This document shows positions 1 through 63,921 of a stretch of DNA of 63,921 bases, piece after piece (within the stretch, counting starts at the first letter, position 1; each line of letters opens with the position of its first letter). Made by a program: the position numbers and the translations under genes. The notes under the pieces were generated by a model. It did no database searches. It was not told where the DNA came from and saw nothing but the letters and a program-made list of their open reading frames with translations. This DNA is from a virus. The stretch is from the IMG/VR virus record IMGVR_UViG_3300042466_001456, positions 1-63,921 of that record. One strand, 5' to 3'.

Positions 1-506
1 AAGACTTCAGATTTTTCAGTAAAACTACCAACCTCTTTATTCCAAGTATAAAGGTTTTCGCTTTCTTGAATGAAAGAAATGAAGCCTCCATAGGTCAATG
101 GACGTATAGACTTGTTTTTGTTACGGTTGTTTATATACCAAAACTTGCCCTTCTTGTAAGATATACTGGCTAGTTTCTTCTGTGATGAATATATTCTATT
201 AGTAGTGCTTATACCAAACTGTACACTAAATTGACATATCTCAAATTCATCGTTGTTAAACTCAAACAATACCAATCTGGTAAAATGAAAATACCCCTTG
301 CCCTTGTTGTGATATTTGACCCTAGCCTTAAATGGGTCCTCTTTATATATACGAAACAACTCGTTGACCTCTTTTTTGTCAGATTCTTTTATAAGAGTAT
401 ACTTTACCTCTTCAGTGGGGTCAATAGCCTTTTTCTTGAATCGTTTGGCTTTCTTTACTGGATGTGTAATATCCTTGGGAATTCTAGGTTGAGTTAATAA
501 TTTCAT
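1..506 (-). CDS. Partial hypothetical protein (C-terminus off the left edge)
   Basis: The ATG is at 506-504 and the frame stays open to base 1, at least 168 residues. The N-terminus is basic (QPRIPKDITHPVKKAKRF) and the rest is mixed with many aromatics. A Bacteroidota promoter lies at about 514-550 (TACCTTTG and TTTGG). I do not recognise the family. The frame is real because it is long, has a promoter and uses the same codons as its neighbours. Confidence 0.8.
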   Translation of the reverse strand, partial: MKLLTQPRIPKDITHPVKKAKRFKKKAIDPTEEVKYTLIKESDKKEVNELFRIYKEDPFKARVKYHNKGKGYFHFTRLVLFEFNNDEFEICQFSVQFGISTTNRIYSSQKKLASISYKKGKFWYINNRNKNKSIRPLTYGGFISFIQESENLYTWNKEVGSFTEKSEV

Positions 507-561
507 AAGTATTATTTATTTTGATACAAAGGTATGTAAAATATTTCAGACTTCCAAATAT

Positions 562-1038
562 TTAGGGTTTTTTTGTTGAATAATATCGCATATAACTCAT
601 AAGACACTTGGACTTAAAATCTTGCCACTTCTTATCATCTATCCTTATATCCAATATAGAAGCCAATTTATAACCCTCATCCCATGCCTTGAACTCCTCC
701 TCCATACACGAAACATTATACTTGACCCTACGCTTGTATTTTGAATCATTCTTGAAAAAATGAACATGCTCAGCATATGCGGAAATTGGCAATACCCTTG
801 TAAACTCATCCCAATCCTTCCTCAATATGTGATGACCCAACTCATGCAATAATATGTAAACCTTGATTTCTATTGGATACTTGCCTTGTATCTTTATCTC
901 CAATGGAGTGTTGAGTGTCTTTGTCTTCCAATCAATATACGAAACATCATTGTGGTCAAAAATTATTTTCTCATAACCCTCATTATGACCCCAGTGTGTC
1001 AACTTGTCCAATGCTCGTGTATAATTGTATCGACCCAT
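562..1038 (-). CDS. Zincin-like metalloprotease-fold protein (HExxH)
   Basis: The 158-residue protein has an LLHELGHHIL motif at residues 63-72, the zinc-binding HExxH signature of gluzincins. A downstream acidic patch (EEEFKAWDEG, about 113-122) could give the third ligand, as in IrrE/ImmA-type proteins. In phages such proteins cleave repressors or host factors; no fused DNA-binding domain is visible, so the substrate is unknown. The fold call follows from the motif and helical context only. Confidence 0.75.
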   Translation of the reverse strand: MGRYNYTRALDKLTHWGHNEGYEKIIFDHNDVSYIDWKTKTLNTPLEIKIQGKYPIEIKVYILLHELGHHILRKDWDEFTRVLPISAYAEHVHFFKNDSKYKRRVKYNVSCMEEEFKAWDEGYKLASILDIRIDDKKWQDFKSKCLMSYMRYYSTKKP

Positions 1039-1316
1039 ACCAATAAATATTCCATAAGGGTCTAAAAATCCCCAGAAAAATTTCTGGAAAAAATTTTTTT
1101 AAAATAGGGGTGGCTGAATTTTTAAGTCGAAAATTTCTGGAAAAAAAATTTTTTTAAAATAGGGGTACCCCTTGACAAGGGTCAAAAAATTCCCAGAAAA
1201 AATTTCACGTATAGCATCATAGCCCCATATGGCACGGGTACGGGGGGGTATATAATTTTATAACAATATACCTTGACTTTTTAATATTAATTAGTATATT
1301 TATATAAAAACTAAAT
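1039..1316. repeat. Intergenic region with a tandem repeat and the left copy of an HNH-flanking sequence
   Basis: No gene is seen. A roughly 32-base unit (AAATTTCTGGAAAAAA, T-run, AAAATAGGGGT) occurs at about 1079-1109 and 1132-1165. The stretch 1197-1255 (TTTCACG, GCATCATA, CCCC, then a run of seven G and TATATAA) is a degenerate copy of 1975-2036 on the other side of the HNH gene. Confidence 0.6.
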
Positions 1317-1940
1317 ATGGAAAATAAATTTAAAAAAAAATTAAAACGTAGAGGTCAAGAAATATATTTAAGATATTTTGCTAATCCAGATAATGTTATT
1401 AATGATATAATCAATCAATATGATAATAAAATGTTAATAAATGAAATTGATTGTGAAATTATTTTTAATGTACCAATTACATATGAAAAAGAAATATATG
1501 AATTATTATTATTTTATCCAAATAAATTAAAAGAATTAAAAATTATTGGTGTTAACGAAATAATTACTTTATATGACGAATATGGTGAAACAATTGATAT
1601 AATGAAAACATGTAGAAGTGGTGTTTCTAAAACTAACGCAAGAGGTAAAATATGTGCCAATGCTAGTAGCAACTCAAAAAAGATGGGTTGTTTTTTTAAT
1701 TTGATTAGTGAAGATATTAAATTAGTTAAAATTTGTCCAATATTAAATATTCCTTTAGTGTATGATAATAATATAGCACTTGATGATTCAGCATCTATAG
1801 ATAAAATTAACCCTAAACTTGGTTATACTAAAGATAATATACAAATCATTTCTTTATTGGCTAATAAAATGAAAAGCTCAGCAACTAAAGAACAATTAAT
1901 TTGTTTTGCTAAAAAAATATTAGAATTATATAAGATATAA
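1317..1940 (+). CDS. HNH homing-type endonuclease
   Basis: The 207-residue protein ends in an HNH/endonuclease-VII-like module: CPILNIPLVYDN around 143-154, SASIDKINPKLGYTKDN around 161-177, then ISLLANKMKSSATKEQL. The pattern C-P-x-x-x-x-P-L, S-I-D-x-I, GY-x-x-x-N and LANxMK is typical of free-standing phage HNH nucleases. It lies opposite to its neighbours, is extremely A+T-rich and is flanked by duplicated sequence, all signs of an inserted selfish gene. Confidence 0.85.
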   Translation: MENKFKKKLKRRGQEIYLRYFANPDNVINDIINQYDNKMLINEIDCEIIFNVPITYEKEIYELLLFYPNKLKELKIIGVNEIITLYDEYGETIDIMKTCRSGVSKTNARGKICANASSNSKKMGCFFNLISEDIKLVKICPILNIPLVYDNNIALDDSASIDKINPKLGYTKDNIQIISLLANKMKSSATKEQLICFAKKILELYKI

Positions 1941-2174
1941 CATAAACCCTATTTTTAACCTTAAAATTTTTCCAAAAAAAAATTCACGAACATCATCATA
2001 CCCCCTTTTTAAGGCTAGCACGGGGGGGCTATATAAGGGGGGTAACAAGCCAAAACGGGGGGAGGGGTGGTATAGGGGGGGGTATAGGACAAAGATAAGC
2101 ATTTATATTGACATATCCATATAAAAAGGGAATAAGTTACCCACATTTTTTAGGTGTGGGTAACTTAATTTGTG
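1941..2174. other. G-rich spacer and right copy of the HNH-flanking repeat
   Basis: No gene is seen. Between 2022 and 2092 the plus strand carries five runs of four to eight G, able to form a G-quadruplex and very unlike the surrounding A+T-rich DNA. A minus-strand promoter (TATCTTTG at about 2090-2097) would make a C-rich transcript into this block. Bases 1975-2036 repeat 1197-1255. Confidence 0.6.
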
Positions 2175-2723
2175 TTAGTATCTTATAACTTTGTAAGTTT
2201 CTCCTAACAAAGCAATTTCAAGTACATTTTTAAGGTACAATTTTCTCCAAAGTATTTCACGTTCAGTACCTTGATTGGTAGCTTTGTTTTCGGTAGGTAA
2301 AAAGTCAACAAGTGTTTTTTTATCAGTTTCCACACCATCAGCAAAGTATTTTGTTTGTGGGAATACATTATCATTAGGTCGGTATTGTAGTACAAATTCG
2401 CCATTAAAGATACCTATAAATTGGTTATTTTCGCCAAAGGTAATAGGCATTGTATTTTCGCCTTTGATGTAGTCAGTAGCTTGTTTGCCCTCTTTTGCTA
2501 ATTGATTGGTAACTGCTTTCTCATATTCGCTATTAAGCAAAATAGATACCCTTGATTGCTTTAAGATAGATTGATAAGGATTTTTGATATCGTTATTGGT
2601 ACGACTTTTTACAAGGCATTTAGGTAGTGTTTGTTGCAATACACTTGCAAATGTAGGCATACCTTTGGTAATTTTTGCATCAAACAAAATTTGTGCAAGT
2701 TCTTTTTCAGTTACGTTTTTCAT
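2175..2723 (-). CDS. Hypothetical protein, 182 aa
   Basis: Soluble protein with an alpha-helical N-terminal half (ELAQILFDAKITKGMPTFASVL) and a beta-rich middle (MPITFGENNQFIGIFNGEFVL). A promoter lies at about 2750-2790. No family is recognised. The ORFs at 2204-2404 and 2275-2472 are shadows of it. Confidence 0.85.
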   Translation of the reverse strand: MKNVTEKELAQILFDAKITKGMPTFASVLQQTLPKCLVKSRTNNDIKNPYQSILKQSRVSILLNSEYEKAVTNQLAKEGKQATDYIKGENTMPITFGENNQFIGIFNGEFVLQYRPNDNVFPQTKYFADGVETDKKTLVDFLPTENKATNQGTEREILWRKLYLKNVLEIALLGETYKVIRY

Positions 2724-2813
2724 TTTTATGTTTTTTAATGATTGATTGATGATACAAATATAGGTATAATTTTTGAATTATCCAAATTTTTCTGCAATTA
2801 TTTTTAATTGAAA

Positions 2814-2838
2814 TTATCCACATATGGATTGTTGATAA
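2814..2838. other. Two DnaA-box-like sites
   Basis: TTATCCACA at 2814-2822 and TGTTGATAA (inverted) at 2830-2838 match or nearly match the DnaA consensus. They sit just downstream of the first copy of the repeated small RNA. Confidence 0.35.
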
Positions 2839-2841
2839 GTT

Positions 2842-2906
2842 AGAATATAGTGTAGGTCGGAGTATACCTCCCGTTTCAACAACGTCCCGTTATCAATTGA
2901 TAACAA
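2842..2906 (-). ncRNA. Repeated small structured RNA, copy 1
   Basis: A promoter (-7 at about 2910-2917) drives a short transcript with no ORF. It folds as a GTTATCAATTGATAAC hairpin, a CGTT-loop-AACG hairpin preceded by GGGA, then the conserved GGAGGTATACTCC hairpin and CGACCTAC. It belongs to the eight-member family described in the findings. Confidence 0.7.
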
Positions 2907-2951
2907 GACAAAGATAAGGAAAAGTTTTCACTTTTCCAAATCTTTTTATGA

Positions 2952-3116
2952 TTATTTTTCATCGTAATAAACACTTGTTGGTGGTATTCCTACTGCAACA
3001 CAAATTTCATCAATGATGCAATCCCCAAATTCTTCACTACCATAATCAATAAGAATACTTCTTATTTTTTCATGAGTTTCTTTCAAGGCTTCAATTTGTT
3101 CTTTAATTAATTCCAT
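2952..3116 (-). CDS. Small hypothetical protein, 54 aa
   Basis: Helical, acidic peptide (MELIKEQIEALKETHEKI). The ATG at 3116 is used because any upstream extension would read through the promoter, whose -7 TATCTTTG lies at about 3150. Unknown function. Confidence 0.75.
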   Translation of the reverse strand: MELIKEQIEALKETHEKIRSILIDYGSEEFGDCIIDEICVAVGIPPTSVYYDEK

Positions 3117-3193
3117 TGGTATATGTTTTAAATTATTAATAAAACAAAGATAAGGAAAAGTTTTCACTTTTCCAAATCTTTTTTCATTTATTT

Positions 3194-3355
3194 TTAACGA
3201 TGTTTTACGTAGTTTTTCCAATTATGTTTTGGTTTCATCATTGCTTTGCCCCACCCTTTGCATTTTTTGTGATGATGTTTGCCATTGATATCAAGTGCAT
3301 TGGCATTGCATACAAAGGCTACTAATAAGATAACGATTACAAGGTACTTTTTCAT
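3194..3355 (-). CDS. Small secreted protein with signal peptide, 53 aa
   Basis: Starts with a classical Sec signal peptide (MKKYLVIVILLVAFVCNA, likely cleavage after ANA near residue 20). The mature peptide is about 33 residues, rich in His and Lys (GKHHHKKCKGWGKAMM). The His-rich stretch could bind metal. It has its own promoter at about 3370-3412. It probably acts in the envelope. Confidence 0.75.
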   Translation of the reverse strand: MKKYLVIVILLVAFVCNANALDINGKHHHKKCKGWGKAMMKPKHNWKNYVKHR

Positions 3356-3434
3356 AATTATTTATTTTTAATTGATTAATAAGACAAAGATAAGGAAAAG
3401 AATTGACTTTTCCAAATCTTTTTTTAATTATTTT

Positions 3435-3560
3435 TTAGTTGAATAACCACATTGAGATATAGAATAACATTGATAAGGTTGTTAAAAAAACGATACCACC
3501 ATAAAATTCTGAAGGAATTTCTTTACGAGCTTGGTTTAGTGTTGAGAAGATTGCTTTCAT
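3435..3560 (-). CDS. Single-span membrane peptide, 41 aa
   Basis: A basic N-terminus (MKAIFSTLNQARKEI) is followed by one membrane segment (GGIVFLTTLSMLFYISMWLF). The start at 3560 is set by the promoter at about 3580-3625. Unknown function. Confidence 0.65.
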   Translation of the reverse strand: MKAIFSTLNQARKEIPSEFYGGIVFLTTLSMLFYISMWLFN

Positions 3561-3628
3561 TTTGATTGATTTTTGATTGATTAATGATACAAAGATAAGA
3601 ATAAAAATTGAATTTTCCAAATTTATTT

Positions 3629-3700
3629 TTAAATAAAAATGAATACGCATAAAATAGTTATTGCTAAAAGGATTACTTTGAGAATGATAAGTTCTTTCAT
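3629..3700 (-). CDS. Tiny membrane peptide, 23 aa
   Basis: MKELIILKVILLAITIL and six further residues form one membrane segment. The promoter and leader are nearly identical to those of the preceding membrane peptide (3435-3560), so the two probably arose by local duplication of an expression unit. Being so short, it rests on the promoter and hydrophobicity. Confidence 0.5.
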   Translation of the reverse strand: MKELIILKVILLAITILCVFIFI

Positions 3701-3767
3701 TTTGATTGATTTTTGATTGATTAATGATACAAAGATAAGAATAAAAATTGAACTTTCCAAATTTATT

Positions 3768-3935
3768 TTAATCAAACATAACTTTTTTTGAGGTTTGTCT
3801 GTTGTAGTCTTTTTTTGTTTTGTGTACCTTGTGACTGAAGTTAGGAATTTTAGCGTCAATAGAAGCTTGTCTATTAGAGGCTTTATTCATTTTGATAATT
3901 TGTTCTTTGCTAATTTTGATAGTAAAAGCTTTCAT
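3768..3935 (-). CDS. Small basic hypothetical protein, 55 aa
   Basis: Strongly basic peptide (MKAFTIKISKEQIIKMNK start, then many Lys, Arg and His) that could bind nucleic acid. The start at 3935 follows the promoter at 3957-3998. Confidence 0.7.
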   Translation of the reverse strand: MKAFTIKISKEQIIKMNKASNRQASIDAKIPNFSHKVHKTKKDYNRQTSKKVMFD

Positions 3936-3956
3936 TGTCTTGTTGTTTTGATAAGA

Positions 3957-3998
3957 CAAAGATAAAAAAAAGGCTTGAATTATCCAAGCCTTTTTTTA
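3957..3998 (-). promoter_or_regulatory. Promoter embedded in a terminator hairpin
   Basis: A GGCTTG/CAAGCC hairpin flanked by A-tracts and T-tracts (3971-3990) would terminate transcription from the upstream gene. Its CCAAG/CTTGG arm supplies the -33 region and its T-tract runs into the -7 box TATCTTTG (3958-3965) of the next gene. Confidence 0.6.
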
Positions 3999-4016
3999 TA
4001 AAGTTATCAACATTTT

Positions 4017-4349
4017 TTAGTATGCACTTGTAGGCATATTTTGATTTTTTTCGTATGTTTGTCCCTCCCATTCAGTATCGGGGTTTGTAAGGCTGTGGAA
4101 GTATTTTTTTAGTTGTTCGGCTATGTTGTCCAATTTAGCTTTTTGCTTATCGGTACAAGGCTTATTATAGGCTTGTATTGTGTTGTTGGCTTGTACCCTA
4201 CCTAATAGTCCACCACCCAAGTAGTTTTGGTATGCAGACATTTTTTCATTTTTAAAGCCTAGTGTGTCCAAGCTAATTTCTACACCACCACCACGAGAAG
4301 ATATTTCAGAACGTAGTGTAATGTTTTCAAAGTTGATTGCTTTTGCCAT
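4017..4349 (-). CDS. Hypothetical protein, 110 aa
   Basis: Starts MAKAINFENITLRSEISS, with a Gly-rich centre (SRGGGVEISLDTLGF, YLGGGLLGRV) and a helical C-terminal half. The ATG at 4349 is chosen because the longer frame translates the promoter. Unknown function. Confidence 0.8.
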   Translation of the reverse strand: MAKAINFENITLRSEISSRGGGVEISLDTLGFKNEKMSAYQNYLGGGLLGRVQANNTIQAYNKPCTDKQKAKLDNIAEQLKKYFHSLTNPDTEWEGQTYEKNQNMPTSAY

Positions 4350-4429
4350 GATTGTATTGATTTTTGATTGATTAATAAGACAAAGATAAGGAAAAGTTTT
4401 CACAATTCCAAATCTTTTTTCATTTATTT

Positions 4430-4738
4430 TTAATCATTTATTAAAAATTCGTCAGTAAGTTTGCCGTCCCATTCTAAGCTATTAAGATACCAAACACCTT
4501 TTTTAACTTGTATATGTACATTAGGCAAAGCGTTTAAGCGTTCTTTTGTTGTGTTGGTTTTATACCCACAAGTTGTGATAGCTAAGGTTTTTTCGGGGTT
4601 GTTATACTTGTATGCTATTTCGTTGCCAAATAGCACCAAAACACTAACATTGGGAAATATTTTAACACTTGTATTACCACTATTAAAGGGTTCAGCGTTT
4701 AAAAATTTTACTACTGCTTTTTTTGTAATTGTTCTCAT
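4430..4738 (-). CDS. Conserved phage-type small protein, 102 aa
   Basis: Beta-rich protein with LFGNEIAYKYNN, TTCGYKTNTTKERLNALPNV and WYLNSLEWDG. I have the impression of this pattern in other Bacteroidota phage proteins but know no function. Own promoter at about 4750-4800. Confidence 0.8.
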   Translation of the reverse strand: MRTITKKAVVKFLNAEPFNSGNTSVKIFPNVSVLVLFGNEIAYKYNNPEKTLAITTCGYKTNTTKERLNALPNVHIQVKKGVWYLNSLEWDGKLTDEFLIND

Positions 4739-4873
4739 TGTATTTTTTTTGATTGATTAATAAAACAAAGATAAGCAATTTTATTTAATTATCCAAATTT
4801 ATTTTAAAAAATATTTTTTAAAAATAATCCAAAATAAATTTGGTAGTGTCATTTTTTATTCTTATCTTTGTAT

Positions 4874-4976
4874 TGTTCAGTTGATGAACGTGACGGCTTG
4901 TAAGAGTCGGGAGGTATACTCCAACCTACCCCATATTTTTTTTAGAATAAATACCCTTATTTTTAAGGGTATTTTA
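4874..4976 (+). ncRNA. Repeated small structured RNA, copy 2
   Basis: Plus-strand promoter TTTGG (4839) and TATCTTTG (4863-4870). The RNA has a GTTCAGTTGATGAAC hairpin, a GAC...GTC hairpin and the conserved GGGAGGTATACTCC hairpin followed by AACCTACC. A terminator hairpin (ATACCCTT-loop-AAGGGTATTTT, 4951-4976) follows. Confidence 0.7.
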
Positions 4977-4987
4977 ACGTGTTTAAT

Positions 4988-5410
4988 TTAATAACCACCT
5001 CTACATATTGGTCCGAGTCCAAACTCAATAGATTTGGCATCTGTGAGTGTTTTACCACATACCAAACAATTGCCTGTATGCATAACTTCAACCAAGCTAT
5101 CCAAAAGACCAAAATTTTTGGTTTCAGCTTTGCCCAAAACATAAGCAATAGCCATAGCAGAAGGTGAATCAACTACATTACCCTTGTGTCGAATACAGCC
5201 ATTAAAATATGTACCTAAACGAACAAAATTTTGATATTCAACCTCAACCTTAACGTGTGTATACCAAACACCATTGTACTCGCTACGAGATATCTTATAG
5301 GTATAGTCCTTGCCAGTCTTAATCGACTTGATAGTAAAATCAGAACCATTGTTATTAGCTTTACGATTGATTACCTCATAAAGTGCAGAAGAAGAAATAA
5401 CGTGTGACAT
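4988..5410 (-). CDS. DUF6011-like zinc-binding protein, 140 aa
   Basis: The C-terminus has NCLVCGKTLTDAKSIEFGLG and then PICRGGY, a treble-clef-like knuckle (C-x2-C ... C) of the DUF6011 type. The N-terminal about 100 residues are beta-rich. Such proteins occur in phages and actinobacteria without known function; zinc binding is inferred from the cysteines. Confidence 0.8.
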   Translation of the reverse strand: MSHVISSSALYEVINRKANNNGSDFTIKSIKTGKDYTYKISRSEYNGVWYTHVKVEVEYQNFVRLGTYFNGCIRHKGNVVDSPSAMAIAYVLGKAETKNFGLLDSLVEVMHTGNCLVCGKTLTDAKSIEFGLGPICRGGY

Positions 5411-5504
5411 ATTGAATTATTTTGATTGATTAATAAAACAAAGATAAACAATTAATTTGAATTATCCAAATTTATTTTAAAAAAAAACATGCATGGTTTA
5501 TAGG

Positions 5505-5558
5505 CCTGGTCGGAGTATACCTCCCGTTTCAACAACGTCCCGTTATCATTTGATAACA
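5505..5558 (-). ncRNA. Repeated small structured RNA, copy 3
   Basis: GTTATCAAATGATAAC hairpin, GGGACGTTGTTGAAACG hairpin and the conserved GGAGGTATACTCC hairpin, then GACC. The promoter at 5561-5600 is immediately upstream; no ORF follows. Confidence 0.7.
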
Positions 5559-5560
5559 AG

Positions 5561-5600
5561 ACAAAGATAAGGAATTGTTTTCACAATTCCAAATCTTTTT
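5561..5600 (-). promoter_or_regulatory. Promoter with palindromic spacer (GGAATTGT/ACAATTCC)
   Basis: The -33 (AAATTC side) and -7 (TATCTTTG, 5562-5569) elements flank an 8-bp inverted repeat (5571-5578 and 5583-5590). Other promoters keep the palindrome with different bases, for example GGAAAAGT/ACTTTTCC and GGAGAATT/AATTCTCC. Confidence 0.65.
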
Positions 5601-5610
5601 TCATTTATTT

Positions 5611-5907
5611 TTAACTTAATATTTCTTCGATACTTGGCTTGTCCAACTCGGCTTTATAGTCAGCTAAAATCTTTTCAAATTGTGGTAGGCAGTCAGAAGC
5701 AGAACGACCTTTCAAACCATAATAGCGTTTGATATCGCTAAATTTAACCCCTCTACAAGTCATACCACTTGCCATAATTTTAAGGTTAAAACGATGTACG
5801 GCTAACTGATAACCAAAGTAATCAATTTGTTTACCACCATTGCTTACTGAAGGTGTTTGTAGTTTGCCCTCACGAACTTGTTCTTGGGCTTGTTCAAATT
5901 GTGTCAT
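5611..5907 (-). CDS. Hypothetical protein, 98 aa
   Basis: Helical protein (MTQFEQAQEQVREGKL; GLKGRSASDCLPQFEKIL). Own promoter at about 5938-5975. Family not recognised. Confidence 0.8.
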   Translation of the reverse strand: MTQFEQAQEQVREGKLQTPSVSNGGKQIDYFGYQLAVHRFNLKIMASGMTCRGVKFSDIKRYYGLKGRSASDCLPQFEKILADYKAELDKPSIEEILS

Positions 5908-6045
5908 AATTTATTTGTTTTAATGATTGATTAATAATACAAAGATGAGAATAAAAATCGACAATTCCAAATATTTTGATAAAAATATTTTTTAAAAATA
6001 ATTGAAAATAAATTTGGTGGTCTCATTTTTTATTCTTATCTTTGT

Positions 6046-6100
6046 AATGTTCAAATAACATAGCGGTCATAACGACCCTCAAGTATACTCCAACCTGGTT
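6046..6100 (+). ncRNA. Repeated small structured RNA, copy 4 (divergent)
   Basis: Promoter TTTGG (6013) and TATCTTTG (6037-6044). It contains a GGTC-ATAAC-GACC hairpin and the 3' signature AGTATACTCCAACCT, but lacks the GGAG side of the last hairpin. It ends before the next promoter. Confidence 0.55.
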
Positions 6101-6182
6101 TTTATCCTAAACAAAACTTTTTTAAAATAAATTTGGTAGTGTCATTTATTATTCTTATCTTTGCTTTATAAAATCAATCAAT

Positions 6183-6413
6183 ATGTACAACTTCACATTC
6201 AAAACAGACGCAGAATTATTCCAAGCAGAATCCAAAGGCTTTATTGAAAGCTATGACATGGTTCGCATGGTGGTTAAAACAGGCAATTTAAACACTTGTG
6301 ACTTCCCTTGCAAATCAGAAGAAGAATACAATAGATGTATTAAAATCTATAGTATTAAAATCGAACGTGTTTACCAAGATACACACAGCTTTGACATCAT
6401 GGATTATAATTAA
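6183..6413 (+). CDS. Hypothetical protein, 76 aa
   Basis: One of few genes on the plus strand here. Promoter TTTGGTAGTGTC and TATCTTTG at about 6131-6165. Mixed alpha/beta acidic protein with two Cys (TCDFPCKSEEEY). Followed by a terminator and a tRNA-like gene. Unknown function. Confidence 0.8.
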   Translation: MYNFTFKTDAELFQAESKGFIESYDMVRMVVKTGNLNTCDFPCKSEEEYNRCIKIYSIKIERVYQDTHSFDIMDYN

Positions 6414-6419
6414 AAAACT

Positions 6420-6462
6420 TGGGGAAACATTTGGTTTCCCCATTTATTTTTTGTATCTTTGT
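6420..6462 (+). promoter_or_regulatory. Terminator of the upstream gene overlapping the tRNA promoter
   Basis: GGGGAAA-cat-TTGGTTTCCCC (6420-6441) is a terminator for the 6183 gene. Its loop and 3' arm contain the TTTGG -33 box of the following tRNA-like gene, whose -7 box TATCTTTG is at 6454-6461. Confidence 0.65.
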
Positions 6463-6465
6463 ATT

Positions 6466-6536
6466 GTCAAGGTGGTGAAACGGTAAACACAAAGGGCGTT
6501 GCTCTAAATGTACAGGTTCGAATCCTGTCCTTGACA
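6466..6536 (+). tRNA. tRNA-like gene, anticodon uncertain (possibly GTT, Asn)
   Basis: Acceptor GTCAAGG/CCTTGAC (7 bp), D-arm GTG/CAC with GG in the loop, and a perfect T-arm ACAGG-TTCGAAT-CCTGT. The anticodon region (6491-6508) does not form the usual 5-bp stem with a 7-nt loop; the best helix is AGGGC/GCTCT around GTT. No CCA is encoded. It has a promoter and terminator of its own. Confidence 0.75.
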
Positions 6537-6540
6537 CAAA

Positions 6541-6568
6541 AAAGGCTAGAGTTAATCTAGCCTTTTTT
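6541..6568 (+). terminator. Terminator after the tRNA-like gene
   Basis: Hairpin AAAGGCTAGA-loop-TCTAGCC followed by TTTTTT, five bases after the tRNA-like gene. Confidence 0.75.
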
Positions 6569-6659
6569 GGTATAGGTTATGTACGCAATTGTGTATATAG
6601 GGGTTATCCTTTAGCATACTCCTTTTCAAGTTCTTGCTCGAATAGGTTGGTATCCAAAT

Positions 6660-6872
6660 TTATTTGCAATTTTCTATGGCTTCCGAGTGTTTCATTTGTT
6701 CCTCAATAGATAACTCAGCAACACACACGATTTCTTCATTAGGTTTTAACTTAAAACCATTGTTGATAAGTTCTACAATGCTCGTGTAATGATACACTAT
6801 ATCATAGGAATCAATACTTTTTTTTGTTGTTTTATTAAAGATAACGTAATCTTCTTTGGATATGTTTTGCAT
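6660..6872 (-). CDS. Hypothetical protein, 70 aa
   Basis: Mixed small protein (MQNISKEDYVIFNKTTKK; ELSIEEQMKHSEAIENCK). Own promoter at 6893-6925. Unknown function. Confidence 0.75.
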   Translation of the reverse strand: MQNISKEDYVIFNKTTKKSIDSYDIVYHYTSIVELINNGFKLKPNEEIVCVAELSIEEQMKHSEAIENCK

Positions 6873-6892
6873 AATGTTATTTGATTAGGATA

Positions 6893-6925
6893 CAAAGATA
6901 AGGAGAATTTTTCAATTCTCCAAAT
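6893..6925 (-). promoter_or_regulatory. Promoter with palindromic spacer (GGAGAATT/AATTCTCC)
   Basis: The -7 TATCTTTG (6893-6900) and the -33 flank an 8-bp inverted repeat at 6902-6909 and 6914-6921. The same repeat recurs for the gene at 6942-7091. Confidence 0.65.
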
Positions 6926-6941
6926 CTTTTTACAATTATTT

Positions 6942-7091
6942 TTACAATCTATAAAACTTTTTTGTTCCATCTTTGTGAACAACGTTGAAGCAACGTCCCG
7001 AACCATCTTCCATATCAATGCTTTGTACTTTGACTAGGTACTTGATTTCGATAAGTTGCTTTGCTAATTCTTTGATTGATTTTTCTAACAT
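6942..7091 (-). CDS. Small hypothetical protein, 49 aa
   Basis: Starts MLEKSIKELAKQLIEIKY with an alpha-helical N-terminus, then a beta-like tail (GRCFNVVHKDGTKKFYRL). A promoter lies directly upstream (about 7110-7145). The longer frame at 6797-7018 on the same strand is a shadow. Confidence 0.75.
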   Translation of the reverse strand: MLEKSIKELAKQLIEIKYLVKVQSIDMEDGSGRCFNVVHKDGTKKFYRL

Positions 7092-7156
7092 AGTATTTTA
7101 ATTTATTAGAATACAAAGATAAGGAGAATTTTTCAATTCTCCAAATCTTTTTTTAA

Positions 7157-7369
7157 TTAAATTTTATGCTCCCCAAAGGTATCAAAGTCTTGCACCTCAT
7201 CATCAGCACTCATTCTAATTTCATCGTCAATACTATCAGCGTATTTTATCTCATTAAAGATAGCGTCTATCTTATCTTTATCTTCTTGTGTAGCAGAATT
7301 GCTATCTTCAAAAATAATAAGCAATTCACAAGCATTGTTTAATAATCGTTCTAGGGTTTCTTTTTTCAT
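7157..7369 (-). CDS. Acidic hypothetical protein, 70 aa
   Basis: Starts MKKETLERLLNNACELL. Asp/Glu-rich and probably helical. The start at 7369 is fixed by the upstream promoter. Unknown function. Confidence 0.8.
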   Translation of the reverse strand: MKKETLERLLNNACELLIIFEDSNSATQEDKDKIDAIFNEIKYADSIDDEIRMSADDEVQDFDTFGEHKI

Positions 7370-7470
7370 AACTATAATGTTTAATTGATTAGGATACAAA
7401 GATAAGAATAAGTTTTGACACTACCAAATAAAAAAGGAGGAATTTTCATCCTCCAATTTTAATCAATCAA

Positions 7471-7674
7471 TCAACAAGGCACTACTGAACAATAGTCAGC
7501 AATATCTTCTAAAGGTATTCTTCCACGATTGGAGGAATAATACCCTTGTCTTTCATATCTTTTGGCAAAGTCCTCAAGTTCTTTTGGGACTTGCTTTTCG
7601 GTATAGTTTGCTTTGTCCATTCGGATATCAAAGCCATCGGGAGATAATATTCTAAATTTTTGTACTTTTGACAT
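7471..7674 (-). CDS. Small conserved phage-type protein, 67 aa
   Basis: The C-terminal part QGYYSSNRGRIPLEDIADYC resembles other small phage proteins I have seen without a function. The start at 7674 (MSKVQKFRILSPDG) excludes the promoter-derived extension. Confidence 0.8.
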   Translation of the reverse strand: MSKVQKFRILSPDGFDIRMDKANYTEKQVPKELEDFAKRYERQGYYSSNRGRIPLEDIADYCSVVPC

Positions 7675-7717
7675 AACTTTATTGATTTGATTAGGATACA
7701 AAGATAAGCAATTAATT

Positions 7718-8116
7718 TTAATTTTCCAAATCTTTTTCAAACTTTTTCACAAAAAAATTGCTAATAGAATTTAGTTTGGTTCTCATTTTGATTGCATCTT
7801 CATCTTGCCCATTATCCTCTAAATCATCAGCAACATCATAAAGGCTTGTCAGTTCTTCAAAAACTTTTTTTGGTGTTTTATCCAAATCTTTCATGTAAAT
7901 TATTTCACCATTCCATTGTGGGTGTGCATACATTTCAAGACACAAATAACAATCATAACCTTTTTCTTCAAGGTCATCAATATATTGGTCATATTGGTCA
8001 GCCAAGATTTGAATGTGAGTTCCCTTGTCAAATATTCTTACTGGTGACTTATCGGTTTTATCTTCGTGTGCAGTATCCCAAGTGCCATTGATAAAGATGT
8101 TGATTAATGTATTCAT
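7718..8116 (-). CDS. Acidic hypothetical protein, 132 aa
   Basis: The N-terminal half is beta-rich (MNTLINIFINGTWDTAH), the C-terminal half helical and acidic (YDVADDLEDNGQDEDAIKMRTK). Own promoter at about 8138-8175. Unknown function; acidity would suit a DNA-mimic or inhibitor, but nothing proves it. Confidence 0.8.
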   Translation of the reverse strand: MNTLINIFINGTWDTAHEDKTDKSPVRIFDKGTHIQILADQYDQYIDDLEEKGYDCYLCLEMYAHPQWNGEIIYMKDLDKTPKKVFEELTSLYDVADDLEDNGQDEDAIKMRTKLNSISNFFVKKFEKDLEN

Positions 8117-8184
8117 TGTTTTGATTGATTTGATTATGATACAAAGATAAGCAATTAATTTGAATTATCCAAATCTTTTTGTAT

Positions 8185-8388
8185 TTATTTTCTAAAATTT
8201 CTTGTGATGTCCTTGGGGTTGGAAGTTTGCCCATCAGCATATTCTAATACACTATGTAGGGTTTCATCTTCACCCATTTCATTTTTAAGGAAGTCTATTA
8301 CCTCATCTTTGGTATCGAAGTCATAAGATTCTTCAATATAATCCCCATCATTAAAGTGGTTTCTTGTTTCTACTGAATAGGTTGGCAT
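8185..8388 (-). CDS. Hypothetical protein, 67 aa
   Basis: MPTYSVETRNHFNDGDYIEE start, acidic with aromatics. ATG at 8388 chosen by promoter position (about 8411-8445). Confidence 0.75.
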   Translation of the reverse strand: MPTYSVETRNHFNDGDYIEESYDFDTKDEVIDFLKNEMGEDETLHSVLEYADGQTSNPKDITRNFRK

Positions 8389-8460
8389 ATGATATTTGTT
8401 TTGATTATGATACAAAGATAAGGAATTATTTTCACAATTCCAAATCTTTTGTAAAGTTTT

Positions 8461-8589
8461 TTAATAACCTCCAGTAAATGTTATAACGATATTTGCATCT
8501 TCTTCGATAGCATCAAAGGTTACACCTGATGCAATAAGGTCGGATAACATTTTTGTAAAGGTTTCTTTGGTTACGATTAGTACTCTCAT
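8461..8589 (-). CDS. Small hypothetical protein, 42 aa
   Basis: Begins MRVLIVTKETFTKMLSDL and ends NIVITFTGGY. Flanked by the downstream stop and an upstream promoter at about 8612-8645. Beta-alpha-beta-like; unknown function. Confidence 0.65.
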   Translation of the reverse strand: MRVLIVTKETFTKMLSDLIASGVTFDAIEEDANIVITFTGGY

Positions 8590-8693
8590 TGTTTTATTGT
8601 TTTGATTATAATACAAAGATAAGGAATTATATTGACACTACCAAATAAAAAAGGAGGAATTTTCATCCCTCCAATCTTAATCAATCATTATTT

Positions 8694-8951
8694 TTATACT
8701 GCGATTACCCAATCGGTAACACCCCAATTTACCGAAGACGATACTGAGTATCCTTTCTTTCTCAATCGGTCAGCCACAATCGGCATATACATATACTCCT
8801 CAACGCTCCAACCATAAGACGGTGCACACGATGAAGTTGTAAATGTGGTGGTTAGAGCATCTCCCGATAACCAACCTTCTATTCTTTCTTGAAGGCTTTG
8901 GATAAAATTTTCTTTTCTTTCTTGTGGTGTAAGTGTTGCTGTTTCTAACAT
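8694..8951 (-). CDS. Hypothetical protein, 85 aa
   Basis: An N-terminal helix (PQERKENFIQSLQERIEGWL) leads into a Ser/Thr-rich stretch and a beta C-terminus (YSVSSSVNWGVTDWVIAV). Own promoter at about 8983-9020. Unknown function. Confidence 0.8.
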   Translation of the reverse strand: MLETATLTPQERKENFIQSLQERIEGWLSGDALTTTFTTSSCAPSYGWSVEEYMYMPIVADRLRKKGYSVSSSVNWGVTDWVIAV

Positions 8952-9036
8952 AATTTTATTTATTTTGATTGTTGATTAATATGATACAAAGATAAGGAAA
9001 AGTTTTCACATTTCCAAATATTTTTGTAATTAATTT

Positions 9037-9582
9037 TTATTCATCTTCACCCCATTCATCTTCATCTTCATCTTCTTCTGCTTCGATAAAAACTACTTGG
9101 AATGCCACATACTCACCATTGCTATCTTTTTGCCCAAATACCCGATAAGAGCCATCTCCAAAACCCGATGAAGATACAACACCATTAGGTAATACACCCC
9201 ATTGTTCATCAGCCAAGGTAATATCAGCACAAGCACGATACCACTCATCACCTTCTTCCGTATCGTAATCATCACCAAAATTGTGTTTTTTTAACTCTTT
9301 TGCTTTCTCATCATTACGATAAAACTCTTTGTCAAAGAAGCCAAATTGCCCACTATCAACCCCAGCACTAAAAGGCATTTCTTCAAACTTACCCGATAGA
9401 AAATGATTTACGTGGTTAATACGTAATTCAGCTATTCTACGACCCCAAGATTCATCTTCTTCAACGTCAGCAACCCAAGTGCCTTTCTTTACGTTTTCTA
9501 CGATACCTTGACACCAAGTCGGAATTGAGTAGCAAGGGTCGGAACAAACAAGTGTTCCCGATACAATTTCAAATTTTTCCAT
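9037..9582 (-). CDS. DUF4241-like protein, 181 aa
   Basis: Residues 8-20 (SGTLVCSDPCYSI) and 142-152 (SGFGDGSYRVF) match the opening and closing motifs of DUF4241, a beta-rich family in bacteria and phages without known activity. The C-terminus is a run of Glu/Asp (EAEEDEDEDEWGEDE). Family assignment is by motif only. Confidence 0.75.
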   Translation of the reverse strand: MEKFEIVSGTLVCSDPCYSIPTWCQGIVENVKKGTWVADVEEDESWGRRIAELRINHVNHFLSGKFEEMPFSAGVDSGQFGFFDKEFYRNDEKAKELKKHNFGDDYDTEEGDEWYRACADITLADEQWGVLPNGVVSSSGFGDGSYRVFGQKDSNGEYVAFQVVFIEAEEDEDEDEWGEDE

Positions 9583-9653
9583 AATTTATTTAATTGATTA
9601 GAATACAAAGATAAGGAAAAGTTTTCACATTTCCAAATATTTTTTCAACTTTT

Positions 9654-9869
9654 TTAAATTGCTCTTGATTGCTCAATAAGTTTCAAAATTTCTTCAACTG
9701 ATTCAACAACCTTATAACCACCATTGTTATGTGAATCGTGCTTTAATGTGCTACCTATACCATCTTCATGTGGATACATACCTTGAATACCATTGACACT
9801 TAAAACCATTTTGGTTCCAATCATTTGGTTGTAATTGTTGGTTACTGTAATAAATCTAATATTGCTCAT
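9654..9869 (-). CDS. Hypothetical protein, 71 aa
   Basis: MSNIRFITVTNNYNQMIGTK start, with central GIQGMYPHEDGIGS and a helical end (ESVEEILKLIEQSRAI). Own promoter at about 9891-9925. Unknown function. Confidence 0.8.
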   Translation of the reverse strand: MSNIRFITVTNNYNQMIGTKMVLSVNGIQGMYPHEDGIGSTLKHDSHNNGGYKVVESVEEILKLIEQSRAI

Positions 9870-9933
9870 ATCTTTTGTTTTTGATTAGAATACAAAGATA
9901 AGGAAAAGTTTTCACTTTTCCAAATCTTTTTTG

Positions 9934-10203
9934 TTAAAATTTGCTACACTTGTCAATCCACTCTGCCACTTCATTTGCCGAACAATAGCCTTTAACTTCA
10001 TCAGTACCAAAGTCAAACCATTTATCGTCTTTATCCCACATGGCAATTTCTGCCGTTTTACTCTCCAAGTCCTTTGTGTTGTTCCATCCGTCTTGTGATA
10101 TACTTCTATTATCACAATAGTTTCCATAACCCCATTGTACAGATATTGTCCACCCGTTTTCAAAAGTAATTTGAAAGCCTTTTCTTAATGTTGATTTGAA
10201 CAT
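9934..10203 (-). CDS. Hypothetical protein, 89 aa
   Basis: Aromatic-rich beta protein: FQITFENGWTISVQWGYGNYC, then EIAMWDKDDKWFDFG and a helical end with two Cys. It reads like a small phage protein with many relatives, none characterised to my knowledge. The ORF at 9912-10163 is its shadow. Confidence 0.8.
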   Translation of the reverse strand: MFKSTLRKGFQITFENGWTISVQWGYGNYCDNRSISQDGWNNTKDLESKTAEIAMWDKDDKWFDFGTDEVKGYCSANEVAEWIDKCSKF

Positions 10204-10276
10204 AGTTGTTTGTTTTGATTAGAATACAAAGATAAGGAAAAGTTTTCACTTTTCCAAATCTTTTTTCAATTATTTT

Positions 10277-10552
10277 TTAGTGTACAAGATAATTTTCACC
10301 TTTGATTGTTAGCCTTGTAATAGTGTCAAGGTTAATCATTCGCCATTCTTTGACTTGCATATCATACACTGGCTTTAACCCCTTAAGACTTGGATTGTAA
10401 GCCATACCACTACCTGTTACACCTTTGGTTACACCCAAACGGCAATTCATTACTCGTGTGGTGTTGTCTTTCTTTCTGAATTCAGCGGTGAAGATTTTAC
10501 CTTTGGATTGGTTGATAAGCTCAACTGCGGCTACTTTGCTAATAAATTGCAT
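10277..10552 (-). CDS. SH3-like beta-barrel phage protein, 91 aa
   Basis: FTAEFRKKDNTTRVMNCRLGV, then YNPSLKGLKPVYDMQ and WRMINLDTITRLTIKG form the strand pattern of small SH3-like barrel proteins found in crAss-like and other Bacteroidota phages. Function unknown. The start at 10552 excludes the promoter-derived extension. Confidence 0.75.
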   Translation of the reverse strand: MQFISKVAAVELINQSKGKIFTAEFRKKDNTTRVMNCRLGVTKGVTGSGMAYNPSLKGLKPVYDMQVKEWRMINLDTITRLTIKGENYLVH

Positions 10553-10620
10553 AATGTTATTTGATTTGATTATGATACAAAGATAAGGAAAATAAATGAC
10601 TTTTCCAAATCTTTTTTCAA

Positions 10621-10881
10621 TTATTTTTCTAATGGTGTCCACTCTATATCGTAAAGGTCTTCATCTAATTCGGGGCTATAAGCTGAATAGCCCTCAACAA
10701 CTGATGGGTAAACATATTCACCACTACGATTACAATATCCAATGGGTTTTGTTGTTGATAAAATTACACTTTCTTCACTTCCATTAACCATGTGGATAAA
10801 TGGCTGATTTTGTTCGTTTGTGATTACCATATCTTTAGGGTAAGCACTTAGTAATTCGATTAGTTTTCCTACTGTTGTCAT
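10621..10881 (-). CDS. Hypothetical protein, 86 aa
   Basis: MTTVGKLIELLSAYPKDM at the N-terminus, then beta strands (MVITNEQNQPFIHMV) and an acidic tail. Small proteins starting T-V-x-x-L-x-x-L-x-x-x-P are common in phages; role unknown. Confidence 0.8.
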   Translation of the reverse strand: MTTVGKLIELLSAYPKDMVITNEQNQPFIHMVNGSEESVILSTTKPIGYCNRSGEYVYPSVVEGYSAYSPELDEDLYDIEWTPLEK

Positions 10882-10946
10882 GATATTTGATTTGATTAGA
10901 ATACAAAGATAAGGAAAAGTTTTCACAATTCCAAATCTTTTTTCAA

Positions 10947-11339
10947 TTATTTTTTGTCAAACATACTTGATTTTTCTTCTAATAAAAGTTCAGTATCTGC
11001 AATTGTTTTTGTCATTATAAGTTGGCGGTGCATTTGGTCACTCATACCAACCTTTTCAAGGATATACTGCATTCTCTCTCCATCAATATCAATAGCTTTC
11101 AGTTTCTTGATGATTTCATTCACTTCTTCATAGTTATAAAAACCCCAAGTCAAAGATTCATTGCTTGTTAAATCACAGGCTATTTCGATGTTGTTAAGGT
11201 TCGTAAAGGCTTCATCTGATGTTGATGAACGCATTTGGAATGCCTCGGTTAAACCTCGTTGTGCGATGAATTTTCTGATTACTTTTAAATCGTCAGCTAC
11301 CATGGCTAAACGATGTTCTAATTGTTGCTCTTTTGTCAT
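10947..11339 (-). CDS. Helical hypothetical protein, 130 aa
   Basis: Almost entirely helical and charged (MTKEQQLEHRLAMVADDLKV; NEIIKKLKAIDIDGERMQY). No domain recognised. No consensus promoter directly upstream, so it may be expressed with the membrane peptide at 11351-11443. Confidence 0.8.
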   Translation of the reverse strand: MTKEQQLEHRLAMVADDLKVIRKFIAQRGLTEAFQMRSSTSDEAFTNLNNIEIACDLTSNESLTWGFYNYEEVNEIIKKLKAIDIDGERMQYILEKVGMSDQMHRQLIMTKTIADTELLLEEKSSMFDKK

Positions 11340-11350
11340 GATTGATTAGA

Positions 11351-11443
11351 TTAAAATGTTACTGAATAAATGATTGCAATAGTACCTAAGATTGCTAATA
11401 CCTTCAAAATATTTGCCCATTGTTGTATTGTTACTTTTTTCAT
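11351..11443 (-). CDS. Tiny membrane peptide, 30 aa
   Basis: MKKVTIQQWANILKVL leads into one hydrophobic segment (AILGTIAIIYSVTF). Only 11 bases separate it from the next gene, suggesting an operon. Promoter at about 11463-11500. Confidence 0.6.
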   Translation of the reverse strand: MKKVTIQQWANILKVLAILGTIAIIYSVTF

Positions 11444-11525
11444 GATTGTTTGATTTGATTATGGTACAAAGATAAGAAAAAAAAATGACATTACCAAATA
11501 ATAATGCCACTTTTTTTCAATCAAT

Positions 11526-11627
11526 CTAAAAGTTGTGAATACCATGCACAATCACATTGTAAACTATAAGACTTACTAATGTCAATGCAATACAACACAT
11601 TAAAATAACTTCTGATATTACTTTCAT
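11526..11627 (-). CDS. Tiny membrane peptide, 33 aa
   Basis: MKVISEVILMCCIALTLV plus LIVYNVIVHGIHNF gives one membrane segment with two adjacent Cys. Promoter at 11651-11690. Confidence 0.6.
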   Translation of the reverse strand: MKVISEVILMCCIALTLVSLIVYNVIVHGIHNF

Positions 11628-11650
11628 CGTTTTTATTATTTGATTAGAAT

Positions 11651-11690
11651 ACAAAGATAAGGAAAGTATTTCTACTTTCCAAATCTTTTT
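11651..11690 (-). promoter_or_regulatory. Promoter with palindromic spacer (GGAAAGTA/TACTTTCC)
   Basis: The inverted repeat at 11661-11668 and 11673-11680 lies between the -7 (TATCTTTG, 11652-11659) and the -33. It is another sequence variant preserving the hairpin. Confidence 0.65.
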
Positions 11691-11696
11691 TCAAAT

Positions 11697-12017
11697 TTAT
11701 TTTATTTTAATTCCGTTTTGTATTAGGACTGCATCAATTAAAGTTTTTTCTTCGTTTGCATCTACTACAAAGTTATCACAAGCCTTTTGACTGAACCTTG
11801 CCATATCTTTTAAATGCTTTTTAAAGCCACTAAAAGCTGCATAACTTTCAGAATTTTCTGTTCTACTAACTGGCGACACAGATAATTTGATACCTCTAGA
11901 TTCAACGCCACCTGTAAAATAATTTGCACCACCTTTGTCATAATATACTTCAACTTTTAAATGTGTTGCTCTTGGATTAGGTTCTAATTCTAGATACTTT
12001 TTACTAATTTTTGCCAT
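11697..12017 (-). CDS. Hypothetical protein, 106 aa
   Basis: Beta-rich N-terminus (ATHLKVEVYYDKGGANYFTG; RGIKLSVSPV) and helical C-terminus (DMARFSQKACDNFVVDANEEK). Own promoter at about 12040-12076. Unknown function. Confidence 0.8.
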   Translation of the reverse strand: MAKISKKYLELEPNPRATHLKVEVYYDKGGANYFTGGVESRGIKLSVSPVSRTENSESYAAFSGFKKHLKDMARFSQKACDNFVVDANEEKTLIDAVLIQNGIKIK

Positions 12018-12090
12018 GGTTGATTGTTTTGATTAATAATACAAAGATAAGGAAAAGTTTTCACTTTTCCAAATCTTTTTTCGTTTATTT

Positions 12091-12720
12091 TTAATCTTCT
12101 TTGATAACATCAAAACTCTTGGTTATACTTAACGTAAGTACGTTATCTACAAGTTTCAACTCTTCACCCTCTTCATTTGTAGTATAGGTATGCCACTCAT
12201 TTATTTCACCCTTAACATCATTCGGTGTATAATCTTGGGCAAATTCGGATATTTTTTCTTCCAACCCTTTCAAAGTTTCTTCTTGCTCGTTGGTAAGGAT
12301 AAAGTCCTTTTTGTAATTGGTTTGTATATCATCTTCACCACCATTGATATTCAGTACATAGTCAGCCACAAATTTAGCTTCTTCATCAGTAAGTTCAATT
12401 TCAGCTTCGTTTACTGAACTTTCACTCCATTCACTTGATGAAGATTTTGAGTAGGTAAAATCGTTTTCATCTTCATCAAACTCAATAGTTACCACTCCAA
12501 ACTCACCTTGATAATGTCCGTCAGAATTTACATAAAACTCTACGTTGTTGTAGGTTTTGTCATCAAAGTATGTTTCAAGTTCACTATCTTGTACCAACTC
12601 ACCCTCTTTGTCAAAGATTTCAATACTTGTGTCATTCATACTATCACCACCACAACTAAAATTAAAATTAACGTGGTCAATGTTTTTTTCTTTCCAAATT
12701 TTGATAATATTTTCTGCCAT
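12091..12720 (-). CDS. Acidic hypothetical protein, 209 aa, possibly DUF6878-like
   Basis: FNFSCGGDSMNDTSIEIFD near residues 18-36 resembles the F-x-G-x-GD-x-G-x-I start of DUF6878-type proteins. The rest is strongly acidic, with a Ser-rich linker (YSKSSSSEWSESSVNEAE). Negative charge on this scale is common in phage host-takeover proteins; the family link is weak. Confidence 0.75.
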   Translation of the reverse strand: MAENIIKIWKEKNIDHVNFNFSCGGDSMNDTSIEIFDKEGELVQDSELETYFDDKTYNNVEFYVNSDGHYQGEFGVVTIEFDEDENDFTYSKSSSSEWSESSVNEAEIELTDEEAKFVADYVLNINGGEDDIQTNYKKDFILTNEQEETLKGLEEKISEFAQDYTPNDVKGEINEWHTYTTNEEGEELKLVDNVLTLSITKSFDVIKED

Positions 12721-12777
12721 TTGTTTATGATTTTTGATTATGATACAAAGATAAGTAATTAAATTGAGATTACCAAA

Positions 12778-13173
12778 TTATTGGCTAATTTTTTCTAAAA
12801 ATTCTTTTGCAGTTTGTTCTGCTTCGGGATTGTCAATGTTTTTTACTGCATTGTTAAACCAGGGTTGAACTACAACGTGCTTCAAATAATCTTGTGGTGT
12901 TGGTACAAATTTCATTCTAAAATCTTCTGCTATATGTAGCATAGCAATATCAACACTATCAACACTTCTGCCATCGGAATTGATTATATTATACCCAAAA
13001 ATCTTTGGAATGATAGTGTATGCAAACCAAGTATTATGTGTTAATAACCTTGCTGAATTGTTGTTCATTGTAGCTTTTGGACTATCAATAAGTTCGTGGA
13101 TAGCTAAATAATCTTCTACTTTTCCACCCCAACGCTTAACGCTGGATTTTGAATGTATCATTGGATTTGCCAT
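12778..13173 (-). CDS. DUF6915-like protein, 131 aa
   Basis: The opening MANPMIHSKSSVKRWGGKVE, then DYLAIHELIDSPKA and SDGRSVDSVDIAMLHIAEDF fit the DUF6915 pattern (H-x-x-SSVKKWGG, IHxWxDxSKA, GRxVP, HxxEDxG). That family is found in phages and integrative elements; its activity is unknown. Confidence 0.75.
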   Translation of the reverse strand: MANPMIHSKSSVKRWGGKVEDYLAIHELIDSPKATMNNNSARLLTHNTWFAYTIIPKIFGYNIINSDGRSVDSVDIAMLHIAEDFRMKFVPTPQDYLKHVVVQPWFNNAVKNIDNPEAEQTAKEFLEKISQ

Positions 13174-13243
13174 AATTGATTGATTTGATTATGATACAAA
13201 GATAAGGAAAAGTTTTCACTTTTCCAAATCTTTTTTCATTTTT

Positions 13244-13510
13244 TTAGTCCCAAATTTGACTAATTTTTTGGTCAAATGGATTGTACTCAACTTGTTTACC
13301 CATTACCCAATTACCCTTTTCAACTGCAAGGGTTTGATGTTCGTTACTCCAAGAACCATTGGGCATTTCGTGTTTCAATAAGCTATCCTTTTTTACAACA
13401 AGGTCAGCAAAGTCGGTAGTTTCTTTTTCAATGGCAAATTCGCCATACAAGGTATGTTGGTTTGCACCCTCACCTTTCAATAGTGTTTGTTTTTTTACGT
13501 TACGTTTCAT
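13244..13510 (-). CDS. Hypothetical protein, 88 aa
   Basis: MKRNVKKQTLLKGEGANQHT start with a beta-rich body and a Trp-containing tail. Own promoter at about 13532-13568. Unknown function. Confidence 0.8.
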   Translation of the reverse strand: MKRNVKKQTLLKGEGANQHTLYGEFAIEKETTDFADLVVKKDSLLKHEMPNGSWSNEHQTLAVEKGNWVMGKQVEYNPFDQKISQIWD

Positions 13511-13617
13511 TTGATATGATTTTTTAATTATGATACAAAGATAAGCAATTTATTTGAAAAATCCAAATTTTTTATGAAAAAAGGTGGAAAATAAATTTCC
13601 ACCCTTTTATCAATCAA

Positions 13618-14292
13618 TCAACTTTCAGCAACCAAAAGTTCCTTATATTCTTTTTCAGTCAAGTGTCTTGCACTATCCAAAGGTTTGTATTTGCCATTGG
13701 GTTTGATTAATACGCAATCACCTTGTCGGATAATCTTTTCAATGCTACCTTGTGGTACGTTGGTTTGGATAGTCCAAGCAATACATTGGATAGCATTGAT
13801 TTTTTTAATATCATACTCCCAACGATTTTCATTATTGGTATTATAAACACTTTGTGGCTCAACCCAAATAAAATAGTTTCTATCAGTTGATGTATCTTTC
13901 AGTTTCACAAAGTAAGCATTTTCCATTTTATTCCAACCTTGCAACCCCTCGTTAAAATACTCACCACTTACCTCGTAAAGTTCATAGGTATCATTGAATT
14001 TTGTTGTAACAAGTTTTCCGTTTTCATCTACCCAATTAGTAGATTTTTTTAGTGTTTTTTTGCTCAATAATTTTGGTTGAACTTCACTTGCAAGTCGTTC
14101 CAACCCCAAGCATAATACACCTACTCTACGTTGTTCCAAATTAGGTAGTTTGGCAATATCTTTGAATGTCAAAGGAACAATATCGTTCCAAATATCTTCA
14201 AGTTCAGCCATTGGGCAATCTTTGTGTTTCAACTTCAACAAACGACAACCCATATCGTAAGGAAACTTTTGATTGTTGATAATGATTTGCAT
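13618..14292 (-). CDS. Hypothetical protein, 224 aa
   Basis: One of the larger proteins of the early block. The helical N-terminal third (CPMAELEDIWNDIVPLTFKD; NLEQRRVGVLCLGLERL) precedes beta-rich segments (RNYFIWVEPQSVYNTN; GDCVLIKPNGKYKPL). No known domain recognised. A terminator-like hairpin (AAAAGGTGGAAA..TTTCCACCCTTTT) lies at about 13574-13607. Confidence 0.8.
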   Translation of the reverse strand: MQIIINNQKFPYDMGCRLLKLKHKDCPMAELEDIWNDIVPLTFKDIAKLPNLEQRRVGVLCLGLERLASEVQPKLLSKKTLKKSTNWVDENGKLVTTKFNDTYELYEVSGEYFNEGLQGWNKMENAYFVKLKDTSTDRNYFIWVEPQSVYNTNNENRWEYDIKKINAIQCIAWTIQTNVPQGSIEKIIRQGDCVLIKPNGKYKPLDSARHLTEKEYKELLVAES

Positions 14293-14350
14293 ATTTTTAT
14301 TATTTGATTAGAATACAAAGATAAGGAAAAGATTTGGTATTTCCAAATTT

Positions 14351-14593
14351 TTATTTAGAATTTTTTAAAACTTCATCAATAGCTGTCTTTAAATCTTTTA
14401 GCTGTTCTCTCGTCATTAGTGGTATCATCATTGAACTAAACCCTAAATCACGTCTTTCAGTACGACTATCACTATCGGGATAAAGGTTATTATCAGTTAT
14501 ACTCACATAACCTATATTACCTGTTAAACCTACACTTATTGTGTGTCCATTGGTACTGATTTGTCTTTGTGCTAGTTTATGTTGGTTAGCCAT
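14351..14593 (-). CDS. Hypothetical protein, 80 aa
   Basis: Beta-rich N-terminus (ISTNGHTISVGLTGNIGYVS) and helical end (TREQLKDLKTAIDEVLKN). Its promoter has the -7 TACCTTTG, unusual for this half of the window. Confidence 0.8.
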   Translation of the reverse strand: MANQHKLAQRQISTNGHTISVGLTGNIGYVSITDNNLYPDSDSRTERRDLGFSSMMIPLMTREQLKDLKTAIDEVLKNSK

Positions 14594-14659
14594 TGTTATT
14601 TGATTTGATTAGAATACAAAGGTAAGGAAAGTATTTCTACTTTCCAAATCTTTTTGCAA

Positions 14660-14836
14660 TTATTTTTTCATAATGACTTTGTTTTCTATCATACCTTGTC
14701 CTATCACATCAAAACGTTCACCCAAAGATAAGTTTTCATACCCCTCAAATGGATAAACAACTCTAAAGTTGCAACGAGGATTGGTTTCACAAGTAATTTC
14801 TTTTTTGCTAAAAACACTTAATAGTAATGCTAACAT
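14660..14836 (-). CDS. Small hypothetical protein, 58 aa
   Basis: Starts MLALLLSVFSKKEITC, with two Cys and a beta-rich body (FRVVYPFEGYENLSLGERF). The hydrophobic first 9 residues are too short for a clear signal peptide. Promoter at about 14857-14892. Confidence 0.7.
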   Translation of the reverse strand: MLALLLSVFSKKEITCETNPRCNFRVVYPFEGYENLSLGERFDVIGQGMIENKVIMKK

Positions 14837-14968
14837 AATTATTTTATTTGATTAGAATACAAAGATAAGGAATTAATTTGACACTACCAAATTTATTTTT
14901 GATTATTTTTAAAAAATATTTTTGTATAAAAGTTTGGAAATGTCAATTCTTTTTTCTATCTTTGTATT

Positions 14969-15075
14969 GTTCAATTGATGAACGAGACGATGATGAATCG
15001 GGAGGTATACTCCACTATGCCCCTACTTTAACCTAACACCAAAAAGCAAAGGAGCCAATAGGCCCCAATTGCTTC
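14969..15075 (+). ncRNA. Repeated small structured RNA, copy 5
   Basis: Promoter TTTGG (14933) and TATCTTTG (14957-14964). Hairpins GTTCAATTGATGAAC, CGAT-GATGA-ATCG and the conserved GGGAGGTATACTCC, then a GC-rich hairpin (AAGCAAAGGAGCC/GGCCCCAATTGCTT, 15043-15075) that may end it. Confidence 0.7.
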
Positions 15076-15083
15076 ATCAATCA

Positions 15084-15281
15084 TCAAGCGTTTACCAAAC
15101 TTGAATGTTTGGCTATAAATTCTTTATAAACGACATATGGGTCAACTTCGGTGTTGGTATCTTTGTAATTCAGTACCAAGTACTTGACAAAGTTGATACG
15201 TGTGTTTGTCTGTGGGGCTGTCAAATCTTCTTGTATATCTGACAAGTGGCTTAGAATAATCATGCTTACTTTTACTTTCAT
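15084..15281 (-). CDS. Hypothetical protein, 65 aa
   Basis: MKVKVSMIILSHLSDIQEDL start, helical, ending KEFIAKHSSLVNA. Own promoter at about 15299-15340. Unknown function. Confidence 0.75.
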   Translation of the reverse strand: MKVKVSMIILSHLSDIQEDLTAPQTNTRINFVKYLVLNYKDTNTEVDPYVVYKEFIAKHSSLVNA

Positions 15282-15350
15282 TGTTTTTGATTTTGTTAAG
15301 ACAAAGATAAGGAATTGTTTTCACAATTCCAAATCTTTTTTAAAGTTTTT

Positions 15351-15629
15351 TTAGATTATCCAAAACATTATTGTTCCGCAATCATGCCATTCAGCAAACC
15401 AACCATGCTTCTCTAAAAAGTTGTAGATTTCAGTATGCACTCCCAACTCGTAACGTTTGCCTTCACCATAGTGGTTGAATAATGGGTAGCCATCTTTGGC
15501 TGGTAATCTATCTTCACCACTTGACCAAATTCCACCCTTCCAACCACCGAATTCTTCAGTTGTGCGTAAGAACATTTTAGGGTATTTCACCTCTAATAGT
15601 TCAATCATTTGTTCTCTTGTCTTTACCAT
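15351..15629 (-). CDS. Hypothetical protein, 92 aa
   Basis: Helical start (TREQMIELLEVKYPKMFLRT), then a Trp/Gly-rich middle (FGGWKGGIWSSGEDRL) and an aromatic end (HDCGTIMFWII). Own promoter at about 15650-15690. Unknown function. Confidence 0.8.
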   Translation of the reverse strand: MVKTREQMIELLEVKYPKMFLRTTEEFGGWKGGIWSSGEDRLPAKDGYPLFNHYGEGKRYELGVHTEIYNFLEKHGWFAEWHDCGTIMFWII

Positions 15630-15697
15630 TGTTTTATTGTTTGATTATAATACAAAGATAAGAATAAGTTTTCACACTTCCAAATTTATTTGCAACT

Positions 15698-16546
15698 TTA
15701 TTTTATTCTTTTGATAATTACCAAAGTCATCGGATACGTATCTTGGTAGTAAAAGAATTCAACCACTTCGTAGTTCCAACCTGTAACCTTGTTAAAATAA
15801 GCCTCAATAGCCCTGTCTGACATACATCTGTCATCTGCATTATTGATAGCCGCAAGCCCTTTTAATTTTTCAGCCTGTGGCGTTGTGCCTCTCATTGGTT
15901 TGGCAAACGTAACACACATACAACCACCAACCACAACCAAATCATTGGTAATAGCATATTCAACTTCTTTGCTTATTGTATGCAATTCACCACAATAATC
16001 CATAATAAGATGTGCATAACTATTTTCAATTTTGCCATAGACTTTATCGCCAAAGTAACCCAAATACGTTTCAGCATTTAAGCCTGTATTTTTAAGGTTT
16101 GAACGCATTGTAACATAGGTAGCCTCATCACATTCAATACCTAAAAATTTCACGTTATTAAGCCCATTAGCAACCTTTTGTTCGATAGCCCACTCTGTGT
16201 TAGGCAAAGTAGGAATAAGCCCTGTAATGCTACTATCAATGATAACATTAGCCATTTTATTACGTGCCACTTCTTTATTTTCGCCATTGTGGTTAATGTA
16301 GGTATTTTCGCCTTTGGCTTTCTTTAATTTATAAGGTGATAAAGCTTTTGTTAACTTATTGATAGCTTTGTCAACAGATACATTTGCCTCACTTACACTT
16401 ATTAAGCCCTGTCTTTTTAAAGATGCTTTATTGCCACCTATTCTAATAGTTTTTACATTCAAAGCCTCTGCCATTTCATAAGTAGTAAGCCTGTCATTAT
16501 TCTTTAATATAAACTTCTGAATTTTTTCGTTTGATACTTGTGTCAT
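15698..16546 (-). CDS. HTH plus Rossmann methyltransferase-like protein, 282 aa
   Basis: The N-terminal 55 residues look like a winged helix-turn-helix (DRLTTYEMAEALNVKTIRIG; KASLKRQGLISV). Residues about 130-220 resemble a methyltransferase fold: KFLGIECDEATYVTMRSNL (E-x-D acidic strand), then SYAHLIMDYCG and DLVVVGGCMCVTF. The Gly-rich SAM loop and a catalytic motif are not obvious, so enzymatic activity is uncertain. It could modify or merely bind DNA. Confidence 0.65.
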   Translation of the reverse strand: MTQVSNEKIQKFILKNNDRLTTYEMAEALNVKTIRIGGNKASLKRQGLISVSEANVSVDKAINKLTKALSPYKLKKAKGENTYINHNGENKEVARNKMANVIIDSSITGLIPTLPNTEWAIEQKVANGLNNVKFLGIECDEATYVTMRSNLKNTGLNAETYLGYFGDKVYGKIENSYAHLIMDYCGELHTISKEVEYAITNDLVVVGGCMCVTFAKPMRGTTPQAEKLKGLAAINNADDRCMSDRAIEAYFNKVTGWNYEVVEFFYYQDTYPMTLVIIKRIK

Positions 16547-16698
16547 GATTTTGATTGATTTGATGATGGTGCAAAGATGTATAAAAAAATTGAAACCTCC
16601 AAATTTATTTTCAACTTTTTTTAAAAAATATTTTTGCTGTTTTATTTGGTTATTAAAAATATTATCCTTATATTTGTATTCTAATCAAACAATATATC

Positions 16699-16956
16699 AT
16701 GTCAAACACAACTCAACGTCCGCTATACGAAATAGCACAAGAAATCAGAAGGGATTGGACAGCTACATCCAAAAATGGTATCTACTTTGGTGCTGTACCT
16801 TACCTAGATGCAATGTCAAGCTTAGACAAGCCAACAGACAAATACGGTTATGACAGTGGCAATAGTATCATCCTTTACTTCTTATCGAATGCTAGTACAT
16901 GGAGAGGTGACACAGCAAAACGTGTGAAGGCTGAACTTAAAGCAATGGGCAAGTAA
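16699..16956 (+). CDS. Hypothetical protein, 85 aa
   Basis: Plus-strand gene with promoter TTTGG (about 16647) and TATATTTG (about 16669-16676). Helical protein (LYEIAQEIRRDWTATSKNG; TAKRVKAELKAMGK), possibly nucleic-acid related. A strong terminator follows. Confidence 0.85.
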   Translation: MSNTTQRPLYEIAQEIRRDWTATSKNGIYFGAVPYLDAMSSLDKPTDKYGYDSGNSIILYFLSNASTWRGDTAKRVKAELKAMGK

Positions 16957-16971
16957 TCTATTAACCAGTAA

Positions 16972-17004
16972 CCCCAGACAGGAATGTCTGGGGCTTTTTT
17001 ATTT
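16972..17004 (+). terminator. Intrinsic terminator
   Basis: CCCCAGACA-loop-TGTCTGGGG followed by CTTTTTTATTT. Confidence 0.85.
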
Positions 17005-17029
17005 CTATACACTTTTAAATTAACACATC

Positions 17030-17215
17030 ATGACAAAAACGTATGAATGTACTGTATCATTCACTTATGATACCAATAGCCCAGAAGAGGCTGCTAGAGA
17101 GTTTATCGCTAATATCCAGAACAATCCTAACTGGTTTGTAGATGTACGTGAGGTAGCTCCAGAAGGCAAGAGCTTTACAGTAGATACTGAAACAGGAGAA
17201 ACTGAGGAAATTTAA
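17030..17215 (+). CDS. Hypothetical protein, 61 aa
   Basis: Short beta-alpha-beta protein (TYECTVSFTYDTNSPEEAA; NPNWFVDVREV) with an acidic tail (DTETGETEEI), resembling small single-domain phage proteins. Followed by its own terminator at 17239-17268. Confidence 0.75.
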   Translation: MTKTYECTVSFTYDTNSPEEAAREFIANIQNNPNWFVDVREVAPEGKSFTVDTETGETEEI

Positions 17216-17238
17216 CCACAAGATACCAGATAACTTAA

Positions 17239-17268
17239 GCTCCAGATTCGTCTGGGGCTTTTTTATTT
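17239..17268 (+). terminator. Intrinsic terminator
   Basis: CTCCAGATTCGTCTGGGG hairpin plus CTTTTTTATTT. Confidence 0.8.
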
Positions 17269-17486
17269 CCCAGAAGCTGATTCTGGTCTTCTGGTTATCT
17301 GGACCCAGAGCTTGAGCTGGGCTGCTAGGCCAATCGGACCGATGTACACAAATGTGTATATATGGGTATCCCTAAAAAGCAAAAGGGCCGCCTCAATGAA
17401 GAGACAACCCAGCTCGGAGAAACCACTCTCCAGATTGCAGTCATGCAACAGTTTTATATAGACCAGAACATGTTCTGGATAATAGA

Positions 17487-17899
17487 CAAAAATAAAATGG
17501 ACCCAACCTTAATTTGCGGCTGGGCCCATTGTTACTTTTTGAAGTGTGAGCTCCGCTGGTTGAGTTTGCGACCCATAAAGAATCAAACGCTCAAATCTGA
17601 TTCACCCAACGGCACTTCTGGGCTCAATGAGAATCCCTCTCATCGACTTGCGTCCCTTGGCAGAGAACCCTTGGGTTTTGGTAAGAGGCATCCCTTCAAC
17701 GTGACAGAGGTCTCACAGTCGGTGGAGTTACGCATAATCTACATTCGCTCCGAAGAGCTCAAACCTAACTTCTATGTCGGTAAACCGAGCCGAAGTATAG
17801 GTAAAGAACAGAGGCTGTATCTCGAAAGTGTTTAAACCTAACAGAGGTGGAGTACATTACCAAAAAACCCAATATTTTAAAGAACTTATTTCTCTTTCA
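17487..17899 (-). ncRNA. Structured non-coding RNA of about 410 nt, unknown family
   Basis: A full promoter (-33 CCAAA complement at 17933-17937, -7 TACCTTTG at 17906-17913) is followed by no minus-strand gene. The transcript ends at a terminator (10-bp stem at 17496-17506 and 17521-17530, then a T-rich tail). The body is much more GC-rich than its surroundings. It contains many hairpins, including GCTC-TTCG-GAGC, ATGAG..CTCAT, AACCC-AA-GGGTT and GAATCA..TGATTC. It lacks tmRNA, RNase P and group I signatures. Confidence 0.75.
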
Positions 17900-17946
17900 A
17901 CAATACAAAGGTACAAAAACTTTTTGACACTACCAAATTTTTTTGC

Positions 17947-18072
17947 TTAAATTTTAAAACTTTTTTTTATCTGCTCTGGTGTAAGCTCACCAGAGGCTTG
18001 TACCTTCAAATCTTCTCTCTTCTGGGTTACAGGATGATGCCTGTGTCTAAACTTTTTTTTAGTCATAGACAT
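17947..18072 (-). pseudogene. Orphan C-terminal copy of the 18769-19047 gene, 41 codons
   Basis: Reads MSMTKKKFRHRHHPVT, QKREDLKV and ends IKKSFKI. The C-terminus of the gene at 18769-19047 has FRHRHHPVT, NKIEDLKV and IKKSFKL. The HNH gene lies exactly between them. The simplest reading is the original 3' end of that gene, left behind when an HNH element carrying a replacement 3' end inserted. It may still be translated, since an ATG and a TACCTTTG box are present. Confidence 0.7.
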
Positions 18073-18116
18073 CACTTTTCAAAGGTACGAAATATTTATA
18101 ATAAAAACAAATTAAA

Positions 18117-18779
18117 ATGACACCAGAAGAGAAAAAAGAAAGAAAACGTCTTTATGATATTGAGTATCGTAAACAAAACGCTGAAAAATTAAAACAAAAA
18201 GAAAAACTTTGGCGTGAGCAAAATGCTGATAAGAAAAAAGAAAGGGATAGAAAGTATCATGAAGAAAACAAAGAACAAAAACGTCTTTATGATATTGAAT
18301 ATCGTATAAAAAATGCTGATAAGAAAAAAGAAATAAACAAACAGTATTATCAAAAAAACAAAGATAATATTAAAGATAAAGGTAAAGAGTATAGACGTAA
18401 TAATAGAGCGACTATAAATCAATATTTAAACAATAGAAAACAAACAGACCCATTATTTCGTACTATTACGGCAATTAGAAGTCTAATCAACCAATCATTT
18501 AAACGTAAAGGGGTTGATAAACCGACAAAAACAGAAATAATTTTAGGTTGCTCTTTTGATGAGTTTAAAAAACACATAGAATCATTATGGCAACCTTGGA
18601 TGAACTGGGGAAATTATGGAAACCCTAAAGATGGTATATTTGAACCAAATAAAACGTGGGACATTGACCATATTGTAAAATTATCATCTGTCAATACGAT
18701 TGAAGAAATAATCAAGCTAAATCATTATTCTAACTTACAACCTTTATGTAGTTATCATAATAGATGGGTTAAAGCTTAA
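18117..18779 (+). CDS. HNH homing-type endonuclease with Lys-rich repeats
   Basis: Residues 1-105 are a highly charged helical region of imperfect repeats (RLYDIEYR...NADKKKE). The HNH core is at about 180-218: TWDIDHIVKLSS, then NHYSNLQPLCSYHNR (D-H ... N ... H/N). The C-terminal domain is paralogous to the HNH gene at 46188-46808 (ILGCSF, WMNW, WDIDHI, NLQPLCSY). It overlaps the tail of the converging gene by 11 bases. Confidence 0.9.
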   Translation: MTPEEKKERKRLYDIEYRKQNAEKLKQKEKLWREQNADKKKERDRKYHEENKEQKRLYDIEYRIKNADKKKEINKQYYQKNKDNIKDKGKEYRRNNRATINQYLNNRKQTDPLFRTITAIRSLINQSFKRKGVDKPTKTEIILGCSFDEFKKHIESLWQPWMNWGNYGNPKDGIFEPNKTWDIDHIVKLSSVNTIEEIIKLNHYSNLQPLCSYHNRWVKA

Positions 18780-19047
18780 AAGATTTCTTAATACAATTAA
18801 CATCAAAGTTTTCATGACTAACTTTCAAGTCTTCTATTTTATTGGTTACTGGATGATGGCGATGGCGAAATTCTGATATTACCCTGTTGCCTTGTTTAAA
18901 GCTACCCATATACTGCCATGCCTCACCAGATTCTGGATGTCTGGCTACGCTTGGTTCTTCCAGACCAGAATTGATTGGATGAACTGTTAGCCAGTTCCAC
19001 ATATATTCCCACTCTGGGCTTTCTACTTCAATGATTACTAATTCCAT
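18769..19047 (-). CDS. Hypothetical protein with HNH-supplied C-terminus, 92 aa
   Basis: Begins MELVIIEVESPEWEYMWNWL; contains EAWQYMGSFKQGNRVISEF and ends FRHRHHPVT..KKSFKL. Its last 30 codons have a second copy at 17947-18072, beyond the HNH gene. Own promoter at about 19055-19086. Confidence 0.8.
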   Translation of the reverse strand: MELVIIEVESPEWEYMWNWLTVHPINSGLEEPSVARHPESGEAWQYMGSFKQGNRVISEFRHRHHPVTNKIEDLKVSHENFDVNCIKKSFKL

Positions 19048-19083
19048 GTTGCAAATATACGGAATTAAATTGACACTACCAAA

Positions 19084-19398
19084 TTAATTTGAGATTCTTT
19101 TTTCAGTTTGTATCTGGTCAGCCCCATATTGATTAGCCAATTCCAGAATTTCAGCCAAAATATCTGCTGACAAATCCTCATAACTAACTTCGTATGTATG
19201 TATGCTGTCGCTACTCATACTTCCAGTATCAAATACTTCAACCTCAACTGTCTTGCTGTTAAAGTATTCACCTATGGCTACAAGGTCACCCATTGAGTTT
19301 ATTGATACACCATTACCCATTGGGACTTCACCACAGCCAAACGCACCCCACTCTGTAATAACACGTTTGATTTTCTTGATTATTGTTTTCTTTTGCAT
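19084..19398 (-). CDS. Hypothetical protein, 104 aa
   Basis: N-terminal basic helix (MQKKTIIKKIKRVITEWGAF), a beta middle (NGVSINSMGDLVAIGEYF) and an acidic helical end (DLSADILAEILELANQYG). Unknown function. Confidence 0.8.
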   Translation of the reverse strand: MQKKTIIKKIKRVITEWGAFGCGEVPMGNGVSINSMGDLVAIGEYFNSKTVEVEVFDTGSMSSDSIHTYEVSYEDLSADILAEILELANQYGADQIQTEKRISN

Positions 19399-19431
19399 AA
19401 TGTTATTTGATTAGAATACAAAAATAAGTAA

Positions 19432-19653
19432 TTAAATTGACATTTCCAAATTTATTTCCAACTTTAATTCAGCCCTACCTTTTATGCTATTGGTAGGCGT
19501 TCCATTCCTACGCCATTGCCCACTTATCGTTTTGTTCAATATAGGACACTCTACTAGCCCTGTAATGATATTATCAATGGTTAGCCAACGCAAGTTCTTT
19601 ACAGGTAATCCTGTGGCTGTCTGTGTTATGGTATTAAGATATTCTTGTTTCAT
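19432..19653 (-). CDS. Hypothetical protein, 73 aa
   Basis: MKQEYLNTITQTATGLPVK start; Arg/Gly-containing GQWRRNGTPTNSIKGRAELK. The start at 19653 is fixed by a terminator/promoter hybrid (AAGGTTTG/CAAACCTT hairpin merging into TATCTTTG) at about 19661-19698. Confidence 0.75.
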   Translation of the reverse strand: MKQEYLNTITQTATGLPVKNLRWLTIDNIITGLVECPILNKTISGQWRRNGTPTNSIKGRAELKLEINLEMSI

Positions 19654-19708
19654 AATGCAAAGATAAAAAAAAGGTTTGAATATTCCAAACCTTTTCTTAT
19701 ATTTATTT

Positions 19709-20281
19709 TTAATCTTCGTTAAAATTAGGCACAATCTCTGTATAACCCTGTGGCTTTTTGCTTTCAACACTTATGATGTCCCTAGCCCACGTTCCAATGT
19801 ACTTGTTCTCACCCCTAAAGTCACCACCACCACGACCATTGCCTTCGCAAGTCAATAAAGGCAAAGGATGTATCTTTGCACCTTTCCAATCTTTGATTTC
19901 AGCAACCTTGTACTTATCCACAAACTCCTTTTTGCTGTGGTTAACCACATAACGAGTTTCACGTATATTGGGTCTGTCAGTAGGCAATACCTTGTTACTG
20001 TCTTTGCAACGGTCATAGATATTGGTTTTTAACCCTTTGCACAAGTCGGCATAGTCACCACCCCATACAACCCTTTGAGGTTTGTTTTTGATAAGGCTTT
20101 CAAAAGCACTCACAAACTCATTACGAATATAGGAATGTTCCATGAGTTTAAGCCCATTGCCATGCACTACCTCCGTACCGTCAGCACGTTTGAATGTGTA
20201 CTTGATGTCGTGAGAATAAACCCACGCTTTTACTGTTTTCTTGTTGTCAGCCAAAATGACTGCGTTGTAATACTGTCCCAT
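19709..20281 (-). CDS. Conserved phage protein, 190 aa
   Basis: Begins MGQYYNAVILADNKKTVKAW, a start shared by many phage proteins of unknown function. Contains GGDYADLCKG and GNGRGGGDFRG. Own promoter at about 20303-20345. Confidence 0.8.
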   Translation of the reverse strand: MGQYYNAVILADNKKTVKAWVYSHDIKYTFKRADGTEVVHGNGLKLMEHSYIRNEFVSAFESLIKNKPQRVVWGGDYADLCKGLKTNIYDRCKDSNKVLPTDRPNIRETRYVVNHSKKEFVDKYKVAEIKDWKGAKIHPLPLLTCEGNGRGGGDFRGENKYIGTWARDIISVESKKPQGYTEIVPNFNED

Positions 20282-20356
20282 GATATTATTTTGTTTTGAT
20301 TAGAATACAAAGATAAGGAAAAGATTTGACTTTTCCAAATCTTTTTTCATTTATTT

Positions 20357-20662
20357 TTAATACCCAAATTCGGTTTCTATTTTAACCTTTGTTTTTACCC
20401 ACTTGATAATCTCGTCAGCCCAATATGAAGTCGATAAGTCGCTAAGGAACATATATAATTTACGTTCGGCATCTTGCTCATTGGCAAGTACACTACCTCG
20501 TGTAAATTCTTTTGCATTGCTTTGGTTAGACGACCTTCTACTACCAGTTGAGAAATCCCACTCCTTTCCAATAATGGTAATAACCTTACCGTTTATTTCG
20601 GCTGTGATAACGCCACCTTGTGCTACCTCACCCAATTTCCATGTTTTTGTTGCTTTTGCCAT
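20357..20662 (-). CDS. Hypothetical protein, 101 aa
   Basis: N-terminal beta segments (MAKATKTWKLGEVAQGGVI; GKVITIIGKEWDFSTGSRRS), then a helical half (NEQDAERKLYMFLSDLSTSY). The start excludes the promoter-derived extension. Unknown function. Confidence 0.8.
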   Translation of the reverse strand: MAKATKTWKLGEVAQGGVITAEINGKVITIIGKEWDFSTGSRRSSNQSNAKEFTRGSVLANEQDAERKLYMFLSDLSTSYWADEIIKWVKTKVKIETEFGY

Positions 20663-20729
20663 GATATTATTTATTTGATTAGAATACAAAGATAAGGAAA
20701 AGATTTGACTTTTCCAAATCTTTTCCCAA

Positions 20730-21209
20730 TTATTTTTTAGTAGCCAATTTAAACTGTAGTGTAGGATACTTTATAGACAAGATTGTAATTGCATGGTAAG
20801 GCGTACTCCAAGCTGTGCTAAATTCAATCATGTTATCGCCATTAAAGAATTGGTCGTAAGCATTCCATTTTGTACCCCAGTTGGCGATTTGCCAGTCATA
20901 CCAGTTGTCATACCCAAATTCTTCTTGGAATTTTTCTGACATCTCTTTGGTAATCCCACGACTTACACCATGAAGTTTTTCAGTTTCGGTTAGTTCGTTA
21001 TGTGCAATACGTTTTTCTTGGTCATCATAATCTTCTTGAGATATGATTTTCACAGGGCTTTGTGTACCTTCCAGTTCCTTTGGAATTGGTGCAAAGGTAT
21101 TGAAGTCAATAAATTGGTCTTTTTTTGTGCCTTTGATTTCAGCGAGGCACTTCGCTACTTCTTGTTCATCGCCTACAATGGTAAGGCGATTGGTTACATG
21201 GTTTGGCAT
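20730..21209 (-). CDS. YubB/DUF1281 ferredoxin-like protein, 159 aa
   Basis: MPNHVTNRLTIVGD at the start, FNTFAPIPKELEG near 45-57, and YDNWYDWQIANWGTKWNAYD at about 100-120 are the hallmarks of the DUF1281 (YubB) ferredoxin-like domain found on plasmids and phages. The activity of the family is unknown. Confidence 0.85.
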   Translation of the reverse strand: MPNHVTNRLTIVGDEQEVAKCLAEIKGTKKDQFIDFNTFAPIPKELEGTQSPVKIISQEDYDDQEKRIAHNELTETEKLHGVSRGITKEMSEKFQEEFGYDNWYDWQIANWGTKWNAYDQFFNGDNMIEFSTAWSTPYHAITILSIKYPTLQFKLATKK

Positions 21210-21233
21210 GATATATATGTTTTTGATTAGAAT

Positions 21234-21290
21234 ACAAAGATAAGAAAAAAAAGTGACAATACCAAATAGTATTGTCACTTTTTTTTAATT
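21234..21290 (-). promoter_or_regulatory. Terminator with the -33 box in its loop
   Basis: AAGTGACAATAC (21251-21262) pairs with GTATTGTCACTT (21269-21280). In the minus-strand transcript this hairpin and its U-tract end the upstream unit. The loop carries TTTGG and the T-tract runs into TATCTTTG, forming the promoter of the 20730 gene. Confidence 0.7.
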
Positions 21291-21551
21291 CATGAAGTCT
21301 TCTATGGGTACTTCGCAAAGGTTAGTTGCCTCATAACCCATTTTATCCATTGTTGTGAATAGGTTCTTTGTGTCATCCACGTAAGCGTAGAAGTCTTCTT
21401 CAACCTTGATACCCGTAATTCGAGTTATATAGGTATCAACATCTTTCCAACGATTCTTGATGAAGGTACGGATATCTTCTATCGTACCTACCAAAACTTT
21501 TTTATTTGTATTATTCTTTACTAGTCCGTAAACGATTACCTTGTTTCTCAT
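21285..21551 (-). CDS. Hypothetical protein, 88 aa
   Basis: Alpha/beta protein (MRNKVIVYGLVKNNTNKKV; LFTTMDKMGYEATNLCEV). Its stop overlaps the terminator at 21234-21290. Unknown function. Confidence 0.8.
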   Translation of the reverse strand: MRNKVIVYGLVKNNTNKKVLVGTIEDIRTFIKNRWKDVDTYITRITGIKVEEDFYAYVDDTKNLFTTMDKMGYEATNLCEVPIEDFMN

Positions 21552-21607
21552 ATTCTTTATTTTTTAATTGTTATGCAAAGATAGTATTTATTTTTTAATA
21601 TCCAAAT

Positions 21608-21874
21608 TTATTGCCAACCTTCTTTTATAATTTTAGCTTTCCCGTCAACCAATGTCCATATCTCGTACCATTCACCCCACTCGCCTCTACGACTTCTTGA
21701 TACAGATATGTTAGCCTCCAGATTTTCATCCAGATGTCTTTTCACGTTCTTACACAATTCCCTGTATGTAGGATACACCAGTGTTTTATAAGGATTTCCT
21801 TTTTGATAACTGTTGCTATAATCCCTTCTTGTTTCTGTGGTAATCACTGTTACCTGTGGTTTGAATTTGCTCAT
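21608..21874 (-). CDS. Basic hypothetical protein, 88 aa
   Basis: Arg/Lys-rich (RRDYSNSYQKGNPYKTLVYP; NISVSRSRRGEWGEWYEIW), predicted beta-alpha-beta. Unknown function. Confidence 0.8.
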   Translation of the reverse strand: MSKFKPQVTVITTETRRDYSNSYQKGNPYKTLVYPTYRELCKNVKRHLDENLEANISVSRSRRGEWGEWYEIWTLVDGKAKIIKEGWQ

Positions 21875-21916
21875 GATACAAAGATAGTTTTTATTTTTGA
21901 ATAATCCAAATTTATT

Positions 21917-22183
21917 TTAATCTTTATTTGGTAGTACAGCATCTTCATCATCTTCTGACAAATCTACGGTAAACGCCTCGTTGGTTTCTTCATTCACTAC
22001 ATCGTAAGTAAATGTGTCGGCATCTTTACACCATTTGGCTATGGTCTTTGCCACTTCCAATGGATTTTTGCCTGTGATACCATCAAAGGTCAATGATACC
22101 TTGAATGTCTTTGGGCTAATGCTTGTTTCTGTGTTATCGCTGTTGTGTTTACCACCTTCCATTCCGTCTAAATAAGTTGCCAT
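21917..22183 (-). CDS. Acidic hypothetical protein, 88 aa
   Basis: Central PKTFKVSLTFDGITGKNPLE and an acidic tail (DLSEDDEDAVLPNKD). Its beta-helix-beta layout resembles that of the 17030 protein (V-S-F/L-T-F then P-x-E-x-A), so the two may be distant relatives. Confidence 0.75.
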   Translation of the reverse strand: MATYLDGMEGGKHNSDNTETSISPKTFKVSLTFDGITGKNPLEVAKTIAKWCKDADTFTYDVVNEETNEAFTVDLSEDDEDAVLPNKD

Positions 22184-22262
22184 GATATATATGTTTTTGA
22201 TTAATTAATGATACAAAGATAAGTAAAAGAAATGACACTACCAAATTTATTTTTAAGTATTT

Positions 22263-22637
22263 TTAGTCATTGCTACCATACGTTTCCAAATCTAAAATTC
22301 CACCACCATTTTCTTTTTTATTTTCAATTGCAGTCAATCTTCTATTTAAAAACTGTATATTTTGAATATGAGCAGATTCGTAATGATATGGCAATTGTGA
22401 ATTTTCTTTTTTTAGTTTATTAAACTTTTCGTTTTCTTTTACTATAGCTGTTTCTATTTCTTTTTTAGTCATTTTGCCATAAGTATTATCAAACCAATCT
22501 ACTAAGTTATTTTCAACACCACCACCTTTTACCTTTTTAATATCGGTAGCAAGTTCTTTATGATAAGTACATTCACCCACTATTAAACAATCACCTTCTT
22601 GGTCTAGTGTTTCTATTATAAATTTTGGATAATCCAT
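22263..22637 (-). CDS. Helical hypothetical protein, 124 aa
   Basis: MDYPKFIIETLDQEGDCLIV start, then long charged helices (MTKKEIETAIVKENEKFNKL; IQNIQFLNRRLTAIENKKEN). The ATG at 22637 follows a terminator/promoter hybrid at about 22673-22715. Confidence 0.8.
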   Translation of the reverse strand: MDYPKFIIETLDQEGDCLIVGECTYHKELATDIKKVKGGGVENNLVDWFDNTYGKMTKKEIETAIVKENEKFNKLKKENSQLPYHYESAHIQNIQFLNRRLTAIENKKENGGGILDLETYGSND

Positions 22638-22715
22638 TTTTAATTTGAGTTTTATTAATAATTTGTTATGATACAAAGATAAAAAAAAGTTTGGATATTC
22701 CAAACTTTTTCGTGA

Positions 22716-23294
22716 TTATTTTTTAAATAAATTTTTATTACCCTTTTGTTTATCAATGATAACCTGTAACTGTGCCATGTAGTTAGGGTCTTCGGCATAA
22801 TTGGCTTTTAGATACTGCAAATACTCTGCTTCTGTTTTTATATCAGATAAATACTGTGCTTGGTAAAAAGCATAATCAACAACCGATTCTCTCCACCCCT
22901 CATAATAAGCATGACCGTTTTCTTCACCCTTGTTGGTAGTTGGTCGCAATGTGGCAACCTTCATTCCAAATAGATTGTGGTTGGTTTTGAATATCTGGCT
23001 TTTGAAGTTTCCAGTTTCCAAACGAGCCTGTGCATATACAATATGTGGAAATTTGATGTTCAATTCCAGAATATATGACCTTAACTTTTCTGGACTAAAC
23101 TCATTCTCTTTGGCTGATTCTTTGATAATGATAGATTTCGTTTCAGACGAAATATACCGTATATCATTGATTCTGGTTAGCATAAGGATTGATGTTATTC
23201 CTGTGAATAACACGATAATCCCAATCAAAATAAATGCTAGGTTTTTGGTTACGTTCTTATAAGTAAGATTCTTATAATCATATTTGTAAATCAT
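22716..23294 (-). CDS. Membrane-anchored glucosaminidase (lysozyme-like)
   Basis: A membrane segment at about residues 19-41 (LAFILIGIIVLFTGITSILM) is followed by a FlgJ/LytG-type N-acetylglucosaminidase domain. AQARLETGNFKSQIFKTNHN then LFGMK at about 89-113 carries the catalytic Glu of E-T-G and the N-L-F-G-M-K hallmark. It would cleave murein glycan strands from the periplasmic side, for lysis or superinfection control. Two-thirds of the usual domain length is present. Confidence 0.9.
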   Translation of the reverse strand: MIYKYDYKNLTYKNVTKNLAFILIGIIVLFTGITSILMLTRINDIRYISSETKSIIIKESAKENEFSPEKLRSYILELNIKFPHIVYAQARLETGNFKSQIFKTNHNLFGMKVATLRPTTNKGEENGHAYYEGWRESVVDYAFYQAQYLSDIKTEAEYLQYLKANYAEDPNYMAQLQVIIDKQKGNKNLFKK

Positions 23295-23333
23295 AATATA
23301 TGTTTTGGTTGATACAAAGATACAAAATTAATT

Positions 23334-23594
23334 TTACTTATCCAAATTTTCTTTCAATTTTTCTGATACCCACGTATACTGCTTGGTCTCAATGTCTTCC
23401 ATAAAAGCTTGATATGCAAAGTAATTGTCACTCACAATCTCCCTGTTACGATTGAACATCTTGACGCTGTTGTTCTCATCACATTCTTCAAAAAGCACAA
23501 AATAAATGTGGTTAGGTGTTTCCATGGCACGGTGATAATCACCCAGTACCGTTTTGATTACCTTGCTGTTAACTAATATGGTTCTTTGTCGCAT
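23334..23594 (-). CDS. Hypothetical protein, 86 aa
   Basis: Beta-rich protein (RQRTILVNSKVIKTVLGDYH; HIYFVLFEECDENN) with a helical end. Its start overlaps the previous gene by 26 bases. Confidence 0.75.
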   Translation of the reverse strand: MRQRTILVNSKVIKTVLGDYHRAMETPNHIYFVLFEECDENNSVKMFNRNREIVSDNYFAYQAFMEDIETKQYTWVSEKLKENLDK

Positions 23595-23781
23595 TGTGTT
23601 TATTATATTCTTTTAAAGCTTTTGTATATTTGGTTAAGTACTCATCATATAACCCTTCATTTAGTATCTTAAGACGATTCAGGTTCGAACCAACGTTAAC
23701 CTCAGATGGTGTTTTACTACGTAACCGTAACCCTCGAATTCCATTTATGATATTTTTTATATATGTTTCTTCTGCACCCAT
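23569..23781 (-). CDS. Hypothetical protein, 70 aa
   Basis: Basic helical protein (TYIKNIINGIRGLRLRSKTP; YDEYLTKYTKALKEYNKH). Its 3' end overlaps the next gene, suggesting translational coupling. A terminator/promoter hybrid (GGTACCAATT..TTGGTAC) lies at about 23798-23832. Confidence 0.75.
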   Translation of the reverse strand: MGAEETYIKNIINGIRGLRLRSKTPSEVNVGSNLNRLKILNEGLYDEYLTKYTKALKEYNKHNATKNHIS

Positions 23782-23835
23782 TTTGTAAAGGTATTTAAAT
23801 TATTCGAAAGTACCAAATCAATTGGTACCTTTTAT

Positions 23836-24126
23836 TTATACAGTGATATTAATCCTTGTACCGTCACTGCCATTCCAATCCACTTCAATGCCGTTCTCCT
23901 TGAGAACCTCTACAATCTCCTGTCCATTGCCACTCCACGCTAAGTGACAGCTGTTAATTTCACGGAGGTCATCCGCATCCTGTTGGTGATAGAACACAGT
24001 CTTCTTGGCTTGCTCATCGGTCATCGCTGACCACGCACATGATTGACAACACCAAAAGTTTTGTCTTGCAAAGTAACCCTTTTTGCGTAGGGCTTTGAAC
24101 GCTTTCGTAAGATTTGATTGAGCCAT
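23836..24126 (-). CDS. DUF6891-like protein, 96 aa
   Basis: MAQSNLTKAFKALRKKGYF then ARQNFWCCQSCAWSAM matches the DUF6891 pattern (GYFARQNFxCCxxCAW), a putative metal-binding CCxxC motif. The start at 24126 leaves a 19-base gap to the upstream gene; no promoter lies between, so they form an operon. Confidence 0.75.
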   Translation of the reverse strand: MAQSNLTKAFKALRKKGYFARQNFWCCQSCAWSAMTDEQAKKTVFYHQQDADDLREINSCHLAWSGNGQEIVEVLKENGIEVDWNGSDGTRINITV

Positions 24127-24145
24127 AGTATCTAGATTTAATTGA

Positions 24146-24403
24146 TTAAAGATGTGTGTGGTATCCACAGTTGATACATTCGATATAAGGTTTGCCACCC
24201 TCCCTAACAGCTACACTGTCATCGGGCAAAAGGAACCATTCATTGTTGCTACAGTCGGGACACTTAGCCTCCTCACTACCCATACGTTCGGTCATGGTTA
24301 GTTGGTTCTTGCCTTTGAAGTGTGGGTATACGTGGTCAAGGACATTCCCTTTGATTGGTTTTAGGACTGCTTGATAGAATCTTGGTTTTGGTAACTTTGC
24401 CAT
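24146..24403 (-). CDS. Zinc-ribbon protein, 85 aa
   Basis: CPDC (about 48-51) and CINC (about 76-79) make a two-knuckle zinc ribbon; the N-terminus is basic (MAKLPKPRFYQAVLKPIKG). Function not recognisable; nucleic-acid or protein binding is plausible. Confidence 0.75.
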   Translation of the reverse strand: MAKLPKPRFYQAVLKPIKGNVLDHVYPHFKGKNQLTMTERMGSEEAKCPDCSNNEWFLLPDDSVAVREGGKPYIECINCGYHTHL

Positions 24404-24420
24404 ATTGTTTTATTTAGAAT

Positions 24421-24473
24421 ACAAAGATAAAGAAAATAAGTGACACCACCAAATAATGGTGTCACTTTTTTTT
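24421..24473 (-). promoter_or_regulatory. Terminator with the -33 box in its loop
   Basis: AAGTGACACCA pairs with TGGTGTCACTT around TTTGG in minus-strand sense, ending in the -7 region TTATCTTTG (24422-24430). It terminates the 24473 gene and starts the 24146 operon. Confidence 0.7.
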
Positions 24474-24943
24474 TAGGCTTCCTGTTTTTCTTTTACAGCT
24501 TCCAAAAACGCCTCCGCTTTGCCCTCAAACAAAATACACTTTTTATTTACGTATTCGTTTTTCTTATTCATGTAGCCGATTTCATAGCAACGCAAGGTTA
24601 CTTGGTTGGTGTCGGAATCAACCTCGATGTCATAAGTGTAGTTCTCGCCACAATCTTTGGCGTTAGGTCTGTGTAAGTAGAACCCACCAATACCTTTTTT
24701 GAAGTGAGCAACCAATTGAGCCGCAAGACAACCTGTGCCATTGAATACTCGTTTTTCACTTTCTGTATCAGATGTTGAGTAACCATTAACTACTCTACTA
24801 CCTTCCAAAAACTCAACAAGGTCAGCACCATGTCCGCTTGGATAACCGTCATACTGACGATACATAGTTAATAGAGTTTGCTTTTTCTTTTTACCGTTAT
24901 CCTTGTAAGTTTCGATAACGTGTGTTAAACTTCTTGTTCCCAT
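24473..24943 (-). CDS. Conserved phage protein, 156 aa
   Basis: MGTRSLTHVIETYKDNGKKK, then LTMYRQYDGYPSGHGADLVE is a recurring start in phage and plasmid proteins of unknown function. The C-terminal half is beta-rich (YTYDIEVDSDTNQVTLRCYE). Confidence 0.85.
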   Translation of the reverse strand: MGTRSLTHVIETYKDNGKKKKQTLLTMYRQYDGYPSGHGADLVEFLEGSRVVNGYSTSDTESEKRVFNGTGCLAAQLVAHFKKGIGGFYLHRPNAKDCGENYTYDIEVDSDTNQVTLRCYEIGYMNKKNEYVNKKCILFEGKAEAFLEAVKEKQEA

Positions 24944-25009
24944 GATTATTTATTTGTTTTGATTAGAATACAAAGATAAGAAAAATAAATGATACTTCCA
25001 AATTTATTT

Positions 25010-25525
25010 TTAAAATAAATGTTGTGGTATGTTTGTGTTTAATACCTCTTTGCCCTCTGCTTTGGCTTGGGCTATGGTCTTCTTTAATACCTCACGACCA
25101 TTCGGCACACTAACCAATTCAGCTATGGTAATATTACGACTGCCACTTTTCCATGTAAGTTGTGTGTAACCATTAGGTGTTTTTATACACAAACTTGTGA
25201 GCATATCCTTTTGTAGCTTTTTGTCAAACTTGGCTTGGTCTTTGGCTTTTAACCAATCACTCAATAAATTGTCAATTTTCATTTCCAAACTCATTGGCAA
25301 TTCCATACCACCATACTTCAAAGGTGGCAACGCTTTACAAAAATCTTCAGCTTGTTTGACAACTTCACCTTTGCCCAAGTAGGCATGATAAAAGGTACAA
25401 CCACCATGACCATCATTTTTGGCATAGGCTACCTTTACTTTGTTTACATACACATCAGCAACAAACGCATTGGTTTCTTCCGATAGTGCTTCACTAAACT
25501 TGATGTTCTTTAGTTCTATTTGCAT
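25010..25525 (-). CDS. Hypothetical protein, 171 aa
   Basis: MQIELKNIKFSEALSEETNA start, AKNDGHGGCTFYHAYLGKG near 35-53, and a helical C-terminus. I have the impression of relatives on Bacteroidota mobile elements but know no function. It is the last conventional gene before cassette island 1. Confidence 0.8.
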   Translation of the reverse strand: MQIELKNIKFSEALSEETNAFVADVYVNKVKVAYAKNDGHGGCTFYHAYLGKGEVVKQAEDFCKALPPLKYGGMELPMSLEMKIDNLLSDWLKAKDQAKFDKKLQKDMLTSLCIKTPNGYTQLTWKSGSRNITIAELVSVPNGREVLKKTIAQAKAEGKEVLNTNIPQHLF

Positions 25526-25590
25526 GATACTGGGTTTTGATTAGAATACAAAGATAAGTAAAATAAATGAAACCACAAAATTATTTTCAC

Positions 25591-25670
25591 AATTTTAAGA
25601 AAATAATTGATTTTTATCTTATATAAAATAGATAATCAATATTTTATAAAAACTTGCGTATATATAATAG
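25591..25670 (+). other. attI-like site 2 (left boundary of cassette island 1)
   Basis: Shares AATTTTAAGAA, then ATCAATATTTTA and TATATATAATAG with 55021-55090 next to the recombinase, and with 38477-38558. All three copies diverge immediately after ...TAG, followed by TT, as expected for a G^TT crossover. Confidence 0.7.
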
Positions 25671-25698
25671 TTATAAAACATTAAAACGATTTTATAAC
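25670..25698 (+). repeat. Minimal hairpin at the attI junction
   Basis: GTTATAAAA, loop CATTAAAACGA, TTTTATAAC. The loop is the same as in at least six attC-like sites in the window, including 61787-61815. Confidence 0.6.
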
Positions 25699-25826
25699 AA
25701 AAGATATATGAAATGGGAGGTGGGAGTCGAACCCACTATCTCCACTACTCACACTTATACCATAGTTCTCCTGAGGAATCGAACCTCCTTGATGCTCCCA
25801 CTTCATATATCTTCAACCGTTATAGG
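25692..25826 (-). ncRNA. attC-like hairpin containing a tRNA-like sequence
   Basis: R'' ATAAC (25694) and R' CCGTTATAGG (25817) enclose a long stem (GATATATGAA and TTCATATATC, extended by TGGGAG/CTCCCA) within which 25714-25800 reads, on the minus strand, like a tRNA. There is a 6-bp acceptor and a perfect T-arm GTGGG-TTCGACT-CCCAC, plus a second T-arm-like hairpin (GAGG-TTCGATT-CCTC) and a D-like loop. No regular anticodon arm is seen. Confidence 0.6.
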
Positions 25827-25842
25827 TAATAAAATTTACTAC

Positions 25843-25998
25843 CTACTTTGTTTGGTGTTTTTCTATTATATAGTCAAGTTCTTGTTTATGAACTTTGTCT
25901 ATTTTACCAATAACAAATGCCCATAGAGTACACCAAACAATTGTACTTACCGCAAATCCAACTAATATACCTTTCCAATAATCATTTTCTTTATTCAT
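25843..25998 (-). CDS. Cassette gene: membrane peptide, 51 aa
   Basis: MNKENDYWKGILVGFAVS leads into one membrane segment, followed by a charged helical tail (DKVHKQELDYIIEKHQ). It lies between two attC-like sites, its 3' end 17 bases from an R' box. Confidence 0.7.
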   Translation of the reverse strand: MNKENDYWKGILVGFAVSTIVWCTLWAFVIGKIDKVHKQELDYIIEKHQTK

Positions 25999-26016
25999 AA
26001 CCGTAAATTTTACATA

Positions 26017-26113
26017 CCTATAACAAAATGTATAAGTAATGTGGCTAAATAAATTTATTTGTAAGTTGAAAGTATGTGCAAAGCCACACTACTCATACAC
26101 TCAACCGTTATGT
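26017..26113 (+). repeat. attC-like site, island 1
   Basis: R'' CCTATAAC and R' CCGTTATGTG enclose an imperfect hairpin (GTATAAGTAATGTGGC / GCCACACTACTCATAC). Nearly identical over its whole length to 62656-62755. Confidence 0.85.
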
Positions 26114-26124
26114 GTAATAAAAAA

Positions 26125-26373
26125 TTAAGATAATAAATTCTCGTCAAAAATAAAACAAACACAACCCTTTTTACCGATAAACTTCGGAAGTAAATGTGTA
26201 TATCTACCTTCAATATAGAAAAATTCTTTAACAACAGAACCTATCTTCTCCATTAAAACACAATCAACTGTTTCAAAATATATTTCAACCCAGTGTAAAT
26301 TTTGATTAACTTCTGATATTCTTACACCCGTTTGTTTAAGTTTATTTATCAAGTCTTCCTTTTTTGTTTCCAT
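26125..26373 (-). CDS. Hypothetical protein, 82 aa, at the right end of island 1
   Basis: Helical start (KKEDLINKLKQTGVRISEV), then beta (LHWVEIYFETVDCVLMEKI; GKKGCVCFIFDENLLS). It has a conventional promoter at about 26392-26430, unlike most cassette genes, and its stop lies 20 bases from the attC R' box. It may be the native neighbour of attI. Confidence 0.75.
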   Translation of the reverse strand: METKKEDLINKLKQTGVRISEVNQNLHWVEIYFETVDCVLMEKIGSVVKEFFYIEGRYTHLLPKFIGKKGCVCFIFDENLLS

Positions 26374-26434
26374 ATTTTAATTTTATTTATAAATACAAAA
26401 ATAAGTAATTTATTTGATACTACCAAATTTATTT

Positions 26435-26782
26435 TTAAAAATATGCTCTTAGACTACCATAAGATAGTGGATAACCACAATTGCCCCACATTACATTATC
26501 ATCCTCATACGCCTGTTTCATACTAGTAGTTATGGTATCTACTAGATACTCATACGCTGTCTTTAACATACTAGGGCGTGTATCGGTTGGTGGATAAAAC
26601 GCCAACAAATTTTCTTTTGGCTGTCCTATGAATAAGATAAACAACCTACGCTGTCCCTTTCCGTATTGGTGTATGTCGATACGCTGTTTGAACTTGGCAA
26701 AACTTATGGGTTTGTCATTCTCATCAATAAGACCTAAGTCCTTGATTTTTTCATTGAGTATTGCTTTGGGTAATTTTGCCAT
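26435..26782 (-). CDS. Hypothetical protein, 115 aa
   Basis: MAKLPKAILNEKIKDLGLID start, then a beta segment (GQRRLFILFIGQPKENLLAF) and a helical part. Start chosen by promoter position (about 26800-26838). Confidence 0.8.
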   Translation of the reverse strand: MAKLPKAILNEKIKDLGLIDENDKPISFAKFKQRIDIHQYGKGQRRLFILFIGQPKENLLAFYPPTDTRPSMLKTAYEYLVDTITTSMKQAYEDDNVMWGNCGYPLSYGSLRAYF

Positions 26783-26816
26783 AATGTTTATTTGTTTAGA
26801 ATACAAAGATAAGCAA

Positions 26817-26975
26817 TTAAATTGACTTATCCAAATTTATTTTCACAATTGTATAAGGTCTATCCCAACATAGATTTATCCACTCTTTGGCTTTAGCTAT
26901 GCTTGAGAACTCACTTGTTAGTATCTCTCTAGTTTGCCCATGTAGGCGTATTTTACAAGGTGTTGATTTTGCCAT
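26817..26975 (-). CDS. Small basic protein, 52 aa
   Basis: MAKSTPCKIRLHGQTREIL start; beta-alpha (SSIAKAKEWINLCWDRPYTI). It follows the next gene upstream by two bases, so they are co-transcribed; its last codons overlap the downstream promoter. Confidence 0.7.
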   Translation of the reverse strand: MAKSTPCKIRLHGQTREILTSEFSSIAKAKEWINLCWDRPYTIVKINLDKSI

Positions 26976-26977
26976 GA

Positions 26978-27217
26978 TTATATCGTAATTTTATCAAAGT
27001 TATCACTCCCATAATCCAGTATCACACTTGTAGGATATGCCTCACGCAATGCCTCACATAACGTATCATTGTGATACTCTTCATCGCTATTGCGTTCCTT
27101 TAATACGATAGGTGTGATAACCTCTTTGATTTGCTCATCTGTCAAATCTGTTACCAATATGATATTTTCTTCTTCCCAAGCTGTGGTGTTGATTTCAACC
27201 AATCTGATGTTTTCCAT
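26978..27217 (-). CDS. Acidic hypothetical protein, 79 aa
   Basis: MENIRLVEINTTAWEEENII start; helical acidic middle (LTDEQIKEVITPIVLKERNS). First gene of a two-gene unit with 26817-26975. Promoter at about 27237-27275. Confidence 0.8.
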   Translation of the reverse strand: MENIRLVEINTTAWEEENIILVTDLTDEQIKEVITPIVLKERNSDEEYHNDTLCEALREAYPTSVILDYGSDNFDKITI

Positions 27218-27265
27218 GATACTAGTGTTTTTGATTATGATACAAAGATAAGGAATTAATTTGAA

Positions 27266-27754
27266 TTATCCAAATATTTTTGCAAATTTTCTTTCATCCT
27301 GTGTTTTCCACACAAGCCTGTATGTTTCATTGTATCTACCACCACTACACTTGCCACATGATGCAATCCTTGTTGGTCTTTTGTGTTTCTTATGCACATG
27401 ACCACAACCACCACATACAGCCTCATATTTGGCTTCTGGTGTGGCTACCTCGCTGTTATCATAACAACGCTCACCATTACAACCAATCTCCAGTGCCTTA
27501 GTCCTCCATATATCATTATGTCCGTTCTTATGTCCCACAAGAGCGTGTGCAATCTCATGTAGTATAGTATTCTTTACTCTAGCCTCATTATTCAATTCAA
27601 CCAAATGCTTTGACAATCCAATGACTTTGCTACGATATTTACATACGCCAAATCTACGCTTCGCATTGTCAAATCCAAAACCCCAACCCATGTCCATAAG
27701 ACCATGCTGTTCCATAAGATTGATTGCTAGTACCATTGCTTTTTTAAGTTCCAT
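27266..27754 (-). CDS. SprT-like zinc metalloprotease, 162 aa
   Basis: TILHEIAHALVGHKNGHNDIW (about 63-83) gives the HExxH plus third His of SprT/SPRTN-type proteases. A C-terminal zinc ribbon (CGGC ... CGKC, about 113-141) completes the SprT-like architecture at the usual length. Eukaryotic SPRTN cleaves DNA-protein crosslinks; phage members probably act on DNA-bound host or repair proteins. Own promoter at about 27775-27815. Confidence 0.9.
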   Translation of the reverse strand: MELKKAMVLAINLMEQHGLMDMGWGFGFDNAKRRFGVCKYRSKVIGLSKHLVELNNEARVKNTILHEIAHALVGHKNGHNDIWRTKALEIGCNGERCYDNSEVATPEAKYEAVCGGCGHVHKKHKRPTRIASCGKCSGGRYNETYRLVWKTQDERKFAKIFG

Positions 27755-27885
27755 AATGTTTTATTTTTGATTAGAATACAAAGATAAGAAAAAAATCTGA
27801 ATATCCAAACTTTTATTAAAAAATATTTTTAGAAAAATAATCTAAAATAAATTTGGAAATGTCAGAAATTATCCTCATCTTTGTA

Positions 27886-27942
27886 AAGTCATTAAGACGG
27901 GACGATAGTCACAAGCTAACGGAAGGTATACTCCAACCTACC
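27886..27942 (+). ncRNA. Repeated small structured RNA, copy 6
   Basis: Promoter TTTGG (27852) and ATCTTTG (27877-27883). GGGACGATAGTCACAAGCTA then CGG and AAGGTATACTCCAACCTACC. The middle hairpin is TAG..CTA and the last is weaker than in other copies. A terminator-like hairpin (AAAAAAGCCG..CGACTTTTTT) lies at 27967-28002. Confidence 0.6.
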
Positions 27943-28061
27943 CTAAACTCTAATACCCATATATAGAAAAAAAGCCGCAACTCATAAAGGTACGACTTTT
28001 TTCTCAATCAAACAAACAAAGTTATCAACACTTGAAAAGGGGGTTTTCACCCCCCAATCCC

Positions 28062-28970
28062 TTATGCCATTTCCAAAAGTCCACTTTTGCCCATTGCAAA
28101 GTTCAAAGACTTTTGATTCATATTATAAGCATTTCCAATAAGCGTGCTTTCAATACGACCATTGTCACGCTTTGGACTGCTCATTTCGTGAGTGGTAAAT
28201 GATGTAACCCCACTATGCAATCCCCATACATTCTGACCTTTCTGTGCTATTTCCTTTTCAATGTGAGCATACAACTTGTCCATAGTGTTGATAGAACGTG
28301 TTGATTTCTCTGATAATACAAGCGTAGATGTAATCTCTCTGTCATAACCCAATACGTGTTTTACCATTTCATCTGCCAATCTTCTTGATACAGGAGTGCT
28401 TACAAATCGTCTGTATAATTCAACTTGACGTAGGCTTTCAGCCAAAGCATTTTCAATCAACATAGGTATTGTACGTAGCTTTTGTTCTAGCGTAGCCGTA
28501 TGTCTGAATTTAGCGTCACCCGACTTGTAAAATTTAGCAAACTGATTTGAACAACTCATAGTCAAATCTCCAATACCAATACTTAATGATGTACTACCGT
28601 CATTGCTATCAATGATAGTCACATAACGCTTGATAATGTCATCAGCTACCTTGCTCATACCGTCAATAGCCAACTGCATAAATACCTTGCGACCACCGTT
28701 CAATGAGCCAGCTTTTGATACGGTCAACTTGTCACCAAAGCGTTCCATACCACGCAATACCATTTCCACAATATCGTGGTTTTGTGATACTGTATAGCCC
28801 TCTTTTACAGTATTGATAACTTCATTGGACTGACTGTTGATAAGCCCAAAATAAGGACTTGCAACTTGGTTGCCTTGCTTGTCAATAGCTACCATAGGTG
28901 CTTTTTCAATAGTGAAATCCAAACCATGTGCTGTTAAGATTTCTTGTGTTTGTGTTTTGATGTTACTCAT
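28062..28970 (-). CDS. DUF932 phage/plasmid-like protein, 302 aa
   Basis: Full-length DUF932 protein: PYFGLINSQSNEVINTVKEG at about 39-58, GGRKVFMQLAIDG near 108-120, GSTSLSIGIGDLTMSCSNQF near 145-164, GLHSGVTSFTTHE near 250-262. The family is widespread on phages and plasmids, often highly expressed, with unproven function. Its promoter at about 29008-29042 has the -7 TATCTTTG. Confidence 0.9.
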   Translation of the reverse strand: MSNIKTQTQEILTAHGLDFTIEKAPMVAIDKQGNQVASPYFGLINSQSNEVINTVKEGYTVSQNHDIVEMVLRGMERFGDKLTVSKAGSLNGGRKVFMQLAIDGMSKVADDIIKRYVTIIDSNDGSTSLSIGIGDLTMSCSNQFAKFYKSGDAKFRHTATLEQKLRTIPMLIENALAESLRQVELYRRFVSTPVSRRLADEMVKHVLGYDREITSTLVLSEKSTRSINTMDKLYAHIEKEIAQKGQNVWGLHSGVTSFTTHEMSSPKRDNGRIESTLIGNAYNMNQKSLNFAMGKSGLLEMA

Positions 28971-29090
28971 AATAATTAGTTTTTTTAAGTGAATGATTAA
29001 TTGAACAATGCAAAGATAAGAAAAATAATTGAATTTCCAAACTTTTATGTAACTTTTTTTAAATTATTTTTTAGATAGGTAATATATAAG

Positions 29091-29158
29091 TATTATGGAG
29101 TATACTTCCCATTCCCTTTAAAAAAATGTACCGTTGACTTGTTATCATCAACGGTACA
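29091..29158 (-). ncRNA. Repeated small structured RNA, copy 7 (variant)
   Basis: Promoter in the same place as other copies (-7 TATCTTTG at 29158-29165). One large hairpin GTACCGTTGA..TCAACGGTAC replaces the first two; GGGAAGTATACTCC is retained. Confidence 0.6.
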
Positions 29159-29169
29159 AAGATAAGAAA

Positions 29170-29958
29170 TTATTCTGATACTACCAAATCTTTTTCAGTT
29201 TTTTTATAAGCCTTTTTAAGTTTTTGGTCCACACTAGCTTGTGTACGTATCGCAAAACCACTTTCAAAAGCCAATAGGTTATTTGCACCCTTGCCAGTCA
29301 TTTTTTTATACTTCAAACCACATATAACACCTTTCTTATCCAAAAACCTTAAATCATCCAAATCTGCATTGATAACTTCAAAACCTTCATAGATACTAGG
29401 TAACTTGTCAAATACCATAGCCACATTGATACCCTTGTTCAATAACTCAATAGCCTTGTCATGATTGCTTTCAGAACGACTAAATGTCAAATGATAATTG
29501 CTAGGCAATTCCTTTTCAAATCTAGTCCAATTTTTAGTATAATCATAAAATTGTACACTAGGAAACAATTCAAAAATATTTTTGCCTTCAAATACCCTAT
29601 ACTTCTCATAAGACAAATCTGATGTACCATTCAAACGTATAGTCACAATTGCCTTGTCTTTATTCTTAACCAAAGACTTGGTGATTTCATCTTTTATCTG
29701 ATGTAGAAAACCTTCTCTATCATTCAAAAAATGTTCAGTTTTGTTGATACGACCTTGCATAACACTTGTATACATACCACCAAAACCACTGCCTACCAAA
29801 CAGCTTTTTACACAACCTTCACTAGCATGGCTACATACGTTGATACGTTTACTATTAGCTTTAAATGGTGACATATATAGGATATATGTAAGGTAACCCA
29901 ATTTCTCACCTTTGATTGTTTTGGCATTGTTAGTGCTTAATAATGGTTTCTTGCTCAT
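29170..29958 (-). CDS. Gp88-family protein, 262 aa
   Basis: NAKTIKGEKLGYLTYILYMSP (about 11-31), then NVCSHASEGCVKSCLVGSGF (Cys cluster) and NKTEHFLNDREGFLHQIKDE match the phage gene-88 family known from mycobacteriophages and Bacteroidota phages. The Cys cluster suggests metal binding; function is unproven. Own promoter at about 29980-30017. Confidence 0.9.
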   Translation of the reverse strand: MSKKPLLSTNNAKTIKGEKLGYLTYILYMSPFKANSKRINVCSHASEGCVKSCLVGSGFGGMYTSVMQGRINKTEHFLNDREGFLHQIKDEITKSLVKNKDKAIVTIRLNGTSDLSYEKYRVFEGKNIFELFPSVQFYDYTKNWTRFEKELPSNYHLTFSRSESNHDKAIELLNKGINVAMVFDKLPSIYEGFEVINADLDDLRFLDKKGVICGLKYKKMTGKGANNLLAFESGFAIRTQASVDQKLKKAYKKTEKDLVVSE

Positions 29959-30093
29959 AATGATATTTTTATTTGATTAGAATACAAAGATAGACATTTT
30001 TTTTGTATTTCCAAACTTTTAAGTGTTTTTATTTAATAAAAATTTTTATTAAAATAAATTTGGTAGTGTCATTTATTTTACCTATCTTTGTAT

Positions 30094-30154
30094 TGTTATC
30101 AATTGATAACGGGACGATACTCCAAAGGTATCGGGAGGTATACTCCAACCTACA
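30094..30154 (+). ncRNA. Repeated small structured RNA, copy 8 (best folded)
   Basis: Promoter TTTGG (30059) and TATCTTTG (30083-30090). Hairpins: GTTATCAATTGATAAC, then CGATACTCCAAAGGTATCG, then GGGAGGTATACTCC, followed by AACCTAC. Confidence 0.75.
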
Positions 30155-30172
30155 CTATATTCTAAAAATTAA

Positions 30173-30271
30173 AAAGTTATCAACATATTTGGTTATGTCA
30201 AATATTATACGTACTTTTGCATTCCTATGTCAAAACTAGGTAAAAAAATATGTTGATAACTTTGTGGATAA
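30173..30271. other. Inverted repeat with three DnaA-box-like sites (origin candidate)
   Basis: AAAGTTATCAACATATTT (30173-30190) is perfectly repeated in inverse at 30246-30263. DnaA-box-like TTATCAACA (30177-30185), TGTTGATAA (30251-30259) and TGTGGATAA (30263-30271) lie in or beside the arms. A promoter-like TTTGG/TACTTTTG sits in the loop. Confidence 0.45.
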
Positions 30272-30323
30272 CTTCTACACCTAAAATTTGGAAATGTCAT
30301 AGCTTTTACCTACCTTTGCCTTA

Positions 30324-30461
30324 CATATTATTAACTTAAATTCAAATCATATGAAATTTTAATCTCACATATTATCCCTATCTTGTACCCCTCACATAGA
30401 GGTCGTACTCTGCCCACTCCTAATAGGAGATTGGGTTAAACGTGTTTGTACCCAGTTTTTA
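30324..30461 (+). ncRNA. Small RNA with three hairpins and terminator
   Basis: Promoter TTTGG (30287) and TACCTTTG (30311-30318). CCTC-ACATA-GAGG and CTCC-TAATA-GGAG hairpins, then TTGGGT..ACCCA followed by GTTTTT. Only a three-codon ORF is present. The architecture resembles the repeated RNA family but the sequence differs. Confidence 0.6.
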
Positions 30462-30504
30462 CATTATATTTGACTTTTGTGTCACATGACACATATTTAT
30501 AAGT

Positions 30505-30924
30505 ATGAAATATAATGAGAAAAAAAGATTGCAAATTGCGTTACGGAGATTGTATGCAACAAATGCACCAAGCAAAGAAATACTAACTTTAATAGGTATT
30601 GATAAACAAGGTTTTATTAACAATGTTAATAAATATCTATTGGAAGGTATGACCAAAGAAAATTTTGGTAAGATATGGGGTTTAGACCATATTGTCCCAG
30701 TTGATTTATTTGATATAAATGACGAAGCTGAAAAAAAGCTATGTTATAATTATCAAAACATTATTCCTATGTTTAATAATGATAACAGGTTAAAAGGTGC
30801 ATCTGTTCACTTCAGTCTTGCCAAGTTAGAAACCATGTACACAAATGTGTATATTCAACAATTAAAAGAAAAATGTTTAAATGAAATAACTAATAGATAT
30901 GATAAATATCTAATATCTTTTTAA
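30505..30924 (+). CDS. HNH endonuclease, 139 aa
   Basis: KIWGLDHIVPVDLFD (about 56-70), then LCYNYQNIIPMFNNDNRLKG (about 79-98) gives D-H-I-V-P ... N-x-x-P-x-x-x-x-D-N, the HNH core. Shorter than the other three HNH proteins and lacking the Lys-rich repeats. One copy of the TACACAAATGTGTA palindrome lies inside the gene (30838-30851). Confidence 0.8.
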   Translation: MKYNEKKRLQIALRRLYATNAPSKEILTLIGIDKQGFINNVNKYLLEGMTKENFGKIWGLDHIVPVDLFDINDEAEKKLCYNYQNIIPMFNNDNRLKGASVHFSLAKLETMYTNVYIQQLKEKCLNEITNRYDKYLISF

Positions 30925-30945
30925 TGCTCCACGTGGAGCATTTTA
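30924..30945 (+). terminator. Intrinsic terminator of the HNH gene
   Basis: ATGCTCCACGTGGAGCAT perfect hairpin followed by TTTTAAAATTTT, at the HNH stop codon. Confidence 0.75.
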
Positions 30946-31328
30946 AAATTTTGGCTGAAAAATGTGGCTGTGTTTTTACAGAGCTTAATGTTTTAAGCTA
31001 TTTTTAAGCTATTTTTAAGCTATTTTTAAGTTAGTTTTAAGTTAATTTCCTTATATGTTTCTGTTGTGTTTTATTGTATAAAAGTGTCTTGTCCATTTTT
31101 CTGGTATGAATTCACCACATTTTACCACTTTTTACCACCCAGTACCATTTTTACTTAAAAAACCCTAAAGAAACGAAACGTGGCTCTATGGGTACGAAAA
31201 AGTACATATTTTGTGTAGTATTTTGTCATTTAATTATCAAGATTCGCGATTCGCGAATCGAGAATTTTTGGATGTACACAAATGTGTACATAATATGCGA
31301 CACATTAGGATGACATCAAGTTTTTTAC
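30946..31328. repeat. Non-coding region with tandem repeats and palindromes
   Basis: No gene is seen. An 11-base unit (AAGCTATTTTT) repeats three to four times at 30992-31045. TTTTACCACTTTTTACCACC repeats a short unit near 31117-31140. CGATTCGCGAATCG (31247-31260) is a perfect 14-bp palindrome, and TACACAAATGTGTA occurs at 31275-31288. Iteron-like content near DnaA boxes is compatible with an origin. Confidence 0.5.
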
Positions 31329-31550
31329 CTACATATTATGTCCAACATCCAATCCAGATACTCTAGTTTCTAAATATTGTTTTTTAATTTCACACTGAAT
31401 ATCATTGAATGATTGTGTGTCTTTCTCGTAGTAGTCTATGAACATGACATATAATCCTTTATTTGTATCAAGAATATTAAACTCATGACCATCATATACT
31501 CCAGAAGTTACTATAAGAAAATAATTGGGTTTGTCTTGGATTTTTAACAT
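31329..31550 (-). CDS. Hypothetical protein, 73 aa
   Basis: MLKIQDKPNYFLIVTSGVYD start, beta-rich, helical end. It directly follows a tRNA-like gene on the same strand (21-base gap) with no promoter between, so it is likely co-transcribed with it. Confidence 0.75.
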   Translation of the reverse strand: MLKIQDKPNYFLIVTSGVYDGHEFNILDTNKGLYVMFIDYYEKDTQSFNDIQCEIKKQYLETRVSGLDVGHNM

Positions 31551-31571
31551 ATTATTTATTTTTGATTTTGT

Positions 31572-31673
31572 AGTCAGAACGGGATTCGAACCCATAACTT
31601 CTTTATCATAAAGAGTGCCATTAGCTGTTATCTCAACCTTGAGGGTGATGCGTTACCATTACGCCATCTGACT
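31572..31673 (-). tRNA. Unusually long tRNA-like gene (102 nt)
   Basis: AGTCAGA/TCTGACT acceptor (7 bp), D-arm GGCG-TAATGGTAA-CGC(A), and T-arm ATGGG-TTCGAAT-CCCGT. The 53 bases between D- and T-arm hold a CCCTCAAGG segment (CAA, Leu, would fit a class II tRNA) and a second hairpin CTTTA-TGA-TAAAG. This is too long for a normal variable arm. It could be a tRNA-Leu with an expanded arm or a fusion of two tRNAs. Confidence 0.7.
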
Positions 31674-31753
31674 ATTTATACCGTTCCTATCTACTTTATG
31701 AACATACGGTATCAGATGCTTCATCATATACTTCGGATAGGTAAGTGTATATT

Positions 31754-31873
31754 TTAATAGAATATGTCTTCTATGGTATCTATTATAGAATCCATTAGTT
31801 CTGATTTGCTTACGTAATAAGCTACTATGATTAGCAGTATTATGGCACCTAGTATTATTAGTAGAGTATTCAT
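31754..31873 (-). CDS. Membrane peptide, 39 aa
   Basis: MNTLLIILGAIILLIIVA forms one membrane segment; the tail is acidic (SKSELMDSIIDTIEDIFY). It starts two bases before the next gene upstream ends, suggesting coupling. Confidence 0.7.
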   Translation of the reverse strand: MNTLLIILGAIILLIIVAYYVSKSELMDSIIDTIEDIFY

Positions 31874-31874
31874 A

Positions 31875-32159
31875 TTATAATTTGTTTAGTAGTTCTTTTA
31901 GAAGATTTTCTCTAAGGGTTATTTTTTGGTTTATGGCTATGATTTCTTTTTCATCATTTTCCCATGTCATGTCATCATATAGGTCATCCAATTCTTTTTT
32001 GATTTCGCTTATAGGGTTTAGCAGTGTTTTTTGTATTGATGGTGAGAACTTAGAGGATATGGTTTCCAGTATATAAGATGTGGCTAGTCCACCGCCAATG
32101 GATATGTCAATTGCGATTGCGGTGGTTATGATGATGAGTGCGATTCCAAGTAGGTGCAT
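31875..32159 (-). CDS. Membrane protein, 94 aa
   Basis: Hydrophobic N-terminus (GIALIIITTAIAIDISIGGG), then an acidic helical cytoplasmic or periplasmic domain (EIKKELDDLYDDMTWENDEK). Promoter with TACCTTTG at about 32178-32212. Unknown function. Confidence 0.8.
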   Translation of the reverse strand: MHLLGIALIIITTAIAIDISIGGGLATSYILETISSKFSPSIQKTLLNPISEIKKELDDLYDDMTWENDEKEIIAINQKITLRENLLKELLNKL

Positions 32160-32217
32160 TGTTTATATTATTTATACAAAGGTACGTAATAAAATTGTAT
32201 TTTCCAAATTATTTGGG

Positions 32218-32481
32218 TTATTTCTTTTTAAATTGTTTTAATAAATCAATAGTTCTTTCAGCACCATCATATTTAGACTTAGCGTGTAACATTTCTCCAT
32301 TTACATTTCTATTCTTATCTGGATAGGTTGCTACAAATTCAGCAAAACTTAGCATATCTTCTTCACTATAACCATTCTCTTGTTCACATTCGTTCCAAAC
32401 TTTCATTAATGCTTGACAAACGCTTACACTATCAGGAAAAGCCGTTTCATTTTGTATTTCTTTAATTCTATCTGCTGTCAT
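32218..32481 (-). CDS. Hypothetical protein, 87 aa
   Basis: Helical, acidic (PDSVSVCQALMKVWNECEQE; YSEEDMLSFAEFVATYPDKN). Only one base from the upstream gene: operon. Confidence 0.8.
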   Translation of the reverse strand: MTADRIKEIQNETAFPDSVSVCQALMKVWNECEQENGYSEEDMLSFAEFVATYPDKNRNVNGEMLHAKSKYDGAERTIDLLKQFKKK

Positions 32482-32482
32482 G

Positions 32483-32857
32483 TTAGTTGTTTTTTACTAT
32501 TTGTATTAATTTTTTAAGACAAGCAAGTTCTGCTTCTTCATAAGTTTTAAAATCTGTTTCTGATTCAGATATTGATTGTGAATGATTTATTATTTGATAA
32601 TCACAATTAACATCATCTTCTAATGAATTATCCAATCCTATTGAATGATATAAACCATACTTCTCTCTAAACCATTTGAAACATTGAGATAATGTTGGTG
32701 CAGTTGGATAAAATTTAAACTCTGAATTAGTATTGCAACTTCTTATATTAGCAAAAAATTGAAACTCGTTGTTAAGATGGTATCCAAAACAAGATTCATT
32801 AAACCCTAATTCTTTAAGGGCTAATGCTTGTTCGTATGGAATAAATTCTTTGTTCAT
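32483..32857 (-). CDS. Hypothetical protein, 124 aa (phage paralogue family)
   Basis: FIPYEQALALKELGFNESCF at the start and APTLSQCFKWFREKYGLYHS near 53-72, with TYEEAELACLKKLIQIVKN at the end. A divergent paralogue lies at 33650-34012 (FVPYQQALTLKELGYD, QAFEWLKKKYDM). Such proteins are common and uncharacterised in Bacteroidota phages. Confidence 0.85.
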   Translation of the reverse strand: MNKEFIPYEQALALKELGFNESCFGYHLNNEFQFFANIRSCNTNSEFKFYPTAPTLSQCFKWFREKYGLYHSIGLDNSLEDDVNCDYQIINHSQSISESETDFKTYEEAELACLKKLIQIVKNN

Positions 32858-32949
32858 TATCTTTTATTTAAAATGTTGTTTTGATTAACTTTCCAAATTT
32901 CACCAGTTCCGTAATCAGAATGAATTATTTTATCTCCTTTTTTAAACAT
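32857..32949 (-). CDS. Tiny protein, 30 aa, translationally coupled
   Basis: MFKKGDKIIHSDYGTGEIW and eleven more residues; looks like a small SH3-like or CarD-like beta fragment (GD-x-I-x-H-x-x-YG-x-G-x-I). Its TAA overlaps the next gene's ATG (TAATG). Promoter at about 32962-32999. Confidence 0.6.
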   Translation of the reverse strand: MFKKGDKIIHSDYGTGEIWKVNQNNILNKR

Positions 32950-32997
32950 ATGATTTATTTTGATACAAAGGTACGCAATTAATTTGGTATTTCCAAA

Positions 32998-33294
32998 TTA
33001 TTTGTTTCTTTTTTGTTTAAGTCTTCTTGTGGCTATTTTGTATCTGACACGTGACATTTCCCAACCATATTCTTGTAGGATATCCAATTTCATCATTCTC
33101 AATGCCCATTCGGTATGTGGAACTTGAACTAGTGTTGGTAAGTCTTCCACCTTATAGTTCATTCTTTGGCATAGGTATTCCACATTGTATAGAATAAAAG
33201 ATTGTTTATAGTGGTTTATGAGTACTGGGAAACCATCGGTATTGAAATACCAATCGTATGTCTTGTGCAGTTTTTTTAGCAGTTTTGTTCTCAT
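32998..33294 (-). CDS. Basic hypothetical protein, 98 aa
   Basis: Basic helical ends (MRTKLLKKLHKTYDWYFNTD; RVRYKIATRRLKQKRNK) suggest nucleic-acid or ribosome contact. Overlaps the upstream gene by four bases (ATGA). Confidence 0.8.
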   Translation of the reverse strand: MRTKLLKKLHKTYDWYFNTDGFPVLINHYKQSFILYNVEYLCQRMNYKVEDLPTLVQVPHTEWALRMMKLDILQEYGWEMSRVRYKIATRRLKQKRNK

Positions 33295-33542
33295 GGTTGG
33301 CTATAGATTTCTTTTAATTTGTTTTCAACTTCTGTACGTTCTTCTGTGGTTATGCCATCAGCATAGAAGCAGAACCAATTGAATTTGGATTTGATTTGGG
33401 CATATTTAAAATCTGGTCTTTGTGTAAACTCTTGGAATCTTTCATCCAAATAGGTTATAGCTTCTGGTTTGGCTAGGTCAAGACCGTAGTGACCTTCTTC
33501 AAGGAAGGGTTTGTATTTCTCGTTGAATTGTTGAGTTGTCAT
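33291..33542 (-). CDS. Hypothetical protein, 83 aa
   Basis: MTTQQFNEKYKPFLEEGHYG; then a beta segment with aromatic residues (KFNWFCFYADGITTEER). The start at 33542 sits beside the promoter (TACCTTTG at about 33544-33555); the longer frame reads through it. Confidence 0.75.
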   Translation of the reverse strand: MTTQQFNEKYKPFLEEGHYGLDLAKPEAITYLDERFQEFTQRPDFKYAQIKSKFNWFCFYADGITTEERTEVENKLKEIYSQP

Positions 33543-33649
33543 GGATACAAAGGTACGTAAATTAATTGATATTGCCAAATAATTCTGCAATATATTTTAT
33601 GGTAGGGTAATAATTCCCTTTTCCATTATATTTATTGCATTTTAGTTTT

Positions 33650-34012
33650 TTAAACACGTTTAGCTAGTTTTATATAGTGATTTAATGAATCCAACCAATT
33701 CTTGAAACCTTGTGTCGGTGTTATTTCGACATCTATGTTCATATCATATTTCTTCTTCAGCCATTCAAAGGCTTGGTGGTATTGAGGTGCGATACAGAAT
33801 TTAGGTTCTGATGGTGTTGTTCGATACATTTTGCCACCAGTGGATAAGTTAAATTTTTTCTCATTGGTATAGCTACCCATTGTAGGTATATCGTAACCTA
33901 GTTCTTTAAGTGTCAATGCTTGTTGATAAGGAACGAATTCATCGTGAACTGAACCTATATCTGGGTAGTTGATATGAAAGCTAAAGACTGCGTAATTTAT
34001 TTTATTTCCCAT
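33650..34012 (-). CDS. Hypothetical protein, 120 aa, paralogue of 32483-32857
   Basis: DEFVPYQQALTLKELGYDIP near 24-43 and FCIAPQYHQAFEWLKKKYDM near 72-91 align with the paralogue. It has an extra N-terminal strand (MGNKINYAVFSFHINYPD). Overlaps the upstream gene by 16 bases. Confidence 0.8.
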   Translation of the reverse strand: MGNKINYAVFSFHINYPDIGSVHDEFVPYQQALTLKELGYDIPTMGSYTNEKKFNLSTGGKMYRTTPSEPKFCIAPQYHQAFEWLKKKYDMNIDVEITPTQGFKNWLDSLNHYIKLAKRV

Positions 34013-34311
34013 TTGATGTATTTAGGTTTGATGTATTTTGGCATATTGGAATCAATAAGATTCTTTACATCTTGTTTACAAGCGTTGATGGTTGTTACGT
34101 CAATGATTTCAATTTCAATAAGGTTCTCGTAGATTGCCAGTGCTTTTACCTTGGCATAGATGTCGTAGTTAAGGGTATGTGTACCATCATTCAAGGTATT
34201 AAGTGATAGAACATCTTGATAGATACCTATATCACCTACGTTGATTGGTTTTTTCTTTTTGAATAGTTTTTTTATGTTATCAAACAAAACTATGTCGTTA
34301 TCTTGAACCAT
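33997..34311 (-). CDS. Hypothetical protein, 104 aa
   Basis: Basic segment (FDNIKKLFKKKKPINVGDIG), beta-rich core (NLIEIEIIDVTTINACKQDV) and basic tail. First gene of its operon; promoter at about 34333-34370. Confidence 0.8.
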   Translation of the reverse strand: MVQDNDIVLFDNIKKLFKKKKPINVGDIGIYQDVLSLNTLNDGTHTLNYDIYAKVKALAIYENLIEIEIIDVTTINACKQDVKNLIDSNMPKYIKPKYIKWEIK

Positions 34312-34376
34312 GATTATTTATAATTTGATTAAGATACAAAGGTAAGCATTTAGATTGAGATTACCAAATTTATTTC

Positions 34377-34740
34377 AAAAAAAATCGGTGTTCGGGGTGG
34401 CGGTACCACCCTTACTATCCGATTATGATTTCTGTCTTTCCAGTTTGTCAGTCTTGCTCTCCAAACGCTAATCGTGTATCGGCACGTATGTAGGCTACCA
34501 AGCTATTATTAAAAGAGGGTAATAATTGTAATAGCCTACACTAAATCAATGTTCAGTAGTAGGTAATCTAAACTCTTGTCTTATGACCGCTGATAAATTT
34601 CACAATGTTATCAAGTTTAAATATTTTTACTATCACAACTATATACTCTCTATAGGAAGATAGGGGAAGCTTGGTAGCTTATGGGTTGAGTATTTTCTTA
34701 TCCGACAAGATAAGTCTAATCAGCCGATATCCCTATTCTA
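34377..34740 (-). ncRNA. Structured non-coding region of about 360 nt with terminator
   Basis: Downstream of a tRNA-like gene on the same strand with no ORF. Contains a perfect GTAGGCTA/TAGCCTAC stem, CCGAT..ATCGG and GTTTG..CAAAC pairings. It ends in a compound terminator (ATCGG [GGGTGG-TACC-GCCACCC] CCGAT then eight T, 34377-34431). No dedicated promoter is obvious, so it may be processed from a tRNA-containing transcript. It does not carry tmRNA hallmarks. Confidence 0.55.
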
Positions 34741-34745
34741 TTTGC

Positions 34746-34812
34746 GAGCAAGCTTGGATTTGAACCAAGATTAACAACTTGTGTTTCCGTTGACCAGTTA
34801 CGGGACTTGCTC
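34746..34812 (-). tRNA. Short tRNA-like gene (67 nt) with reduced anticodon arm
   Basis: Acceptor GAGCAAG/CTTGCTC (7 bp), D-arm CCG..CGG with GG loop, T-arm CTTGG-TTCAAAT-CCAAG. Between them only AACACAAGTTGTTAAT is present. The best helix is AACA/TGTT with a five-base loop, so the anticodon arm is about five bases too short. No CCA is encoded. Confidence 0.65.
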
Positions 34813-34853
34813 TAGGGGTGTCTACGTTTGACAACCCTTTGGGTACCCAATTT

Positions 34854-35138
34854 TTAGGTATTGATTATAGCATCAATATCTTTCACAAACTGTTTTATCA
34901 GTTTTTGAATTTGTTCGTTTTGTGTTGCGTTGAAGTTATCATTCACATCATCCGACATTGCTCGATTGTTAACACGTTGCATAACATTCTTCACATCCAA
35001 TGTGGCAAGACTGCTTTTTTCATTGCCAGTCATATAGCCTCTGAATTCAACCATTTTTTGGATGAATGTTTTGTTAGGTCGTTTGCGGTCAGAAGTCTTT
35101 TTAGGTTCTCTTTTTCTTGTTACGTTTAATGTTGGCAT
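34854..35138 (-). CDS. Basic hypothetical protein, 94 aa
   Basis: Very basic N-terminus (VTRKREPKKTSDRKRPNKTF), then a helical acidic C-terminus. It could bind DNA or RNA. Followed by a TGGGTACCCA hairpin and the tRNA-like gene. Confidence 0.75.
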   Translation of the reverse strand: MPTLNVTRKREPKKTSDRKRPNKTFIQKMVEFRGYMTGNEKSSLATLDVKNVMQRVNNRAMSDDVNDNFNATQNEQIQKLIKQFVKDIDAIINT

Positions 35139-35252
35139 AATTATTATATTTGATTAGAATACAAAGGTACAATAATATTTTCTAATTTCCAAATTTATTT
35201 TCAATTATTTTTTGTTATCAGCGTATTGTTTGACAAGATATATAAAAATGAA

Positions 35253-35594
35253 TTATACAAATGTTTTTCTAAGATTTTGCAATTCTTCTTTAACTATTTT
35301 ATTGATGGCAAGTTGTTGAGCAACATTCATTTCAATTGTAATAGCCAACCCTTTAAGTCTACGTTTCAATAGTGTTTCTTCGCTATTTCCTTGACCTTTA
35401 AGACAGATAAAATAATCCCAAGGTATCTTTATCTTTTTATGGTTTTTAACCACAACAAAGTGGTCTATTTTTATTTCATGAACTTTAAAACACCCAGTGA
35501 ATGATTTGATGTGAACAAAGTCACCATCAAAACATGGCTTAGGTTTTTTATATAGTTCACCATTTATTTTATAATACCAAGGATTGTTTATCAT
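35253..35594 (-). CDS. Hypothetical protein, 113 aa
   Basis: MINNPWYYKINGELYKKPKP start; beta-rich, SH3-like, N-terminal part (FVHIKSFTGCFKVHEIKIDH) and helical end (VAQQLAINKIVKEELQNLRK). Start fixed by the TACCTTTG promoter at about 35595-35632. Confidence 0.8.
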   Translation of the reverse strand: MINNPWYYKINGELYKKPKPCFDGDFVHIKSFTGCFKVHEIKIDHFVVVKNHKKIKIPWDYFICLKGQGNSEETLLKRRLKGLAITIEMNVAQQLAINKIVKEELQNLRKTFV

Positions 35595-35638
35595 ACAAAG
35601 GTACAAAAGTTTTTTTAGATTACCAAATTTATTTTGAA

Positions 35639-36109
35639 TTATGTATACCAAAAAGGTATTTCACGGTTTTTCCATGTAGCAAACCCACGTTTTTCCACCA
35701 TGTAGTATCTTCTGTATGAATCAACAGGGTTATTCACTTTGCATTCGTCTGGCATAGCCAAAGCAAATCTTGTTACAGAGTTATTGATGCGTATCTTGGG
35801 TGGGTGTGCAATGCACCATTCAATGATGTCTTGTGATTTATGGCGTTTGCCATAGCGATATGTGTATTCTTCACATAGTTCAATACCTAACTCACATAGC
35901 CAGTTATAGTTCTCTATACACTCTCTAGCCCAGATAGAACAAGGATGATTCTTGTGTGATAGTTTGTAGGGTATTTCGTATGTACTTTGGGTAGTCCAAT
36001 GCACACCGCAAAGCAGTTGTGCTGATTCCAAAATCATTTTCACAACGTGTTTGTCGTTGTGGTATTCAGCACATTTGCTAGGGTTGGTATCGAGTATAAA
36101 AATATTCAT
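35639..36109 (-). CDS. Conserved phage protein, 156 aa
   Basis: MNIFILDTNPSKCAEYHNDK then HVVKMILESAQLLCGVH, CSIWARECIENYNWLCELG and EEYTYRYGKRHKSQDIIEWC are patterns I associate with a family found in many large phages. The conserved His, Cys and Trp suggest an enzyme, possibly a nuclease or glycosylase; I cannot name it. The start at 36109 is adjacent to the promoter. Confidence 0.85.
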   Translation of the reverse strand: MNIFILDTNPSKCAEYHNDKHVVKMILESAQLLCGVHWTTQSTYEIPYKLSHKNHPCSIWARECIENYNWLCELGIELCEEYTYRYGKRHKSQDIIEWCIAHPPKIRINNSVTRFALAMPDECKVNNPVDSYRRYYMVEKRGFATWKNREIPFWYT

Positions 36110-36113
36110 TGGT

Positions 36114-36166
36114 ACAAAGGTAATAATAAAAAATGAAACCACCAAATATTTGGTGGTTTTTATTTT
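36114..36166 (-). promoter_or_regulatory. Terminator/promoter hybrid
   Basis: AAACCACCAAATATTTGGTGGTTT is a near-perfect palindrome: it terminates the upstream gene, and its second half supplies TTTGG for the promoter whose -7 TACCTTTG is at about 36114-36121. Confidence 0.7.
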
Positions 36167-36491
36167 AGACTTCAAATAGTGTTTTATCTTCGACTATACG
36201 ATACTTCTTACGATTAAGAGAGTTGTTATCAATTTGTTGTTCAAAGTTCAGCAAAAGCCTTAATTCGAACAATTCTGCGTAATCCAGTGATTTGAACTTG
36301 CGGTCAAAGTTTATTCCATCGCCATTGTTGACCAATGACATTATTTTTTCACCTTTGGCTTGTTCAGTCCATGTAGAATTGTTTGAACGGAATAGGGTGA
36401 TTTCTTCGCCTTTATCGGTTGATTTTTTTACGATGTCATATTCATGCACACCTTCATGGTCAAGCACCATGTATGTTTGTTTATCCTTCAT
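36165..36491 (-). CDS. Hypothetical protein, 108 aa
   Basis: Beta-rich N-terminal half (KQTYMVLDHEGVHEYDIVKK), helical second half (DYAELFELRLLLNFEQQIDN). Eleven-base overlap with the upstream gene. Confidence 0.8.
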   Translation of the reverse strand: MKDKQTYMVLDHEGVHEYDIVKKSTDKGEEITLFRSNNSTWTEQAKGEKIMSLVNNGDGINFDRKFKSLDYAELFELRLLLNFEQQIDNNSLNRKKYRIVEDKTLFEV

Positions 36492-36690
36492 TGTTCAAGA
36501 TATTTTGTAGTTCTTCAAAATCGCTGTCACGTTTTTCCAGTGTCTTGTACAGATAACTTCCTAGGTCTTGATTGGTTTTATCATTGAAGACGGATATGGA
36601 AGCACCACCTATGGAATCTTTGGTGATTGATACATCATCCTTTACGGATAAGATGTTGTTTATATCTGATTTTAGTGCTTGGTTTTGCAT
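36481..36690 (-). CDS. Hypothetical protein, 69 aa
   Basis: Soluble acidic protein (INNILSVKDDVSITKDSIGG; EKRDSDFEELQNILNNEG). Middle gene of a three-gene operon. Confidence 0.75.
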   Translation of the reverse strand: MQNQALKSDINNILSVKDDVSITKDSIGGASISVFNDKTNQDLGSYLYKTLEKRDSDFEELQNILNNEG

Positions 36691-36693
36691 AAA

Positions 36694-36972
36694 TTATTTT
36701 GATGTAATGGTTTTTAATTGTGTGTTTAACAAATTATACAACTCTGTCATTTGTTCATCATAATGAACATCAAAGATATCCTGTGCTTCTTCAGTGTATG
36801 AAGAAACTTCGGTATCATCTTCCATTTCCACTTTGTAACACTCAATACCCAAAAGTTTGCATTCCAATTCTGTTAATTTATTAGCAGTATCGGAAGCTTG
36901 TTCCATGATAAGACTATTAATCAAACAATCTGGTATTGTCTTTAATTCTCCTTCAATAAATTCTATTTGCAT
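36694..36972 (-). CDS. Acidic hypothetical protein, 92 aa
   Basis: MQIEFIEGELKTIPDCLINS start, helical and acidic (VEMEDDTEVSSYTEEAQDIF). First gene of the 36165-36972 operon; promoter at about 36988-37025. Confidence 0.8.
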   Translation of the reverse strand: MQIEFIEGELKTIPDCLINSLIMEQASDTANKLTELECKLLGIECYKVEMEDDTEVSSYTEEAQDIFDVHYDEQMTELYNLLNTQLKTITSK

Positions 36973-37005
36973 AATTAATGTGTTTAGGATACAAAGGTAA
37001 ACAAT

Positions 37006-37224
37006 TTATTTGGTATTTCCAAATTTATTTTTAAATAAAAAATACAGATTCAACAATATGACCAGTATGTTCAAAATGATAGTAGGGGTTGAATGTATGA
37101 GGCAACCATAGACAACATATATCAAACAAGCCACGATGTTTACTATACGTAGCTTGGTCATGTCAGTCATCATGAATGCTATCAGCACCACAACAATTCC
37201 GATATATCCTATTATATCAATCAT
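37006..37224 (-). CDS. Small integral membrane protein, 72 aa
   Basis: Three membrane segments (IIGYIGIVVVLIAFMMTDM; IVNIVACLIYVVYGCLIH; IILNILVILLNLYFLF) with a layout like YgjV-type or half-PQ-loop proteins. Unknown function in phages. Confidence 0.7.
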   Translation of the reverse strand: MIDIIGYIGIVVVLIAFMMTDMTKLRIVNIVACLIYVVYGCLIHSTPTIILNILVILLNLYFLFKNKFGNTK

Positions 37225-37248
37225 GTTTTATGTCTTTTGTTATTCCTT

Positions 37249-37452
37249 CTAAAGTTTTTCTAATTTTTGGGAAAGTACTCTAATAACCCACCAATTCCAA
37301 CCATATCGCAATTCATTTTTTTCAACCATGTAATATCCATGTTTTTTTGCTTCAACATAACAATAACCATAATCAAAAGCAACAAATTTTACAATATCAT
37401 GTGTTGGATGAAATAATTCGGTTCCTTCTTCTATATTTCTGTAGTCCATCAT
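37249..37452 (-). CDS. Hypothetical protein, 67 aa
   Basis: Aromatic-rich (IVKFVAFDYGYCYVEAKKHG; ELRYGWNWWVIRVL). Four-base overlap (ATGA) with the upstream gene indicates coupling. Confidence 0.8.
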   Translation of the reverse strand: MMDYRNIEEGTELFHPTHDIVKFVAFDYGYCYVEAKKHGYYMVEKNELRYGWNWWVIRVLSQKLEKL

Positions 37453-37859
37453 ACGAGTGATATATATCGGCTTGGTTTTGCACCATCACCCAATGTAACA
37501 TATTCTTCGGCACGTTCTTCTGATACACCTTGTTCGATGTATTCTTGTTTCTTAGCCATTTGGAATCCTTTAAGAAGGGTTTGAGCCATCTTCTTGCTAT
37601 CTTCGTTACGACCATCAGTATGATAGTTTTCTGTAGCCATTTCTTCCATTAGTTCCAAGAACATCTTGAAGGCTGATTGTTGAAGGGTACGATGCTCACG
37701 TTTGAATGCTTCAGCAAAGGCTTTGCTAGACCTACGATAGTTCACGTAATTGCCCAGTGCATTTACCACTTCTTTGGCATCACGAATTTCTTTTTCAAGT
37801 CTTTCATGCTCACGTTCTTGGCGTTCAAATTCCAATTCTTGTTCTGTCATGTTTTCCAT
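37449..37859 (-). CDS. Coiled-coil protein, 136 aa
   Basis: The first 45 residues form a strongly charged coiled coil (ELEFERQEREHERLEKEIRD); then helical (FAEAFKREHRTLQQSAFKMF). No catalytic motif. Promoter with TACCTTTG at about 37880-37916. Confidence 0.8.
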   Translation of the reverse strand: MENMTEQELEFERQEREHERLEKEIRDAKEVVNALGNYVNYRRSSKAFAEAFKREHRTLQQSAFKMFLELMEEMATENYHTDGRNEDSKKMAQTLLKGFQMAKKQEYIEQGVSEERAEEYVTLGDGAKPSRYISLV

Positions 37860-37916
37860 AGTTATTGTTTTTGATTATGATACAAAGGTAAGAATAATAT
37901 TTGATATTACCAAATT

Positions 37917-38411
37917 TTATTTCAACTTTTTTTCAATTCCGTTGCAATCAATAGCTATCACATTACCACCATTCAACACAGAGTAGTCACTGGCTTTGTT
38001 AAGGCTTTTGGTTGATAGCTTTACTTCGTTTTTGTCGTTTCGTACTTCAAAGGTAGCGTTGGTTGGGTTGAACTTGATTTCATTGGTTACACCCATAACA
38101 TAAAGTGGTTGTGTTTTGATGGTGGTCAATTCTGCATTCTGCCAGTCATGTCCCATTTCGTAGGTATCTTCTGACAATTTGATAAGGTTAACATATTGTA
38201 GATTGTAGTTCTCTGGGTTTAGAGTTGTGTCAGCACTGGTTTTATCAATGCTATCATCAAAGTCCAATTGAACATCAAAGAGTGGGTTGTCATCTAAGTC
38301 ATTGACAGTTCTCCATTCACCCATTTCATCAATAGTTTCTACAAAGGTTTTGATTTCGTTACCGAAGATGGTCAGTACTTTGGTGTTGAGGTCATACGTT
38401 GCTTTTAACAT
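37917..38411 (-). CDS. Hypothetical protein, 164 aa
   Basis: Beta-rich, acidic N-terminal half (VLTIFGNEIKTFVETIDEMG); contains DYSVLNGGNVIAIDCNGIE at the end. Last conventional gene before cassette island 2. No family recognised. Confidence 0.8.
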   Translation of the reverse strand: MLKATYDLNTKVLTIFGNEIKTFVETIDEMGEWRTVNDLDDNPLFDVQLDFDDSIDKTSADTTLNPENYNLQYVNLIKLSEDTYEMGHDWQNAELTTIKTQPLYVMGVTNEIKFNPTNATFEVRNDKNEVKLSTKSLNKASDYSVLNGGNVIAIDCNGIEKKLK

Positions 38412-38476
38412 GGCTATTTATTTTTGATTAGAATACAAAGGTAATAAAATTTTTTGAATTATACAAATTTATTTTA

Positions 38477-38558
38477 TAATTTTTAAGAAAATAAATGATT
38501 TTTATCTTATAAAGAATAGATTACCAATTATTTATAAAAACTTGTGTATATATACTAG
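38477..38558 (+). other. attI-like site 3 (left boundary of cassette island 2)
   Basis: About 80 bases like 25591-25670 (TTTTAAGAAAATAA, GATTTTTATCTTAT, then TATTTATAAAAACTTG and TATATATACTAG). It diverges after G at 38558, where TTATGTGTAAT, identical to attC exits at 26107 and 62748, begins. Confidence 0.7.
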
Positions 38559-38589
38559 TTATGTGTAATAATTTTTTAACCCACCCACA

Positions 38590-38901
38590 TTAAAAACCAT
38601 AATCTCCGATATATTGAGACCAAGTTATTAAACTCGTCTGTTTCCAACTATCACCATCATAGTATTTCATATTTGTAGTATCTATTATAACCTTAATTTT
38701 AGATGAACCACCTGTTACTTCTTTTTCAAAAGAATTTATGAATTTATTCAATTCATCTTCATCTTGAATAATTAATAATGATGTTTTAATATCATAATCA
38801 ATACTATCTAAAATTAGAATATATCTACCAAAATTATAGTTTTGATTTTCCAACATTCTTTTTTTGAATGTGTCTATGTGCTTTCTCATTTCGTTTTCCA
38901 T
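38590..38901 (-). CDS. Cassette gene with capsid-targeting-like leader, 103 aa
   Basis: The N-terminus MENEMRKHIDTFKKRMLENQ has M-L-E at 16-18, matching the hydrophobic-x-Glu motif cut by T4-type prohead proteases, and shares MRK-x-IDTFK with the 56439-56666 protein. The body is alpha/beta (YILILDSIDYDIKTSLLIIQ; SSKIKVIIDTTNMKYYDG) of unknown function. The start at 38901 fits the shared leader. Confidence 0.75.
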   Translation of the reverse strand: MENEMRKHIDTFKKRMLENQNYNFGRYILILDSIDYDIKTSLLIIQDEDELNKFINSFEKEVTGGSSKIKVIIDTTNMKYYDGDSWKQTSLITWSQYIGDYGF

Positions 38902-38968
38902 AGTTTTATCTTTATATATAAATATTAAGAAATTAAATTTTAGTTCAAATCCCACCCACAAAATTACT

Positions 38969-39065
38969 ACACATAACAAGGTGTATAAGAAAGTTTGCTA
39001 TAAAGTTCAGTGGTAAATTGAAAGTTCATCTAAGCAAACCTTCTCATACACCAAACCGTTATACA
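38969..39065 (+). repeat. attC-like site, island 2 (first)
   Basis: R'' ACACATAAC, R' CCGTTATACA; arms GTATAAGAAAGTTTGCT and AGCAAACCTTCTCATAC. Same family as 39502, 58838 and 63384. Confidence 0.85.
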
Positions 39066-39133
39066 CAATGCTACCAAAGTGCTTCGATTTAACAATTGCG
39101 AGAAAAACTTTTTAAAAATTTTCCACACACATT

Positions 39134-39388
39134 TTAATAATCAACTTTTTTAACATCACCAATATTTGAATGTGGTTTTAAATGTCTTGCAATATCTCTT
39201 GCATCATCTTCGTCTTTTGCAGAAACTAATATTGTTTGATGATTAAATCCTTTATCACCACGAAATGCAGGTAACGCTATAAGGTATTTACTTTTTCCTT
39301 CTGTGTTGTTTTCTTTTTCAACATTTTCATTAACGAATTGTTTAAAGTTCTTTACTTTATCAATCATTTTTCTAATATCTTCACTCAT
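39134..39388 (-). CDS. Cassette gene with capsid-targeting-like leader, 84 aa
   Basis: Leader MSEDIRKMIDKVKNFKQFVN then E (V-N-E at 19-21), very similar to the leader of the 59880-60347 protein (IDMVKNWKQFLNE). The mature part (SKYLIALPAFRGDKGFNHQT; AKDEDDARDIARHL) looks like a small alpha/beta domain. Confidence 0.75.
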   Translation of the reverse strand: MSEDIRKMIDKVKNFKQFVNENVEKENNTEGKSKYLIALPAFRGDKGFNHQTILVSAKDEDDARDIARHLKPHSNIGDVKKVDY

Positions 39389-39501
39389 AGTTTTATATTT
39401 TTACTTTATATATAAATATTCAGAATTAAATTTCCTACCCACATTTTTAAAAAGTTTTTTTGTGGGGCTTCGTATCAATCTTTTACCTAATTAAACCGCA
39501 C

Positions 39502-39600
39502 TGTGTATAACAAGGTGTATAAGAAAGTTTGCTATAAAGTTCAGTGGTTAATTTGAAAGCCCATCTAAGCAAACCTTCTCATACACCCAACCGTTATAGC
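39502..39600 (+). repeat. attC-like site, island 2 (second)
   Basis: R'' TGTGTATAAC, R' CCGTTATAGC; arms as in 38969-39065. Confidence 0.85.
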
Positions 39601-39603
39601 CAA

Positions 39604-39702
39604 TTAAACAGTGCGTCCCATCTTATTACGCTTTGAATTTTGCCCTGCACTTGCATAGCATCTTAAAATAAATTCTTTGATTTCTTTAATTTGATATTTC
39701 AT
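39604..39702 (-). CDS. Tiny cassette gene, 32 aa
   Basis: MKYQIKEIKEFILRCYASAG then a basic tail. Its stop is three bases past the attC R' box and its ATG is one base before the stop of the YopX-like gene. May be a leader-type peptide. Confidence 0.5.
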   Translation of the reverse strand: MKYQIKEIKEFILRCYASAGQNSKRNKMGRTV

Positions 39703-39703
39703 A

Positions 39704-40063
39704 TTATTTAATTAATTCTGGATTTTCAAATATGTTTCCAATTATTTCTAAGTCTTTTTTAGAATCATTTATAGTATGGCATAACGAAAAACTTTGTTTA
39801 TCATATTCGGTAAGCATATAAAAACAAGCGTCCATATCACTATATTTGATTTGCGCTACTCTATTGAAATATTTAATAATATCGCCCTCATAAATTTCCT
39901 TTCCGTTTATATCAATAAGTCCTGTGAATTGCATAAATATTGCATCTTTACAGATATTTTTAAAAAAATACCATAACTGGTCAATATTATCAGTCATAAT
40001 TGTTTGGCTTTGATAAATCATTTTTTCACCATCAAAAGCTCTAAATTTAATTACTCTATTCAT
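39704..40063 (-). CDS. YopX-family protein, 119 aa
   Basis: MNRVIKFRAFDGEKMIYQSQ at the start, FMQFTGLIDINGKEIYEGDI at about 43-62 and a hydrophobic end are the signature of YopX proteins, common in phages of Firmicutes and Bacteroidota. Function unknown. It shares a cassette with 39604 and 40091. Confidence 0.9.
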   Translation of the reverse strand: MNRVIKFRAFDGEKMIYQSQTIMTDNIDQLWYFFKNICKDAIFMQFTGLIDINGKEIYEGDIIKYFNRVAQIKYSDMDACFYMLTEYDKQSFSLCHTINDSKKDLEIIGNIFENPELIK

Positions 40064-40090
40064 TTTGTTTATTTTAATTGATTATTTTGG

Positions 40091-40318
40091 TTAATTCCTA
40101 ATTTTATGTCTAAAAGATGTAAAATCTTTCTCTTTTAAAGTTTCTTCTTGTATTCTGCCAAGAAGCGACAATAATACAATTTCCATACCCTTAAACCTTT
40201 CAAATTGTTGATGATGATGTTCCAAAGAACCTTTATCACCAGTAATAAAGTCGATTTCCATAAGTTCAAGGGTATCTTGTACTAAACTCAATTTTTTGAT
40301 TAATATTTCTGTTGTCAT
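40091..40318 (-). CDS. Hypothetical protein, 75 aa
   Basis: Helical (LIKKLSLVQDTLELMEIDFI; HHHQQFERFKGMEIVLLSLL). Upstream of the YopX gene on the same strand; probably in the same cassette. Confidence 0.75.
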   Translation of the reverse strand: MTTEILIKKLSLVQDTLELMEIDFITGDKGSLEHHHQQFERFKGMEIVLLSLLGRIQEETLKEKDFTSFRHKIRN

Positions 40319-40362
40319 TTTGATTAAATTTAACCTCTGCTTTATTGCTTTGGTGATGTAAA

Positions 40363-40443
40363 TGTATAACCTTTATTCTCCTCAAAGAAAACTGTTTGAA
40401 GGATAACGTCAGCCGTTAGCAAACATTAAAGAAGAACCGTTAG
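40363..40443 (+). repeat. Degenerate attC-like site closing island 2
   Basis: TGTATAAC at 40363, GCCGTTAGC at about 40412-40420 and ACCGTTAG at 40436-40443 with AACATTAAA between. The stop codon of the next gene is the TTA of the last box. Weaker hairpin than the others. Confidence 0.5.
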
Positions 40444-40745
40444 TTCAAGCAAATAACTGCTGTTTTACCTAATATATTTATTTTTTCAAATATTTTGGTT
40501 TCGTGGCACAAGATAGCGTTCTCCAGTGTATAAATGTTTTTGTCAATGTATTCAAGTTGTTCTTCAATACGCATGATTTCTCCAAGTCTTTCTTGAATGT
40601 CAGTAGAATCTTCTCTAAGCATACCCAAAACATCTTCCAATTCTTCTTTGGCTCCAACCACCTGTTCCAATATTTCTATGGTTTCAAATATGGTCAATGT
40701 TGCGTATAATGTAGATAAATCTAAAAGGGTTCTATTGATGTACAT
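40440..40745 (-). CDS. Helical hypothetical protein, 101 aa
   Basis: MYINRTLLDLSTLYATLTIF and acidic coiled-coil-like helices (VGAKEELEDVLGMLREDSTD; IMRIEEQLEYIDKNIYTL). Conventional promoter at about 40760-40795. Its stop coincides with the right boundary of island 2. Confidence 0.8.
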   Translation of the reverse strand: MYINRTLLDLSTLYATLTIFETIEILEQVVGAKEELEDVLGMLREDSTDIQERLGEIMRIEEQLEYIDKNIYTLENAILCHETKIFEKINILGKTAVICLN

Positions 40746-40929
40746 TGTATTTTGTTTAGGATACAAAGGTATGAAAAAGATTTGACATTTCCAAATTTAT
40801 TTAAAAAAAATGGGTGATATATACCACCCATTTTCGACCAAGCAAGAACCACCAAGTTGGTCTATTTTAACTTAACACAAACCGAGTTGCCAATGCAACA
40901 GCGATTACGCATATTTGGTCAAGTAATAT

Positions 40930-41382
40930 TTATTCTTCTGTTAGATATGAATCAATCACTTCATCATCCAAGATTTCAAAATCATCTATGGTTGACTCTG
41001 CAATAGCAATATATAAGTGCATATCGTAATTGCTTTCATCAGCTTTCATTTCTTCCCATTCTTTCATTATATCCTCTCTGTTGGGTGATATAACTACAAT
41101 ATCTTCTCTGCCATTGTCATCCATGTTGTTGATGTAGTAACGAATTTTATCCACGTTATCTTGTGTGATTTCAGTTACACCAACTACCATTTGTTTACCA
41201 ACCAATCTGCGTAGTTCAAGGATTTGACCGCTTGATGCCAACATAACAGCGTTGGTTATGCTTATAACGATATCAGCATCTTCATTCCATTCATCAGAGT
41301 GCCAGTAAACGATTTCTTCACCGTGGTGATTGATGCTGATGTGGTCTTGTTCGATTTCAATTGTTACGTTTTTGTTTGTCAT
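40930..41382 (-). CDS. Acidic hypothetical protein, 150 aa
   Basis: Strongly acidic (HGEEIVYWHSDEWNEDADIV; WEEMKADESNYDMHLYIAIA; DDFEILDDEVIDSYLTEE). Such composition fits DNA-mimic or inhibitor proteins of phages, but there is no direct match. Confidence 0.8.
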   Translation of the reverse strand: MTNKNVTIEIEQDHISINHHGEEIVYWHSDEWNEDADIVISITNAVMLASSGQILELRRLVGKQMVVGVTEITQDNVDKIRYYINNMDDNGREDIVVISPNREDIMKEWEEMKADESNYDMHLYIAIAESTIDDFEILDDEVIDSYLTEE

Positions 41383-41455
41383 GGCTTTTGGTTTTGATTA
41401 GGATACAAAGGTAAGGAAAAGAAATTACATTTCCAAATAAAATGTCATTTTTATT

Positions 41456-42052
41456 TTAGTTGCCCCATCTTCTGTCTTGGGCATCAAAATACTCTTTGCG
41501 TTCTTGTTCATCTTTAAAATCACCTCTACTTACCCTCATATCTTTTTCCTCTTGTGTTTCAATGTGTTTAGGTGCTTCCTTGTAAGTGTATACACCACTG
41601 GTTATACTGAATGATATGAAGAAAATAATTAGCGTAGCCAATACAAGTGTAATCATTCGTTTGGTTTCATCCACCACATTGTAATATACGGTAGCACTAA
41701 AAATTATCAAAAATAGATGTACTACAAGATATGCTATATTTAGGTTGGTGCATAGATGAAGTCCATAATCACCCAATATAAGACCTAAAACACCATACAA
41801 TAAAAAATGATAATGCATATCCAACAAAAAAAATCCACTTATAATTGCACCAAAAATACTAGGCTTGGCACCTTCATCTTCGATATCATGAAGGGTTACC
41901 AGTATAAGTATTGGTGATGCGATTATGGAGAATATTCCCAAAAGGAAAGAATAAATCATCAACATGACAATGTTGAAATTTCCCATTTCGGTTTCTGACC
42001 ATTCGGTGGTTTTGTAACCACTTCCACTCTTGAACGTGTTGTAAAATTTCAT
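41456..42052 (-). CDS. Multi-pass membrane protein, 198 aa
   Basis: Five hydrophobic segments between residues 28 and 150 (VMLMIYSFLLGIFSIIASPI; FGAIISGFFLLDMHYHFLLY; LILGDYG; IAYLVVHLFLIIFSATVYY; MITLVLATLIIFFISFSITS). The cytoplasmic tail is charged. Unknown function. Confidence 0.8.
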   Translation of the reverse strand: MKFYNTFKSGSGYKTTEWSETEMGNFNIVMLMIYSFLLGIFSIIASPILILVTLHDIEDEGAKPSIFGAIISGFFLLDMHYHFLLYGVLGLILGDYGLHLCTNLNIAYLVVHLFLIIFSATVYYNVVDETKRMITLVLATLIIFFISFSITSGVYTYKEAPKHIETQEEKDMRVSRGDFKDEQERKEYFDAQDRRWGN

Positions 42053-42065
42053 ATTTTATAATTTT

Positions 42066-42365
42066 TTATGGTAAATAAGCTTCTAAATTTTCCTTGGGTA
42101 CAAATTTCAATAGTTCATCAATGGCTGACAAATCACCATCAGCAACATCTTGTTTTATTTGTTCTAGTACCTTGTCGTAAAGTTCATCTTGTTTCTTGCG
42201 AACATTCTCATCCCAGTAATTTGTCAAGTCAACCATACAACGTGTATCACCAACGAATTTACCAGTTTTGATACTAACTTTACCATAGCTTCTTTTTTTA
42301 TCTTCGGTGTCAAAAGCTACAAAAAATCCACCTTGTTTTTTGATATTAAATTTCTGATTTGTCAT
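42066..42365 (-). CDS. Hypothetical protein, 99 aa
   Basis: Beta-rich N-terminus (KFNIKKQGGFFVAFDTEDKK; YGKVSIKTGKFVGDTRCMV), helical acidic C-terminus. Own promoter at about 42390-42422. Unknown function. Confidence 0.8.
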   Translation of the reverse strand: MTNQKFNIKKQGGFFVAFDTEDKKRSYGKVSIKTGKFVGDTRCMVDLTNYWDENVRKKQDELYDKVLEQIKQDVADGDLSAIDELLKFVPKENLEAYLP

Positions 42366-42406
42366 GACTGTTTATTTTATTGGTTAATGATACAAAGGTA
42401 AGAAAA

Positions 42407-42703
42407 TTATATTACAAAACCAAATAATTTTTTAAGTTTTTCTTTAAGTTCATCTTCCCCCCTATTTAAACCACTACCAAAATAAACATTTTTAGCGTTA
42501 GGTAAAAACGAACGAATATCAGCTTCGCATTTAGCTTCTTCCTCTTTAGGTATCAAAGATGATATTTCTTCATCAACCCAAACATTCTTTGATGAACGCA
42601 TATACTCAAGTATAATACGCCCATTGTATTCGTAATACGAACCAGTTCTGAAAACACGACTTTGCACTTCTTGACATTGACTTAATAATTTTTTAAAATC
42701 CAT
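42407..42703 (-). CDS. Hypothetical protein, 98 aa
   Basis: MDFKKLLSQCQEVQSRVFRT start, a beta middle (YYEYNGRIILEYMRSSKNVW) and a charged end (GLNRGEDELKEKLKKLFG). Unknown function. Confidence 0.8.
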   Translation of the reverse strand: MDFKKLLSQCQEVQSRVFRTGSYYEYNGRIILEYMRSSKNVWVDEEISSLIPKEEEAKCEADIRSFLPNAKNVYFGSGLNRGEDELKEKLKKLFGFVI

Positions 42704-42730
42704 TTTTTTTATTGTTTAATTTTATTAATT

Positions 42731-43108
42731 TTAGTACATGATATACAAACCACTATCAACGCTTTCAATACGATTGAATTTCACATCATCTACCACTCCA
42801 TCATCCAACAACCAGTTGGGTTGAACACGTGGGTTGTAGCGAATACGTCTACCTTGTAGGTCTGATTGGTTAAAGTTTTCAGTAATGATTTCAATATTTT
42901 CACACAACACCCATGCACATACAACTTTATTACCGCCTTCAAATATCTTTTTTGCCACACCCTTGTGGTTTTTAAGTTGTGGTTTTTTCATTACCAATTG
43001 AACTTCGGTTGGGTTGTGGTATTCAACACTTCCATCTGGATAGGTAACTTTCCACTTCATGTAATTGGCACCTCTGCCTAAATTAAAACGAACTTTGATT
43101 CTTGCCAT
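42731..43108 (-). CDS. Basic beta-rich protein, 125 aa
   Basis: MARIKVRFNLGRGANYMKWK start; KVTYPDGSVEYHNPTEVQLV; ends with GLYIMY. Net basic; possibly an OB- or SH3-like fold, and nucleic-acid binding is plausible. Own promoter at about 43129-43165. Confidence 0.8.
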   Translation of the reverse strand: MARIKVRFNLGRGANYMKWKVTYPDGSVEYHNPTEVQLVMKKPQLKNHKGVAKKIFEGGNKVVCAWVLCENIEIITENFNQSDLQGRRIRYNPRVQPNWLLDDGVVDDVKFNRIESVDSGLYIMY

Positions 43109-43164
43109 GATAATTAGATTTGATTAGAGTACAAAGGTAAGAATAAAATTTGATATCTCCAAAT

Positions 43165-43497
43165 TTATTTACAATTTTTTTCAAGATAATATCGGTAAGA
43201 ACTATATGTTTCTCTGTGTTTATCAATCATCGCCTTATATTCTGTATAAGGCAATACCTTGTTGCGTTCAAAGACATAAGTACCTTCACCACCCAGTCCT
43301 ATTTTAGCGAATAGTGTGTCTGGGTTGTCAATACATTCTTGATTCCTTGGCTCATAACACAAAGCATAGTTTTTGACATCGTTAGTAGATGTATCCAACA
43401 GTTCTGCAAATTTCTTTTGTGAAGTTGTAACACAAATTACACTAAGTTCAATACCTCTGTAATATTTCGTAAGGTCGAATTGTTTTAGCTTTGCCAT
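43165..43497 (-). CDS. Hypothetical protein, 110 aa
   Basis: MAKLKQFDLTKYYRGIELSV start; DTLFAKIGLGGEGTYVFERN; C-terminus helical. Six bases from the upstream gene: operon. Confidence 0.8.
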   Translation of the reverse strand: MAKLKQFDLTKYYRGIELSVICVTTSQKKFAELLDTSTNDVKNYALCYEPRNQECIDNPDTLFAKIGLGGEGTYVFERNKVLPYTEYKAMIDKHRETYSSYRYYLEKNCK

Positions 43498-43503
43498 AGG
43501 GTT

Positions 43504-43737
43504 TTATTTTCTTAAATTTAAAATATTTATTTCTTCCTCTGACAATTCAATGTTTTCATCAAACGGACACTCTAAATCATCAGTAATGTCTTCTAGGTGT
43601 TCAAATGGTGAATCCATAAGATTTTCTGATAATCTTGGAACAGCAAGTTCCATGATTTCTTGTTCTGTTGCATTTTCATCAACTACTACTCGTGTCATAA
43701 GTGACACATATACAAGCTTGGCTACTTTTTTTGACAT
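43504..43737 (-). CDS. Acidic hypothetical protein, 77 aa
   Basis: MSKKVAKLVYVSLMTRVVVD with an acidic remainder (ENATEQEIMELAVPRLSENL). First gene of the pair with 43165; promoter at about 43761-43813. Confidence 0.8.
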   Translation of the reverse strand: MSKKVAKLVYVSLMTRVVVDENATEQEIMELAVPRLSENLMDSPFEHLEDITDDLECPFDENIELSEEEINILNLRK

Positions 43738-43760
43738 AATTATTTATTTTTGATTAGAAT

Positions 43761-43813
43761 ACAAAGGTAAATAAAAAAAGCGAGATTACAAAATATAATC
43801 TCGCTTTTTTTTA
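43761..43813 (-). promoter_or_regulatory. Terminator with promoter -33 in its loop
   Basis: AAAGCGAGATTA/TAATCTCGCTTT hairpin with TTTTG in the loop, a T-tract and then TACCTTTG (43761-43768). It ends the H1-like gene transcript and starts the next. Confidence 0.7.
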
Positions 43814-43825
43814 AGTATTTTTGAA

Positions 43826-44251
43826 TTACTTCAATTTAACAATCCATTCAACTGCCATTTCTTCAATATTCACCAATTTGGTTATCATATCAAATTTGCA
43901 GAACAAGTGTTTGTATGCTTCTAATAACTTAGGTTTCAAATCGTGTACGCTGATACTCATTTCACTCACATTTGCTTTGTGATGGCTACGATTGGTTGTG
44001 AATACAACAACGCTTTTATCACCTTTCTTTGTAGCTTCCTTAATGGTAGCTAACATCTTGTCCAATTCTTTGTTGCCAGTAGACTTCACTGGCTTGGCAT
44101 CCTTTTTGGGAGTTGTTTTAACCACAGGTTTATCTGTAGCTTTTTTAACCACAGGTTTATCTGTAGTTTTAGCTGTTGCTTTTTTAACCACAGGTTTAAC
44201 AGTTGATTTAGTGTTGGTTTTTTTGGTAGTCGCTGTTTTAGTTTTAGCCAT
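43826..44251 (-). CDS. Histone H1-like basic protein, 141 aa
   Basis: Residues 1-60 are Lys/Ala/Thr/Pro-rich with repeated KPVVKKAT units, as in H1-like tails that condense DNA; residues about 65-141 form a neutral alpha/beta domain (KSVVVFTTNRSHHKANVSEM). It may bind phage or host DNA. Promoter at about 44285-44320. Confidence 0.8.
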   Translation of the reverse strand: MAKTKTATTKKTNTKSTVKPVVKKATAKTTDKPVVKKATDKPVVKTTPKKDAKPVKSTGNKELDKMLATIKEATKKGDKSVVVFTTNRSHHKANVSEMSISVHDLKPKLLEAYKHLFCKFDMITKLVNIEEMAVEWIVKLK

Positions 44252-44323
44252 TTTTTTCTAATTTAGTTTTTTAATAATGAAATACAAAGGTACATAATAT
44301 AAATGATATAAACAAGGGTTATC

Positions 44324-44932
44324 TTATTTTTTTTTAAGTATATCCTTGAGTTTGTTTTTTACGATGGTTATTGTTGCTCTTATATCACGATAGTCTTCAT
44401 CTGTAAGTTTAGGTCTGCTAGTTAGCAAATCATTTACCATTCTAGCATTCAGATTGGTATATATATTTTTCAAATCATTTACTGCTAGTGCTGTAAGTTG
44501 AGCATTTGTAGGCTTCCCACCTTGACTGACAATATCATTTAAGATGTTGGCTTTGCCATATCTTCTTGGGATTTTTTTCTCTTTCTTTTCTTTTATAAGT
44601 TTGGGTGTTTCAATAACCAATTCAATCTTGGGTTCTTCTGGTATTTGTTCTGATTTAATAACACAAATAGTCTTGCCATCAGCTTGTGCAAATAGAAGGT
44701 ATTTGTTGATAAGACTAGATTTGGTAAGAATAATCTTATCAAATAATTGTCTGATAAAATCCTGTGTACTTTCACTAAGTTTACCTTCTTTGGATAAGGT
44801 ACGTAGCATATTATATGACATCTTTACTTCATCAGTAAAAATTTCATTAAGGTCTTCATCTTTTTCAATTACTGCCAGTGCTACGATTTCATCATAGTCA
44901 AGGTCTTTTAGTTTATCAATCTTGGTTGCCAT
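44324..44932 (-). CDS. Helical hypothetical protein, 202 aa
   Basis: Two helical halves joined by a Lys/Glu/Pro linker (IETPKLIKEKKEKKIPRRYG). The second half (NDLKNIYTNLNARMVNDLLT) looks DNA-binding-like. Overlaps the upstream gene by 17 bases. Confidence 0.8.
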   Translation of the reverse strand: MATKIDKLKDLDYDEIVALAVIEKDEDLNEIFTDEVKMSYNMLRTLSKEGKLSESTQDFIRQLFDKIILTKSSLINKYLLFAQADGKTICVIKSEQIPEEPKIELVIETPKLIKEKKEKKIPRRYGKANILNDIVSQGGKPTNAQLTALAVNDLKNIYTNLNARMVNDLLTSRPKLTDEDYRDIRATITIVKNKLKDILKKK

Positions 44933-45275
44933 TTGCGTTGTCTTTTATTTCTTGCAAAACCTTTTCGTTTTGTTTTAAATGATTCTTATGGTTGTCTTTT
45001 ATTTTCTGCATGGTTAATCTCAATGAATCACAAGTTGACCTCAATGTAAGCGTTTCAATCTTCAACTCCCTACGTCTTTTAAGTATGGGTTGAATTTCTT
45101 TCATAAGTTTGTGTGATTGTGATATGTGGGTGATGCTAGTACCTTCAACTCTATGATACCAGTTTGCCAGTTGTTTATCAATGTCACTCAACTCTTTATG
45201 TGTGTTGTTGTTCAATTGTTCTAGAGCTTCAAAATGACGAATGAAATCTTCTACTTTTTTTACGTTCTTGTTCAT
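44916..45275 (-). CDS. Coiled-coil protein, 119 aa
   Basis: MNKNVKKVEDFIRHFEALEQ and continuous charged helices (MKEIQPILKRRRELKIETLT). The start at 45275 excludes the promoter-derived extension. Confidence 0.8.
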   Translation of the reverse strand: MNKNVKKVEDFIRHFEALEQLNNNTHKELSDIDKQLANWYHRVEGTSITHISQSHKLMKEIQPILKRRRELKIETLTLRSTCDSLRLTMQKIKDNHKNHLKQNEKVLQEIKDNANGNQD

Positions 45276-45392
45276 GAATATTTGGTTTATTAAGTGAATA
45301 GGACAAAGGTACGAATAAAAAACCACATAAACAAATTTATTTTCTTGTAAATTTATTTGGAAATATCAAAATGAATTTATACCTTTGCATAA

Positions 45393-45475
45393 CTTAACCA
45401 AACCTGTGGACTAACCACCCACAATACAGTCAATGCAACCCAACACTACCAAAGTGCTTGGGGTTTTGTGTTTAC
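45393..45475 (+). ncRNA. Small RNA with its own promoter and terminator
   Basis: Promoter TTTGG (45356) and TACCTTTG (45380-45387). About 80 bases ending at CCCAACAC/GTGCTTGGG followed by GTTTTGTGTTT. No ORF. Confidence 0.55.
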
Positions 45476-45574
45476 ACCTACCTCAAAAAAAGTGTTGATA
45501 ACTTTTTGATAAAAAATGTATGAAAAATTTGGAAAACAATTTTTTTTAGTACCTTTGTCGTTTTTTTTTGACAA

Positions 45575-45607
45575 AAAAAATCCCAAGCGTTTCTGCTGGG
45601 GATTTTA
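45575..45607. terminator. Bidirectional terminator
   Basis: AATCCCCAGC-loop-GCTTGGGATT flanked by A- and T-tracts: it terminates the minus-strand gene 45617-45913 and could end a plus-strand transcript from the promoter at 45528-45557. Confidence 0.7.
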
Positions 45608-45616
45608 AAGTATACG

Positions 45617-45913
45617 TTACTTTATTTTAAGAGAAGTTCTCGCTTTGTTAAGCTCTTCGTCATCAAATTGGTATACAGAACCCTCATCGTTTTTCTCTTG
45701 ATATAGTTTTTTACGGAAAAGTGACCTTTCAGTGGCATCTGGTTTTTTACCATACATTGCCGTGAATAAACCAACCATTGTTGGTGCTAAGGGTTTACCC
45801 ATTGCCGTTTGTAAATCTGAATAATCTTTTCGACCTTGATTATCTTCATTACTTTCAAGCAAAACTTCTAGCAAAGCTTCTCGTAATAATTTTTTAATTA
45901 TGTTGTTTTCCAT
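45617..45913 (-). CDS. Protein with capsid-targeting-like leader, 98 aa
   Basis: The N-terminus MENNIIKKLLREALLEVLLE is amphipathic with L-L-E at 14-16 and again at 18-20, as in T4-type packaged head proteins. The rest (TAMGKPLAPTMVGLFTAMYG; RSLFRKKLYQEKNDEG) is unrecognised. This gene is outside the cassette islands. Confidence 0.75.
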   Translation of the reverse strand: MENNIIKKLLREALLEVLLESNEDNQGRKDYSDLQTAMGKPLAPTMVGLFTAMYGKKPDATERSLFRKKLYQEKNDEGSVYQFDDEELNKARTSLKIK

Positions 45914-46078
45914 AATATCTGATTGTTTTGTAATAAATATCTAAAAGATAGGAAAAAAGTAGCTAAATATAGTTTATGTACACAAATGTGTACATGAGAC
46001 TGCTAGAATAGTATTCTTTTAAGGTTTTGAATGCGTTTTTCCTTGTCTTCTATTAGGAATAGAGATATTAAAAAAGGT

Positions 46079-46147
46079 TTAATTATTAATTAATGATTCA
46101 AGTTTCTTTCTTAATTTTGCAAGACTTTTTTCACGAATCTGACGAAC
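46079..46147 (-). pseudogene. Orphan 3' end of the sigma factor gene
   Basis: Encodes VRQIREKSLAKLRKKLE and SLINN-stop; the sigma factor ends VRQIRQKSLAILKKKLL and NSSINN-stop. The frame is closed just upstream by TGA. The HNH gene lies precisely between this remnant and the intact gene. Confidence 0.8.
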
Positions 46148-46187
46148 TTTTCAAATTTATGAGATATTTATTTATAAAGAATATATT

Positions 46188-46808
46188 ATGACAAAAGAAG
46201 AAAGGAAAGTTTATATGAAAATTTGGCGTGAAAATAATAAAGATAAAAAAACCATCCATGATAAAAAATATCATGAAAAACACAGAGAAAAAATTTTAGC
46301 AAAATCAAAAGAAAATCGTAAAAAAAATGGTGAAGAAATAAATAAAAAACATAGAGAATATTTTGATAAAAATCCAGAAGCAAAAGCTAAAAAATTAAAA
46401 AGAAACCGTGACTATTTTCAAAAAAATAAAACAAAAATTATTGAAAAAAGAAAAAAGAAACGAGAAGAAAACCCATTATATAGAATGACTTGTATTACTA
46501 GGTCATTAATTCATAACGCTTTCAACAGAAAGGGTTATAAAAAAACATCTAAAACACATGAAATACTTGGTTGTTCTTTTGAAGAATTTAAAACTTACAT
46601 TGAATCAAAATTTGAGACATGGATGAATTGGGATAATAGAGGTTTATACAATGGTACACCAGATTACGGTTGGGATATTGACCATATAATACCTCAATCA
46701 TCAGCAATAACTATTGAAGATGTTATACAATTAAATCATTATACCAATCTTCAACCTTTATGTAGTTACATTAATAGAGATATTAAAAAAGACTTAATTA
46801 TTAATTGA
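46188..46808 (+). CDS. HNH homing-type endonuclease, paralogue of 18117-18779
   Basis: Lys-rich helical repeats up to about residue 100 (DKKYHEKHREKILAKSKENR), then ILGCSFEEFKTYIESKFETW and the HNH core YGWDIDHIIPQSS ... NHYTNLQPLCSYINR (about 160-200). Its stop overlaps the sigma gene tail by 15 bases. Confidence 0.9.
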   Translation: MTKEERKVYMKIWRENNKDKKTIHDKKYHEKHREKILAKSKENRKKNGEEINKKHREYFDKNPEAKAKKLKRNRDYFQKNKTKIIEKRKKKREENPLYRMTCITRSLIHNAFNRKGYKKTSKTHEILGCSFEEFKTYIESKFETWMNWDNRGLYNGTPDYGWDIDHIIPQSSAITIEDVIQLNHYTNLQPLCSYINRDIKKDLIIN

Positions 46809-47693
46809 TGAATTAAGTAATTTTTTCTTTAAAATAGCTAATGATTTTTGGCGAATCTGACGAACCATCTCCCTAGTCACACCTATTTCATCCCCAATAT
46901 CATTTAGTGTTCTTGGTATACAACCATCCAATCCATACAATCCCACCATAACTAACCTATCTCTAGGTTTTAATATATCAAGAACTTCATTTAACTGTTT
47001 CCTTACATCCTCAGTTAACAACTCATTATCGGCAGATTTGAACATAGAATCATCTGATATTGTTTCAGCCAGTGTTGTGCCTTTATCATCACCACTAATA
47101 TCACGGTCCAAAGAATCCATACTATAATCATTTAACGTATCCAATAACATGTATTCATTTTTAAATTTCTTTTGTGTTGATTTACCATCAAAATCTGTAT
47201 CACCACCAAATTCTTCAATTATTTCTTGAATACATACATTTCTACCCAATTTTTGTTCCAACTCATTTATTTGTTTATCCAGTTTGGAAAGACTGTTTAT
47301 TTTATTTGCTGGAAGACGAACCAAACGACCATGTTTTGAAAGATGTTCCATTATGATTTTACGAACCCACCATACAGCATATGAAATAAATTTGAAACCC
47401 ATTTCTGGTTTGAATTTTTCAGCGGCTATTATAAGACCAATGTTGCCTTCATTTACAAGGTCTTCTAATGGATTTTGTGTTGTTGCGTATTGTTTGGCAA
47501 CAGAAACAACGAAACGTAAGTTTCTACGTACCAATTCATCTATGGCTTTTTTATCACCACGACTAGCTTTCTCAGCACAAATAACCTCTTCTTTTGAACT
47601 AAACACCTCAATTTCAGAAATATCTTTAAGATATTGATTGAAAGATTGGTTTTCTCGGTTGGTTACTTTGGATGTGATTACAAATTGCTTCAT
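46794..47693 (-). CDS. Primary-type RNA polymerase sigma factor (RpoD-like), 299 aa
   Basis: Region 1.2/2 (SFNQYLKDISEIEVFSSKEE; RRNLRFVVSVAKQYATTQNP; EDLVNEGNIGLIIAAEKF; GFKFISYAVWWVRKIIMEHL), region 3, and a region 4.2 helix-turn-helix (RTLNDIGDEIGVTREMVRQI). The N-terminus (ITSKVTNRENQSFNQYL) closely follows Bacteroidota RpoD (ITNRESQS-x-x-x-YL), and the length is typical. It would direct host polymerase to -33/-7 promoters. Confidence 0.95.
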   Translation of the reverse strand: MKQFVITSKVTNRENQSFNQYLKDISEIEVFSSKEEVICAEKASRGDKKAIDELVRRNLRFVVSVAKQYATTQNPLEDLVNEGNIGLIIAAEKFKPEMGFKFISYAVWWVRKIIMEHLSKHGRLVRLPANKINSLSKLDKQINELEQKLGRNVCIQEIIEEFGGDTDFDGKSTQKKFKNEYMLLDTLNDYSMDSLDRDISGDDKGTTLAETISDDSMFKSADNELLTEDVRKQLNEVLDILKPRDRLVMVGLYGLDGCIPRTLNDIGDEIGVTREMVRQIRQKSLAILKKKLLNSSINN

Positions 47694-47787
47694 AGTATGT
47701 TTTTAAAAAAGTTAGAAATGCAAAGATACTAAAACTTTTATGAAAAAACAAGTTTTTCAGAAAGTATTCTTTATAATTTGATTTTAA

Positions 47788-48225
47788 TTATTGATTCTTC
47801 ATATCCCTATCAAGGTCACGAAGTTTGATAGAAACTTTTTTGTCATAGGTGTTTTTACCCTTGGCAAGACCTATCTCAATCTTGATATAACCAGTTGGGG
47901 ATAATAATATTGCCAACGGTACCAAGGTTAAACCCTTCTGCTTAACCTTATCGTTTAACGTAAATATCTCCTTTTTCTTCAAAAGTAGCTTACGGTCACG
48001 AATTGGTGTATGGTTATTATGTATTCCACCTTGCTTATGTTCAGACACATGCATGTTTTTTATGAACATTTCACCCTCTTGAATAAAGCAATGGGCTTCA
48101 GTCATATTGACATTGTTGAGTCTTATTGACTTGACTTCAGAACCCTTCAATTGAATACCAGCAATATACTTATCAAGTATCGTATATTCAAAATAGGCTC
48201 TACGATTTTTGGTTATTACTTTCAC
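47788..48225 (-). CDS. smpB: SsrA-binding protein SmpB, 145 aa
   Basis: Full-length SmpB: NRRAYFEYTILDKYIAGIQL, GSEVKSIRLNNVNMTEAHCF, RDRKLLLKKKEIFTLNDKVK, KGLTLVPLAILLSPTGYIKI, then GLAKGKNTYDKK and the basic tail. It delivers tmRNA to stalled ribosomes. No tmRNA is recognisable in the window, so it may use the host tmRNA. It sits five bases from the next gene. Confidence 0.95.
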   Translation of the reverse strand: MKVITKNRRAYFEYTILDKYIAGIQLKGSEVKSIRLNNVNMTEAHCFIQEGEMFIKNMHVSEHKQGGIHNNHTPIRDRKLLLKKKEIFTLNDKVKQKGLTLVPLAILLSPTGYIKIEIGLAKGKNTYDKKVSIKLRDLDRDMKNQ

Positions 48226-48229
48226 GGTA

Positions 48230-48508
48230 TTAATTTAATTTTCTAATAATTTTGACCTCAATAGAATCACCAATCTTATATTTTTCCATGTTGGTGGTAA
48301 ACGAGCCTTCCTTGGTGGTATAAACCCACATAAGTTCTGGCATAACTTCATATCTAGGTTTTGAATAAACAGAATCTATTCTAATCTTTTCTAATGATAC
48401 GGTTGTTAGTGAAGATGGTGGTGATGGTGGTGGTATTAAACAAACAACCATTATTGCAATTGCAAAAATTAACAATAATCTTAGTGTTACAGTAGTTTCT
48501 ATTTTCAT
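48230..48508 (-). CDS. Membrane-anchored protein, 92 aa
   Basis: One N-terminal membrane segment (LRLLLIFAIAIMVVCLIPPP), a Pro-rich linker and a beta-rich outer domain (YEVMPELMWVYTTKEGSFTT). Start at 48508 set by the promoter. Confidence 0.75.
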   Translation of the reverse strand: MKIETTVTLRLLLIFAIAIMVVCLIPPPSPPSSLTTVSLEKIRIDSVYSKPRYEVMPELMWVYTTKEGSFTTNMEKYKIGDSIEVKIIRKLN

Positions 48509-48545
48509 AATACAAAGGTAAGTATAATATTTGACATTTCCAAAT

Positions 48546-49274
48546 TTATTCTGAACTTTTTGGGATACCATCTTCAATTATCAGATATTCCTTGGTAGTA
48601 CCTAAACAATCAATAAGTATTAATTTTGGGTTGATTTCAAGCTTTCTAACTTGTGTATGTCCAACAACACAAGTAATTTCATCAACCATATCTACCATCA
48701 AAGAATATGGTCTAACCCATATTGGGCCTTGTGTTATATCGTCACCTGTTTGGTCAAAATTATCACCCATCATAAACTCAAATACTCTTGGTTGAAACTT
48801 GAGAAAATCATTTATGTGTTGAACCATAACATCATCAACCAAAGGATTGATATTGTTCGGAGTTAAAACTCTCTGTATCCAAGTCTTGGTCAGCCCAGCG
48901 TGGCTAAAAAAGAACTTGTCATGTAGATAACACATCTGCATGAGGTCATCTTTAATTGCTTGTTCAACCAGTTCACCTATCTCCAAAGCATAACCACCTT
49001 GATAACCAGAGTATGTTTCACCAACACCTCTGATGTAATGATAATCGTGGTTGCCAGTAAGAAGGATAACCTTGTCTGGGTTGGCTTTCTTAAATTCAAC
49101 TATCTCTTTAAAATTAACGATTTGTTTATTACCGCTAACCCCTTGGTTATGTGTGTCAAAAAAATCACCTATGAAGATAATCTTATCAGCACTAGCTTCT
49201 TTTTTCACTATTTTTTTCCAATCCACTCTACCATGCGTATCACCAAGACAAATAATTCGATGTTTCTTTTTCAA
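48546..49274 (-). CDS. Metallophosphoesterase (PPP-type), 242 aa
   Basis: All metal-binding motifs are present: GDTHG (12-16), GDFFDTH (36-42), GNHD (74-77), a FFFSHAGL segment (125-132) and GHTQ (about 212-215). The core resembles PPP-family Ser/Thr or nucleotide phosphatases. First of two such enzymes within 2 kb. Confidence 0.9.
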   Translation of the reverse strand: MKKKHRIICLGDTHGRVDWKKIVKKEASADKIIFIGDFFDTHNQGVSGNKQIVNFKEIVEFKKANPDKVILLTGNHDYHYIRGVGETYSGYQGGYALEIGELVEQAIKDDLMQMCYLHDKFFFSHAGLTKTWIQRVLTPNNINPLVDDVMVQHINDFLKFQPRVFEFMMGDNFDQTGDDITQGPIWVRPYSLMVDMVDEITCVVGHTQVRKLEINPKLILIDCLGTTKEYLIIEDGIPKSSE

Positions 49275-49275
49275 A

Positions 49276-49458
49276 TTACTTTTTGTTTTTTAATGTTGTT
49301 AGTAATTGGTCAATTGTTGATGCTGTTAAAACACCTTTAATTTTTTTTCTATCCCCATTGAAGAATGGTAGTGTTTCAGAGGTAGGTATTGCATACCAAA
49401 CATTTTCATGGGTATTGTTCCAAAAAATGTAACCGTAATTGTTGTGATTCTTACCCAT
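49276..49458 (-). CDS. Hypothetical protein, 60 aa
   Basis: GYIFWNNTHENVWYAIPTSE near the start, then a helical C-terminus. Reads as a small conserved phage protein; operon with the two phosphoesterases. Confidence 0.75.
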   Translation of the reverse strand: MGKNHNNYGYIFWNNTHENVWYAIPTSETLPFFNGDRKKIKGVLTASTIDQLLTTLKNKK

Positions 49459-49636
49459 TTTTGTTTATTTTTGTTTTAATTTTGTCGTATTCATACCAAA
49501 ACAGCATAGCCAATACTTCAAGACAAAAGAAATCACCCACTGATATATGAGTAGTATCCCATCTTAAAATTATATAACCTAATAATATAAAAAATAACAC
49601 AATTTCAATAAGTGTTAACCATTTTATTTTTTTCAT
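49451..49636 (-). CDS. Membrane peptide, 61 aa
   Basis: Two hydrophobic segments (LTLIEIVLFFILLGYIIL; VGDFFCLEVLAMLFWYEY) and a basic tail. Eight-base overlap with the next gene. Confidence 0.75.
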   Translation of the reverse strand: MKKIKWLTLIEIVLFFILLGYIILRWDTTHISVGDFFCLEVLAMLFWYEYDKIKTKINKNG

Positions 49637-50304
49637 ACTGTTATTTCTACTTGAATAGGAAGGTTGACCATTTCGTATCTCAAGTTTAATACGCTGGCAT
49701 TTACAAATATACCCCCATCTGGGAAATCCATTCTACCATAAGCCTCATGAATATGCCCTTGAACGAATAATTTAAGGTTCTTTAATTCACTCAACTTTTC
49801 ATATAAATAAGGGCAACCAACATCTTCTTTATTTCTACTTGTCACATTAAGTGAACCAATATTTTTTGGACCTCCATGTGTCAATAATACATGTGTATCA
49901 TTTGGAATCATATCCCAGTGTTTACAAATGTCAGTTCCTTTTCTATTGAAAGCCCAATTATAAAACCATGGTTGTACTGGACTACCCCAGAACTTTACCC
50001 CATCAATCTCAACACCGCTATCGTTAAGATAAGTGATGTTAGGGTATTCTGCCAACATAGCAGCTATGTCTTCTGGTTTACCTTCTTCAAAATAGAAATC
50101 ATGGTTACCAGCTATCAGAATTTTGTTTTTGAAATTTAACTCGTTGTACCACTTCAAGAAATCTATAATTTCACCTTTGTATCCACGGCTAGATACATCA
50201 CCAGCATGTACAATGGTATCAACGCTGTTATCAGAATTTTCAATAAACCTACTGGGTATTTGTAAATGTTTATTGTGTGTGTCAGATATCGCTAAAATTC
50301 GCAT
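49633..50304 (-). CDS. Metallophosphoesterase, 223 aa
   Basis: SDTHN (7-11), HAGDVSSRG (33-41), GNHDF (64-68), LLTHGGP (about 138-144) and GHIHEAYG (about 177-184) give the complete metal site of a compact MPPED/calcineurin-like phosphoesterase. Overlaps the downstream gene by four bases. Substrate unknown; nucleic-acid or cyclic-nucleotide processing is plausible. Confidence 0.9.
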   Translation of the reverse strand: MRILAISDTHNKHLQIPSRFIENSDNSVDTIVHAGDVSSRGYKGEIIDFLKWYNELNFKNKILIAGNHDFYFEEGKPEDIAAMLAEYPNITYLNDSGVEIDGVKFWGSPVQPWFYNWAFNRKGTDICKHWDMIPNDTHVLLTHGGPKNIGSLNVTSRNKEDVGCPYLYEKLSELKNLKLFVQGHIHEAYGRMDFPDGGIFVNASVLNLRYEMVNLPIQVEITV

Positions 50305-50361
50305 AATTATATTTTATTAAGACAAAGGTATGAAATATTTTTGAATCTACCAAACTTTTCT

Positions 50362-51102
50362 TTAAAATTCTTCCATCATTTTTTCACTTATTTCTATCAC
50401 CCTATTATCATACCATTGAGAGAAGATTTGCCTAAAATAAACTTGTTGATATTTGGTTTCAGTCGGGAAATACTTATTAAGACTATTCAAATCCAAGGTA
50501 CCATAATCTTTATGTTTGACAATCCAATTTGTTTGACCCAAACCTACAGTAGTATTCTTTATGAATTCCATTATTTTATCATAAAATACATCATCATAAT
50601 ACCATCTGTTCACCCTTTCAATAAGAGATTCATAAACTTTGGGTGTTTCACCTTGTAATTCTACATCCAAAAGAGATTCCAAATTTTTACTTGTCAGCTC
50701 TTTGCTCTTGTCATTCAAGAAATCTTTAACGTTTGGTTCAACAACTTTTCTAATATAGTATTCTTCAAACTTACTTGTTACAAAAACTGAAGAGAAATCA
50801 CTATTGATAGCGAATATGCTAGAACATTCACCCATTAGCGTAACGCTTTTTTTGCTCAAATCCAATGTATCAAAATAATCATATAATGACTTTAACAAAA
50901 CTTTTTCATTTTCATAAAACCAGTCATCAAAAATACGAGCCAGTCCTTTGAAATTACCGAATATCTCTACCAAGAATGCTTTGAATGATTCTTGTGTATA
51001 TTTTATATCTCTGGTTTTATCTTTGATAGCTACCGAGTATATATCAACAAAAACTTTATATTCTCGGTTTAAAAAATCAGTCACTAGTTTTTCGTCTGTC
51101 AT
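50362..51102 (-). CDS. Hypothetical protein, 246 aa
   Basis: Helical protein (KLVTDFLNREYKVFVDIYSV; FGNFKGLARIFDDWFYENEK) without known domains. Its ATG overlaps the RNase R stop (ATGA), so the two are translated together. Confidence 0.8.
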   Translation of the reverse strand: MTDEKLVTDFLNREYKVFVDIYSVAIKDKTRDIKYTQESFKAFLVEIFGNFKGLARIFDDWFYENEKVLLKSLYDYFDTLDLSKKSVTLMGECSSIFAINSDFSSVFVTSKFEEYYIRKVVEPNVKDFLNDKSKELTSKNLESLLDVELQGETPKVYESLIERVNRWYYDDVFYDKIMEFIKNTTVGLGQTNWIVKHKDYGTLDLNSLNKYFPTETKYQQVYFRQIFSQWYDNRVIEISEKMMEEF

Positions 51103-53081
51103 AGTCTAAGTAGTGTCAAATTGATGTTTTTCTTTTCAACATCAACGGACTTGACAACTACCATAACTTCATCACCAAGTCTTATGCTTTGGCCAGTATT
51201 GAAACCTTTTATGCAATAGTTGTTTACATCAGCTATATAAGTATCTCCACCAATTTCTGATAATCTAACCAACCCTTCACATTTGTTTTCTTCAATTTCA
51301 ACAAACAATCCGTATTCCGCAATAGATGTTACAATACCTTTATAGATTCTACCGACATTATCTTCCATATATTTGCACTGCATATATTTGATAGAATCAC
51401 GTTCAGCTTTTTGAGCTTTCTTTTCTCTTTCTGATAAATAAACACACTTGGCTTCAAGCTTTTCCAATTTAGGTGCTGGTTTTCCTTCCAATATTCTACC
51501 CAACAACCTGTGAACCATCACGTCTGGATAACGTCTGATTGGACTGGTAAAGTGTGTATAGTCTTTGAAACCCAGACCATAGTGACCAATGTTCTTGGTT
51601 CTGTAGTCTGCTTTTTGCATGGTACGAACAACAAGATTATCAATCATATTTTCTTCTGGTTTACCCTTCACATCCTCAAGCAATTTATTAAGTGTTTTGG
51701 ATATCTCAACTGGGTCTTGTGTTTTGATGTCATAACCGAATTGCTTGATAAACTCTTTCAAGTTGTTTAACTTTTCTTCATTGGGTTTATCATGTGCACG
51801 GTTGACACTTGCTATGCGTTTGGAATTAAGGAATTTTGCAACATGTCTGTTTGCCAACAACATGTATTCCTCAATCAATTTGTTTGAATCCTTGCCAACT
51901 TTGAATATGATATCAACTGGTTTGTTCTTTTCACCCAACTTGAATTTAACCTCTTGTTTATCAAATGATATACTACCCTTGGATAAACGAGTTTTACGCA
52001 TTTTCTTGGCTATCTTATCCAATTGTATTATGGCGTTGGTTAAATTAGTAGCTTTAGCTAAATCTTCATCTACTTTTTCATCAACACTAAAATCAACAAG
52101 TCCAATTTTTTTAAATAGACTTGACACCGCATTATAATCTTTCCACTCAATCATTTCTTGAGCCTCTTCGTATGTGAATCGGTGATTTGAATTAATTACA
52201 GTTCTTCCATACCATTCTTCAAGTACCTTACCATTATGGTCCAATTTAAACACCGCTGAGAAGCAAAGCTTATCTTCGTGTGGTCTAAGACTACATAATC
52301 CGTTAGAAAGCCTTTCTGGAAGCATTGGAACGCATCTATCCACTAGATAAACACTTGTGCCTCTAGCATAAGCTTCTTTGTCCAATTCAGTATCTGGACG
52401 CAAATAATGCGATACATCGGCAATGTGAACACCAACGAATAACTCACCGTTCACCCATTCAACACTCAATGCATCGTCAAAGTCTTTGGCATCCGCTGGG
52501 TCAATGGTAAATGTAAGTACATCACGCATATCTCTACGCTTGTCAATCTCTGATTGTTGTATGATTTCTGGAATGGATTCTGATTCAGCGATTACATCAC
52601 CATCAAAGTCATATGGTAAACCATACTCTTCAAGTATAGAATGGATTTCTGTTTCGTGTTCCCCAGCATCACCTATAACACGGATGATTTCACCGTTAGG
52701 GTTTTTGGCATCGTCTTTCCATTCAACCAAACGTACCACAACCTTTTGGCCATCTTTGGCACCCATTGATTTGGTCAACGGGATGAAGAAGTCAATGGGT
52801 AGTTTATTGCTGTCTGGGATAAAGAAAGCATATCTAGGTGATACTTGAATCGTACCAACAAAATCGTTTCTGAATCGTTCTATAATTTCAACTACTTCAC
52901 CTTCTATCGAACGACCATTGCCTTCTATTACTCTAACCTTAACGGTGTCTAGGTGCAGTGCTTTGTTCGTATGGTTTTTGCTAATGTAAATGTCCTTGGG
53001 TAAATCATTACTCACTAGGTAAGCTGAACCACTAGCGTTCATGCTTAATTTTCCTTCTAATATTTCGTTTATTTTAATCAT
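51099..53081 (-). CDS. rnr: Ribonuclease R, 660 aa
   Basis: Cold-shock-type domains (about 20-140), the RNB catalytic domain (TIDPADAKDFDDALSVEW at 192-209 with the metal-binding Asp cluster; HFTSPIRRYPDVMVHRLLGR near 510-530), and a C-terminal S1 domain (GRIYKGIVTSIAEYGLFVEI). It degrades structured RNA 3' to 5' and in bacteria assists trans-translation. All catalytic Asp are present; length is slightly below the bacterial norm. Confidence 0.95.
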   Translation of the reverse strand: MIKINEILEGKLSMNASGSAYLVSNDLPKDIYISKNHTNKALHLDTVKVRVIEGNGRSIEGEVVEIIERFRNDFVGTIQVSPRYAFFIPDSNKLPIDFFIPLTKSMGAKDGQKVVVRLVEWKDDAKNPNGEIIRVIGDAGEHETEIHSILEEYGLPYDFDGDVIAESESIPEIIQQSEIDKRRDMRDVLTFTIDPADAKDFDDALSVEWVNGELFVGVHIADVSHYLRPDTELDKEAYARGTSVYLVDRCVPMLPERLSNGLCSLRPHEDKLCFSAVFKLDHNGKVLEEWYGRTVINSNHRFTYEEAQEMIEWKDYNAVSSLFKKIGLVDFSVDEKVDEDLAKATNLTNAIIQLDKIAKKMRKTRLSKGSISFDKQEVKFKLGEKNKPVDIIFKVGKDSNKLIEEYMLLANRHVAKFLNSKRIASVNRAHDKPNEEKLNNLKEFIKQFGYDIKTQDPVEISKTLNKLLEDVKGKPEENMIDNLVVRTMQKADYRTKNIGHYGLGFKDYTHFTSPIRRYPDVMVHRLLGRILEGKPAPKLEKLEAKCVYLSEREKKAQKAERDSIKYMQCKYMEDNVGRIYKGIVTSIAEYGLFVEIEENKCEGLVRLSEIGGDTYIADVNNYCIKGFNTGQSIRLGDEVMVVVKSVDVEKKNINLTLLRL

Positions 53082-53150
53082 ATTTTTACAAATATACTAT
53101 TAAATTTTTAGTTTTGCAACAAAAAAGCCCACTTTTTGGTGGGCTTATTA

Positions 53151-53672
53151 TTAATGATGTCCAGAGAACACCACGTTTATCTTAAAATCTTTGATTTTTC
53201 CTTCTAGAACATTCTTCTTTCCCCATTGTTCAAACGTTGGGATGTGCTCTAAACGGTCATCCCATAGTTCCACCAAATCCAAGTTTGGATTTTGAGCAAC
53301 AAGCATATCAAGAGTCTTCATCTTTTCAACATCAGTGCTACCACCATTGTTGTAATAGTAACCATCAAACTTCAAACCCTTTGCATCCAATATAGCTTTT
53401 ACCTTGTCACCCAACTTTGTCATACGACCAGTCAACATGATTACAGCAGTGTTAGGGTCAGCCTTTTCCTTTTGGTAATCAGCAATTACACTAGGGTTGG
53501 ATGGCATATCGAATATGGTTGTGTCAAGTGATTCCTCACGTCCCCACCATCCTTTGTGTGGCCATTCTTTCCCAGTTTTTTCTCGATATTGTTGACGACC
53601 TGTATCTGGCAAAGGTGTCATAATTAACGTACCATCAAAGTCAAACACAGCTAATTTAGTAATATTCTTCAT
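53151..53672 (-). CDS. HAD phosphatase (Swiss Army Knife RNA-repair-like HAD), 173 aa
   Basis: LAVFDFDGTLIMTPLPDTG gives the DxDGT nucleophile; WPHKGWWGREESL, then AVIMLTGRM, KMKTLDMLVAQNP and VELWDDRLEH match the HAD domain of Swiss Army Knife-type RNA repair proteins. It would remove terminal phosphates from RNA or nucleotides. The start at 53672 is preferred to the upstream Lys-rich one because of its A-rich leader. Cotranscribed with 53656-53877. Confidence 0.8.
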   Translation of the reverse strand: MKNITKLAVFDFDGTLIMTPLPDTGRQQYREKTGKEWPHKGWWGREESLDTTIFDMPSNPSVIADYQKEKADPNTAVIMLTGRMTKLGDKVKAILDAKGLKFDGYYYNNGGSTDVEKMKTLDMLVAQNPNLDLVELWDDRLEHIPTFEQWGKKNVLEGKIKDFKINVVFSGHH

Positions 53673-53877
53673 CTTTTTCTTTTTGTTCTTTTTCAATTTC
53701 TTTTATCATAGTTTTGAAATCCTCATCGGTATCCAAATCTATTCTTAATTTAAAGTCTTGGTAGTTTTCCTTCCACAAACCTACTTCATTGAAACAATCT
53801 AGTGGGTATTGAAAAAGGTCTTTGATACATTGCCATAAAAACTGGAAGAACCAGCCAACGTACTTTATTTTATCCAT
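53656..53877 (-). CDS. Hypothetical protein, 73 aa
   Basis: Amphipathic, aromatic N-terminal helix (KYVGWFFQFLWQCIKDLFQY) that could lie on a membrane, then a charged tail ending EKEQKEKDEEYY. Overlaps both neighbours. Confidence 0.75.
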   Translation of the reverse strand: MDKIKYVGWFFQFLWQCIKDLFQYPLDCFNEVGLWKENYQDFKLRIDLDTDEDFKTMIKEIEKEQKEKDEEYY

Positions 53878-54200
53878 TTGATGATTTTGTTTAATAAACT
53901 TGGTTTTGGTTGATTGTCAAGAAGTGCACCGTAGATTCTTTTGCTTGCTGAACCTATAAGTATTTTTGTTATCGGCCCATGGGCATGTATGGTTTGTTTC
54001 AACGCACCATTGATTTTATTCAATTCTACTTTTTTGTCTCTTTTTAATTTTTCAATCGTATCTAGGTTATCTTTTTCATATTCATCAACCATGTTGAGGA
54101 TAACATCAATTTCATTTGACCCAACTGTTTTGTTTAACAAGTTGAGTTCCAAACCACTTTTAAGTTTTCCACGTCTAGTTTTAAATATATCAAATTTCAT
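53865..54200 (-). CDS. Helical hypothetical protein, 111 aa
   Basis: MKFDIFKTRRGKLKSGLELN; charged helices (EYEKDNLDTIEKLKRDKKVE). The ATG at 54200 is only a few bases from the -7 TACCTTTG, so the mRNA is nearly leaderless. An alternative TTG start lies at 54209. Confidence 0.75.
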   Translation of the reverse strand: MKFDIFKTRRGKLKSGLELNLLNKTVGSNEIDVILNMVDEYEKDNLDTIEKLKRDKKVELNKINGALKQTIHAHGPITKILIGSASKRIYGALLDNQPKPSLLNKIIKWIK

Positions 54201-54240
54201 CTTTTGCAAAGGTACTAAATATTTTTGAGATTTCCAAATT

Positions 54241-55038
54241 TTAAATAGGAAGATTTATTTTTGATAACATTTGATTGGATACATGTGTGTATATTTCGGT
54301 AGTTTTAACGTTCGAATGGCCTAAAATTTTCTGGATTAATCTCAAATCAGTTCCATTTTCAAGTAGGTTGGTTGCACAACTATGTCTAAGAGTATGGATA
54401 TGACCGTTGTTTTCAATGTATTTTTTGTATATCTTCTGGCAACTACCGATTGAATATTGGGTAGTTATTTGCCCATTGAAAAGAAACTCTTTTGGTCTGT
54501 ATTGTTTGAAATAATCTCTCAATAGATTCAGAACTACTGGTGATAACGGAACTATTCTATCTTTTTTGCCTTTAGCGTTTTTGATATGGATTAACATTCT
54601 TTTGGAATCAATATCATCAATCTTTAAATTAATTATTTCGGATACTCTAAGTCCAACAGAATAGGTTAAAGTTAGGATTGCTTTATGTTTTAGATTTTCA
54701 ATCTTACTCAATCTTTCTTTTATAAAATCACCATCAATTACTCTAGGTAGTTTCTTCTCAGATTTTGGTCTTTCTATTTTTGTTAAATGAATATCTTTCT
54801 TCCCAAGAATATACTTAGCAAATAACTTCAATGTGCCGATATACTGATTTTGTTGACTGGTTGAACTATATTGATATGTTTCAAGAAAAAATATGATTTG
54901 TTGAGTCCTTATTTGATATGGGTCTTTTATATCAATTGTTTCAAGGAAATTTTTCAAATAAGACGTGTAAAGATTTATACTCTTTTCTGAATAATTTTTA
55001 TATCTTAATTTTTCTTGGAAAATTTTAAGAATTTTCAT
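54241..55038 (-). CDS. Tyrosine recombinase (integron integrase-like / XerC-D type), 265 aa
   Basis: N-terminal SAM-like DNA-binding domain (about 1-90), catalytic domain with Arg131 (GLRVSE), Lys156, His215/Arg218 (HTLRHSCATNL), His241 (LGHSN) and Tyr250 (TTEIYTHV). It is close to XerC/D and lacks the extra helix insert between patches II and III that marks classical IntI proteins. Its 5' end abuts an attI-like site and a cassette array, so it is the likely cassette recombinase. The standard integron layout is respected: integrase transcribed away from the array. Confidence 0.9.
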   Translation of the reverse strand: MKILKIFQEKLRYKNYSEKSINLYTSYLKNFLETIDIKDPYQIRTQQIIFFLETYQYSSTSQQNQYIGTLKLFAKYILGKKDIHLTKIERPKSEKKLPRVIDGDFIKERLSKIENLKHKAILTLTYSVGLRVSEIINLKIDDIDSKRMLIHIKNAKGKKDRIVPLSPVVLNLLRDYFKQYRPKEFLFNGQITTQYSIGSCQKIYKKYIENNGHIHTLRHSCATNLLENGTDLRLIQKILGHSNVKTTEIYTHVSNQMLSKINLPI

Positions 55039-55090
55039 TTAATTTTTATTGGTTATCAATATTTTACGAATAGGTGTGTATATATAATAG
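55021..55090 (+). other. attI-like site 1, next to the recombinase gene
   Basis: Overlaps the start of the recombinase gene. AATTTTAAGAA, then ATCAATATTTTA and TATATATAATAG are shared with 25591-25670 and 38477-38558. The crossover G is at 55090; TTAGAAGTAATA then begins the first cassette. Confidence 0.75.
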
Positions 55091-55111
55091 TTAGAAGTAA
55101 TAAAACAAAAA

Positions 55112-55405
55112 TTAGCCACCGCACTTCTTTGACCATTCTTCGTTCAACTTATCTATTGTATCTTCATGTTCTTGTATTGCTATTCTGTAAGGTTCTCCAA
55201 CTTCCCAACACACTTTGCAATATACTTCTCTGTAATCACCCATTGTGTTGTTTTCCTTCCCCACACATTTATCACATAAATCCTTACCACATTTCTCACA
55301 TTTAGCAACAGAACAAGCCATGCCTCGTTTTATTTCGCTCCCACACATATCACAATATTTGTGGGTAATTATTACTTCTTTTGTAGTTTTAGTTTCTTTT
55401 ATCAT
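55112..55405 (-). CDS. Cassette gene: zinc-finger protein, 97 aa
   Basis: CDMCG (about 18-22), CEKCGKDLCDKC (about 36-47) and YCKVCW (about 62-67) form a RING-like or double zinc knuckle. The C-terminus is helical and charged. First cassette after attI, reading toward the recombinase. Confidence 0.8.
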   Translation of the reverse strand: MIKETKTTKEVIITHKYCDMCGSEIKRGMACSVAKCEKCGKDLCDKCVGKENNTMGDYREVYCKVCWEVGEPYRIAIQEHEDTIDKLNEEWSKKCGG

Positions 55406-55431
55406 ATTGCAAAAATTTTTGTTTTACATAC

Positions 55432-55486
55432 TCATAACAAAGTGTAAAAAACATTAAAACGATTTTTTACACCCAACCGTTAGAAG
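55432..55486 (+). repeat. attC-like site A
   Basis: R'' CATAAC, R' CCGTTAG; stem GTGTAAAAAA/TTTTTTACAC around the conserved loop CATTAAAACGAT. Confidence 0.85.
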
Positions 55487-55713
55487 TAATAGTTTTTGAC
55501 TACTTCCTTCCAATGAAATTCCAATTCTTCATTAGTCATTCTTTCCAAATCGCCAGATGAACGTCTGAAAGGTGTCCATAAATAAAGAACTCTGATAATT
55601 TCATCTCTACCATATTCCTTTAAAACATCGTCAAAACTACTACTTCTAACATCAGATATATTCAAGTTTTCTTCTGACTCGTTAAATCTTTTTATATGTG
55701 TTAAATCTTTCAT
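55480..55713 (-). CDS. Cassette gene with capsid-targeting-like leader, 77 aa
   Basis: Leader MKDLTHIKRFNESEENLNIS has F-N-E at 10-12; the following SEENLNISDVRSS is nearly repeated in the 56439-56666 protein (SENLNISDVRSS). The stop codon is the TTA of the attC R' box. Confidence 0.7.
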   Translation of the reverse strand: MKDLTHIKRFNESEENLNISDVRSSSFDDVLKEYGRDEIIRVLYLWTPFRRSSGDLERMTNEELEFHWKEVVKNYYF

Positions 55714-55750
55714 CTTCGTTTATTATTTTAGTGTATATATTAAAAAGAAA

Positions 55751-55778
55751 ACCTAAATATATCTGAGGAACGTTAGGT
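55751..55778 (+). repeat. Short attC-like site B
   Basis: ACCTAAATATATCTG, then CGTTAGGT: short R''/R' palindrome without a large hairpin. Same form at 56696-56723 and 62018-62042. Confidence 0.65.
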
Positions 55779-56003
55779 TCAATCATTAATTTGTTTTGAG
55801 AGTTCAGTTATTCTATCGAATAAAACTTTTGTTATTTTATTCATAGGTTGTCTTTCACTTCCAATTAACCAAGTGTCTATGTAGTAATTACCCCAATCGT
55901 CAATATAAATCGTTTCAATGATACTTTCACCCATAAGGTGTCTGGAAGTTTCACCCAACTTCTTTAATTCTATTTCTCCCAAAAATGGGTCTTTGTGTTT
56001 CAT
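55779..56003 (-). CDS. Cassette gene: hypothetical protein, 74 aa
   Basis: Soluble alpha/beta protein (KKLGETSRHLMGESIIETIY; DDWGNYYIDTWLIGSERQP). It stops one base past site B. No conventional promoter seen. Confidence 0.75.
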   Translation of the reverse strand: MKHKDPFLGEIELKKLGETSRHLMGESIIETIYIDDWGNYYIDTWLIGSERQPMNKITKVLFDRITELSKQIND

Positions 56004-56043
56004 ATTCTATATTTTTTACAAAGGTAAAACAAATTAATGACAA

Positions 56044-56098
56044 AACCTAACAAATGATAAACAACATTAAAACGATTGTTTATCATCAGACGTTATAA
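56044..56098 (+). repeat. attC-like site C
   Basis: R'' ACCTAAC, R' CGTTATAAG; arms ATGATAAACAA/TTGTTTATCAT around CATTAAAACGA. Arms and loop recur at 60446-60500 and 60761-60816. Confidence 0.85.
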
Positions 56099-56109
56099 GT
56101 AATAAAAAA

Positions 56110-56328
56110 TTAAATATAACCAAGTTCTTTAAGTTTTTCAACAATTTGTTCTTCAACTTCATTTGGTGTTGAAAATCCTTTCTTGTAATCTCCTACTGAA
56201 ATATCTTTTGTAGTTCCATTTTGTGGTATATAAATCCAACCCATAAATTTATCTAAACTACCTAATTTTGTTGGTATCACACTACAAAAGATACCGTGTT
56301 GTTGAAAAACTTGTTTTATCTGTTCCAT
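56110..56328 (-). CDS. Cassette gene: hypothetical protein, 72 aa
   Basis: MEQIKQVFQQHGIFCSVIPT; beta middle (FMGWIYIPQNGTTKDISVGD), helical end. Its 5' region contains a TATATTTG box that lies inside the adjacent attC (56346-56433). Confidence 0.75.
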   Translation of the reverse strand: MEQIKQVFQQHGIFCSVIPTKLGSLDKFMGWIYIPQNGTTKDISVGDYKKGFSTPNEVEEQIVEKLKELGYI

Positions 56329-56345
56329 ATTTTAATTTTTTACAT

Positions 56346-56433
56346 ACTTATAACAACAAATATAAGAAATAAATCTTACTTTGTCTAATTTTTAATGAAA
56401 AGATTTACTTCTTATATTTGCGGACGTTAGAAG
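56346..56433 (+). repeat. attC-like site D, possibly carrying a promoter
   Basis: R'' CTTATAAC, R' CGTTAGAAG; arms ACAAATATAAGAA/TTCTTATATTTG. The minus strand of the left arm reads TTCTTATATTTG, a Bacteroidota -7 box aimed at the 56110 gene. Same form at 61398-61484. Confidence 0.8.
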
Positions 56434-56438
56434 TAATT

Positions 56439-56666
56439 TTACTTTTTACTATTTACCCATTCCTCATACCACTCGTCAAATGAATAATAATAAGGTTCTT
56501 GTTCTTCCTGATTTATATCAGTCCAACTCATTCTTCTCCCCGATTCAAACGCTTTTTTCAAATCATCCAAAGTAAAACTACTTCTAACATCAGATATATT
56601 CAAGTTTTCTGATTCAGTTAATTTTTGTTTGAAAGTGTCTATATATTTTCTCATTTCGTGTCCCAT
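56439..56666 (-). CDS. Cassette gene with capsid-targeting-like leader, 75 aa
   Basis: Leader MGHEMRKYIDTFKQKLTESE with L-T-E at 16-18, nearly identical to the 38590 protein's leader. The short mature part (TLDDLKKAFESGRRMSWTDI; ending YYSFDEWYEEW) is acidic. Confidence 0.8.
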   Translation of the reverse strand: MGHEMRKYIDTFKQKLTESENLNISDVRSSFTLDDLKKAFESGRRMSWTDINQEEQEPYYYSFDEWYEEWVNSKK

Positions 56667-56695
56667 AATTTTGTTTTATTTATAAATATCAGAAA

Positions 56696-56723
56696 ACCTA
56701 AATATATCTGAATATCGTTAGAA
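56696..56723 (+). repeat. Short attC-like site E
   Basis: ACCTAAATATATCTGAATAT and CGTTAGAA, same short form as site B. Confidence 0.65.
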
Positions 56724-56732
56724 AGAAATGTT

Positions 56733-56870
56733 TTTGGGGTGTGAGAATCGAACTCACAGGCGGATGCCTCCTTTTCTACAACCATTCGCATTACTGCGGT
56801 CAGGAATCGAACCTGAGAGAGTAACCATACTCACGCACCGAATCGAACGGACTACCTTCCAAACCCCCAA
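56733..56870 (-). ncRNA. Cassette made of tandem tRNA-like sequences
   Basis: No ORF. On the minus strand two or three T-arm motifs are visible: TCAGG-TTCGATT-CCTGA (about 56801-56817), GTGAG-TTCGATT-CTCAC (about 56740-56757) and CCGTTCGATTCGG (about 56837-56849). TTGGGG/CCCCAA acceptor-like ends close the whole cassette. No regular anticodon arms are recognisable. Confidence 0.55.
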
Positions 56871-56880
56871 AAACACATTC

Positions 56881-56936
56881 TTCTAACATCAAATATAAAA
56901 CATTAAAACGATTTTATATTTGAGTATCGTTATAAC
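56881..56936 (+). repeat. attC-like site F
   Basis: R'' TTCTAAC, R' CGTTATAAC; arms AAATATAAAA/TTTTATATTT around CATTAAAACGA. Confidence 0.8.
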
Positions 56937-56946
56937 CAATACTACA

Positions 56947-57606
56947 TTATTGCTTCGATTTATATACTCTAACCACTTTTTTATCCTTTACCTCATATAC
57001 CATATTTACCTCAAAGTTTTCACTCATTATATTTGGTTGTAAATGTAACCCATCTTCCCATAATTCTGGGTTTATTAACTCATAGGTTATTGGGTTCATC
57101 ATTGGTTTAGGTTCTGAAAAATCAATTTCAGAAATCGGTATTGGTTTGTGATGAATAAATGGTAATTTAAGATTGTCTTCATCATTTATTGGTTTATATT
57201 GTTCTGGGTGATTAACATTACCGCCACTAACAACCACAGCACAACGGTATTTATATGGTAATTTATTAGAACTAACCCCATCAATATCACTGTAAATAAT
57301 AACCTTTTCTTTACCAATACCATTAATTAAACTTTTTATAGTTTCTATTGAAAATTCATATCTCATAATGTAAATATCACCGTTATATTTAGTTATTGGC
57401 ATGGTTGAAATTATAATATTATCACCATGTTCATTGATTAATTTATTAAGTTCTGATATTCGCATTACTTTTTCACTTAATAAATTCATAACTAACAAAT
57501 CCATTTTAATATCATTACTATCAGTAAATTCAGATATTATTGGTCTATCGTTTTTAGTGTTTTCCATTTCTTGTAACACACTAAATAATTTTTCTATTTT
57601 ATTCAT
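56947..57606 (-). CDS. Cassette operon gene 3: hypothetical protein, 219 aa
   Basis: N-terminal helix, then alpha/beta segments (NIIISTMPITKYNGDIYIMR; KVIIYSDIDGVSSNKLPYK). Overlaps the upstream gene by four bases. Large for a cassette protein; function unknown. Confidence 0.8.
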   Translation of the reverse strand: MNKIEKLFSVLQEMENTKNDRPIISEFTDSNDIKMDLLVMNLLSEKVMRISELNKLINEHGDNIIISTMPITKYNGDIYIMRYEFSIETIKSLINGIGKEKVIIYSDIDGVSSNKLPYKYRCAVVVSGGNVNHPEQYKPINDEDNLKLPFIHHKPIPISEIDFSEPKPMMNPITYELINPELWEDGLHLQPNIMSENFEVNMVYEVKDKKVVRVYKSKQ

Positions 57607-58292
57607 ATTTCTTCTATCACAATTTTGCCATTATCATTATATTTATCTTTAACCAATTTGTATATATAACCGATTTCATTTAATTTAATATGTCCAGAAC
57701 GGTAAATTGGTTTATCTGATTGAGGTTGGTATGATTTAATTAAACAATTTATTCGTTTATCACCCATTTGATATAACTCCCCAGATTCAGATTTAAAATA
57801 AGGTTCATCAATAACTTCTGAATGGTTAATTAGATAAATCATTTTATCTTCCCAAGTTCTTTTATCTTTGGGAGTTAAATCAACTTCTATTCTTTTATTA
57901 ACATCTGGATTTGTTATTTTAATAAATTGATGCAATATTTTACTTTTATATTTTAATTCTCCATAAACAACTACTGGTGCATATAATAAAACGATAAAAC
58001 CATTTTCAATAGAATTTTTAATTGATTCAAAATCAGTAATATCATCAACAGCATAACTATTTGTTTGATAACCAACTATTGGTGTATGACAAATTACTAA
58101 ATTTTCGTTATTTAATAATGGTTTGATTGTGTTTAAACATTCTTCATAATACTTCTCATCTAATTCTTTTCTTTCTATTTTAAAAAGTATAGTTTGTTTA
58201 AACCCTTCTTCTTTATAATGTTCTTTAGCAATACCAGTATTAGTTTCATCAAGAAACCAATTTTCTTTAAAATCTTTTAAGATATCTTCCAT
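57603..58292 (-). CDS. Cassette operon gene 2: hypothetical protein, 229 aa
   Basis: MEDILKDFKENWFLDETNTG; alpha/beta (NLVICHTPIVGYQTNSYAVD; FIVLLYAPVVVYGELKYKSK). The start at 58292 is preferred because the longer frame overlaps the preceding gene; its leader is A-rich. Confidence 0.75.
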   Translation of the reverse strand: MEDILKDFKENWFLDETNTGIAKEHYKEEGFKQTILFKIERKELDEKYYEECLNTIKPLLNNENLVICHTPIVGYQTNSYAVDDITDFESIKNSIENGFIVLLYAPVVVYGELKYKSKILHQFIKITNPDVNKRIEVDLTPKDKRTWEDKMIYLINHSEVIDEPYFKSESGELYQMGDKRINCLIKSYQPQSDKPIYRSGHIKLNEIGYIYKLVKDKYNDNGKIVIEEI

Positions 58293-58296
58293 TTTT

Positions 58297-58770
58297 TTAG
58301 TTTTTAAAACATTCAATTAGTTTAACGTTTGGTAAGTTCCAAACATCAATTATTTTATAATTTGAGCCATCAGTATTTGTTAGAATGATATTACTCGGTT
58401 CAATTCTGAAATCTGTTCTTATACAAATACCAAGGTTTTTATCGTTTTCTCTAATAAGAAAAAATGGTTCAAAATTTTTACTAACATCAGCTTTGTATCT
58501 TTTATAATTATAAACATCATGTTCACCTATAATATGAAAATCTTCAAAATTATCAAATATAACACAAATAAGTTGAGATGCTATAACAATATCTAAATCA
58601 AATTCTTTCATATAATACCTAACGAAACTATTTAAACTTTCGTTATGTTCAAGTTGTGTAATATCATTATTTGGTTTATTATAATCCCAAACATAATCTT
58701 TTACTTCATCAACATTTTTTTCGTAATACTTAAAAACTTTATATTCAAGTCGTTTTAATAGATTTTCCAT
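58297..58770 (-). CDS. Cassette operon gene 1: hypothetical protein, 157 aa
   Basis: Helical N-terminal half (MENLLKRLEYKVFKYYEKNV), then FFLIRENDKNLGICIRTDFR and a beta end (ILTNTDGSNYKIIDVWNLPN). Five bases from gene 2. Three coupled genes in one cassette suggest a complete system. Confidence 0.8.
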   Translation of the reverse strand: MENLLKRLEYKVFKYYEKNVDEVKDYVWDYNKPNNDITQLEHNESLNSFVRYYMKEFDLDIVIASQLICVIFDNFEDFHIIGEHDVYNYKRYKADVSKNFEPFFLIRENDKNLGICIRTDFRIEPSNIILTNTDGSNYKIIDVWNLPNVKLIECFKN

Positions 58771-58837
58771 AATTCATTTTTTACAAATATACTAATTATT
58801 TTTCAATTAATCAAGTTTTATCTTAAATTCACCGTAC

Positions 58838-58935
58838 TGGTTATAACAAAGTGTATAAGAAAGTTTGCTATCAAGTTTGGTGCTAATTTGAAAGTTTACG
58901 TAAGCAAACCTTCTCATACACCCAACCGTTATAAG
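58838..58935 (+). repeat. attC-like site G
   Basis: R'' GGTTATAAC, R' CCGTTATAAG; arms GTATAAGAAAGTTTGCT/AGCAAACCTTCTCATAC as in 38969, 39502 and 63384. Confidence 0.9.
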
Positions 58936-58940
58936 CCATT

Positions 58941-59330
58941 TTAAGGCAGCTCCGAAATAAACTGACTTGGGATTTTCCAATAGCCATTTAACGGAGTTCC
59001 AAACAAGGCTCGGCAATCATCAATAATGGTAGTAACGAATTTTGCTTTAATTACTCTACCAGTTGGAAGTTTGTAACCTCTTTTTGATAAAATGACTATT
59101 GATAAATCATTGCCTAAAGCATCTACCATAAACGGTTCTCCGTATTGGATTACTTTTTCAAGTGGTATTTTTGATTTGTCGGTTTTAAAGTATTCAATTT
59201 CTTCAATCGAATTACCTTCAATTAGTTTTGCTTTTTCTGGTTTATTCCAGTTTGTTTCGATTTCGGAATACTTTAAAGACTTTAGGTAATTTTCAAGTCC
59301 CTTGTAGTCGATTTTGTGTTTAAGTTTCAT
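58941..59330 (-). CDS. Cassette gene: hypothetical protein, 129 aa
   Basis: Alpha/beta protein (EYFKTDKSKIPLEKVIQYGE; FMVDALGNDLSIVILSKRGY). It ends six bases from site G. Unknown function. Confidence 0.8.
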   Translation of the reverse strand: MKLKHKIDYKGLENYLKSLKYSEIETNWNKPEKAKLIEGNSIEEIEYFKTDKSKIPLEKVIQYGEPFMVDALGNDLSIVILSKRGYKLPTGRVIKAKFVTTIIDDCRALFGTPLNGYWKIPSQFISELP

Positions 59331-59361
59331 ATTGTATTTCTATTAAATTGTGAATAAAAAC

Positions 59362-59451
59362 GGCTTATAACAGCAGATAAGCAAAAGCCCAAATCCAACC
59401 GCACAATGCCAACGCTATTTGTGCCTTCGCTTATCTGCAAAACGTTATGTG
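59362..59451 (+). repeat. attC-like site H
   Basis: R'' CTTATAACAGC, R' GCAAAACGTTATGTG; arms AGATAAGC/GCTTATCT. The AACAGC and GCAAAACGTT ends suit chromosomal-type attC sites. Confidence 0.85.
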
Positions 59452-59463
59452 CAAGGCTAAAAT

Positions 59464-59685
59464 CTACTTCCAATTATTATCGTCATTGTTATAATTTTGT
59501 GGATTTTTAGATGTGCATTCTTCTATTGATATTACAGAAGACAATCTGTCGTCTTTTACTAGATGATATTTACCATTTTCGTATTTGTAAATCAATTTAT
59601 CTCCAAATCTATCTGTTTGAAATAGATTGTCTTTTGTATTGTGAAATATCAGTTTTTTGTATTCAAATGATGGTAACTTTGTCAT
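59464..59685 (-). CDS. Cassette gene: hypothetical protein, 73 aa
   Basis: FEYKKLIFHNTKDNLFQTDR start, beta-rich; Asn/Asp-rich end. Unknown function. Confidence 0.75.
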   Translation of the reverse strand: MTKLPSFEYKKLIFHNTKDNLFQTDRFGDKLIYKYENGKYHLVKDDRLSSVISIEECTSKNPQNYNNDDNNWK

Positions 59686-59724
59686 TTCGTTTTTAAATTA
59701 AATTTAGTGCTGATAATCCGCCCA

Positions 59725-59822
59725 GCACATAACAGCGTATAAAAGATATGGCACATTGGGCATTGTGCCTTGATTTCAACATTCGTATAAGTGCCACATC
59801 TCTTATACGCAAAACGTTATAC
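59725..59822 (+). repeat. attC-like site I
   Basis: R'' CACATAACAGC, R' GCAAAACGTTATAC; arms GTATAAAAGATATGGCAC/GTGCCACATCTCTTATAC. Confidence 0.9.
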
Positions 59823-59879
59823 ACAATACTACATTACTGTTTCAAATTAAGTTCTGTGTAAAAACTTTTTAAAAATTCC

Positions 59880-60347
59880 CTACCTTCTAATTAATTTTGT
59901 TGAAATAATGTCTTTATATTTGTATAGTGATACAAGAAACAATGAATAGTTATCAATTATGTTTTTCTTTTCATCATCAGTCATACCATTCATTGAATGA
60001 AAATCATCATCATCTGAATATGTTTCTTCTTCACTATCTTCATCATAATAATCATCACTTACATTACCAACTCTATACGCAACAAACGCATCTAATGGTA
60101 TGTTTGATATTTCAACAATAACATCATCATATTTACCTGTTGTAAAGTCGTATGAGTAATCAAACGCAAACGACTTATCATCAGTTACATTGGTTTCTCT
60201 ATCAGTTAAGTTTTTATCTTTCCAAACATTTTCCCATTGTTTTAGTGATATACCAGTGTACATAGTATAACCATTATCGATGTTTTCATTCAAAAATTGT
60301 TTCCAATTCTTTACCATGTCTATATGTTCTCTCATTTTTTTACTCAT
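59880..60347 (-). CDS. Cassette gene with capsid-targeting-like leader; possible ADP-ribosyltransferase, 155 aa
   Basis: Leader MSKKMREHIDMVKNWKQFLN then E (L-N-E at 19-21). The rest, YTMYTGISLKQWENVWKD, then TDDKSFAFDYSYDF and DVIVEISNIPLDAFVAY, recalls ART-like folds (Y-x-G start, S-F-A-x-x-Y, then V-V-V-E-I), as in T4 Alt. The assignment is from pattern only; the catalytic R-S-E triad is not certain. An acidic tail follows. Confidence 0.7.
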   Translation of the reverse strand: MSKKMREHIDMVKNWKQFLNENIDNGYTMYTGISLKQWENVWKDKNLTDRETNVTDDKSFAFDYSYDFTTGKYDDVIVEISNIPLDAFVAYRVGNVSDDYYDEDSEEETYSDDDDFHSMNGMTDDEKKNIIDNYSLFLVSLYKYKDIISTKLIRR

Positions 60348-60445
60348 AGTATTTTATTTTATATATAAATATTATTCCCACCACACATTTTTAAAAGTTT
60401 TTATTCGTGTTCTAAATTAACATTCTACCTTAATAAATCGTACTG

Positions 60446-60500
60446 TGTATAACAAATGATAAACAACATTAAAACGATTGTTTATCATCGGACGTTATAA
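60446..60500 (+). repeat. attC-like site J
   Basis: R'' TGTATAAC, R' ACGTTATAAG; arms and loop as in site C. Confidence 0.85.
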
Positions 60501-60515
60501 GTAATAAAACAAAAA

Positions 60516-60728
60516 TTATGAGTTTTTCTCAATAATGTTGTGTGTCGTTTCATCACAAAAATAAGCCTCATTATTGTCTGTGTCTATTCCACAAGCATCA
60601 ATGCTATTATCCTTCGCAATCATATAATCCTTATTATCTTTACCAACAATTTTTCTAAACACAATTTCACATTCATCGTGTTCTTTTGTTAGTGTATCTA
60701 ACCAATCTTTTAAATCTTTAATTTTCAT
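60516..60728 (-). CDS. Cassette gene: hypothetical protein, 70 aa
   Basis: MKIKDLKDWLDTLTKEHDEC start and DACGIDTDNNEAYFCDET: a compact acidic protein. The start K-I-K-D-L-K-D-W-L also fits an amphipathic leader but lacks a clear x-x-E cleavage motif. Confidence 0.75.
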   Translation of the reverse strand: MKIKDLKDWLDTLTKEHDECEIVFRKIVGKDNKDYMIAKDNSIDACGIDTDNNEAYFCDETTHNIIEKNS

Positions 60729-60760
60729 ATTTTTAATTTGTATAATTTTTGTTTTACATA

Positions 60761-60816
60761 CTTATAACAAATGATAAACAACATTAAAACGATTGTTTAT
60801 CATCGGACGTTATAAG
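60761..60816 (+). repeat. attC-like site K
   Basis: R'' CTTATAAC, R' ACGTTATAAG; arms identical to site J over about 50 bases. Confidence 0.85.
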
Positions 60817-60989
60817 CCATTTTTTGACCGACTATCAACATAAAAGATAACCAAATTTATAACTGAATACATTATGGATAAAACTCCCAATATCCATAGA
60901 AAATAATTGTCAGAAGGTTTTAAATCTCCGTTTGTTACGAGCATCCAAGTAGCCCATAATGTGATTAAAGCAAATGATATGTATTTCAT
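60810..60989 (-). CDS. Cassette gene: membrane protein, 59 aa
   Basis: Two hydrophobic segments (YISFALITLWATWMLV; FLWILGVLSIMYSVINLVIF). The stop codon is the TTA of site K's R' box. Confidence 0.75.
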   Translation of the reverse strand: MKYISFALITLWATWMLVTNGDLKPSDNYFLWILGVLSIMYSVINLVIFYVDSRSKNGL

Positions 60990-61013
60990 AATTTAAAATT
61001 TGTGAAGAAAAAC

Positions 61014-61149
61014 GGCTTATAACAGCACATACCCAAAAGAGGGGTTTTAGTGGTTATATGAACATTTTTGCTTCGGTTAAACATTTGTTGTTCTATTAAA
61101 TTTTGTGCTTCGTAATCCCCTCCTTCGGGTATCTGCAAAACGTTATGTA
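61014..61149 (+). repeat. attC-like site L
   Basis: R'' GCTTATAACAGC, R' GCAAAACGTTATGTA; arms ATACCCAAAAGAGGGG/CCCCTCCTTCGGGTAT. Confidence 0.85.
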
Positions 61150-61164
61150 TAATAAAATAAAAAA

Positions 61165-61380
61165 TCAGACTAATATCCTTACAACATCATACTTACCATA
61201 AAAACTATGGTTGTATTCTTCCACATAATATTCCACTTCTTTATTTTCATAATCATGTATAAGTTCGCCATTTTCGTTGTAATTAACAAACCTATCAATA
61301 TCATCAGTATGAAGTGGAATATTATTAATAAACCATCCACGTCCATCATTTGTTTTTTGATTTTTTAGAATTCCTGTCAT
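61165..61380 (-). CDS. Cassette gene: hypothetical protein, 71 aa
   Basis: MTGILKNQKTNDGRGWFINN; aromatic beta-rich acidic end (EVEYYVEEYNHSFYGKYD). Its upstream attC (61398-61484) may carry its promoter. Confidence 0.75.
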   Translation of the reverse strand: MTGILKNQKTNDGRGWFINNIPLHTDDIDRFVNYNENGELIHDYENKEVEYYVEEYNHSFYGKYDVVRILV

Positions 61381-61397
61381 ATTTTTTTATTTTACAT

Positions 61398-61484
61398 ATA
61401 CATAACAACAAATATAAGAAATAAATTTTCATTTGTCTATTTTTTACAGAAAAAATTTACTTCTCATATTTGCAACCGTTAGGC
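61398..61484 (+). repeat. attC-like site M, possibly carrying a promoter
   Basis: R'' ATACATAAC, R' CCGTTAGGC; arms as in site D. The minus strand has TTCTTATATTTG, matching a -7 box directed at the 61165 gene. Confidence 0.8.
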
Positions 61485-61494
61485 GTAATAAATT

Positions 61495-61644
61495 TTACTG
61501 CCATTCGTCAAAGTTTTTATAATAGTTCTCCGCATCTTTCTTTGTCCATTTTATTTTGGTTGCTGCATCAATGTCCTTTTTAATTTGTCTGTCATCTGCT
61601 ATCATAAACAGTATAACTATTCCAAAAAATATTAGTAGTCCCAT
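61495..61644 (-). CDS. Cassette gene: membrane peptide, 49 aa
   Basis: Begins MGLLIFFGIVILFMIADD, one membrane segment, then a charged tail (AATKIKWTKKDAENYYKNF). Ends 11 bases from site M. Confidence 0.7.
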   Translation of the reverse strand: MGLLIFFGIVILFMIADDRQIKKDIDAATKIKWTKKDAENYYKNFDEWQ

Positions 61645-61662
61645 AATCGTAAAATTTACATA

Positions 61663-61794
61663 CGCCTAACATTGCATAACCAAAAGCGGGGCGTATATCC
61701 GTCATTCAGCTATTGTACTACCAATTTACTTTGTGCCGTTGGTTAGGGTGGTTGCACTTAATCCCCGCCTTCGGTTATACCTGTCCGTTATGTT
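61663..61794 (+). repeat. attC-like site N
   Basis: R'' CGCCTAAC (or GCATAAC at 61674), R' CCGTTATGTT; arms AACCAAAAGCGGGG/CCCCGCCTTCGGTT. Immediately followed by GTTATGTTC-CATTAAAACGA-GAACATAAC (61787-61815), the same mini-hairpin type as at 25670. Confidence 0.8.
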
Positions 61795-61832
61795 CCATTA
61801 AAACGAGAACATAACAAAGAATATATTCAATA

Positions 61833-61988
61833 TTATTTTTTCTTTGCGTTTTCAAATAACGATTGTATTTGTTCGTCTTTTGATAACAAGAACATTATTT
61901 CTACTTCATTATCAGTTATTGTATCTTCATCTAATTTCATTAATAACAAATACAATCTACGTTTTGCTTCTAAAATTTCTACTTTCAT
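61833..61988 (-). CDS. Cassette gene: helical protein, 51 aa
   Basis: MKVEILEAKRRLYLLLMKLD then an acidic and basic helical tail. All-helical; unknown function. Confidence 0.7.
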   Translation of the reverse strand: MKVEILEAKRRLYLLLMKLDEDTITDNEVEIMFLLSKDEQIQSLFENAKKK

Positions 61989-62017
61989 TTTATTTAAGTT
62001 TTGTGTTAAAAAATAAT

Positions 62018-62042
62018 ACTAAATATATTCTCAACCGTTAGC
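62018..62042 (+). repeat. Short attC-like site O
   Basis: ACTAAATATATTCTCA and CCGTTAGC; short form like B and E. Confidence 0.6.
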
Positions 62043-62301
62043 GGTAATGCTGAAAACACAGCGTATCACCAGCATTGAACTTACCAACACTATCCACAAA
62101 CCAAGTATTATTCATATTCAAATCCATTTTTCCGATAGGCTCGACTAAGTAAATACTTGTTCCTTTCGTTTTGTTAGGTTCAATCCTTGTTACTATAAAT
62201 TTTGATTGACTGTTAGGGAATTTAGTTTCTTCACCACAAGAAGAAAGCACTACCGCTAACAACACATAGGCAAAAAAGCCGTTGGTTTTTCTATTTGACA
62301 T
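62038..62301 (-). CDS. Cassette gene: lipoprotein, 87 aa
   Basis: Signal peptide of about 21 residues with lipobox VLSSC (FFAYVLLAVVLSSCG); the mature part is beta-rich (TSIYLVEPIGKMDLNMNNTW). The stop is the TTA of site O. The 5' 48 bases of the gene, coding for the signal peptide, lie inside attC site P. Confidence 0.85.
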   Translation of the reverse strand: MSNRKTNGFFAYVLLAVVLSSCGEETKFPNSQSKFIVTRIEPNKTKGTSIYLVEPIGKMDLNMNNTWFVDSVGKFNAGDTLCFQHYR

Positions 62302-62379
62302 TTTGTTTAAATTTTAAAGTTTATCATTCTAATTAAGTTCTCGTTTCGGCTTCTTCGCCTATCTGCAAACCGTTATAAC
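62253..62379 (+). repeat. attC-like site P, overlapping the lipoprotein signal-peptide codons
   Basis: R'' CCGCTAAC, R' ACCGTTATAAC; arms ATAGGCAAAAAAGCCG/CGGCTTCTTCGCCTAT. The left arm is in the coding sequence of the 62038-62301 gene. Confidence 0.8.
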
Positions 62380-62648
62380 CAATTAGACAAACGACACCCC
62401 ATTTGAAGTAATATATGTTTTTTATCTTTTTCTGAAATTTCTGTTTCCTCTATTATTTCTTTTAATGAAAGTTCGAGTATAAGTTTAATGTTTGCTATTT
62501 CAAACTTATGTTCAGTTTTAGAGAAAACAGAAAAATCATCTGTTAATAAATCTCTACAAACAACTTGATGCTCATTAACATCTATTACTTCAAAACAATT
62601 ACGTCTGTTCGTTGTAATTTTATTTCCCTTTTCAAATATATTTTCCAT
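62373..62648 (-). CDS. Cassette gene: hypothetical protein, 91 aa
   Basis: Beta-rich N-terminus (EKGNKITTNRRNCFEVIDVN; DDFSVFSKTEHKFEI), helical C-terminus (LSLKEIIEETEISEKDKKHI). Stop is the TTA of site P's R' box. Confidence 0.8.
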   Translation of the reverse strand: MENIFEKGNKITTNRRNCFEVIDVNEHQVVCRDLLTDDFSVFSKTEHKFEIANIKLILELSLKEIIEETEISEKDKKHILLQMGCRLSNWL

Positions 62649-62655
62649 AACTAAC

Positions 62656-62755
62656 TGGTTATAACAAAGTGTATAAGTAATGTGGCTAAATAAATTTATT
62701 TGTAAGTTGAAAGTATGTGCAAAGCCACACTACTCATACACTCAACCGTTATGTG
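62656..62755 (+). repeat. attC-like site Q
   Basis: R'' GGTTATAAC, R' CCGTTATGTG; almost identical to 26017-26113 over its full length. Confidence 0.9.
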
Positions 62756-62823
62756 TAAGTGTTCCGTTCATCCTTCTAATCAATATTTCGGTTGGAAATT
62801 TTAAAAGAAAAATACCACCGCAC

Positions 62824-63273
62824 TTATTTTAAAGAAATTTCATAATCATTATCTATTTTATCAACATTTACACCATATTTATTTTGATTTGTATAAACAT
62901 TTTTCCAAAAACCATCAGCAACCGATGTTCTTTTTTCTGTATCAAATTCTGGTTCTTTTGAAGAATATAACGATTTGACACCATATTTATTATTTAGTAA
63001 AAAATATTTGATTAAATTTATATAAATACCTTTTTGTCTATATTCTTTATCTACAAATACTGACATAATTGTAAATGTTGGTTCATCTTCTGTTGATAAG
63101 AAATGACTATCATCTATTATAGATAATGTTCCAATTATAACACCATCAATCTTTGCTACAACATGAATATTTTCTGGTGGTGAATATGTTATTTTATATT
63201 CAATATTCCCAATTGAACTCTCATTCAAAAACTCTCGTATGGTTGTTTTAATAAATTGTTTCAAATCTTTCAT
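62824..63273 (-). CDS. Cassette gene: GNAT acetyltransferase with capsid-targeting-like leader, 149 aa
   Basis: Leader MKDLKQFIKTTIREFLNESS with L-N-E at 16-18. The GNAT core follows: FTIMSVFVDKEYRQKGIYIN (motif A, R-Q-K-G-I), preceded by beta strands (VVAKIDGVIIGTLSIIDDSH), near 75-110. It would use acetyl-CoA to modify a host protein or small molecule. The combination suggests delivery with phage DNA. Confidence 0.85.
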   Translation of the reverse strand: MKDLKQFIKTTIREFLNESSIGNIEYKITYSPPENIHVVAKIDGVIIGTLSIIDDSHFLSTEDEPTFTIMSVFVDKEYRQKGIYINLIKYFLLNNKYGVKSLYSSKEPEFDTEKRTSVADGFWKNVYTNQNKYGVNVDKIDNDYEISLK

Positions 63274-63383
63274 TGTTTTCTTTTATATATAAATATTAAA
63301 ATAATAAAAATCCACCTTTCTTTTTCTTTTAAAATTTTTGTTCAGTTATCCAATTGAACATTCTACCTTAATTAACCACACCT

Positions 63384-63481
63384 ACACATAACAAGGTGTA
63401 TAAGAAAGTTTGCTATCAGCATTTGTGCATAATTTGAAAGTTCATCTAAGCAAACCTTCTCATACACCCAACCGTTATAAG
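63384..63481 (+). repeat. attC-like site R
   Basis: R'' ACACATAAC, R' CCGTTATAAG; arms as in site G. Confidence 0.9.
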
Positions 63482-63504
63482 CAATAAAATAAAATTGCCT
63501 ACGC

Positions 63505-63714
63505 TCAATCACAGAAATCCCATCCATAATCATCATTTGATGTTTCAAATACTTCACGAACCTCTGCTACATCATCACCACATCCACCCATAGGTATTCT
63601 ATTTCTAACTTCATATTCATCCCATTCAATAGGTGTTCGTGCAACTGTCCACCTATCATTACCCTCACAACTTACATATTGTATTTCCCAATAAGCATAT
63701 TCAATTTCTTCCAT
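63505..63714 (-). CDS. Cassette gene: acidic protein, 69 aa
   Basis: MEEIEYAYWEIQYVSCEGND; ends ETSNDDYGWDFCD. Three Cys, strongly acidic. The ORF at 63372-63557 is a shadow of this gene and site R. Confidence 0.75.
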   Translation of the reverse strand: MEEIEYAYWEIQYVSCEGNDRWTVARTPIEWDEYEVRNRIPMGGCGDDVAEVREVFETSNDDYGWDFCD

Positions 63715-63734
63715 CGCTCAAAATTTTATTTTAC

Positions 63735-63834
63735 AGCTTATAACAGCGTATATACAAGATACGCCTACAAGCATTTTTTTATAATTTGAAATTTATCGTT
63801 TGGCGTACCTCGTATATACGCAAAACATTATGCG
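63735..63834 (+). repeat. attC-like site S
   Basis: R'' GCTTATAACAGC, R' GCAAAACATTATGCG (CATTAT where others have CGTTAT); arms GTATATACAAGATACGCC/GGCGTACCTCGTATATAC. Confidence 0.8.
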
Positions 63835-63840
63835 TAATTG

Positions 63841-63921
63841 CTAATCCTTTACATATAGTGTACATTCGTTTGCCACTTTCTTATCATCTATTTTATTTGA
63901 GTATGTATAATCAATTTCATC
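63841..63921 (-). CDS. Partial cassette gene at the right edge
   Basis: The last 26 codons (ending VANECTLYVKD and a TAG stop) lie 7 bases from site S. The 5' end is off the window, so the array continues. Confidence 0.7.
   Translation of the reverse strand, partial: DEIDYTYSNKIDDKKVANECTLYVKD

Follow-up and report, generated by a model that had tools for sequence, protein, structure and literature searches.

A putative HNH nuclease gene between two C-terminal ends of a phage sigma factor: possible scars of one-sided homing

The stretch of DNA analysed here (the window), a phage record of 63.9 kb, encodes a sigma-70 family factor with matches to Pfam Sigma70_r2 (3.5e-17), Sigma70_r4 (6.2e-08) and phrog_351 (2.5e-52). 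The stop codon of the sigma gene is overlapped by the ORF of a convergent, putative HNH nuclease gene, the two ORFs sharing 15 nt (46794-46808), and on the far side of the nuclease gene the minus strand of 46079-46147 translates as VRQIREKSLAKLRKKLESLINN-stop (Table 1). Aligned with the 23 C-terminal residues of sigma, this displaced tail matches at 17 of 23 columns, one column being a gap, and at the DNA level it belongs to a direct repeat (46058-46147 and 46773-46865) with a score of 92, whereas 1000 dinucleotide-shuffled versions of the left flank averaged 24.2 and never exceeded 43. The original prediction of a diverged sigma C-terminus beyond the HNH gene is thus borne out, with an amendment as to extent: the repeat had been described as a copy of the sigma tail, and it also holds the 3' end of the HNH gene. 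The left copy starts exactly at GTTCGTCAGATTCG and crosses the sigma stop into a relic that spans the last 11 HNH codons plus stop and agrees with the present HNH gene end at 36 of 39 nt (46058-46096), compared with 50 of 66 nt for the part of the repeat that belongs to sigma. The arrangement of two sigma tails is known solely from the window's own record.

Table 1. Features of the window discussed in the text, with strand and the basis of assignment where given.
Feature	Coordinates	Strand	Basis
Sigma-70 family factor, 299 aa	46794..47693	-	ORF; Pfam; phrog_351
In-use C-terminal tail of sigma	46797-46865	-	
HNH-type nuclease gene (putative), 206 aa, convergent with sigma	46188..46808	+	ORF
Displaced second sigma tail, 22 codons plus stop	46079..46147	-	translation; repeat score
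Relic of HNH 3' end (NRDIKKGLIIN-stop) fused to displaced sigma tail	46058..46093	+	
Right repeat copy: HNH 3' end plus in-use sigma tail	46773..46865	.	
Native distal flank, located after the sigma-downstream genes in relatives	45930..46001	-	local alignment
Paralogous HNH gene, 220 aa, convergent with 92-aa gene	18117..18779	+	
92-aa target gene, in-use tail at HNH 3' end	18769..19047	-	
Displaced second tail of 92-aa gene	17950..18051	-	60% aa identity, E 1.5e-06 against window
Homologue of the 178-aa target gene of L053, uninvaded, empty-site reference	19709..20281	-	window

Throughout its length (1-63921) the window carries dozens of intergenic repeats of 60-100 bp, many of them 85-98% identical and some with a TATCTTTGC-like element that we take to be a promoter. 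Their abundance is what could be said for reading the duplication as a regulatory element, for instance a convergent terminator, that chances to lie in gene ends. That reading is extremely improbable, since the displaced sigma tail keeps the reading frame and the amino acids (17 of 22 aligned codons) and since the other loci described below are unrelated genes whose duplicated ends have gene-specific sequence.

Assignment of the 206-aa protein as a putative HNH nuclease rests on conserved residues, profile matches below cut-off and weak structural matches. D165-H166, H184, N187 and N196 are invariant in 38 HNH members, and 24 of these 38 aligned proteins reach E<=0.05 against PF01844, the lowest value being 9e-05; the window protein itself matches Pfam HNH at E 0.013, below the cut-off (16 vs 21.4 bits). 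Its AlphaFold model (mean pLDDT 92, pTM 0.44) has HNH nucleases as its best, though weak, structural matches (Foldseek E>1), and the superposition on 4h9d is likewise weak (Z 3.3, rmsd 3.6 over 63 residues); folds of the I-HmuI and colicin types occur among these weak matches, which is consistent with an HNH nuclease and nothing more. A sequence search of the PDB returned no relative at E<=1, a search of NCBIfam returned no match, and a scan of genome contigs returned one HNH relative, at 31%. Two further plus-strand stretches of the window (1317-1940 and 30505-30924) look nuclease-like by eye and are without a Pfam match at E<=0.05, and a 24.9 kb phage contig (G005, with loci L031 and L032) carries four HNH genes of the same family as that at the sigma locus, one of them with an internal stop.

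A group I intron or intein was considered and rejected, as a search of the window against Rfam gave no intron family at gathering score and the nuclease has an ORF to itself, the neighbouring sigma ORF being intact. The gene therefore has the appearance of a free-standing homing endonuclease: it lies outside any intron or intein, it adjoins its presumed target, and it is absent from the sigma alleles of related phages (L003, L006 and L039). These relatives comprise three distinct sequences, L003=L004=L005 (69%), L006 (61%) and L039=L040 (66%), each with a single sigma tail; a duplicate with no history of an HNH gene, which had been named as the observation that would speak against the original prediction, was found in none of the three. 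Downstream of sigma the relatives have one to three small ORFs, one family of which is missing from the window. The sequence that follows these ORFs in the relatives has a counterpart in the window (45930-46001), with local alignment scores of 71 against L003 and 76 against L039 (shuffle maxima 45 and 52) and a score of 46 against L006 that is not significant (shuffle maximum 48). This counterpart starts about 78 nt past the displaced sigma tail, and because the shared flank lies so close behind the tail, the window has lost the small genes here. Between 45914 and 46078 it is without at least one small gene present in L003, L006 and L039, and on this comparison the invasion would have been accompanied by deletion. 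Which of the two sigma tails is native is answered in both directions: amino acid scores place L003 and L006 nearer the displaced tail and L039 nearer the in-use tail, and by DNA score the three relatives give one vote each way plus a tie.

A second case in the window, also proposed in the original prediction, is confirmed too. Plus-strand ORFs at 16687-17835 and 18117-18779 are conspicuous in a mostly minus-strand window, and the latter encodes an HNH protein 45% identical to that at the sigma locus, convergent with a 92-aa gene whose tail is found a second time on the far side of the nuclease; displaced and in-use tails have the same residue at 21 of 33 codons. The arrangement recurs in three further near-identical contigs (L122, L123 and L124), which excludes an assembly artefact for this case, and homologues of the 92-aa gene with no adjoining HNH gene are present in L125, L126, L127 and L128. 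As to which of its two tails is the nearer to relatives, the 92-aa case is mixed.

Recurrence beyond the window was assessed with 262 HNH ORFs, which form 142 clusters with complete flanks at an 80% identity threshold; the set consists mainly of the best-scoring loci of the scans and is not a random sample. An unconstrained scan for repeats between the flanks, at its laxest threshold (DNA>=40 or protein>=55), showed no enrichment, with 14 of 142 HNH clusters positive against 29 of 178 control ORFs, because promoter-like intergenic repeats abound. When the end of a neighbouring ORF was required to be duplicated across the nuclease with a score of at least 60, 10 of 142 HNH clusters were positive against 2 of 178 controls. 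One of those two controls (L115) proved to be a GIY-YIG nuclease, as did L193, a weaker control with a score of 50; the other of the two, L089, scored 64. GIY-YIG-like genes number three among the 178 controls, two of them with a duplicated terminus, and with the three removed the comparison becomes 10 of 142 against 1 of 175 (Fisher p 0.003, a descriptive value, as this terminus test was devised after the unconstrained scan had failed and after several positives were known). Two candidates were rejected, L067/L068 as a tandem HNH remnant and L023 as an AT-rich repeat; L104, with a score of 53, lies below the cut of 60, and L108 is a weaker, co-directional case.

The convergent, C-terminal form of the arrangement is found at six loci, the targets being the sigma gene, the 92-aa gene, a 178-aa gene (L053), a primase gene (L095), a 105-aa gene (L042) and a 5'-3' exonuclease gene (L160); a convergent, abutting neighbour is present at 44 HNH clusters. 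N-terminal duplicates occur at L064, at L148 and beside a second HNH gene of L053. At L148 the HNH gene (1459-2250) lies between two similar N-termini, which we presume to be release-factor-like; it was a weak antisense ORF, with a score of 60, that brought this locus into the set of ten, and its stronger duplicate has a protein score of 154. The GIY-YIG/NUMOD3 genes at L115 (2212-2910) and L193 (445-1107) overlap the start of the next gene, the N-terminus of which is found again upstream of the nuclease. The scope first proposed, C-termini and HNH genes, is therefore too narrow, as N-termini and a second nuclease family are involved as well.

Genomic islands and prophages are known to restore the 3' end of the gene into which they insert, as at tRNA genes and, for e14, at icd. 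A site-specific, integrase-like element of this kind would lead to an identical outcome, a gene made whole by a foreign end with its former end displaced. Such islands are driven by a recombinase and carry an identical core, whereas no recombinase lies between the two sigma tails, where, antisense ORFs aside, no ORF of 60 aa or more other than the HNH gene was seen; the copies share no identical core beyond short stretches, and the arrangement is displayed by two nuclease families. An integrase-like origin is accordingly very improbable. Ordinary phage mosaicism, in which illegitimate recombination between related phages gave rise to a partial duplication and the nuclease was a passenger and not the cause of the break, deserves more weight and is still unlikely. 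Phage genomes are mosaic, joints with no homology on one side are seen here, and 132 of the 142 HNH clusters are without a detectable duplicate at a score of 60; against this, the arrangement is enriched at HNH genes relative to the controls that are not GIY-YIG, and is present at two of the three GIY-YIG genes too.

The divergence between the two ends bears on how they came to be paired. Over eight loci and 234 codons (the second HNH gene of L053 was left out), displaced and in-use ends differ with pS 0.67 and pN 0.24, a ratio of 0.35 (bootstrap 0.27-0.42) that is biased downward because the loci were picked by protein similarity, and they share 162 identical residues, a number that never exceeded 113 when those substitutions were redistributed randomly; the sigma tails enter this set with the 17 shared residues given above. 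The low ratio and the excess of shared residues suggest that the ends were functional coding sequences while they diverged and were joined only later, and both look as if they had been under constraint, each diverging separately. One alternative is that the gene end was first duplicated in tandem, after which the nuclease landed between the copies and the spare decayed. Two copies do flank the nuclease at every positive locus and the spare copies are truncated, yet the ends differ in the manner of separately evolved coding sequences and not of a freely decaying copy, and at L053 it is the spare copy, not the one in use, that best matches the relatives; tandem duplication is therefore a poor candidate.

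The direction of the exchange is best seen at L053. The body of its 178-aa target gene is identical to that of a relative with no HNH gene (L285) at 340 of 399 nt. The displaced tail matches L285 at 97 of 129 nt and without gaps, the in-use tail at 87 of 128 nt with 11 gap columns, and the 80 bp beyond the displaced tail match at 59 of 80. Comparison with the uninvaded homologue in the window gives the same order (body 303/398, displaced tail 101/132, in-use tail 86/130), and the displaced and in-use copies shift in identity at one common codon boundary. The L053 family was sampled at 80 loci, two of them (L287 and L342) with no ORF at the expected start; with identical proteins counted once there are 57 distinct tails, of which 48 are closer to the displaced tail by amino acid score and eight to the in-use tail, one of the eight (L284) being the same virus as L053 in another assembly, and by DNA score the same tails split 31 to 25. 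Taken together these comparisons point clearly to the displaced tail of L053 as native and to the in-use tail as foreign, imported with the nuclease. At L095 a native displaced tail is favoured, being the closer one in both distinct relatives, and at L042 and L160 the relatives are too distant to separate the two tails. Beside the second nuclease of L053, a fragment at the nuclease 3' end is identical at 71 of 74 nt to the start of the window's uninvaded gene, and the in-use gene start is closer to L285; we infer that the terminus touching the 3' end of the nuclease is the one that travels with it. The two HNH genes of this locus (L053:2176-5518) flank two small genes (82 and 145 aa); the homologous genes of the window and of L285 have no such genes between them, and the pair looks like cargo held between two nuclease insertions. 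The general insertion mechanism first proposed, one that recodes the 3' end of the target gene, thus holds in respect of recurrence at other target genes, of single ends in relatives lacking the HNH gene and of synonymous exceeding non-synonymous difference; the notion of recoding in place does not, as the in-use end at L053 is apparently a foreign import and the stranded copy the original.

The explanation that we favour, with a probability of roughly 0.7, makes the HNH gene a free-standing homing endonuclease that spread by one-sided, illegitimate repair of double-strand breaks. The enzyme would cut or nick the recipient gene near one of its ends; the side of the break that holds the gene body would be repaired by homology from a nuclease-bearing donor, so that a divergent gene end and the nuclease gene are copied in, and the other side would be joined with no matching homology, leaving the recipient's original end stranded past the nuclease. 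The gene would stay functional because the imported end encodes much the same amino acids, and that end presumably escapes recognition by the enzyme. The two sigma tails begin with the same 14 nt, so any such protection must lie in the adjacent, differing sequence. The sigma locus is a less clean case than some, because its stranded tail carries a relic of an HNH 3' end, suggesting more than one invasion. The right end expected for an older unit would look like this relic with its stranded sigma tail, and the odds are about even that two successive invasions took place here, a newer unit having landed on an older one that decayed later.

In Allomyces a mobile endonuclease ORF reportedly replaces the C-terminus of atp6. 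In Glomus mitochondria endonuclease ORFs replace the C-termini of atp6, atp9, cox2 and nad3, and the nuclease there brings a foreign, differently coded end, the hybrid gene is used, and the native end lies on the far side and matches relatives, which the inserted end does not (PMC3630166). As in those elements, the terminus is found on both sides of the nuclease in the phages; the further pattern, of a displaced native end and a foreign end in use, is present at L053, favoured at L095 and mixed at the sigma and 92-aa loci. The fungal elements, as far as they are described there, are LAGLIDADG or GIY-YIG ORFs that follow their gene in mitochondria (PMC3630166), whereas the phage genes are of the HNH and GIY-YIG types, mostly convergent with their target, and affect N-termini as well. 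Among phages, the Seg and Mob endonucleases of T4 are free-standing, engage in intronless homing, spread through break repair and adjoin or overlap important genes; the nucleases here likewise adjoin or overlap such genes and would spread in the same way. The available portion of the T4 review deals with co-conversion under two-sided homology and with split genes (mobE, mobA insertions) and does not mention stranded native termini (PMC2988022). One-sided, illegitimate repair of breaks is known from T4 intron homing, in work cited in the same review, and has homology on one side and an illegitimate junction on the other, as proposed here; it was seen in a laboratory intron system, whereas the loci described here would be natural scars of intron-free nuclease genes (PMC2988022). 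A fungal mitochondrial precedent therefore exists, and in the literature searched, a scope that took in few of the subscription papers, no report was found of native gene ends left stranded next to free-standing endonucleases of phages, nor any other phage precedent.

The end product also recalls a device of genetic engineering. Synthetic cleave-and-rescue drives couple an engineered Cas9 cutter with a part of its target gene that has been recoded so as to be uncuttable, and the phage units would likewise link a cutter to a differently coded piece of the target gene, the resistance of the imported end being putative. A broader proposal, which we put forward tentatively and at somewhat less than even odds, is that the free-standing HNH and GIY-YIG nucleases of phages are natural cleave-and-rescue elements, each a cutter with a foreign, cut-resistant gene piece, that invade, in distant lineages, the coding ends of genes such as those for sigma factor, primase and exonuclease, with no homology required on the far side, and that can stack repeatedly at one site. 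If this is so, it would explain how free-standing homing endonucleases can jump between phages whose homology is limited to one side of the cut, and would account for phage genes with a native body and a foreign end. The boundary of the stranded end would be a candidate cut site that can be read directly from sequence, and natural cleave-and-rescue would become testable in phage. For annotators the lesson is that a short C- or N-terminal fragment next to a nuclease gene may be a relic, and for phylogenies that gene ends can mislead.

Follow-up and report, generated by a model that had tools for sequence, protein, structure and literature searches.

A candidate integron with its own Xer-like integrase in a lineage of large Bacteroidota phages

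Analysis of the 63,921-nucleotide stretch of DNA considered here (the window) points to an integron that belongs to a widespread lineage of large phages of Bacteroidota, in which a phage-encoded, Xer-like integrase would work an attI site and an array of attC sites; on sequence evidence, we put the probability of this reading at about 0.8. Given that near-identical phages vary by whole cassettes with junctions at the recombination core, the array is a cassette platform, and the phage's own recombinase is the enzyme that most likely serves it. The original prediction placed in a probable phage genome an integron-like array of cassettes beside its own recombinase and an attI-like site; synteny in more than 80 viral contigs carrying the same recombinase and cassette turnover bear this out. 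The window is an IMG/VR virus record and a linear fragment; capsid and terminase genes were not found in its 64 kb, while a T4-like Gp23 capsid is present in 13 of 18 large relatives and a terminase in 9 of the 18. A phage origin of the window is probable, on the strength of its IMG/VR class, of an endolysin and a sigma factor, and of its relatives.

The attI site and the attC array

An attI-like site is found a short way upstream of the recombinase start; in phage relatives it is kept 45-96 nt from the start codon, with the consensus TATATATAATAG↓TTA (arrow, crossover). Across 60 unique rows, sequence conservation climbs sharply at the junction, and the core beside the integrase has the form G↓TTRRRY, its final bases being looser than RRRY. 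Beyond attI we found tandem attC sites with R''/R' and L''/L' arms: 19 attC-like sites in 55,432-63,836, in agreement with the prediction of about 19 hairpin sites between small genes, and 4 elsewhere in the window. They are 54-142 nt long except one of ~240 nt that encloses an ORF, and the start codon of a cassette gene lies inside some of the stems. The repeated attC families named in the original prediction do exist (D17/D20).

25,692-26,113, +, secondary attC pair (25,692-25,825 and 26,018-26,113) flanking ORF 25,843-25,998 (-)
38,971-39,599, +, secondary cassette off the main array: attC 38,971-39,064 and 39,505-39,599 flanking ORF 39,134-39,388 (-)
54,241-55,038, -, tyrosine recombinase, 265 aa, Xer/XerA-like, without the IntI-specific I2 insertion; proposed cassette integrase
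55,073-55,093, +, attI; crossover G↓TTA (TAA↓C on the - strand) at about 55,090/55,091
55,112-55,405, -, attI-proximal cassette gene, 97 aa, cysteine-rich; other cassettes in its place in relative L002
55,432-55,485, +, attC 1, 54 nt; Vibrio/Shewanella covariance model match on this strand, E 0.55
55,644-55,778, +, attC 2; holds start codon of ORF 55,480-55,713
56,045-56,098, +, attC 3; covariance model match on this strand, E 0.26
56,348-56,432, +, attC 4
56,582-56,723, +, attC 5; holds start codon of ORF 56,439-56,666
56,881-56,935, +, attC 6
56,947-58,770, -, three-ORF cassette (56,947-57,606; 57,603-58,316; 58,297-58,770)
58,841-58,934, +, attC 7; repeat family D17
59,365-59,450, +, attC 8
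59,727-59,822, +, attC 9
60,447-60,500, +, attC 10
60,762-60,815, +, attC 11
61,017-61,148, +, attC 12; match to the chromosomal-Bacteroidota-only attC profile on the same strand, E 1.4e-15
61,400-61,484, +, attC 13
61,664-61,793, +, attC 14
61,808-62,043, +, attC 15, read by eye; 51-aa ORF between the arms
62,255-62,376, +, attC 16; covers start of ORF 62,038-62,301; profile match E 0.002
62,656-62,754, +, attC 17
62,824-63,273, -, GNAT acetyltransferase cassette gene (Pfam PF00583, 7.1e-07)
63,386-63,480, +, attC 18
63,738-63,836, +, attC 19, read by eye; R' box weakened

A structure scan of the window revealed 19 sites against 0.7 expected from second-order Markov shuffles, and overlooked 4 more array sites that were picked up by eye or by profile. 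The profile made from 50 chromosomal Bacteroidota attC sites detected 46 phage sites at E<=1e-5, every one of them on the outward strand; at the sequence level the phage sites are homologous to chromosomal attC. In sites taken from the sequence profile alone, arms paired with their own partner at -27.7 kcal/mol versus -17.3 kcal/mol when arms were swapped between sites. A covariance model built from Vibrio/Shewanella arms with the loops removed matched two window sites only, and weakly (E 0.26 and 0.55); this model detects class 1 sites and misses its own long-loop training sites, and because it is blind to long loops it is a weak test. The Rfam scan gave no attC family, only two tRNAs. An extrahelical base in L'' was present in 8% of 179 phage sites and 4% of 67 Bacteroidota sites versus 97% of 30 classical sites, and the spacers of the phage sites are 1-2/5 versus 3/3 or 5/6, a 3-4-nt asymmetry.

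The attC sites read in the direction opposite to the one first proposed: an orientation with attC at the 3' end of its gene was rejected on the evidence of the attI junction, of the flanks (AAC-A / C-GTT) and of the chromosomal profile. The array runs outward from attI, yet its genes point toward the integrase, cassette ORFs being antiparallel to attC in 127 of 133 and 243 of 248 cases in two counts, rather than mostly parallel to attC and driven by Pc. The promoter-like motif TAnnTTTG occurred in 32 of 243 cassette leaders where about 21 were expected, hence most cassettes seem to depend on read-through. The 248 cassette ORFs fell into 235 clusters; a defence search of the cassettes revealed chiefly methyltransferases, and most cassette proteins had no match in this search.

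The recombinase and its relatives

The recombinase matches the family PF00589 (6.5e-39) and its catalytic set is intact (R131 K156 H215 R218 H241 Y250) and invariant in 28 relatives. It scored 194 bits with NF040815 and 159 bits with TIGR02249, both under cut-off, and was also under the cut-offs of TIGR02224 and TIGR02225. In the alignment, the IntI-specific insert (KYP..VFP..DPRSG..RRHH) was not present in phage or Bacteroidota enzymes, leaving a gap of about 48 residues against IntI4. The alignment and the family cut-offs led us to reject a canonical IntI identity; of the "Xer/IntI-type" enzyme predicted, the Xer-like half stands, while the IntI half fails on the missing insertion and the TIGR02249 cut-off. 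In a tree, the recombinase fell outside the sampled XerC/D-like group (99); it groups with chromosomal Bacteroidota recombinases that themselves lie beside attI/attC arrays, the nearest being I2-less enzymes of Flavobacterium and others, at 39-50%. A basal relative is located in a Mesonia prophage. Being below the curated cut-offs and outside the sampled XerC/D-like group, it is probably not one of the XerA/XerC/XerD housekeeping enzymes. The folds nearest to its predicted structure were archaeal Xer (4a8e), then IntI4 (2a3v) and XerA (5hxy); since the model has a pTM of 0.60 despite a pLDDT of 83, the domain arrangement is uncertain.

In classical IntI, helix I2 docks the extrahelical bulge of attC. 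Here the absence of I2 accompanies the absence of the L'' bulge and altered spacers, and we lean toward a family of I2-less integrases, found in Bacteroidota chromosomes and large phages, that would stand beside IntI and recombine bulge-less attC via a spacer bulge. As I2 is regarded as necessary for cassette capture (PMC7790495), the recombinase might have another role. An alternative is a Xer/pdif-like system, in which modules are moved by dimer-resolution-type recombination at double-stranded dif-like sites and no hairpin forms. We consider it rather unlikely. In its favour, both fold and sequence of the enzyme are XerA-like, I2 is missing, and Xer enzymes work on double-stranded DNA; against it, the sites are long inverted repeats pairing better with their own than with swapped arms, they are homologous to chromosomal attC, and only the R' side is used at junctions, as in attI x attC.

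Cassette turnover and proposed mechanism

An attC site was located <=1.5 kb upstream of the recombinase in 58 of 67 testable phage loci, and sites near the recombinase in relatives numbered 263 versus 5 expected by chance, with 255 of the 263 on one strand. The linkage of enzyme, attI and array is kept across a deep clade, and 17 of 18 large relatives carry a single recombinase per genome. A CALIN is an integrase-less attC cluster, whereas recombinase and attI adjoin the array in 58 of the 67 relatives. This bears on the possibility that a host integron integrase captures and shuffles the cassettes of a CALIN in trans while the phage recombinase has an unrelated job, for instance genome dimer resolution or prophage integration. 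CALINs are known in virulent phages, their attC sites being functional with IntI1 (PMC9892861), and related attI/attC systems exist in Bacteroidota hosts; however, an IntI above the TIGR02249 cut-off was found in none of the 18 searched genomes carrying relatives, attI keeps its place next to the phage enzyme throughout the relatives, and enzyme, attI and array stay linked over a deep clade. Supply in trans is in our judgement unlikely.

Comparison of cassette content between related phages, as originally suggested, revealed whole-cassette differences. The window and L002 are identical from attI through the recombinase and wholly different beyond attI; together with this pair, whole-cassette differences with breaks at TAAC were seen in L126/L127/L128, L145/L149, L140/L144, L026/L028 and L147/L149. 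Cassettes shift as units, and in near-identical phages the junctions fall precisely on the core of attI and attC (TAA↓C, equivalent to G↓TTA); one cassette beside attI in one genome is beside an attC in another. Could the hairpins be repeated terminators or other repeats, and the differences the product of homologous recombination or assembly error? Some attC families do consist of near-identical repeats, and short attC sites may confuse assembly. Against this, attI junctions have only ~4 nt in common with the alternatives, unrelated attC families are joined at the identical base, six independent near-identical pairs share the breakpoint, and the sites are unidirectional and begin at attI, unlike terminators; we consider this explanation very improbable. 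Shuffles, strand bias, linkage and junctions likewise led us to reject terminators or chance palindromes.

Anatomy, conservation, orientation, exact junctions and turnover are shown by the sequences themselves. For the integron proposed here, we infer a scheme with the phage enzyme as catalyst, single-stranded folding, a strand rule and an expression model. The short Xer-like tyrosine integrase would join the upstream, double-stranded attI (TATATATAATAG↓TTA) to the folded attC hairpin carried by a circular cassette, with the cut at G↓TTA. Newcomers would thus land beside attI and older cassettes be shoved outward, while any cassette could be excised and moved. Single-stranded DNA for attC folding may come from phage replication. 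Given that the enzyme is without helix I2 and attC without the extrahelical base, what most likely fixes strand and polarity is the unpaired spacer beside R', with its asymmetry of 3-4 nt. Because phage transcription runs toward the integrase, only cassettes with their gene against the attC direction would be retained, which would place an attC in the 5' leader of each gene. The cassettes would amount to a stock of small, exchangeable accessory genes, some of which resemble counter-defence genes. Neither circular cassettes nor excision products were observed.

Meaning and comparison with known systems

Integrons are gene-capture platforms of bacteria and, as found recently, also of archaea; to our knowledge, phages had so far been known to hold only captured copies of integrons or pieces of them. 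If a conserved phage lineage does possess an integrase and an attI of its own and arrays that change rapidly, viruses would be managing a cassette economy for themselves, probably to exchange accessory genes against host defences, and could ferry cassettes from one host to another. If true, the I2-less system would be a dedicated organ for gene capture in phages, and the I2-less family would show either how a Xer-type enzyme turned into an integron integrase or an independent path to the same device. With I2 missing together with the attC base that I2 reads, the evolution of single-strand recombination from Xer enzymes becomes testable; a 2020 study names the absence of intermediates as a limitation (PMC7790495). 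Software demanding an IntI domain may overlook Bacteroidota integrons and would probably label the phage array a CALIN. The literature searched contained no report of a dedicated integron lineage of phages whose integrase lacks I2.

As in classical integrons (IntI1, Vibrio, Shewanella), the integrase is transcribed away from attI and the array, attI has a G↓TTR core, cassettes are bounded by tandem attC and turnover occurs at the core. Unlike them, the phage integrase lacks I2, the attC sites have asymmetric spacers and no extrahelical bulge in L'', cassette genes are antiparallel to attC, and the system resides in a phage lineage. XerA, XerC and XerD share its fold, length and lack of I2 but differ in attC-array linkage and in tree position, the phage enzyme lying apart from the sampled XerC/D-like group. 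The integrases of flavobacterial temperate phages in INPHARED (Polaribacter Freya and Leef, Cellulophaga Ingeline) are tyrosine recombinases too, at <=37.9% identity. The original prediction knew of no well-described integron in a lytic phage, but Qi et al. 2023 (PMC9892861) had already described CALINs in virulent and complete integrons in temperate phages. Those elements likewise place attC cassettes, including methyltransferase cassettes, in phage genomes; they either lack an integrase or are host integrons captured together with a true IntI, whereas here the enzyme and attI are conserved in the phage lineage. The chromosomal I2-less systems of Bacteroidota share attC architecture and orientation signals with the phage system, and their attI (TATAAACTAG↓TTAnnnGCAA) resembles the phage attI. 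The two differ in layout: chromosomal arrays are found 3' of the integrase with their genes parallel to attC (28 of 31), those of the phages 5' of it with their genes antiparallel to attC.

Cassette array and other features of the window

The window, a linear IMG/VR virus contig of 63,921 bases, is a fragment of a genome, and almost all of its genes lie on the minus strand. The features of interest are as follows.

54,241-55,038 (-): tyrosine recombinase, 265 aa (PF00589, 6.5e-39)
55,039-63,921: cassette array of small ORFs with hairpins between them, the hairpin ends being YAAC and GTTR boxes
62,824-63,273: GNAT acetyltransferase cassette gene

Scanning the whole window for attC sites by their R''/R' boxes and the pairing of the arms revealed 19 sites, all on one strand, versus 0.7 in second-order Markov shuffles, confirming the predicted hairpin cassette array beside the recombinase. 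With three sites added by eye (56,045; 61,808; 63,738) and one by profile (62,255), the array holds 19 sites and the rest of the window 4. At 61,808-62,043, a complete 51-aa ORF lies within the hairpin loop, between attC-like arms. A 134-nt attC at 25,692-25,825 carries in its loop two segments resembling the tRNA T-arm (GGTTCGATTCC, GGGTTCGACTCCC), for which Rfam made no tRNA call; it recurs in another phage (L008, positions 2,202 and 2,593). The cassette at 56,720-56,880 has no clear ORF and holds tRNA-like pieces (GGTTCGATTCCTGACC, GAGTTCGATTCTCACACCCC), with no match in Rfam.

Outside the array, repeat families D1-D6 (~500-50,400) amount to some 60 copies of a promoter of Bacteroidota type (TATCTTTGTA box), placed upstream of many genes. 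The spacer is palindromic in many copies (GGAAAAGTTTTCACTTTTCC, for example), and the copies possibly constitute a phage-wide regulon. The window also encodes a full-length RNase R near the integron (51,099-53,081; TIGR02063, 681 bits, above cut-off) and a sigma factor (46,794-47,693; phrog_351), 30-37% identical to those of other large phages. Rfam identified two tRNAs, at 6,466-6,536 (+) and at 31,571-31,673 (-), the latter of 103 bases; ARAGORN called neither.

Viral relatives, attI and exact cassette junctions

In IMG/VR, a first scan yielded 37 contigs with the recombinase gene (51-100% identity); another, guided by a profile, yielded 156 stretches, and 80 loci among these were retained. 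Upstream sequence of 0.9 kb or more was available at 67 loci, and 58 of these had an attC within 1.5 kb of the recombinase start; 255 of the 263 attC sites near the relatives' recombinases share one strand, while shuffles give 5 sites. The relatives' contigs reach 310 kb. Of 18 large records, 17 have no PF00589 protein other than the recombinase, 13 encode a T4-like Gp23 capsid protein (none of 14 control genomes does) and 9 a terminase domain. None of 50,697 deposited phages encodes a recombinase of >60% identity, so that metagenomes are the source of the lineage as known to date. A basal relative of the recombinase (L045) lies in a Mesonia aquimarina prophage (64,772-85,542 of a 698-kb contig), between terminase and portal genes and with a similar attI-like site in front; an attC array is absent at this prophage. 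M. aquimarina is a possible cultured host for experiments.

Directly upstream of the recombinase start lies a conserved site, attI, reading outward TATATATAATAG|TTA. In an alignment of 60 unique rows, conservation climbs sharply at the junction, and the cassette side is variable apart from a short ATTG motif. The window and its relative L002 share 1,229 identical bases from attI through the recombinase and no detectable sequence on the array side. Three near-identical phages (L126, L127 and L128) carry a differently placed 960-base block, which adjoins attI in the first two and lies 2.4 kb off, beside an attC, in the third; at its break, TATAAC is followed by attI sequence in one arrangement and by attC in the other. 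The same type of break was seen in L145/L149, L147/L149, L140/L144 and L026/L028. Thus, in line with the original prediction of recombination modules, cassette content differs between related phages, with breaks at the attI/attC core, as recombination at G|TT would predict. Since the contigs are metagenomic, any single junction could be an assembly error, but in six independent pairs the break falls at one and the same base. The sequence shared at the breaks is too short for homologous exchange.

The 248 cassette ORFs fall into 235 clusters, 225 of them singletons. Few of 134 cassette proteins scanned had any match; those found were DNA methyltransferases, a Lar-like restriction-alleviation domain, GNAT acetyltransferase, an ADP-ribosyltransferase domain, RNA ligase and exonucleases. 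Cassettes may plausibly help adaptation to hosts and their restriction systems.

Orientation of phage and chromosomal arrays

Chromosomes of Flavobacterium and other Bacteroidota encode recombinases 39-50% identical to the phage ones, and behind many of these recombinases come an attI, TATAAACTAG|TTAnnnGCAA, and an attC array. Of the 43 chromosomal loci that could be tested, 21 have an attC no more than 4 kb downstream and 16 have the attI-like motif, which occurs in 38 of 1,520 control windows. At E<=1e-5, a DNA profile built solely from 50 chromosomal Bacteroidota attC sites matched 46 sites in the phages, every one on the strand that leads away from the phage integrase; at E<=1 this outward strand accounts for 101 of 102 phage matches. 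Because the chromosomal profile matches this strand, the geometry of the phage array is classical, with the integrase running one way and attI and the array the other.

Cassette genes run against attC in the phage, where 243/248 ORFs point back at the integrase (127/133 in an earlier count), whereas those of chromosomal Bacteroidota arrays run with it (28/31). An attC therefore stands in front of each phage gene, and it overlaps the start codon at sites 2, 5 and 16 of the window array. As the Bacteroidota promoter box occurs in just 32 of 243 leaders (~21 expected), most cassettes probably rely on transcription entering the array from outside, toward the integrase. Such transcription would account for the retention of antiparallel cassettes only.

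Several loci (L053, L076, L104, L087, L048, L056 and others, from Bacteroidota and Ignavibacteria) encode short recombinases lacking I2, the IntI-specific inserted helix, and behind these lie attI and canonical attC arrays. The integrase here runs toward the array, and the loci appear to be chromosomal integrons of Bacteroidota that have gone unrecognised. A contig of the archaeon Candidatus Altarchaeum (L098, recombinase at 906-1757) encodes the same kind of short recombinase; an attI-like site (GGATATACCGAAG|TTAGCTG) accompanies it, and two hairpins resembling attC lie several kb downstream.

The recombinase and its attC sites compared with classical integrons

The designation of the recombinase as IntI-type was not upheld. 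It matches the NF040815, XerC, XerD and TIGR02249 (IntI) models, every score being below cut-off; IntI4 (2a3v) aligns with it in two parts separated by a gap of ~48 residues, and alignment with four IntI revealed that the segment KYP..VFP..DPRSG..RRHH is missing from the phage and Bacteroidota enzymes. Catalytic residues are unchanged across 28 relatives. In a midpoint-rooted quick-search tree of 94 rows with few IntI, the phage enzymes and four genome-assembly records form one group (99) beside the Bacteroidota enzymes, the four IntI cluster separately (99), and XerC/D-like proteins fall outside. No IntI scored above cut-off in 18 genomes carrying relatives.

Helix I2 is reported to be required if cassettes are to be captured, and to dock the extrahelical attC bases (PMC7790495); according to a classification of tyrosine recombinases, the insertion is incompletely conserved in the integron-like group (PMC8138268). 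CALINs in virulent phages, and complete integrons in temperate ones, have been described by Qi et al. (2023, PMC9892861). Complete integrons are scarce in Bacteroidetes according to IntegronFinder 2.0 (PMC9024848). Neither a phage lineage that has an integrase and attI of its own nor I2-less integrases with attC arrays turned up in the papers searched, which take in no preprints and only part of the subscription literature; priority is therefore not certain for either.

At sites found only by sequence profile, a site's own arms pair at -27.7 kcal/mol and with arms of other sites at -17.3, the better pairing being expected for folded single strands. A covariance model built from classical sites is a weak test here. 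Classical attC sites (n=30) have an L'' arm bulge in 97% of cases and equal or nearly equal spacers (3/3 or 5/6), whereas the bulge is rare in Bacteroidota (4% of 67 sites) and phage (8% of 179), where one spacer is mostly 1-2 nt long and the other 5 nt, giving a 3-4-nt asymmetry beside R'. Helix I2 and the base that it reads are absent together and, with this joint absence taken as the best clue, attC polarity may be read in these systems from the spacer asymmetry.
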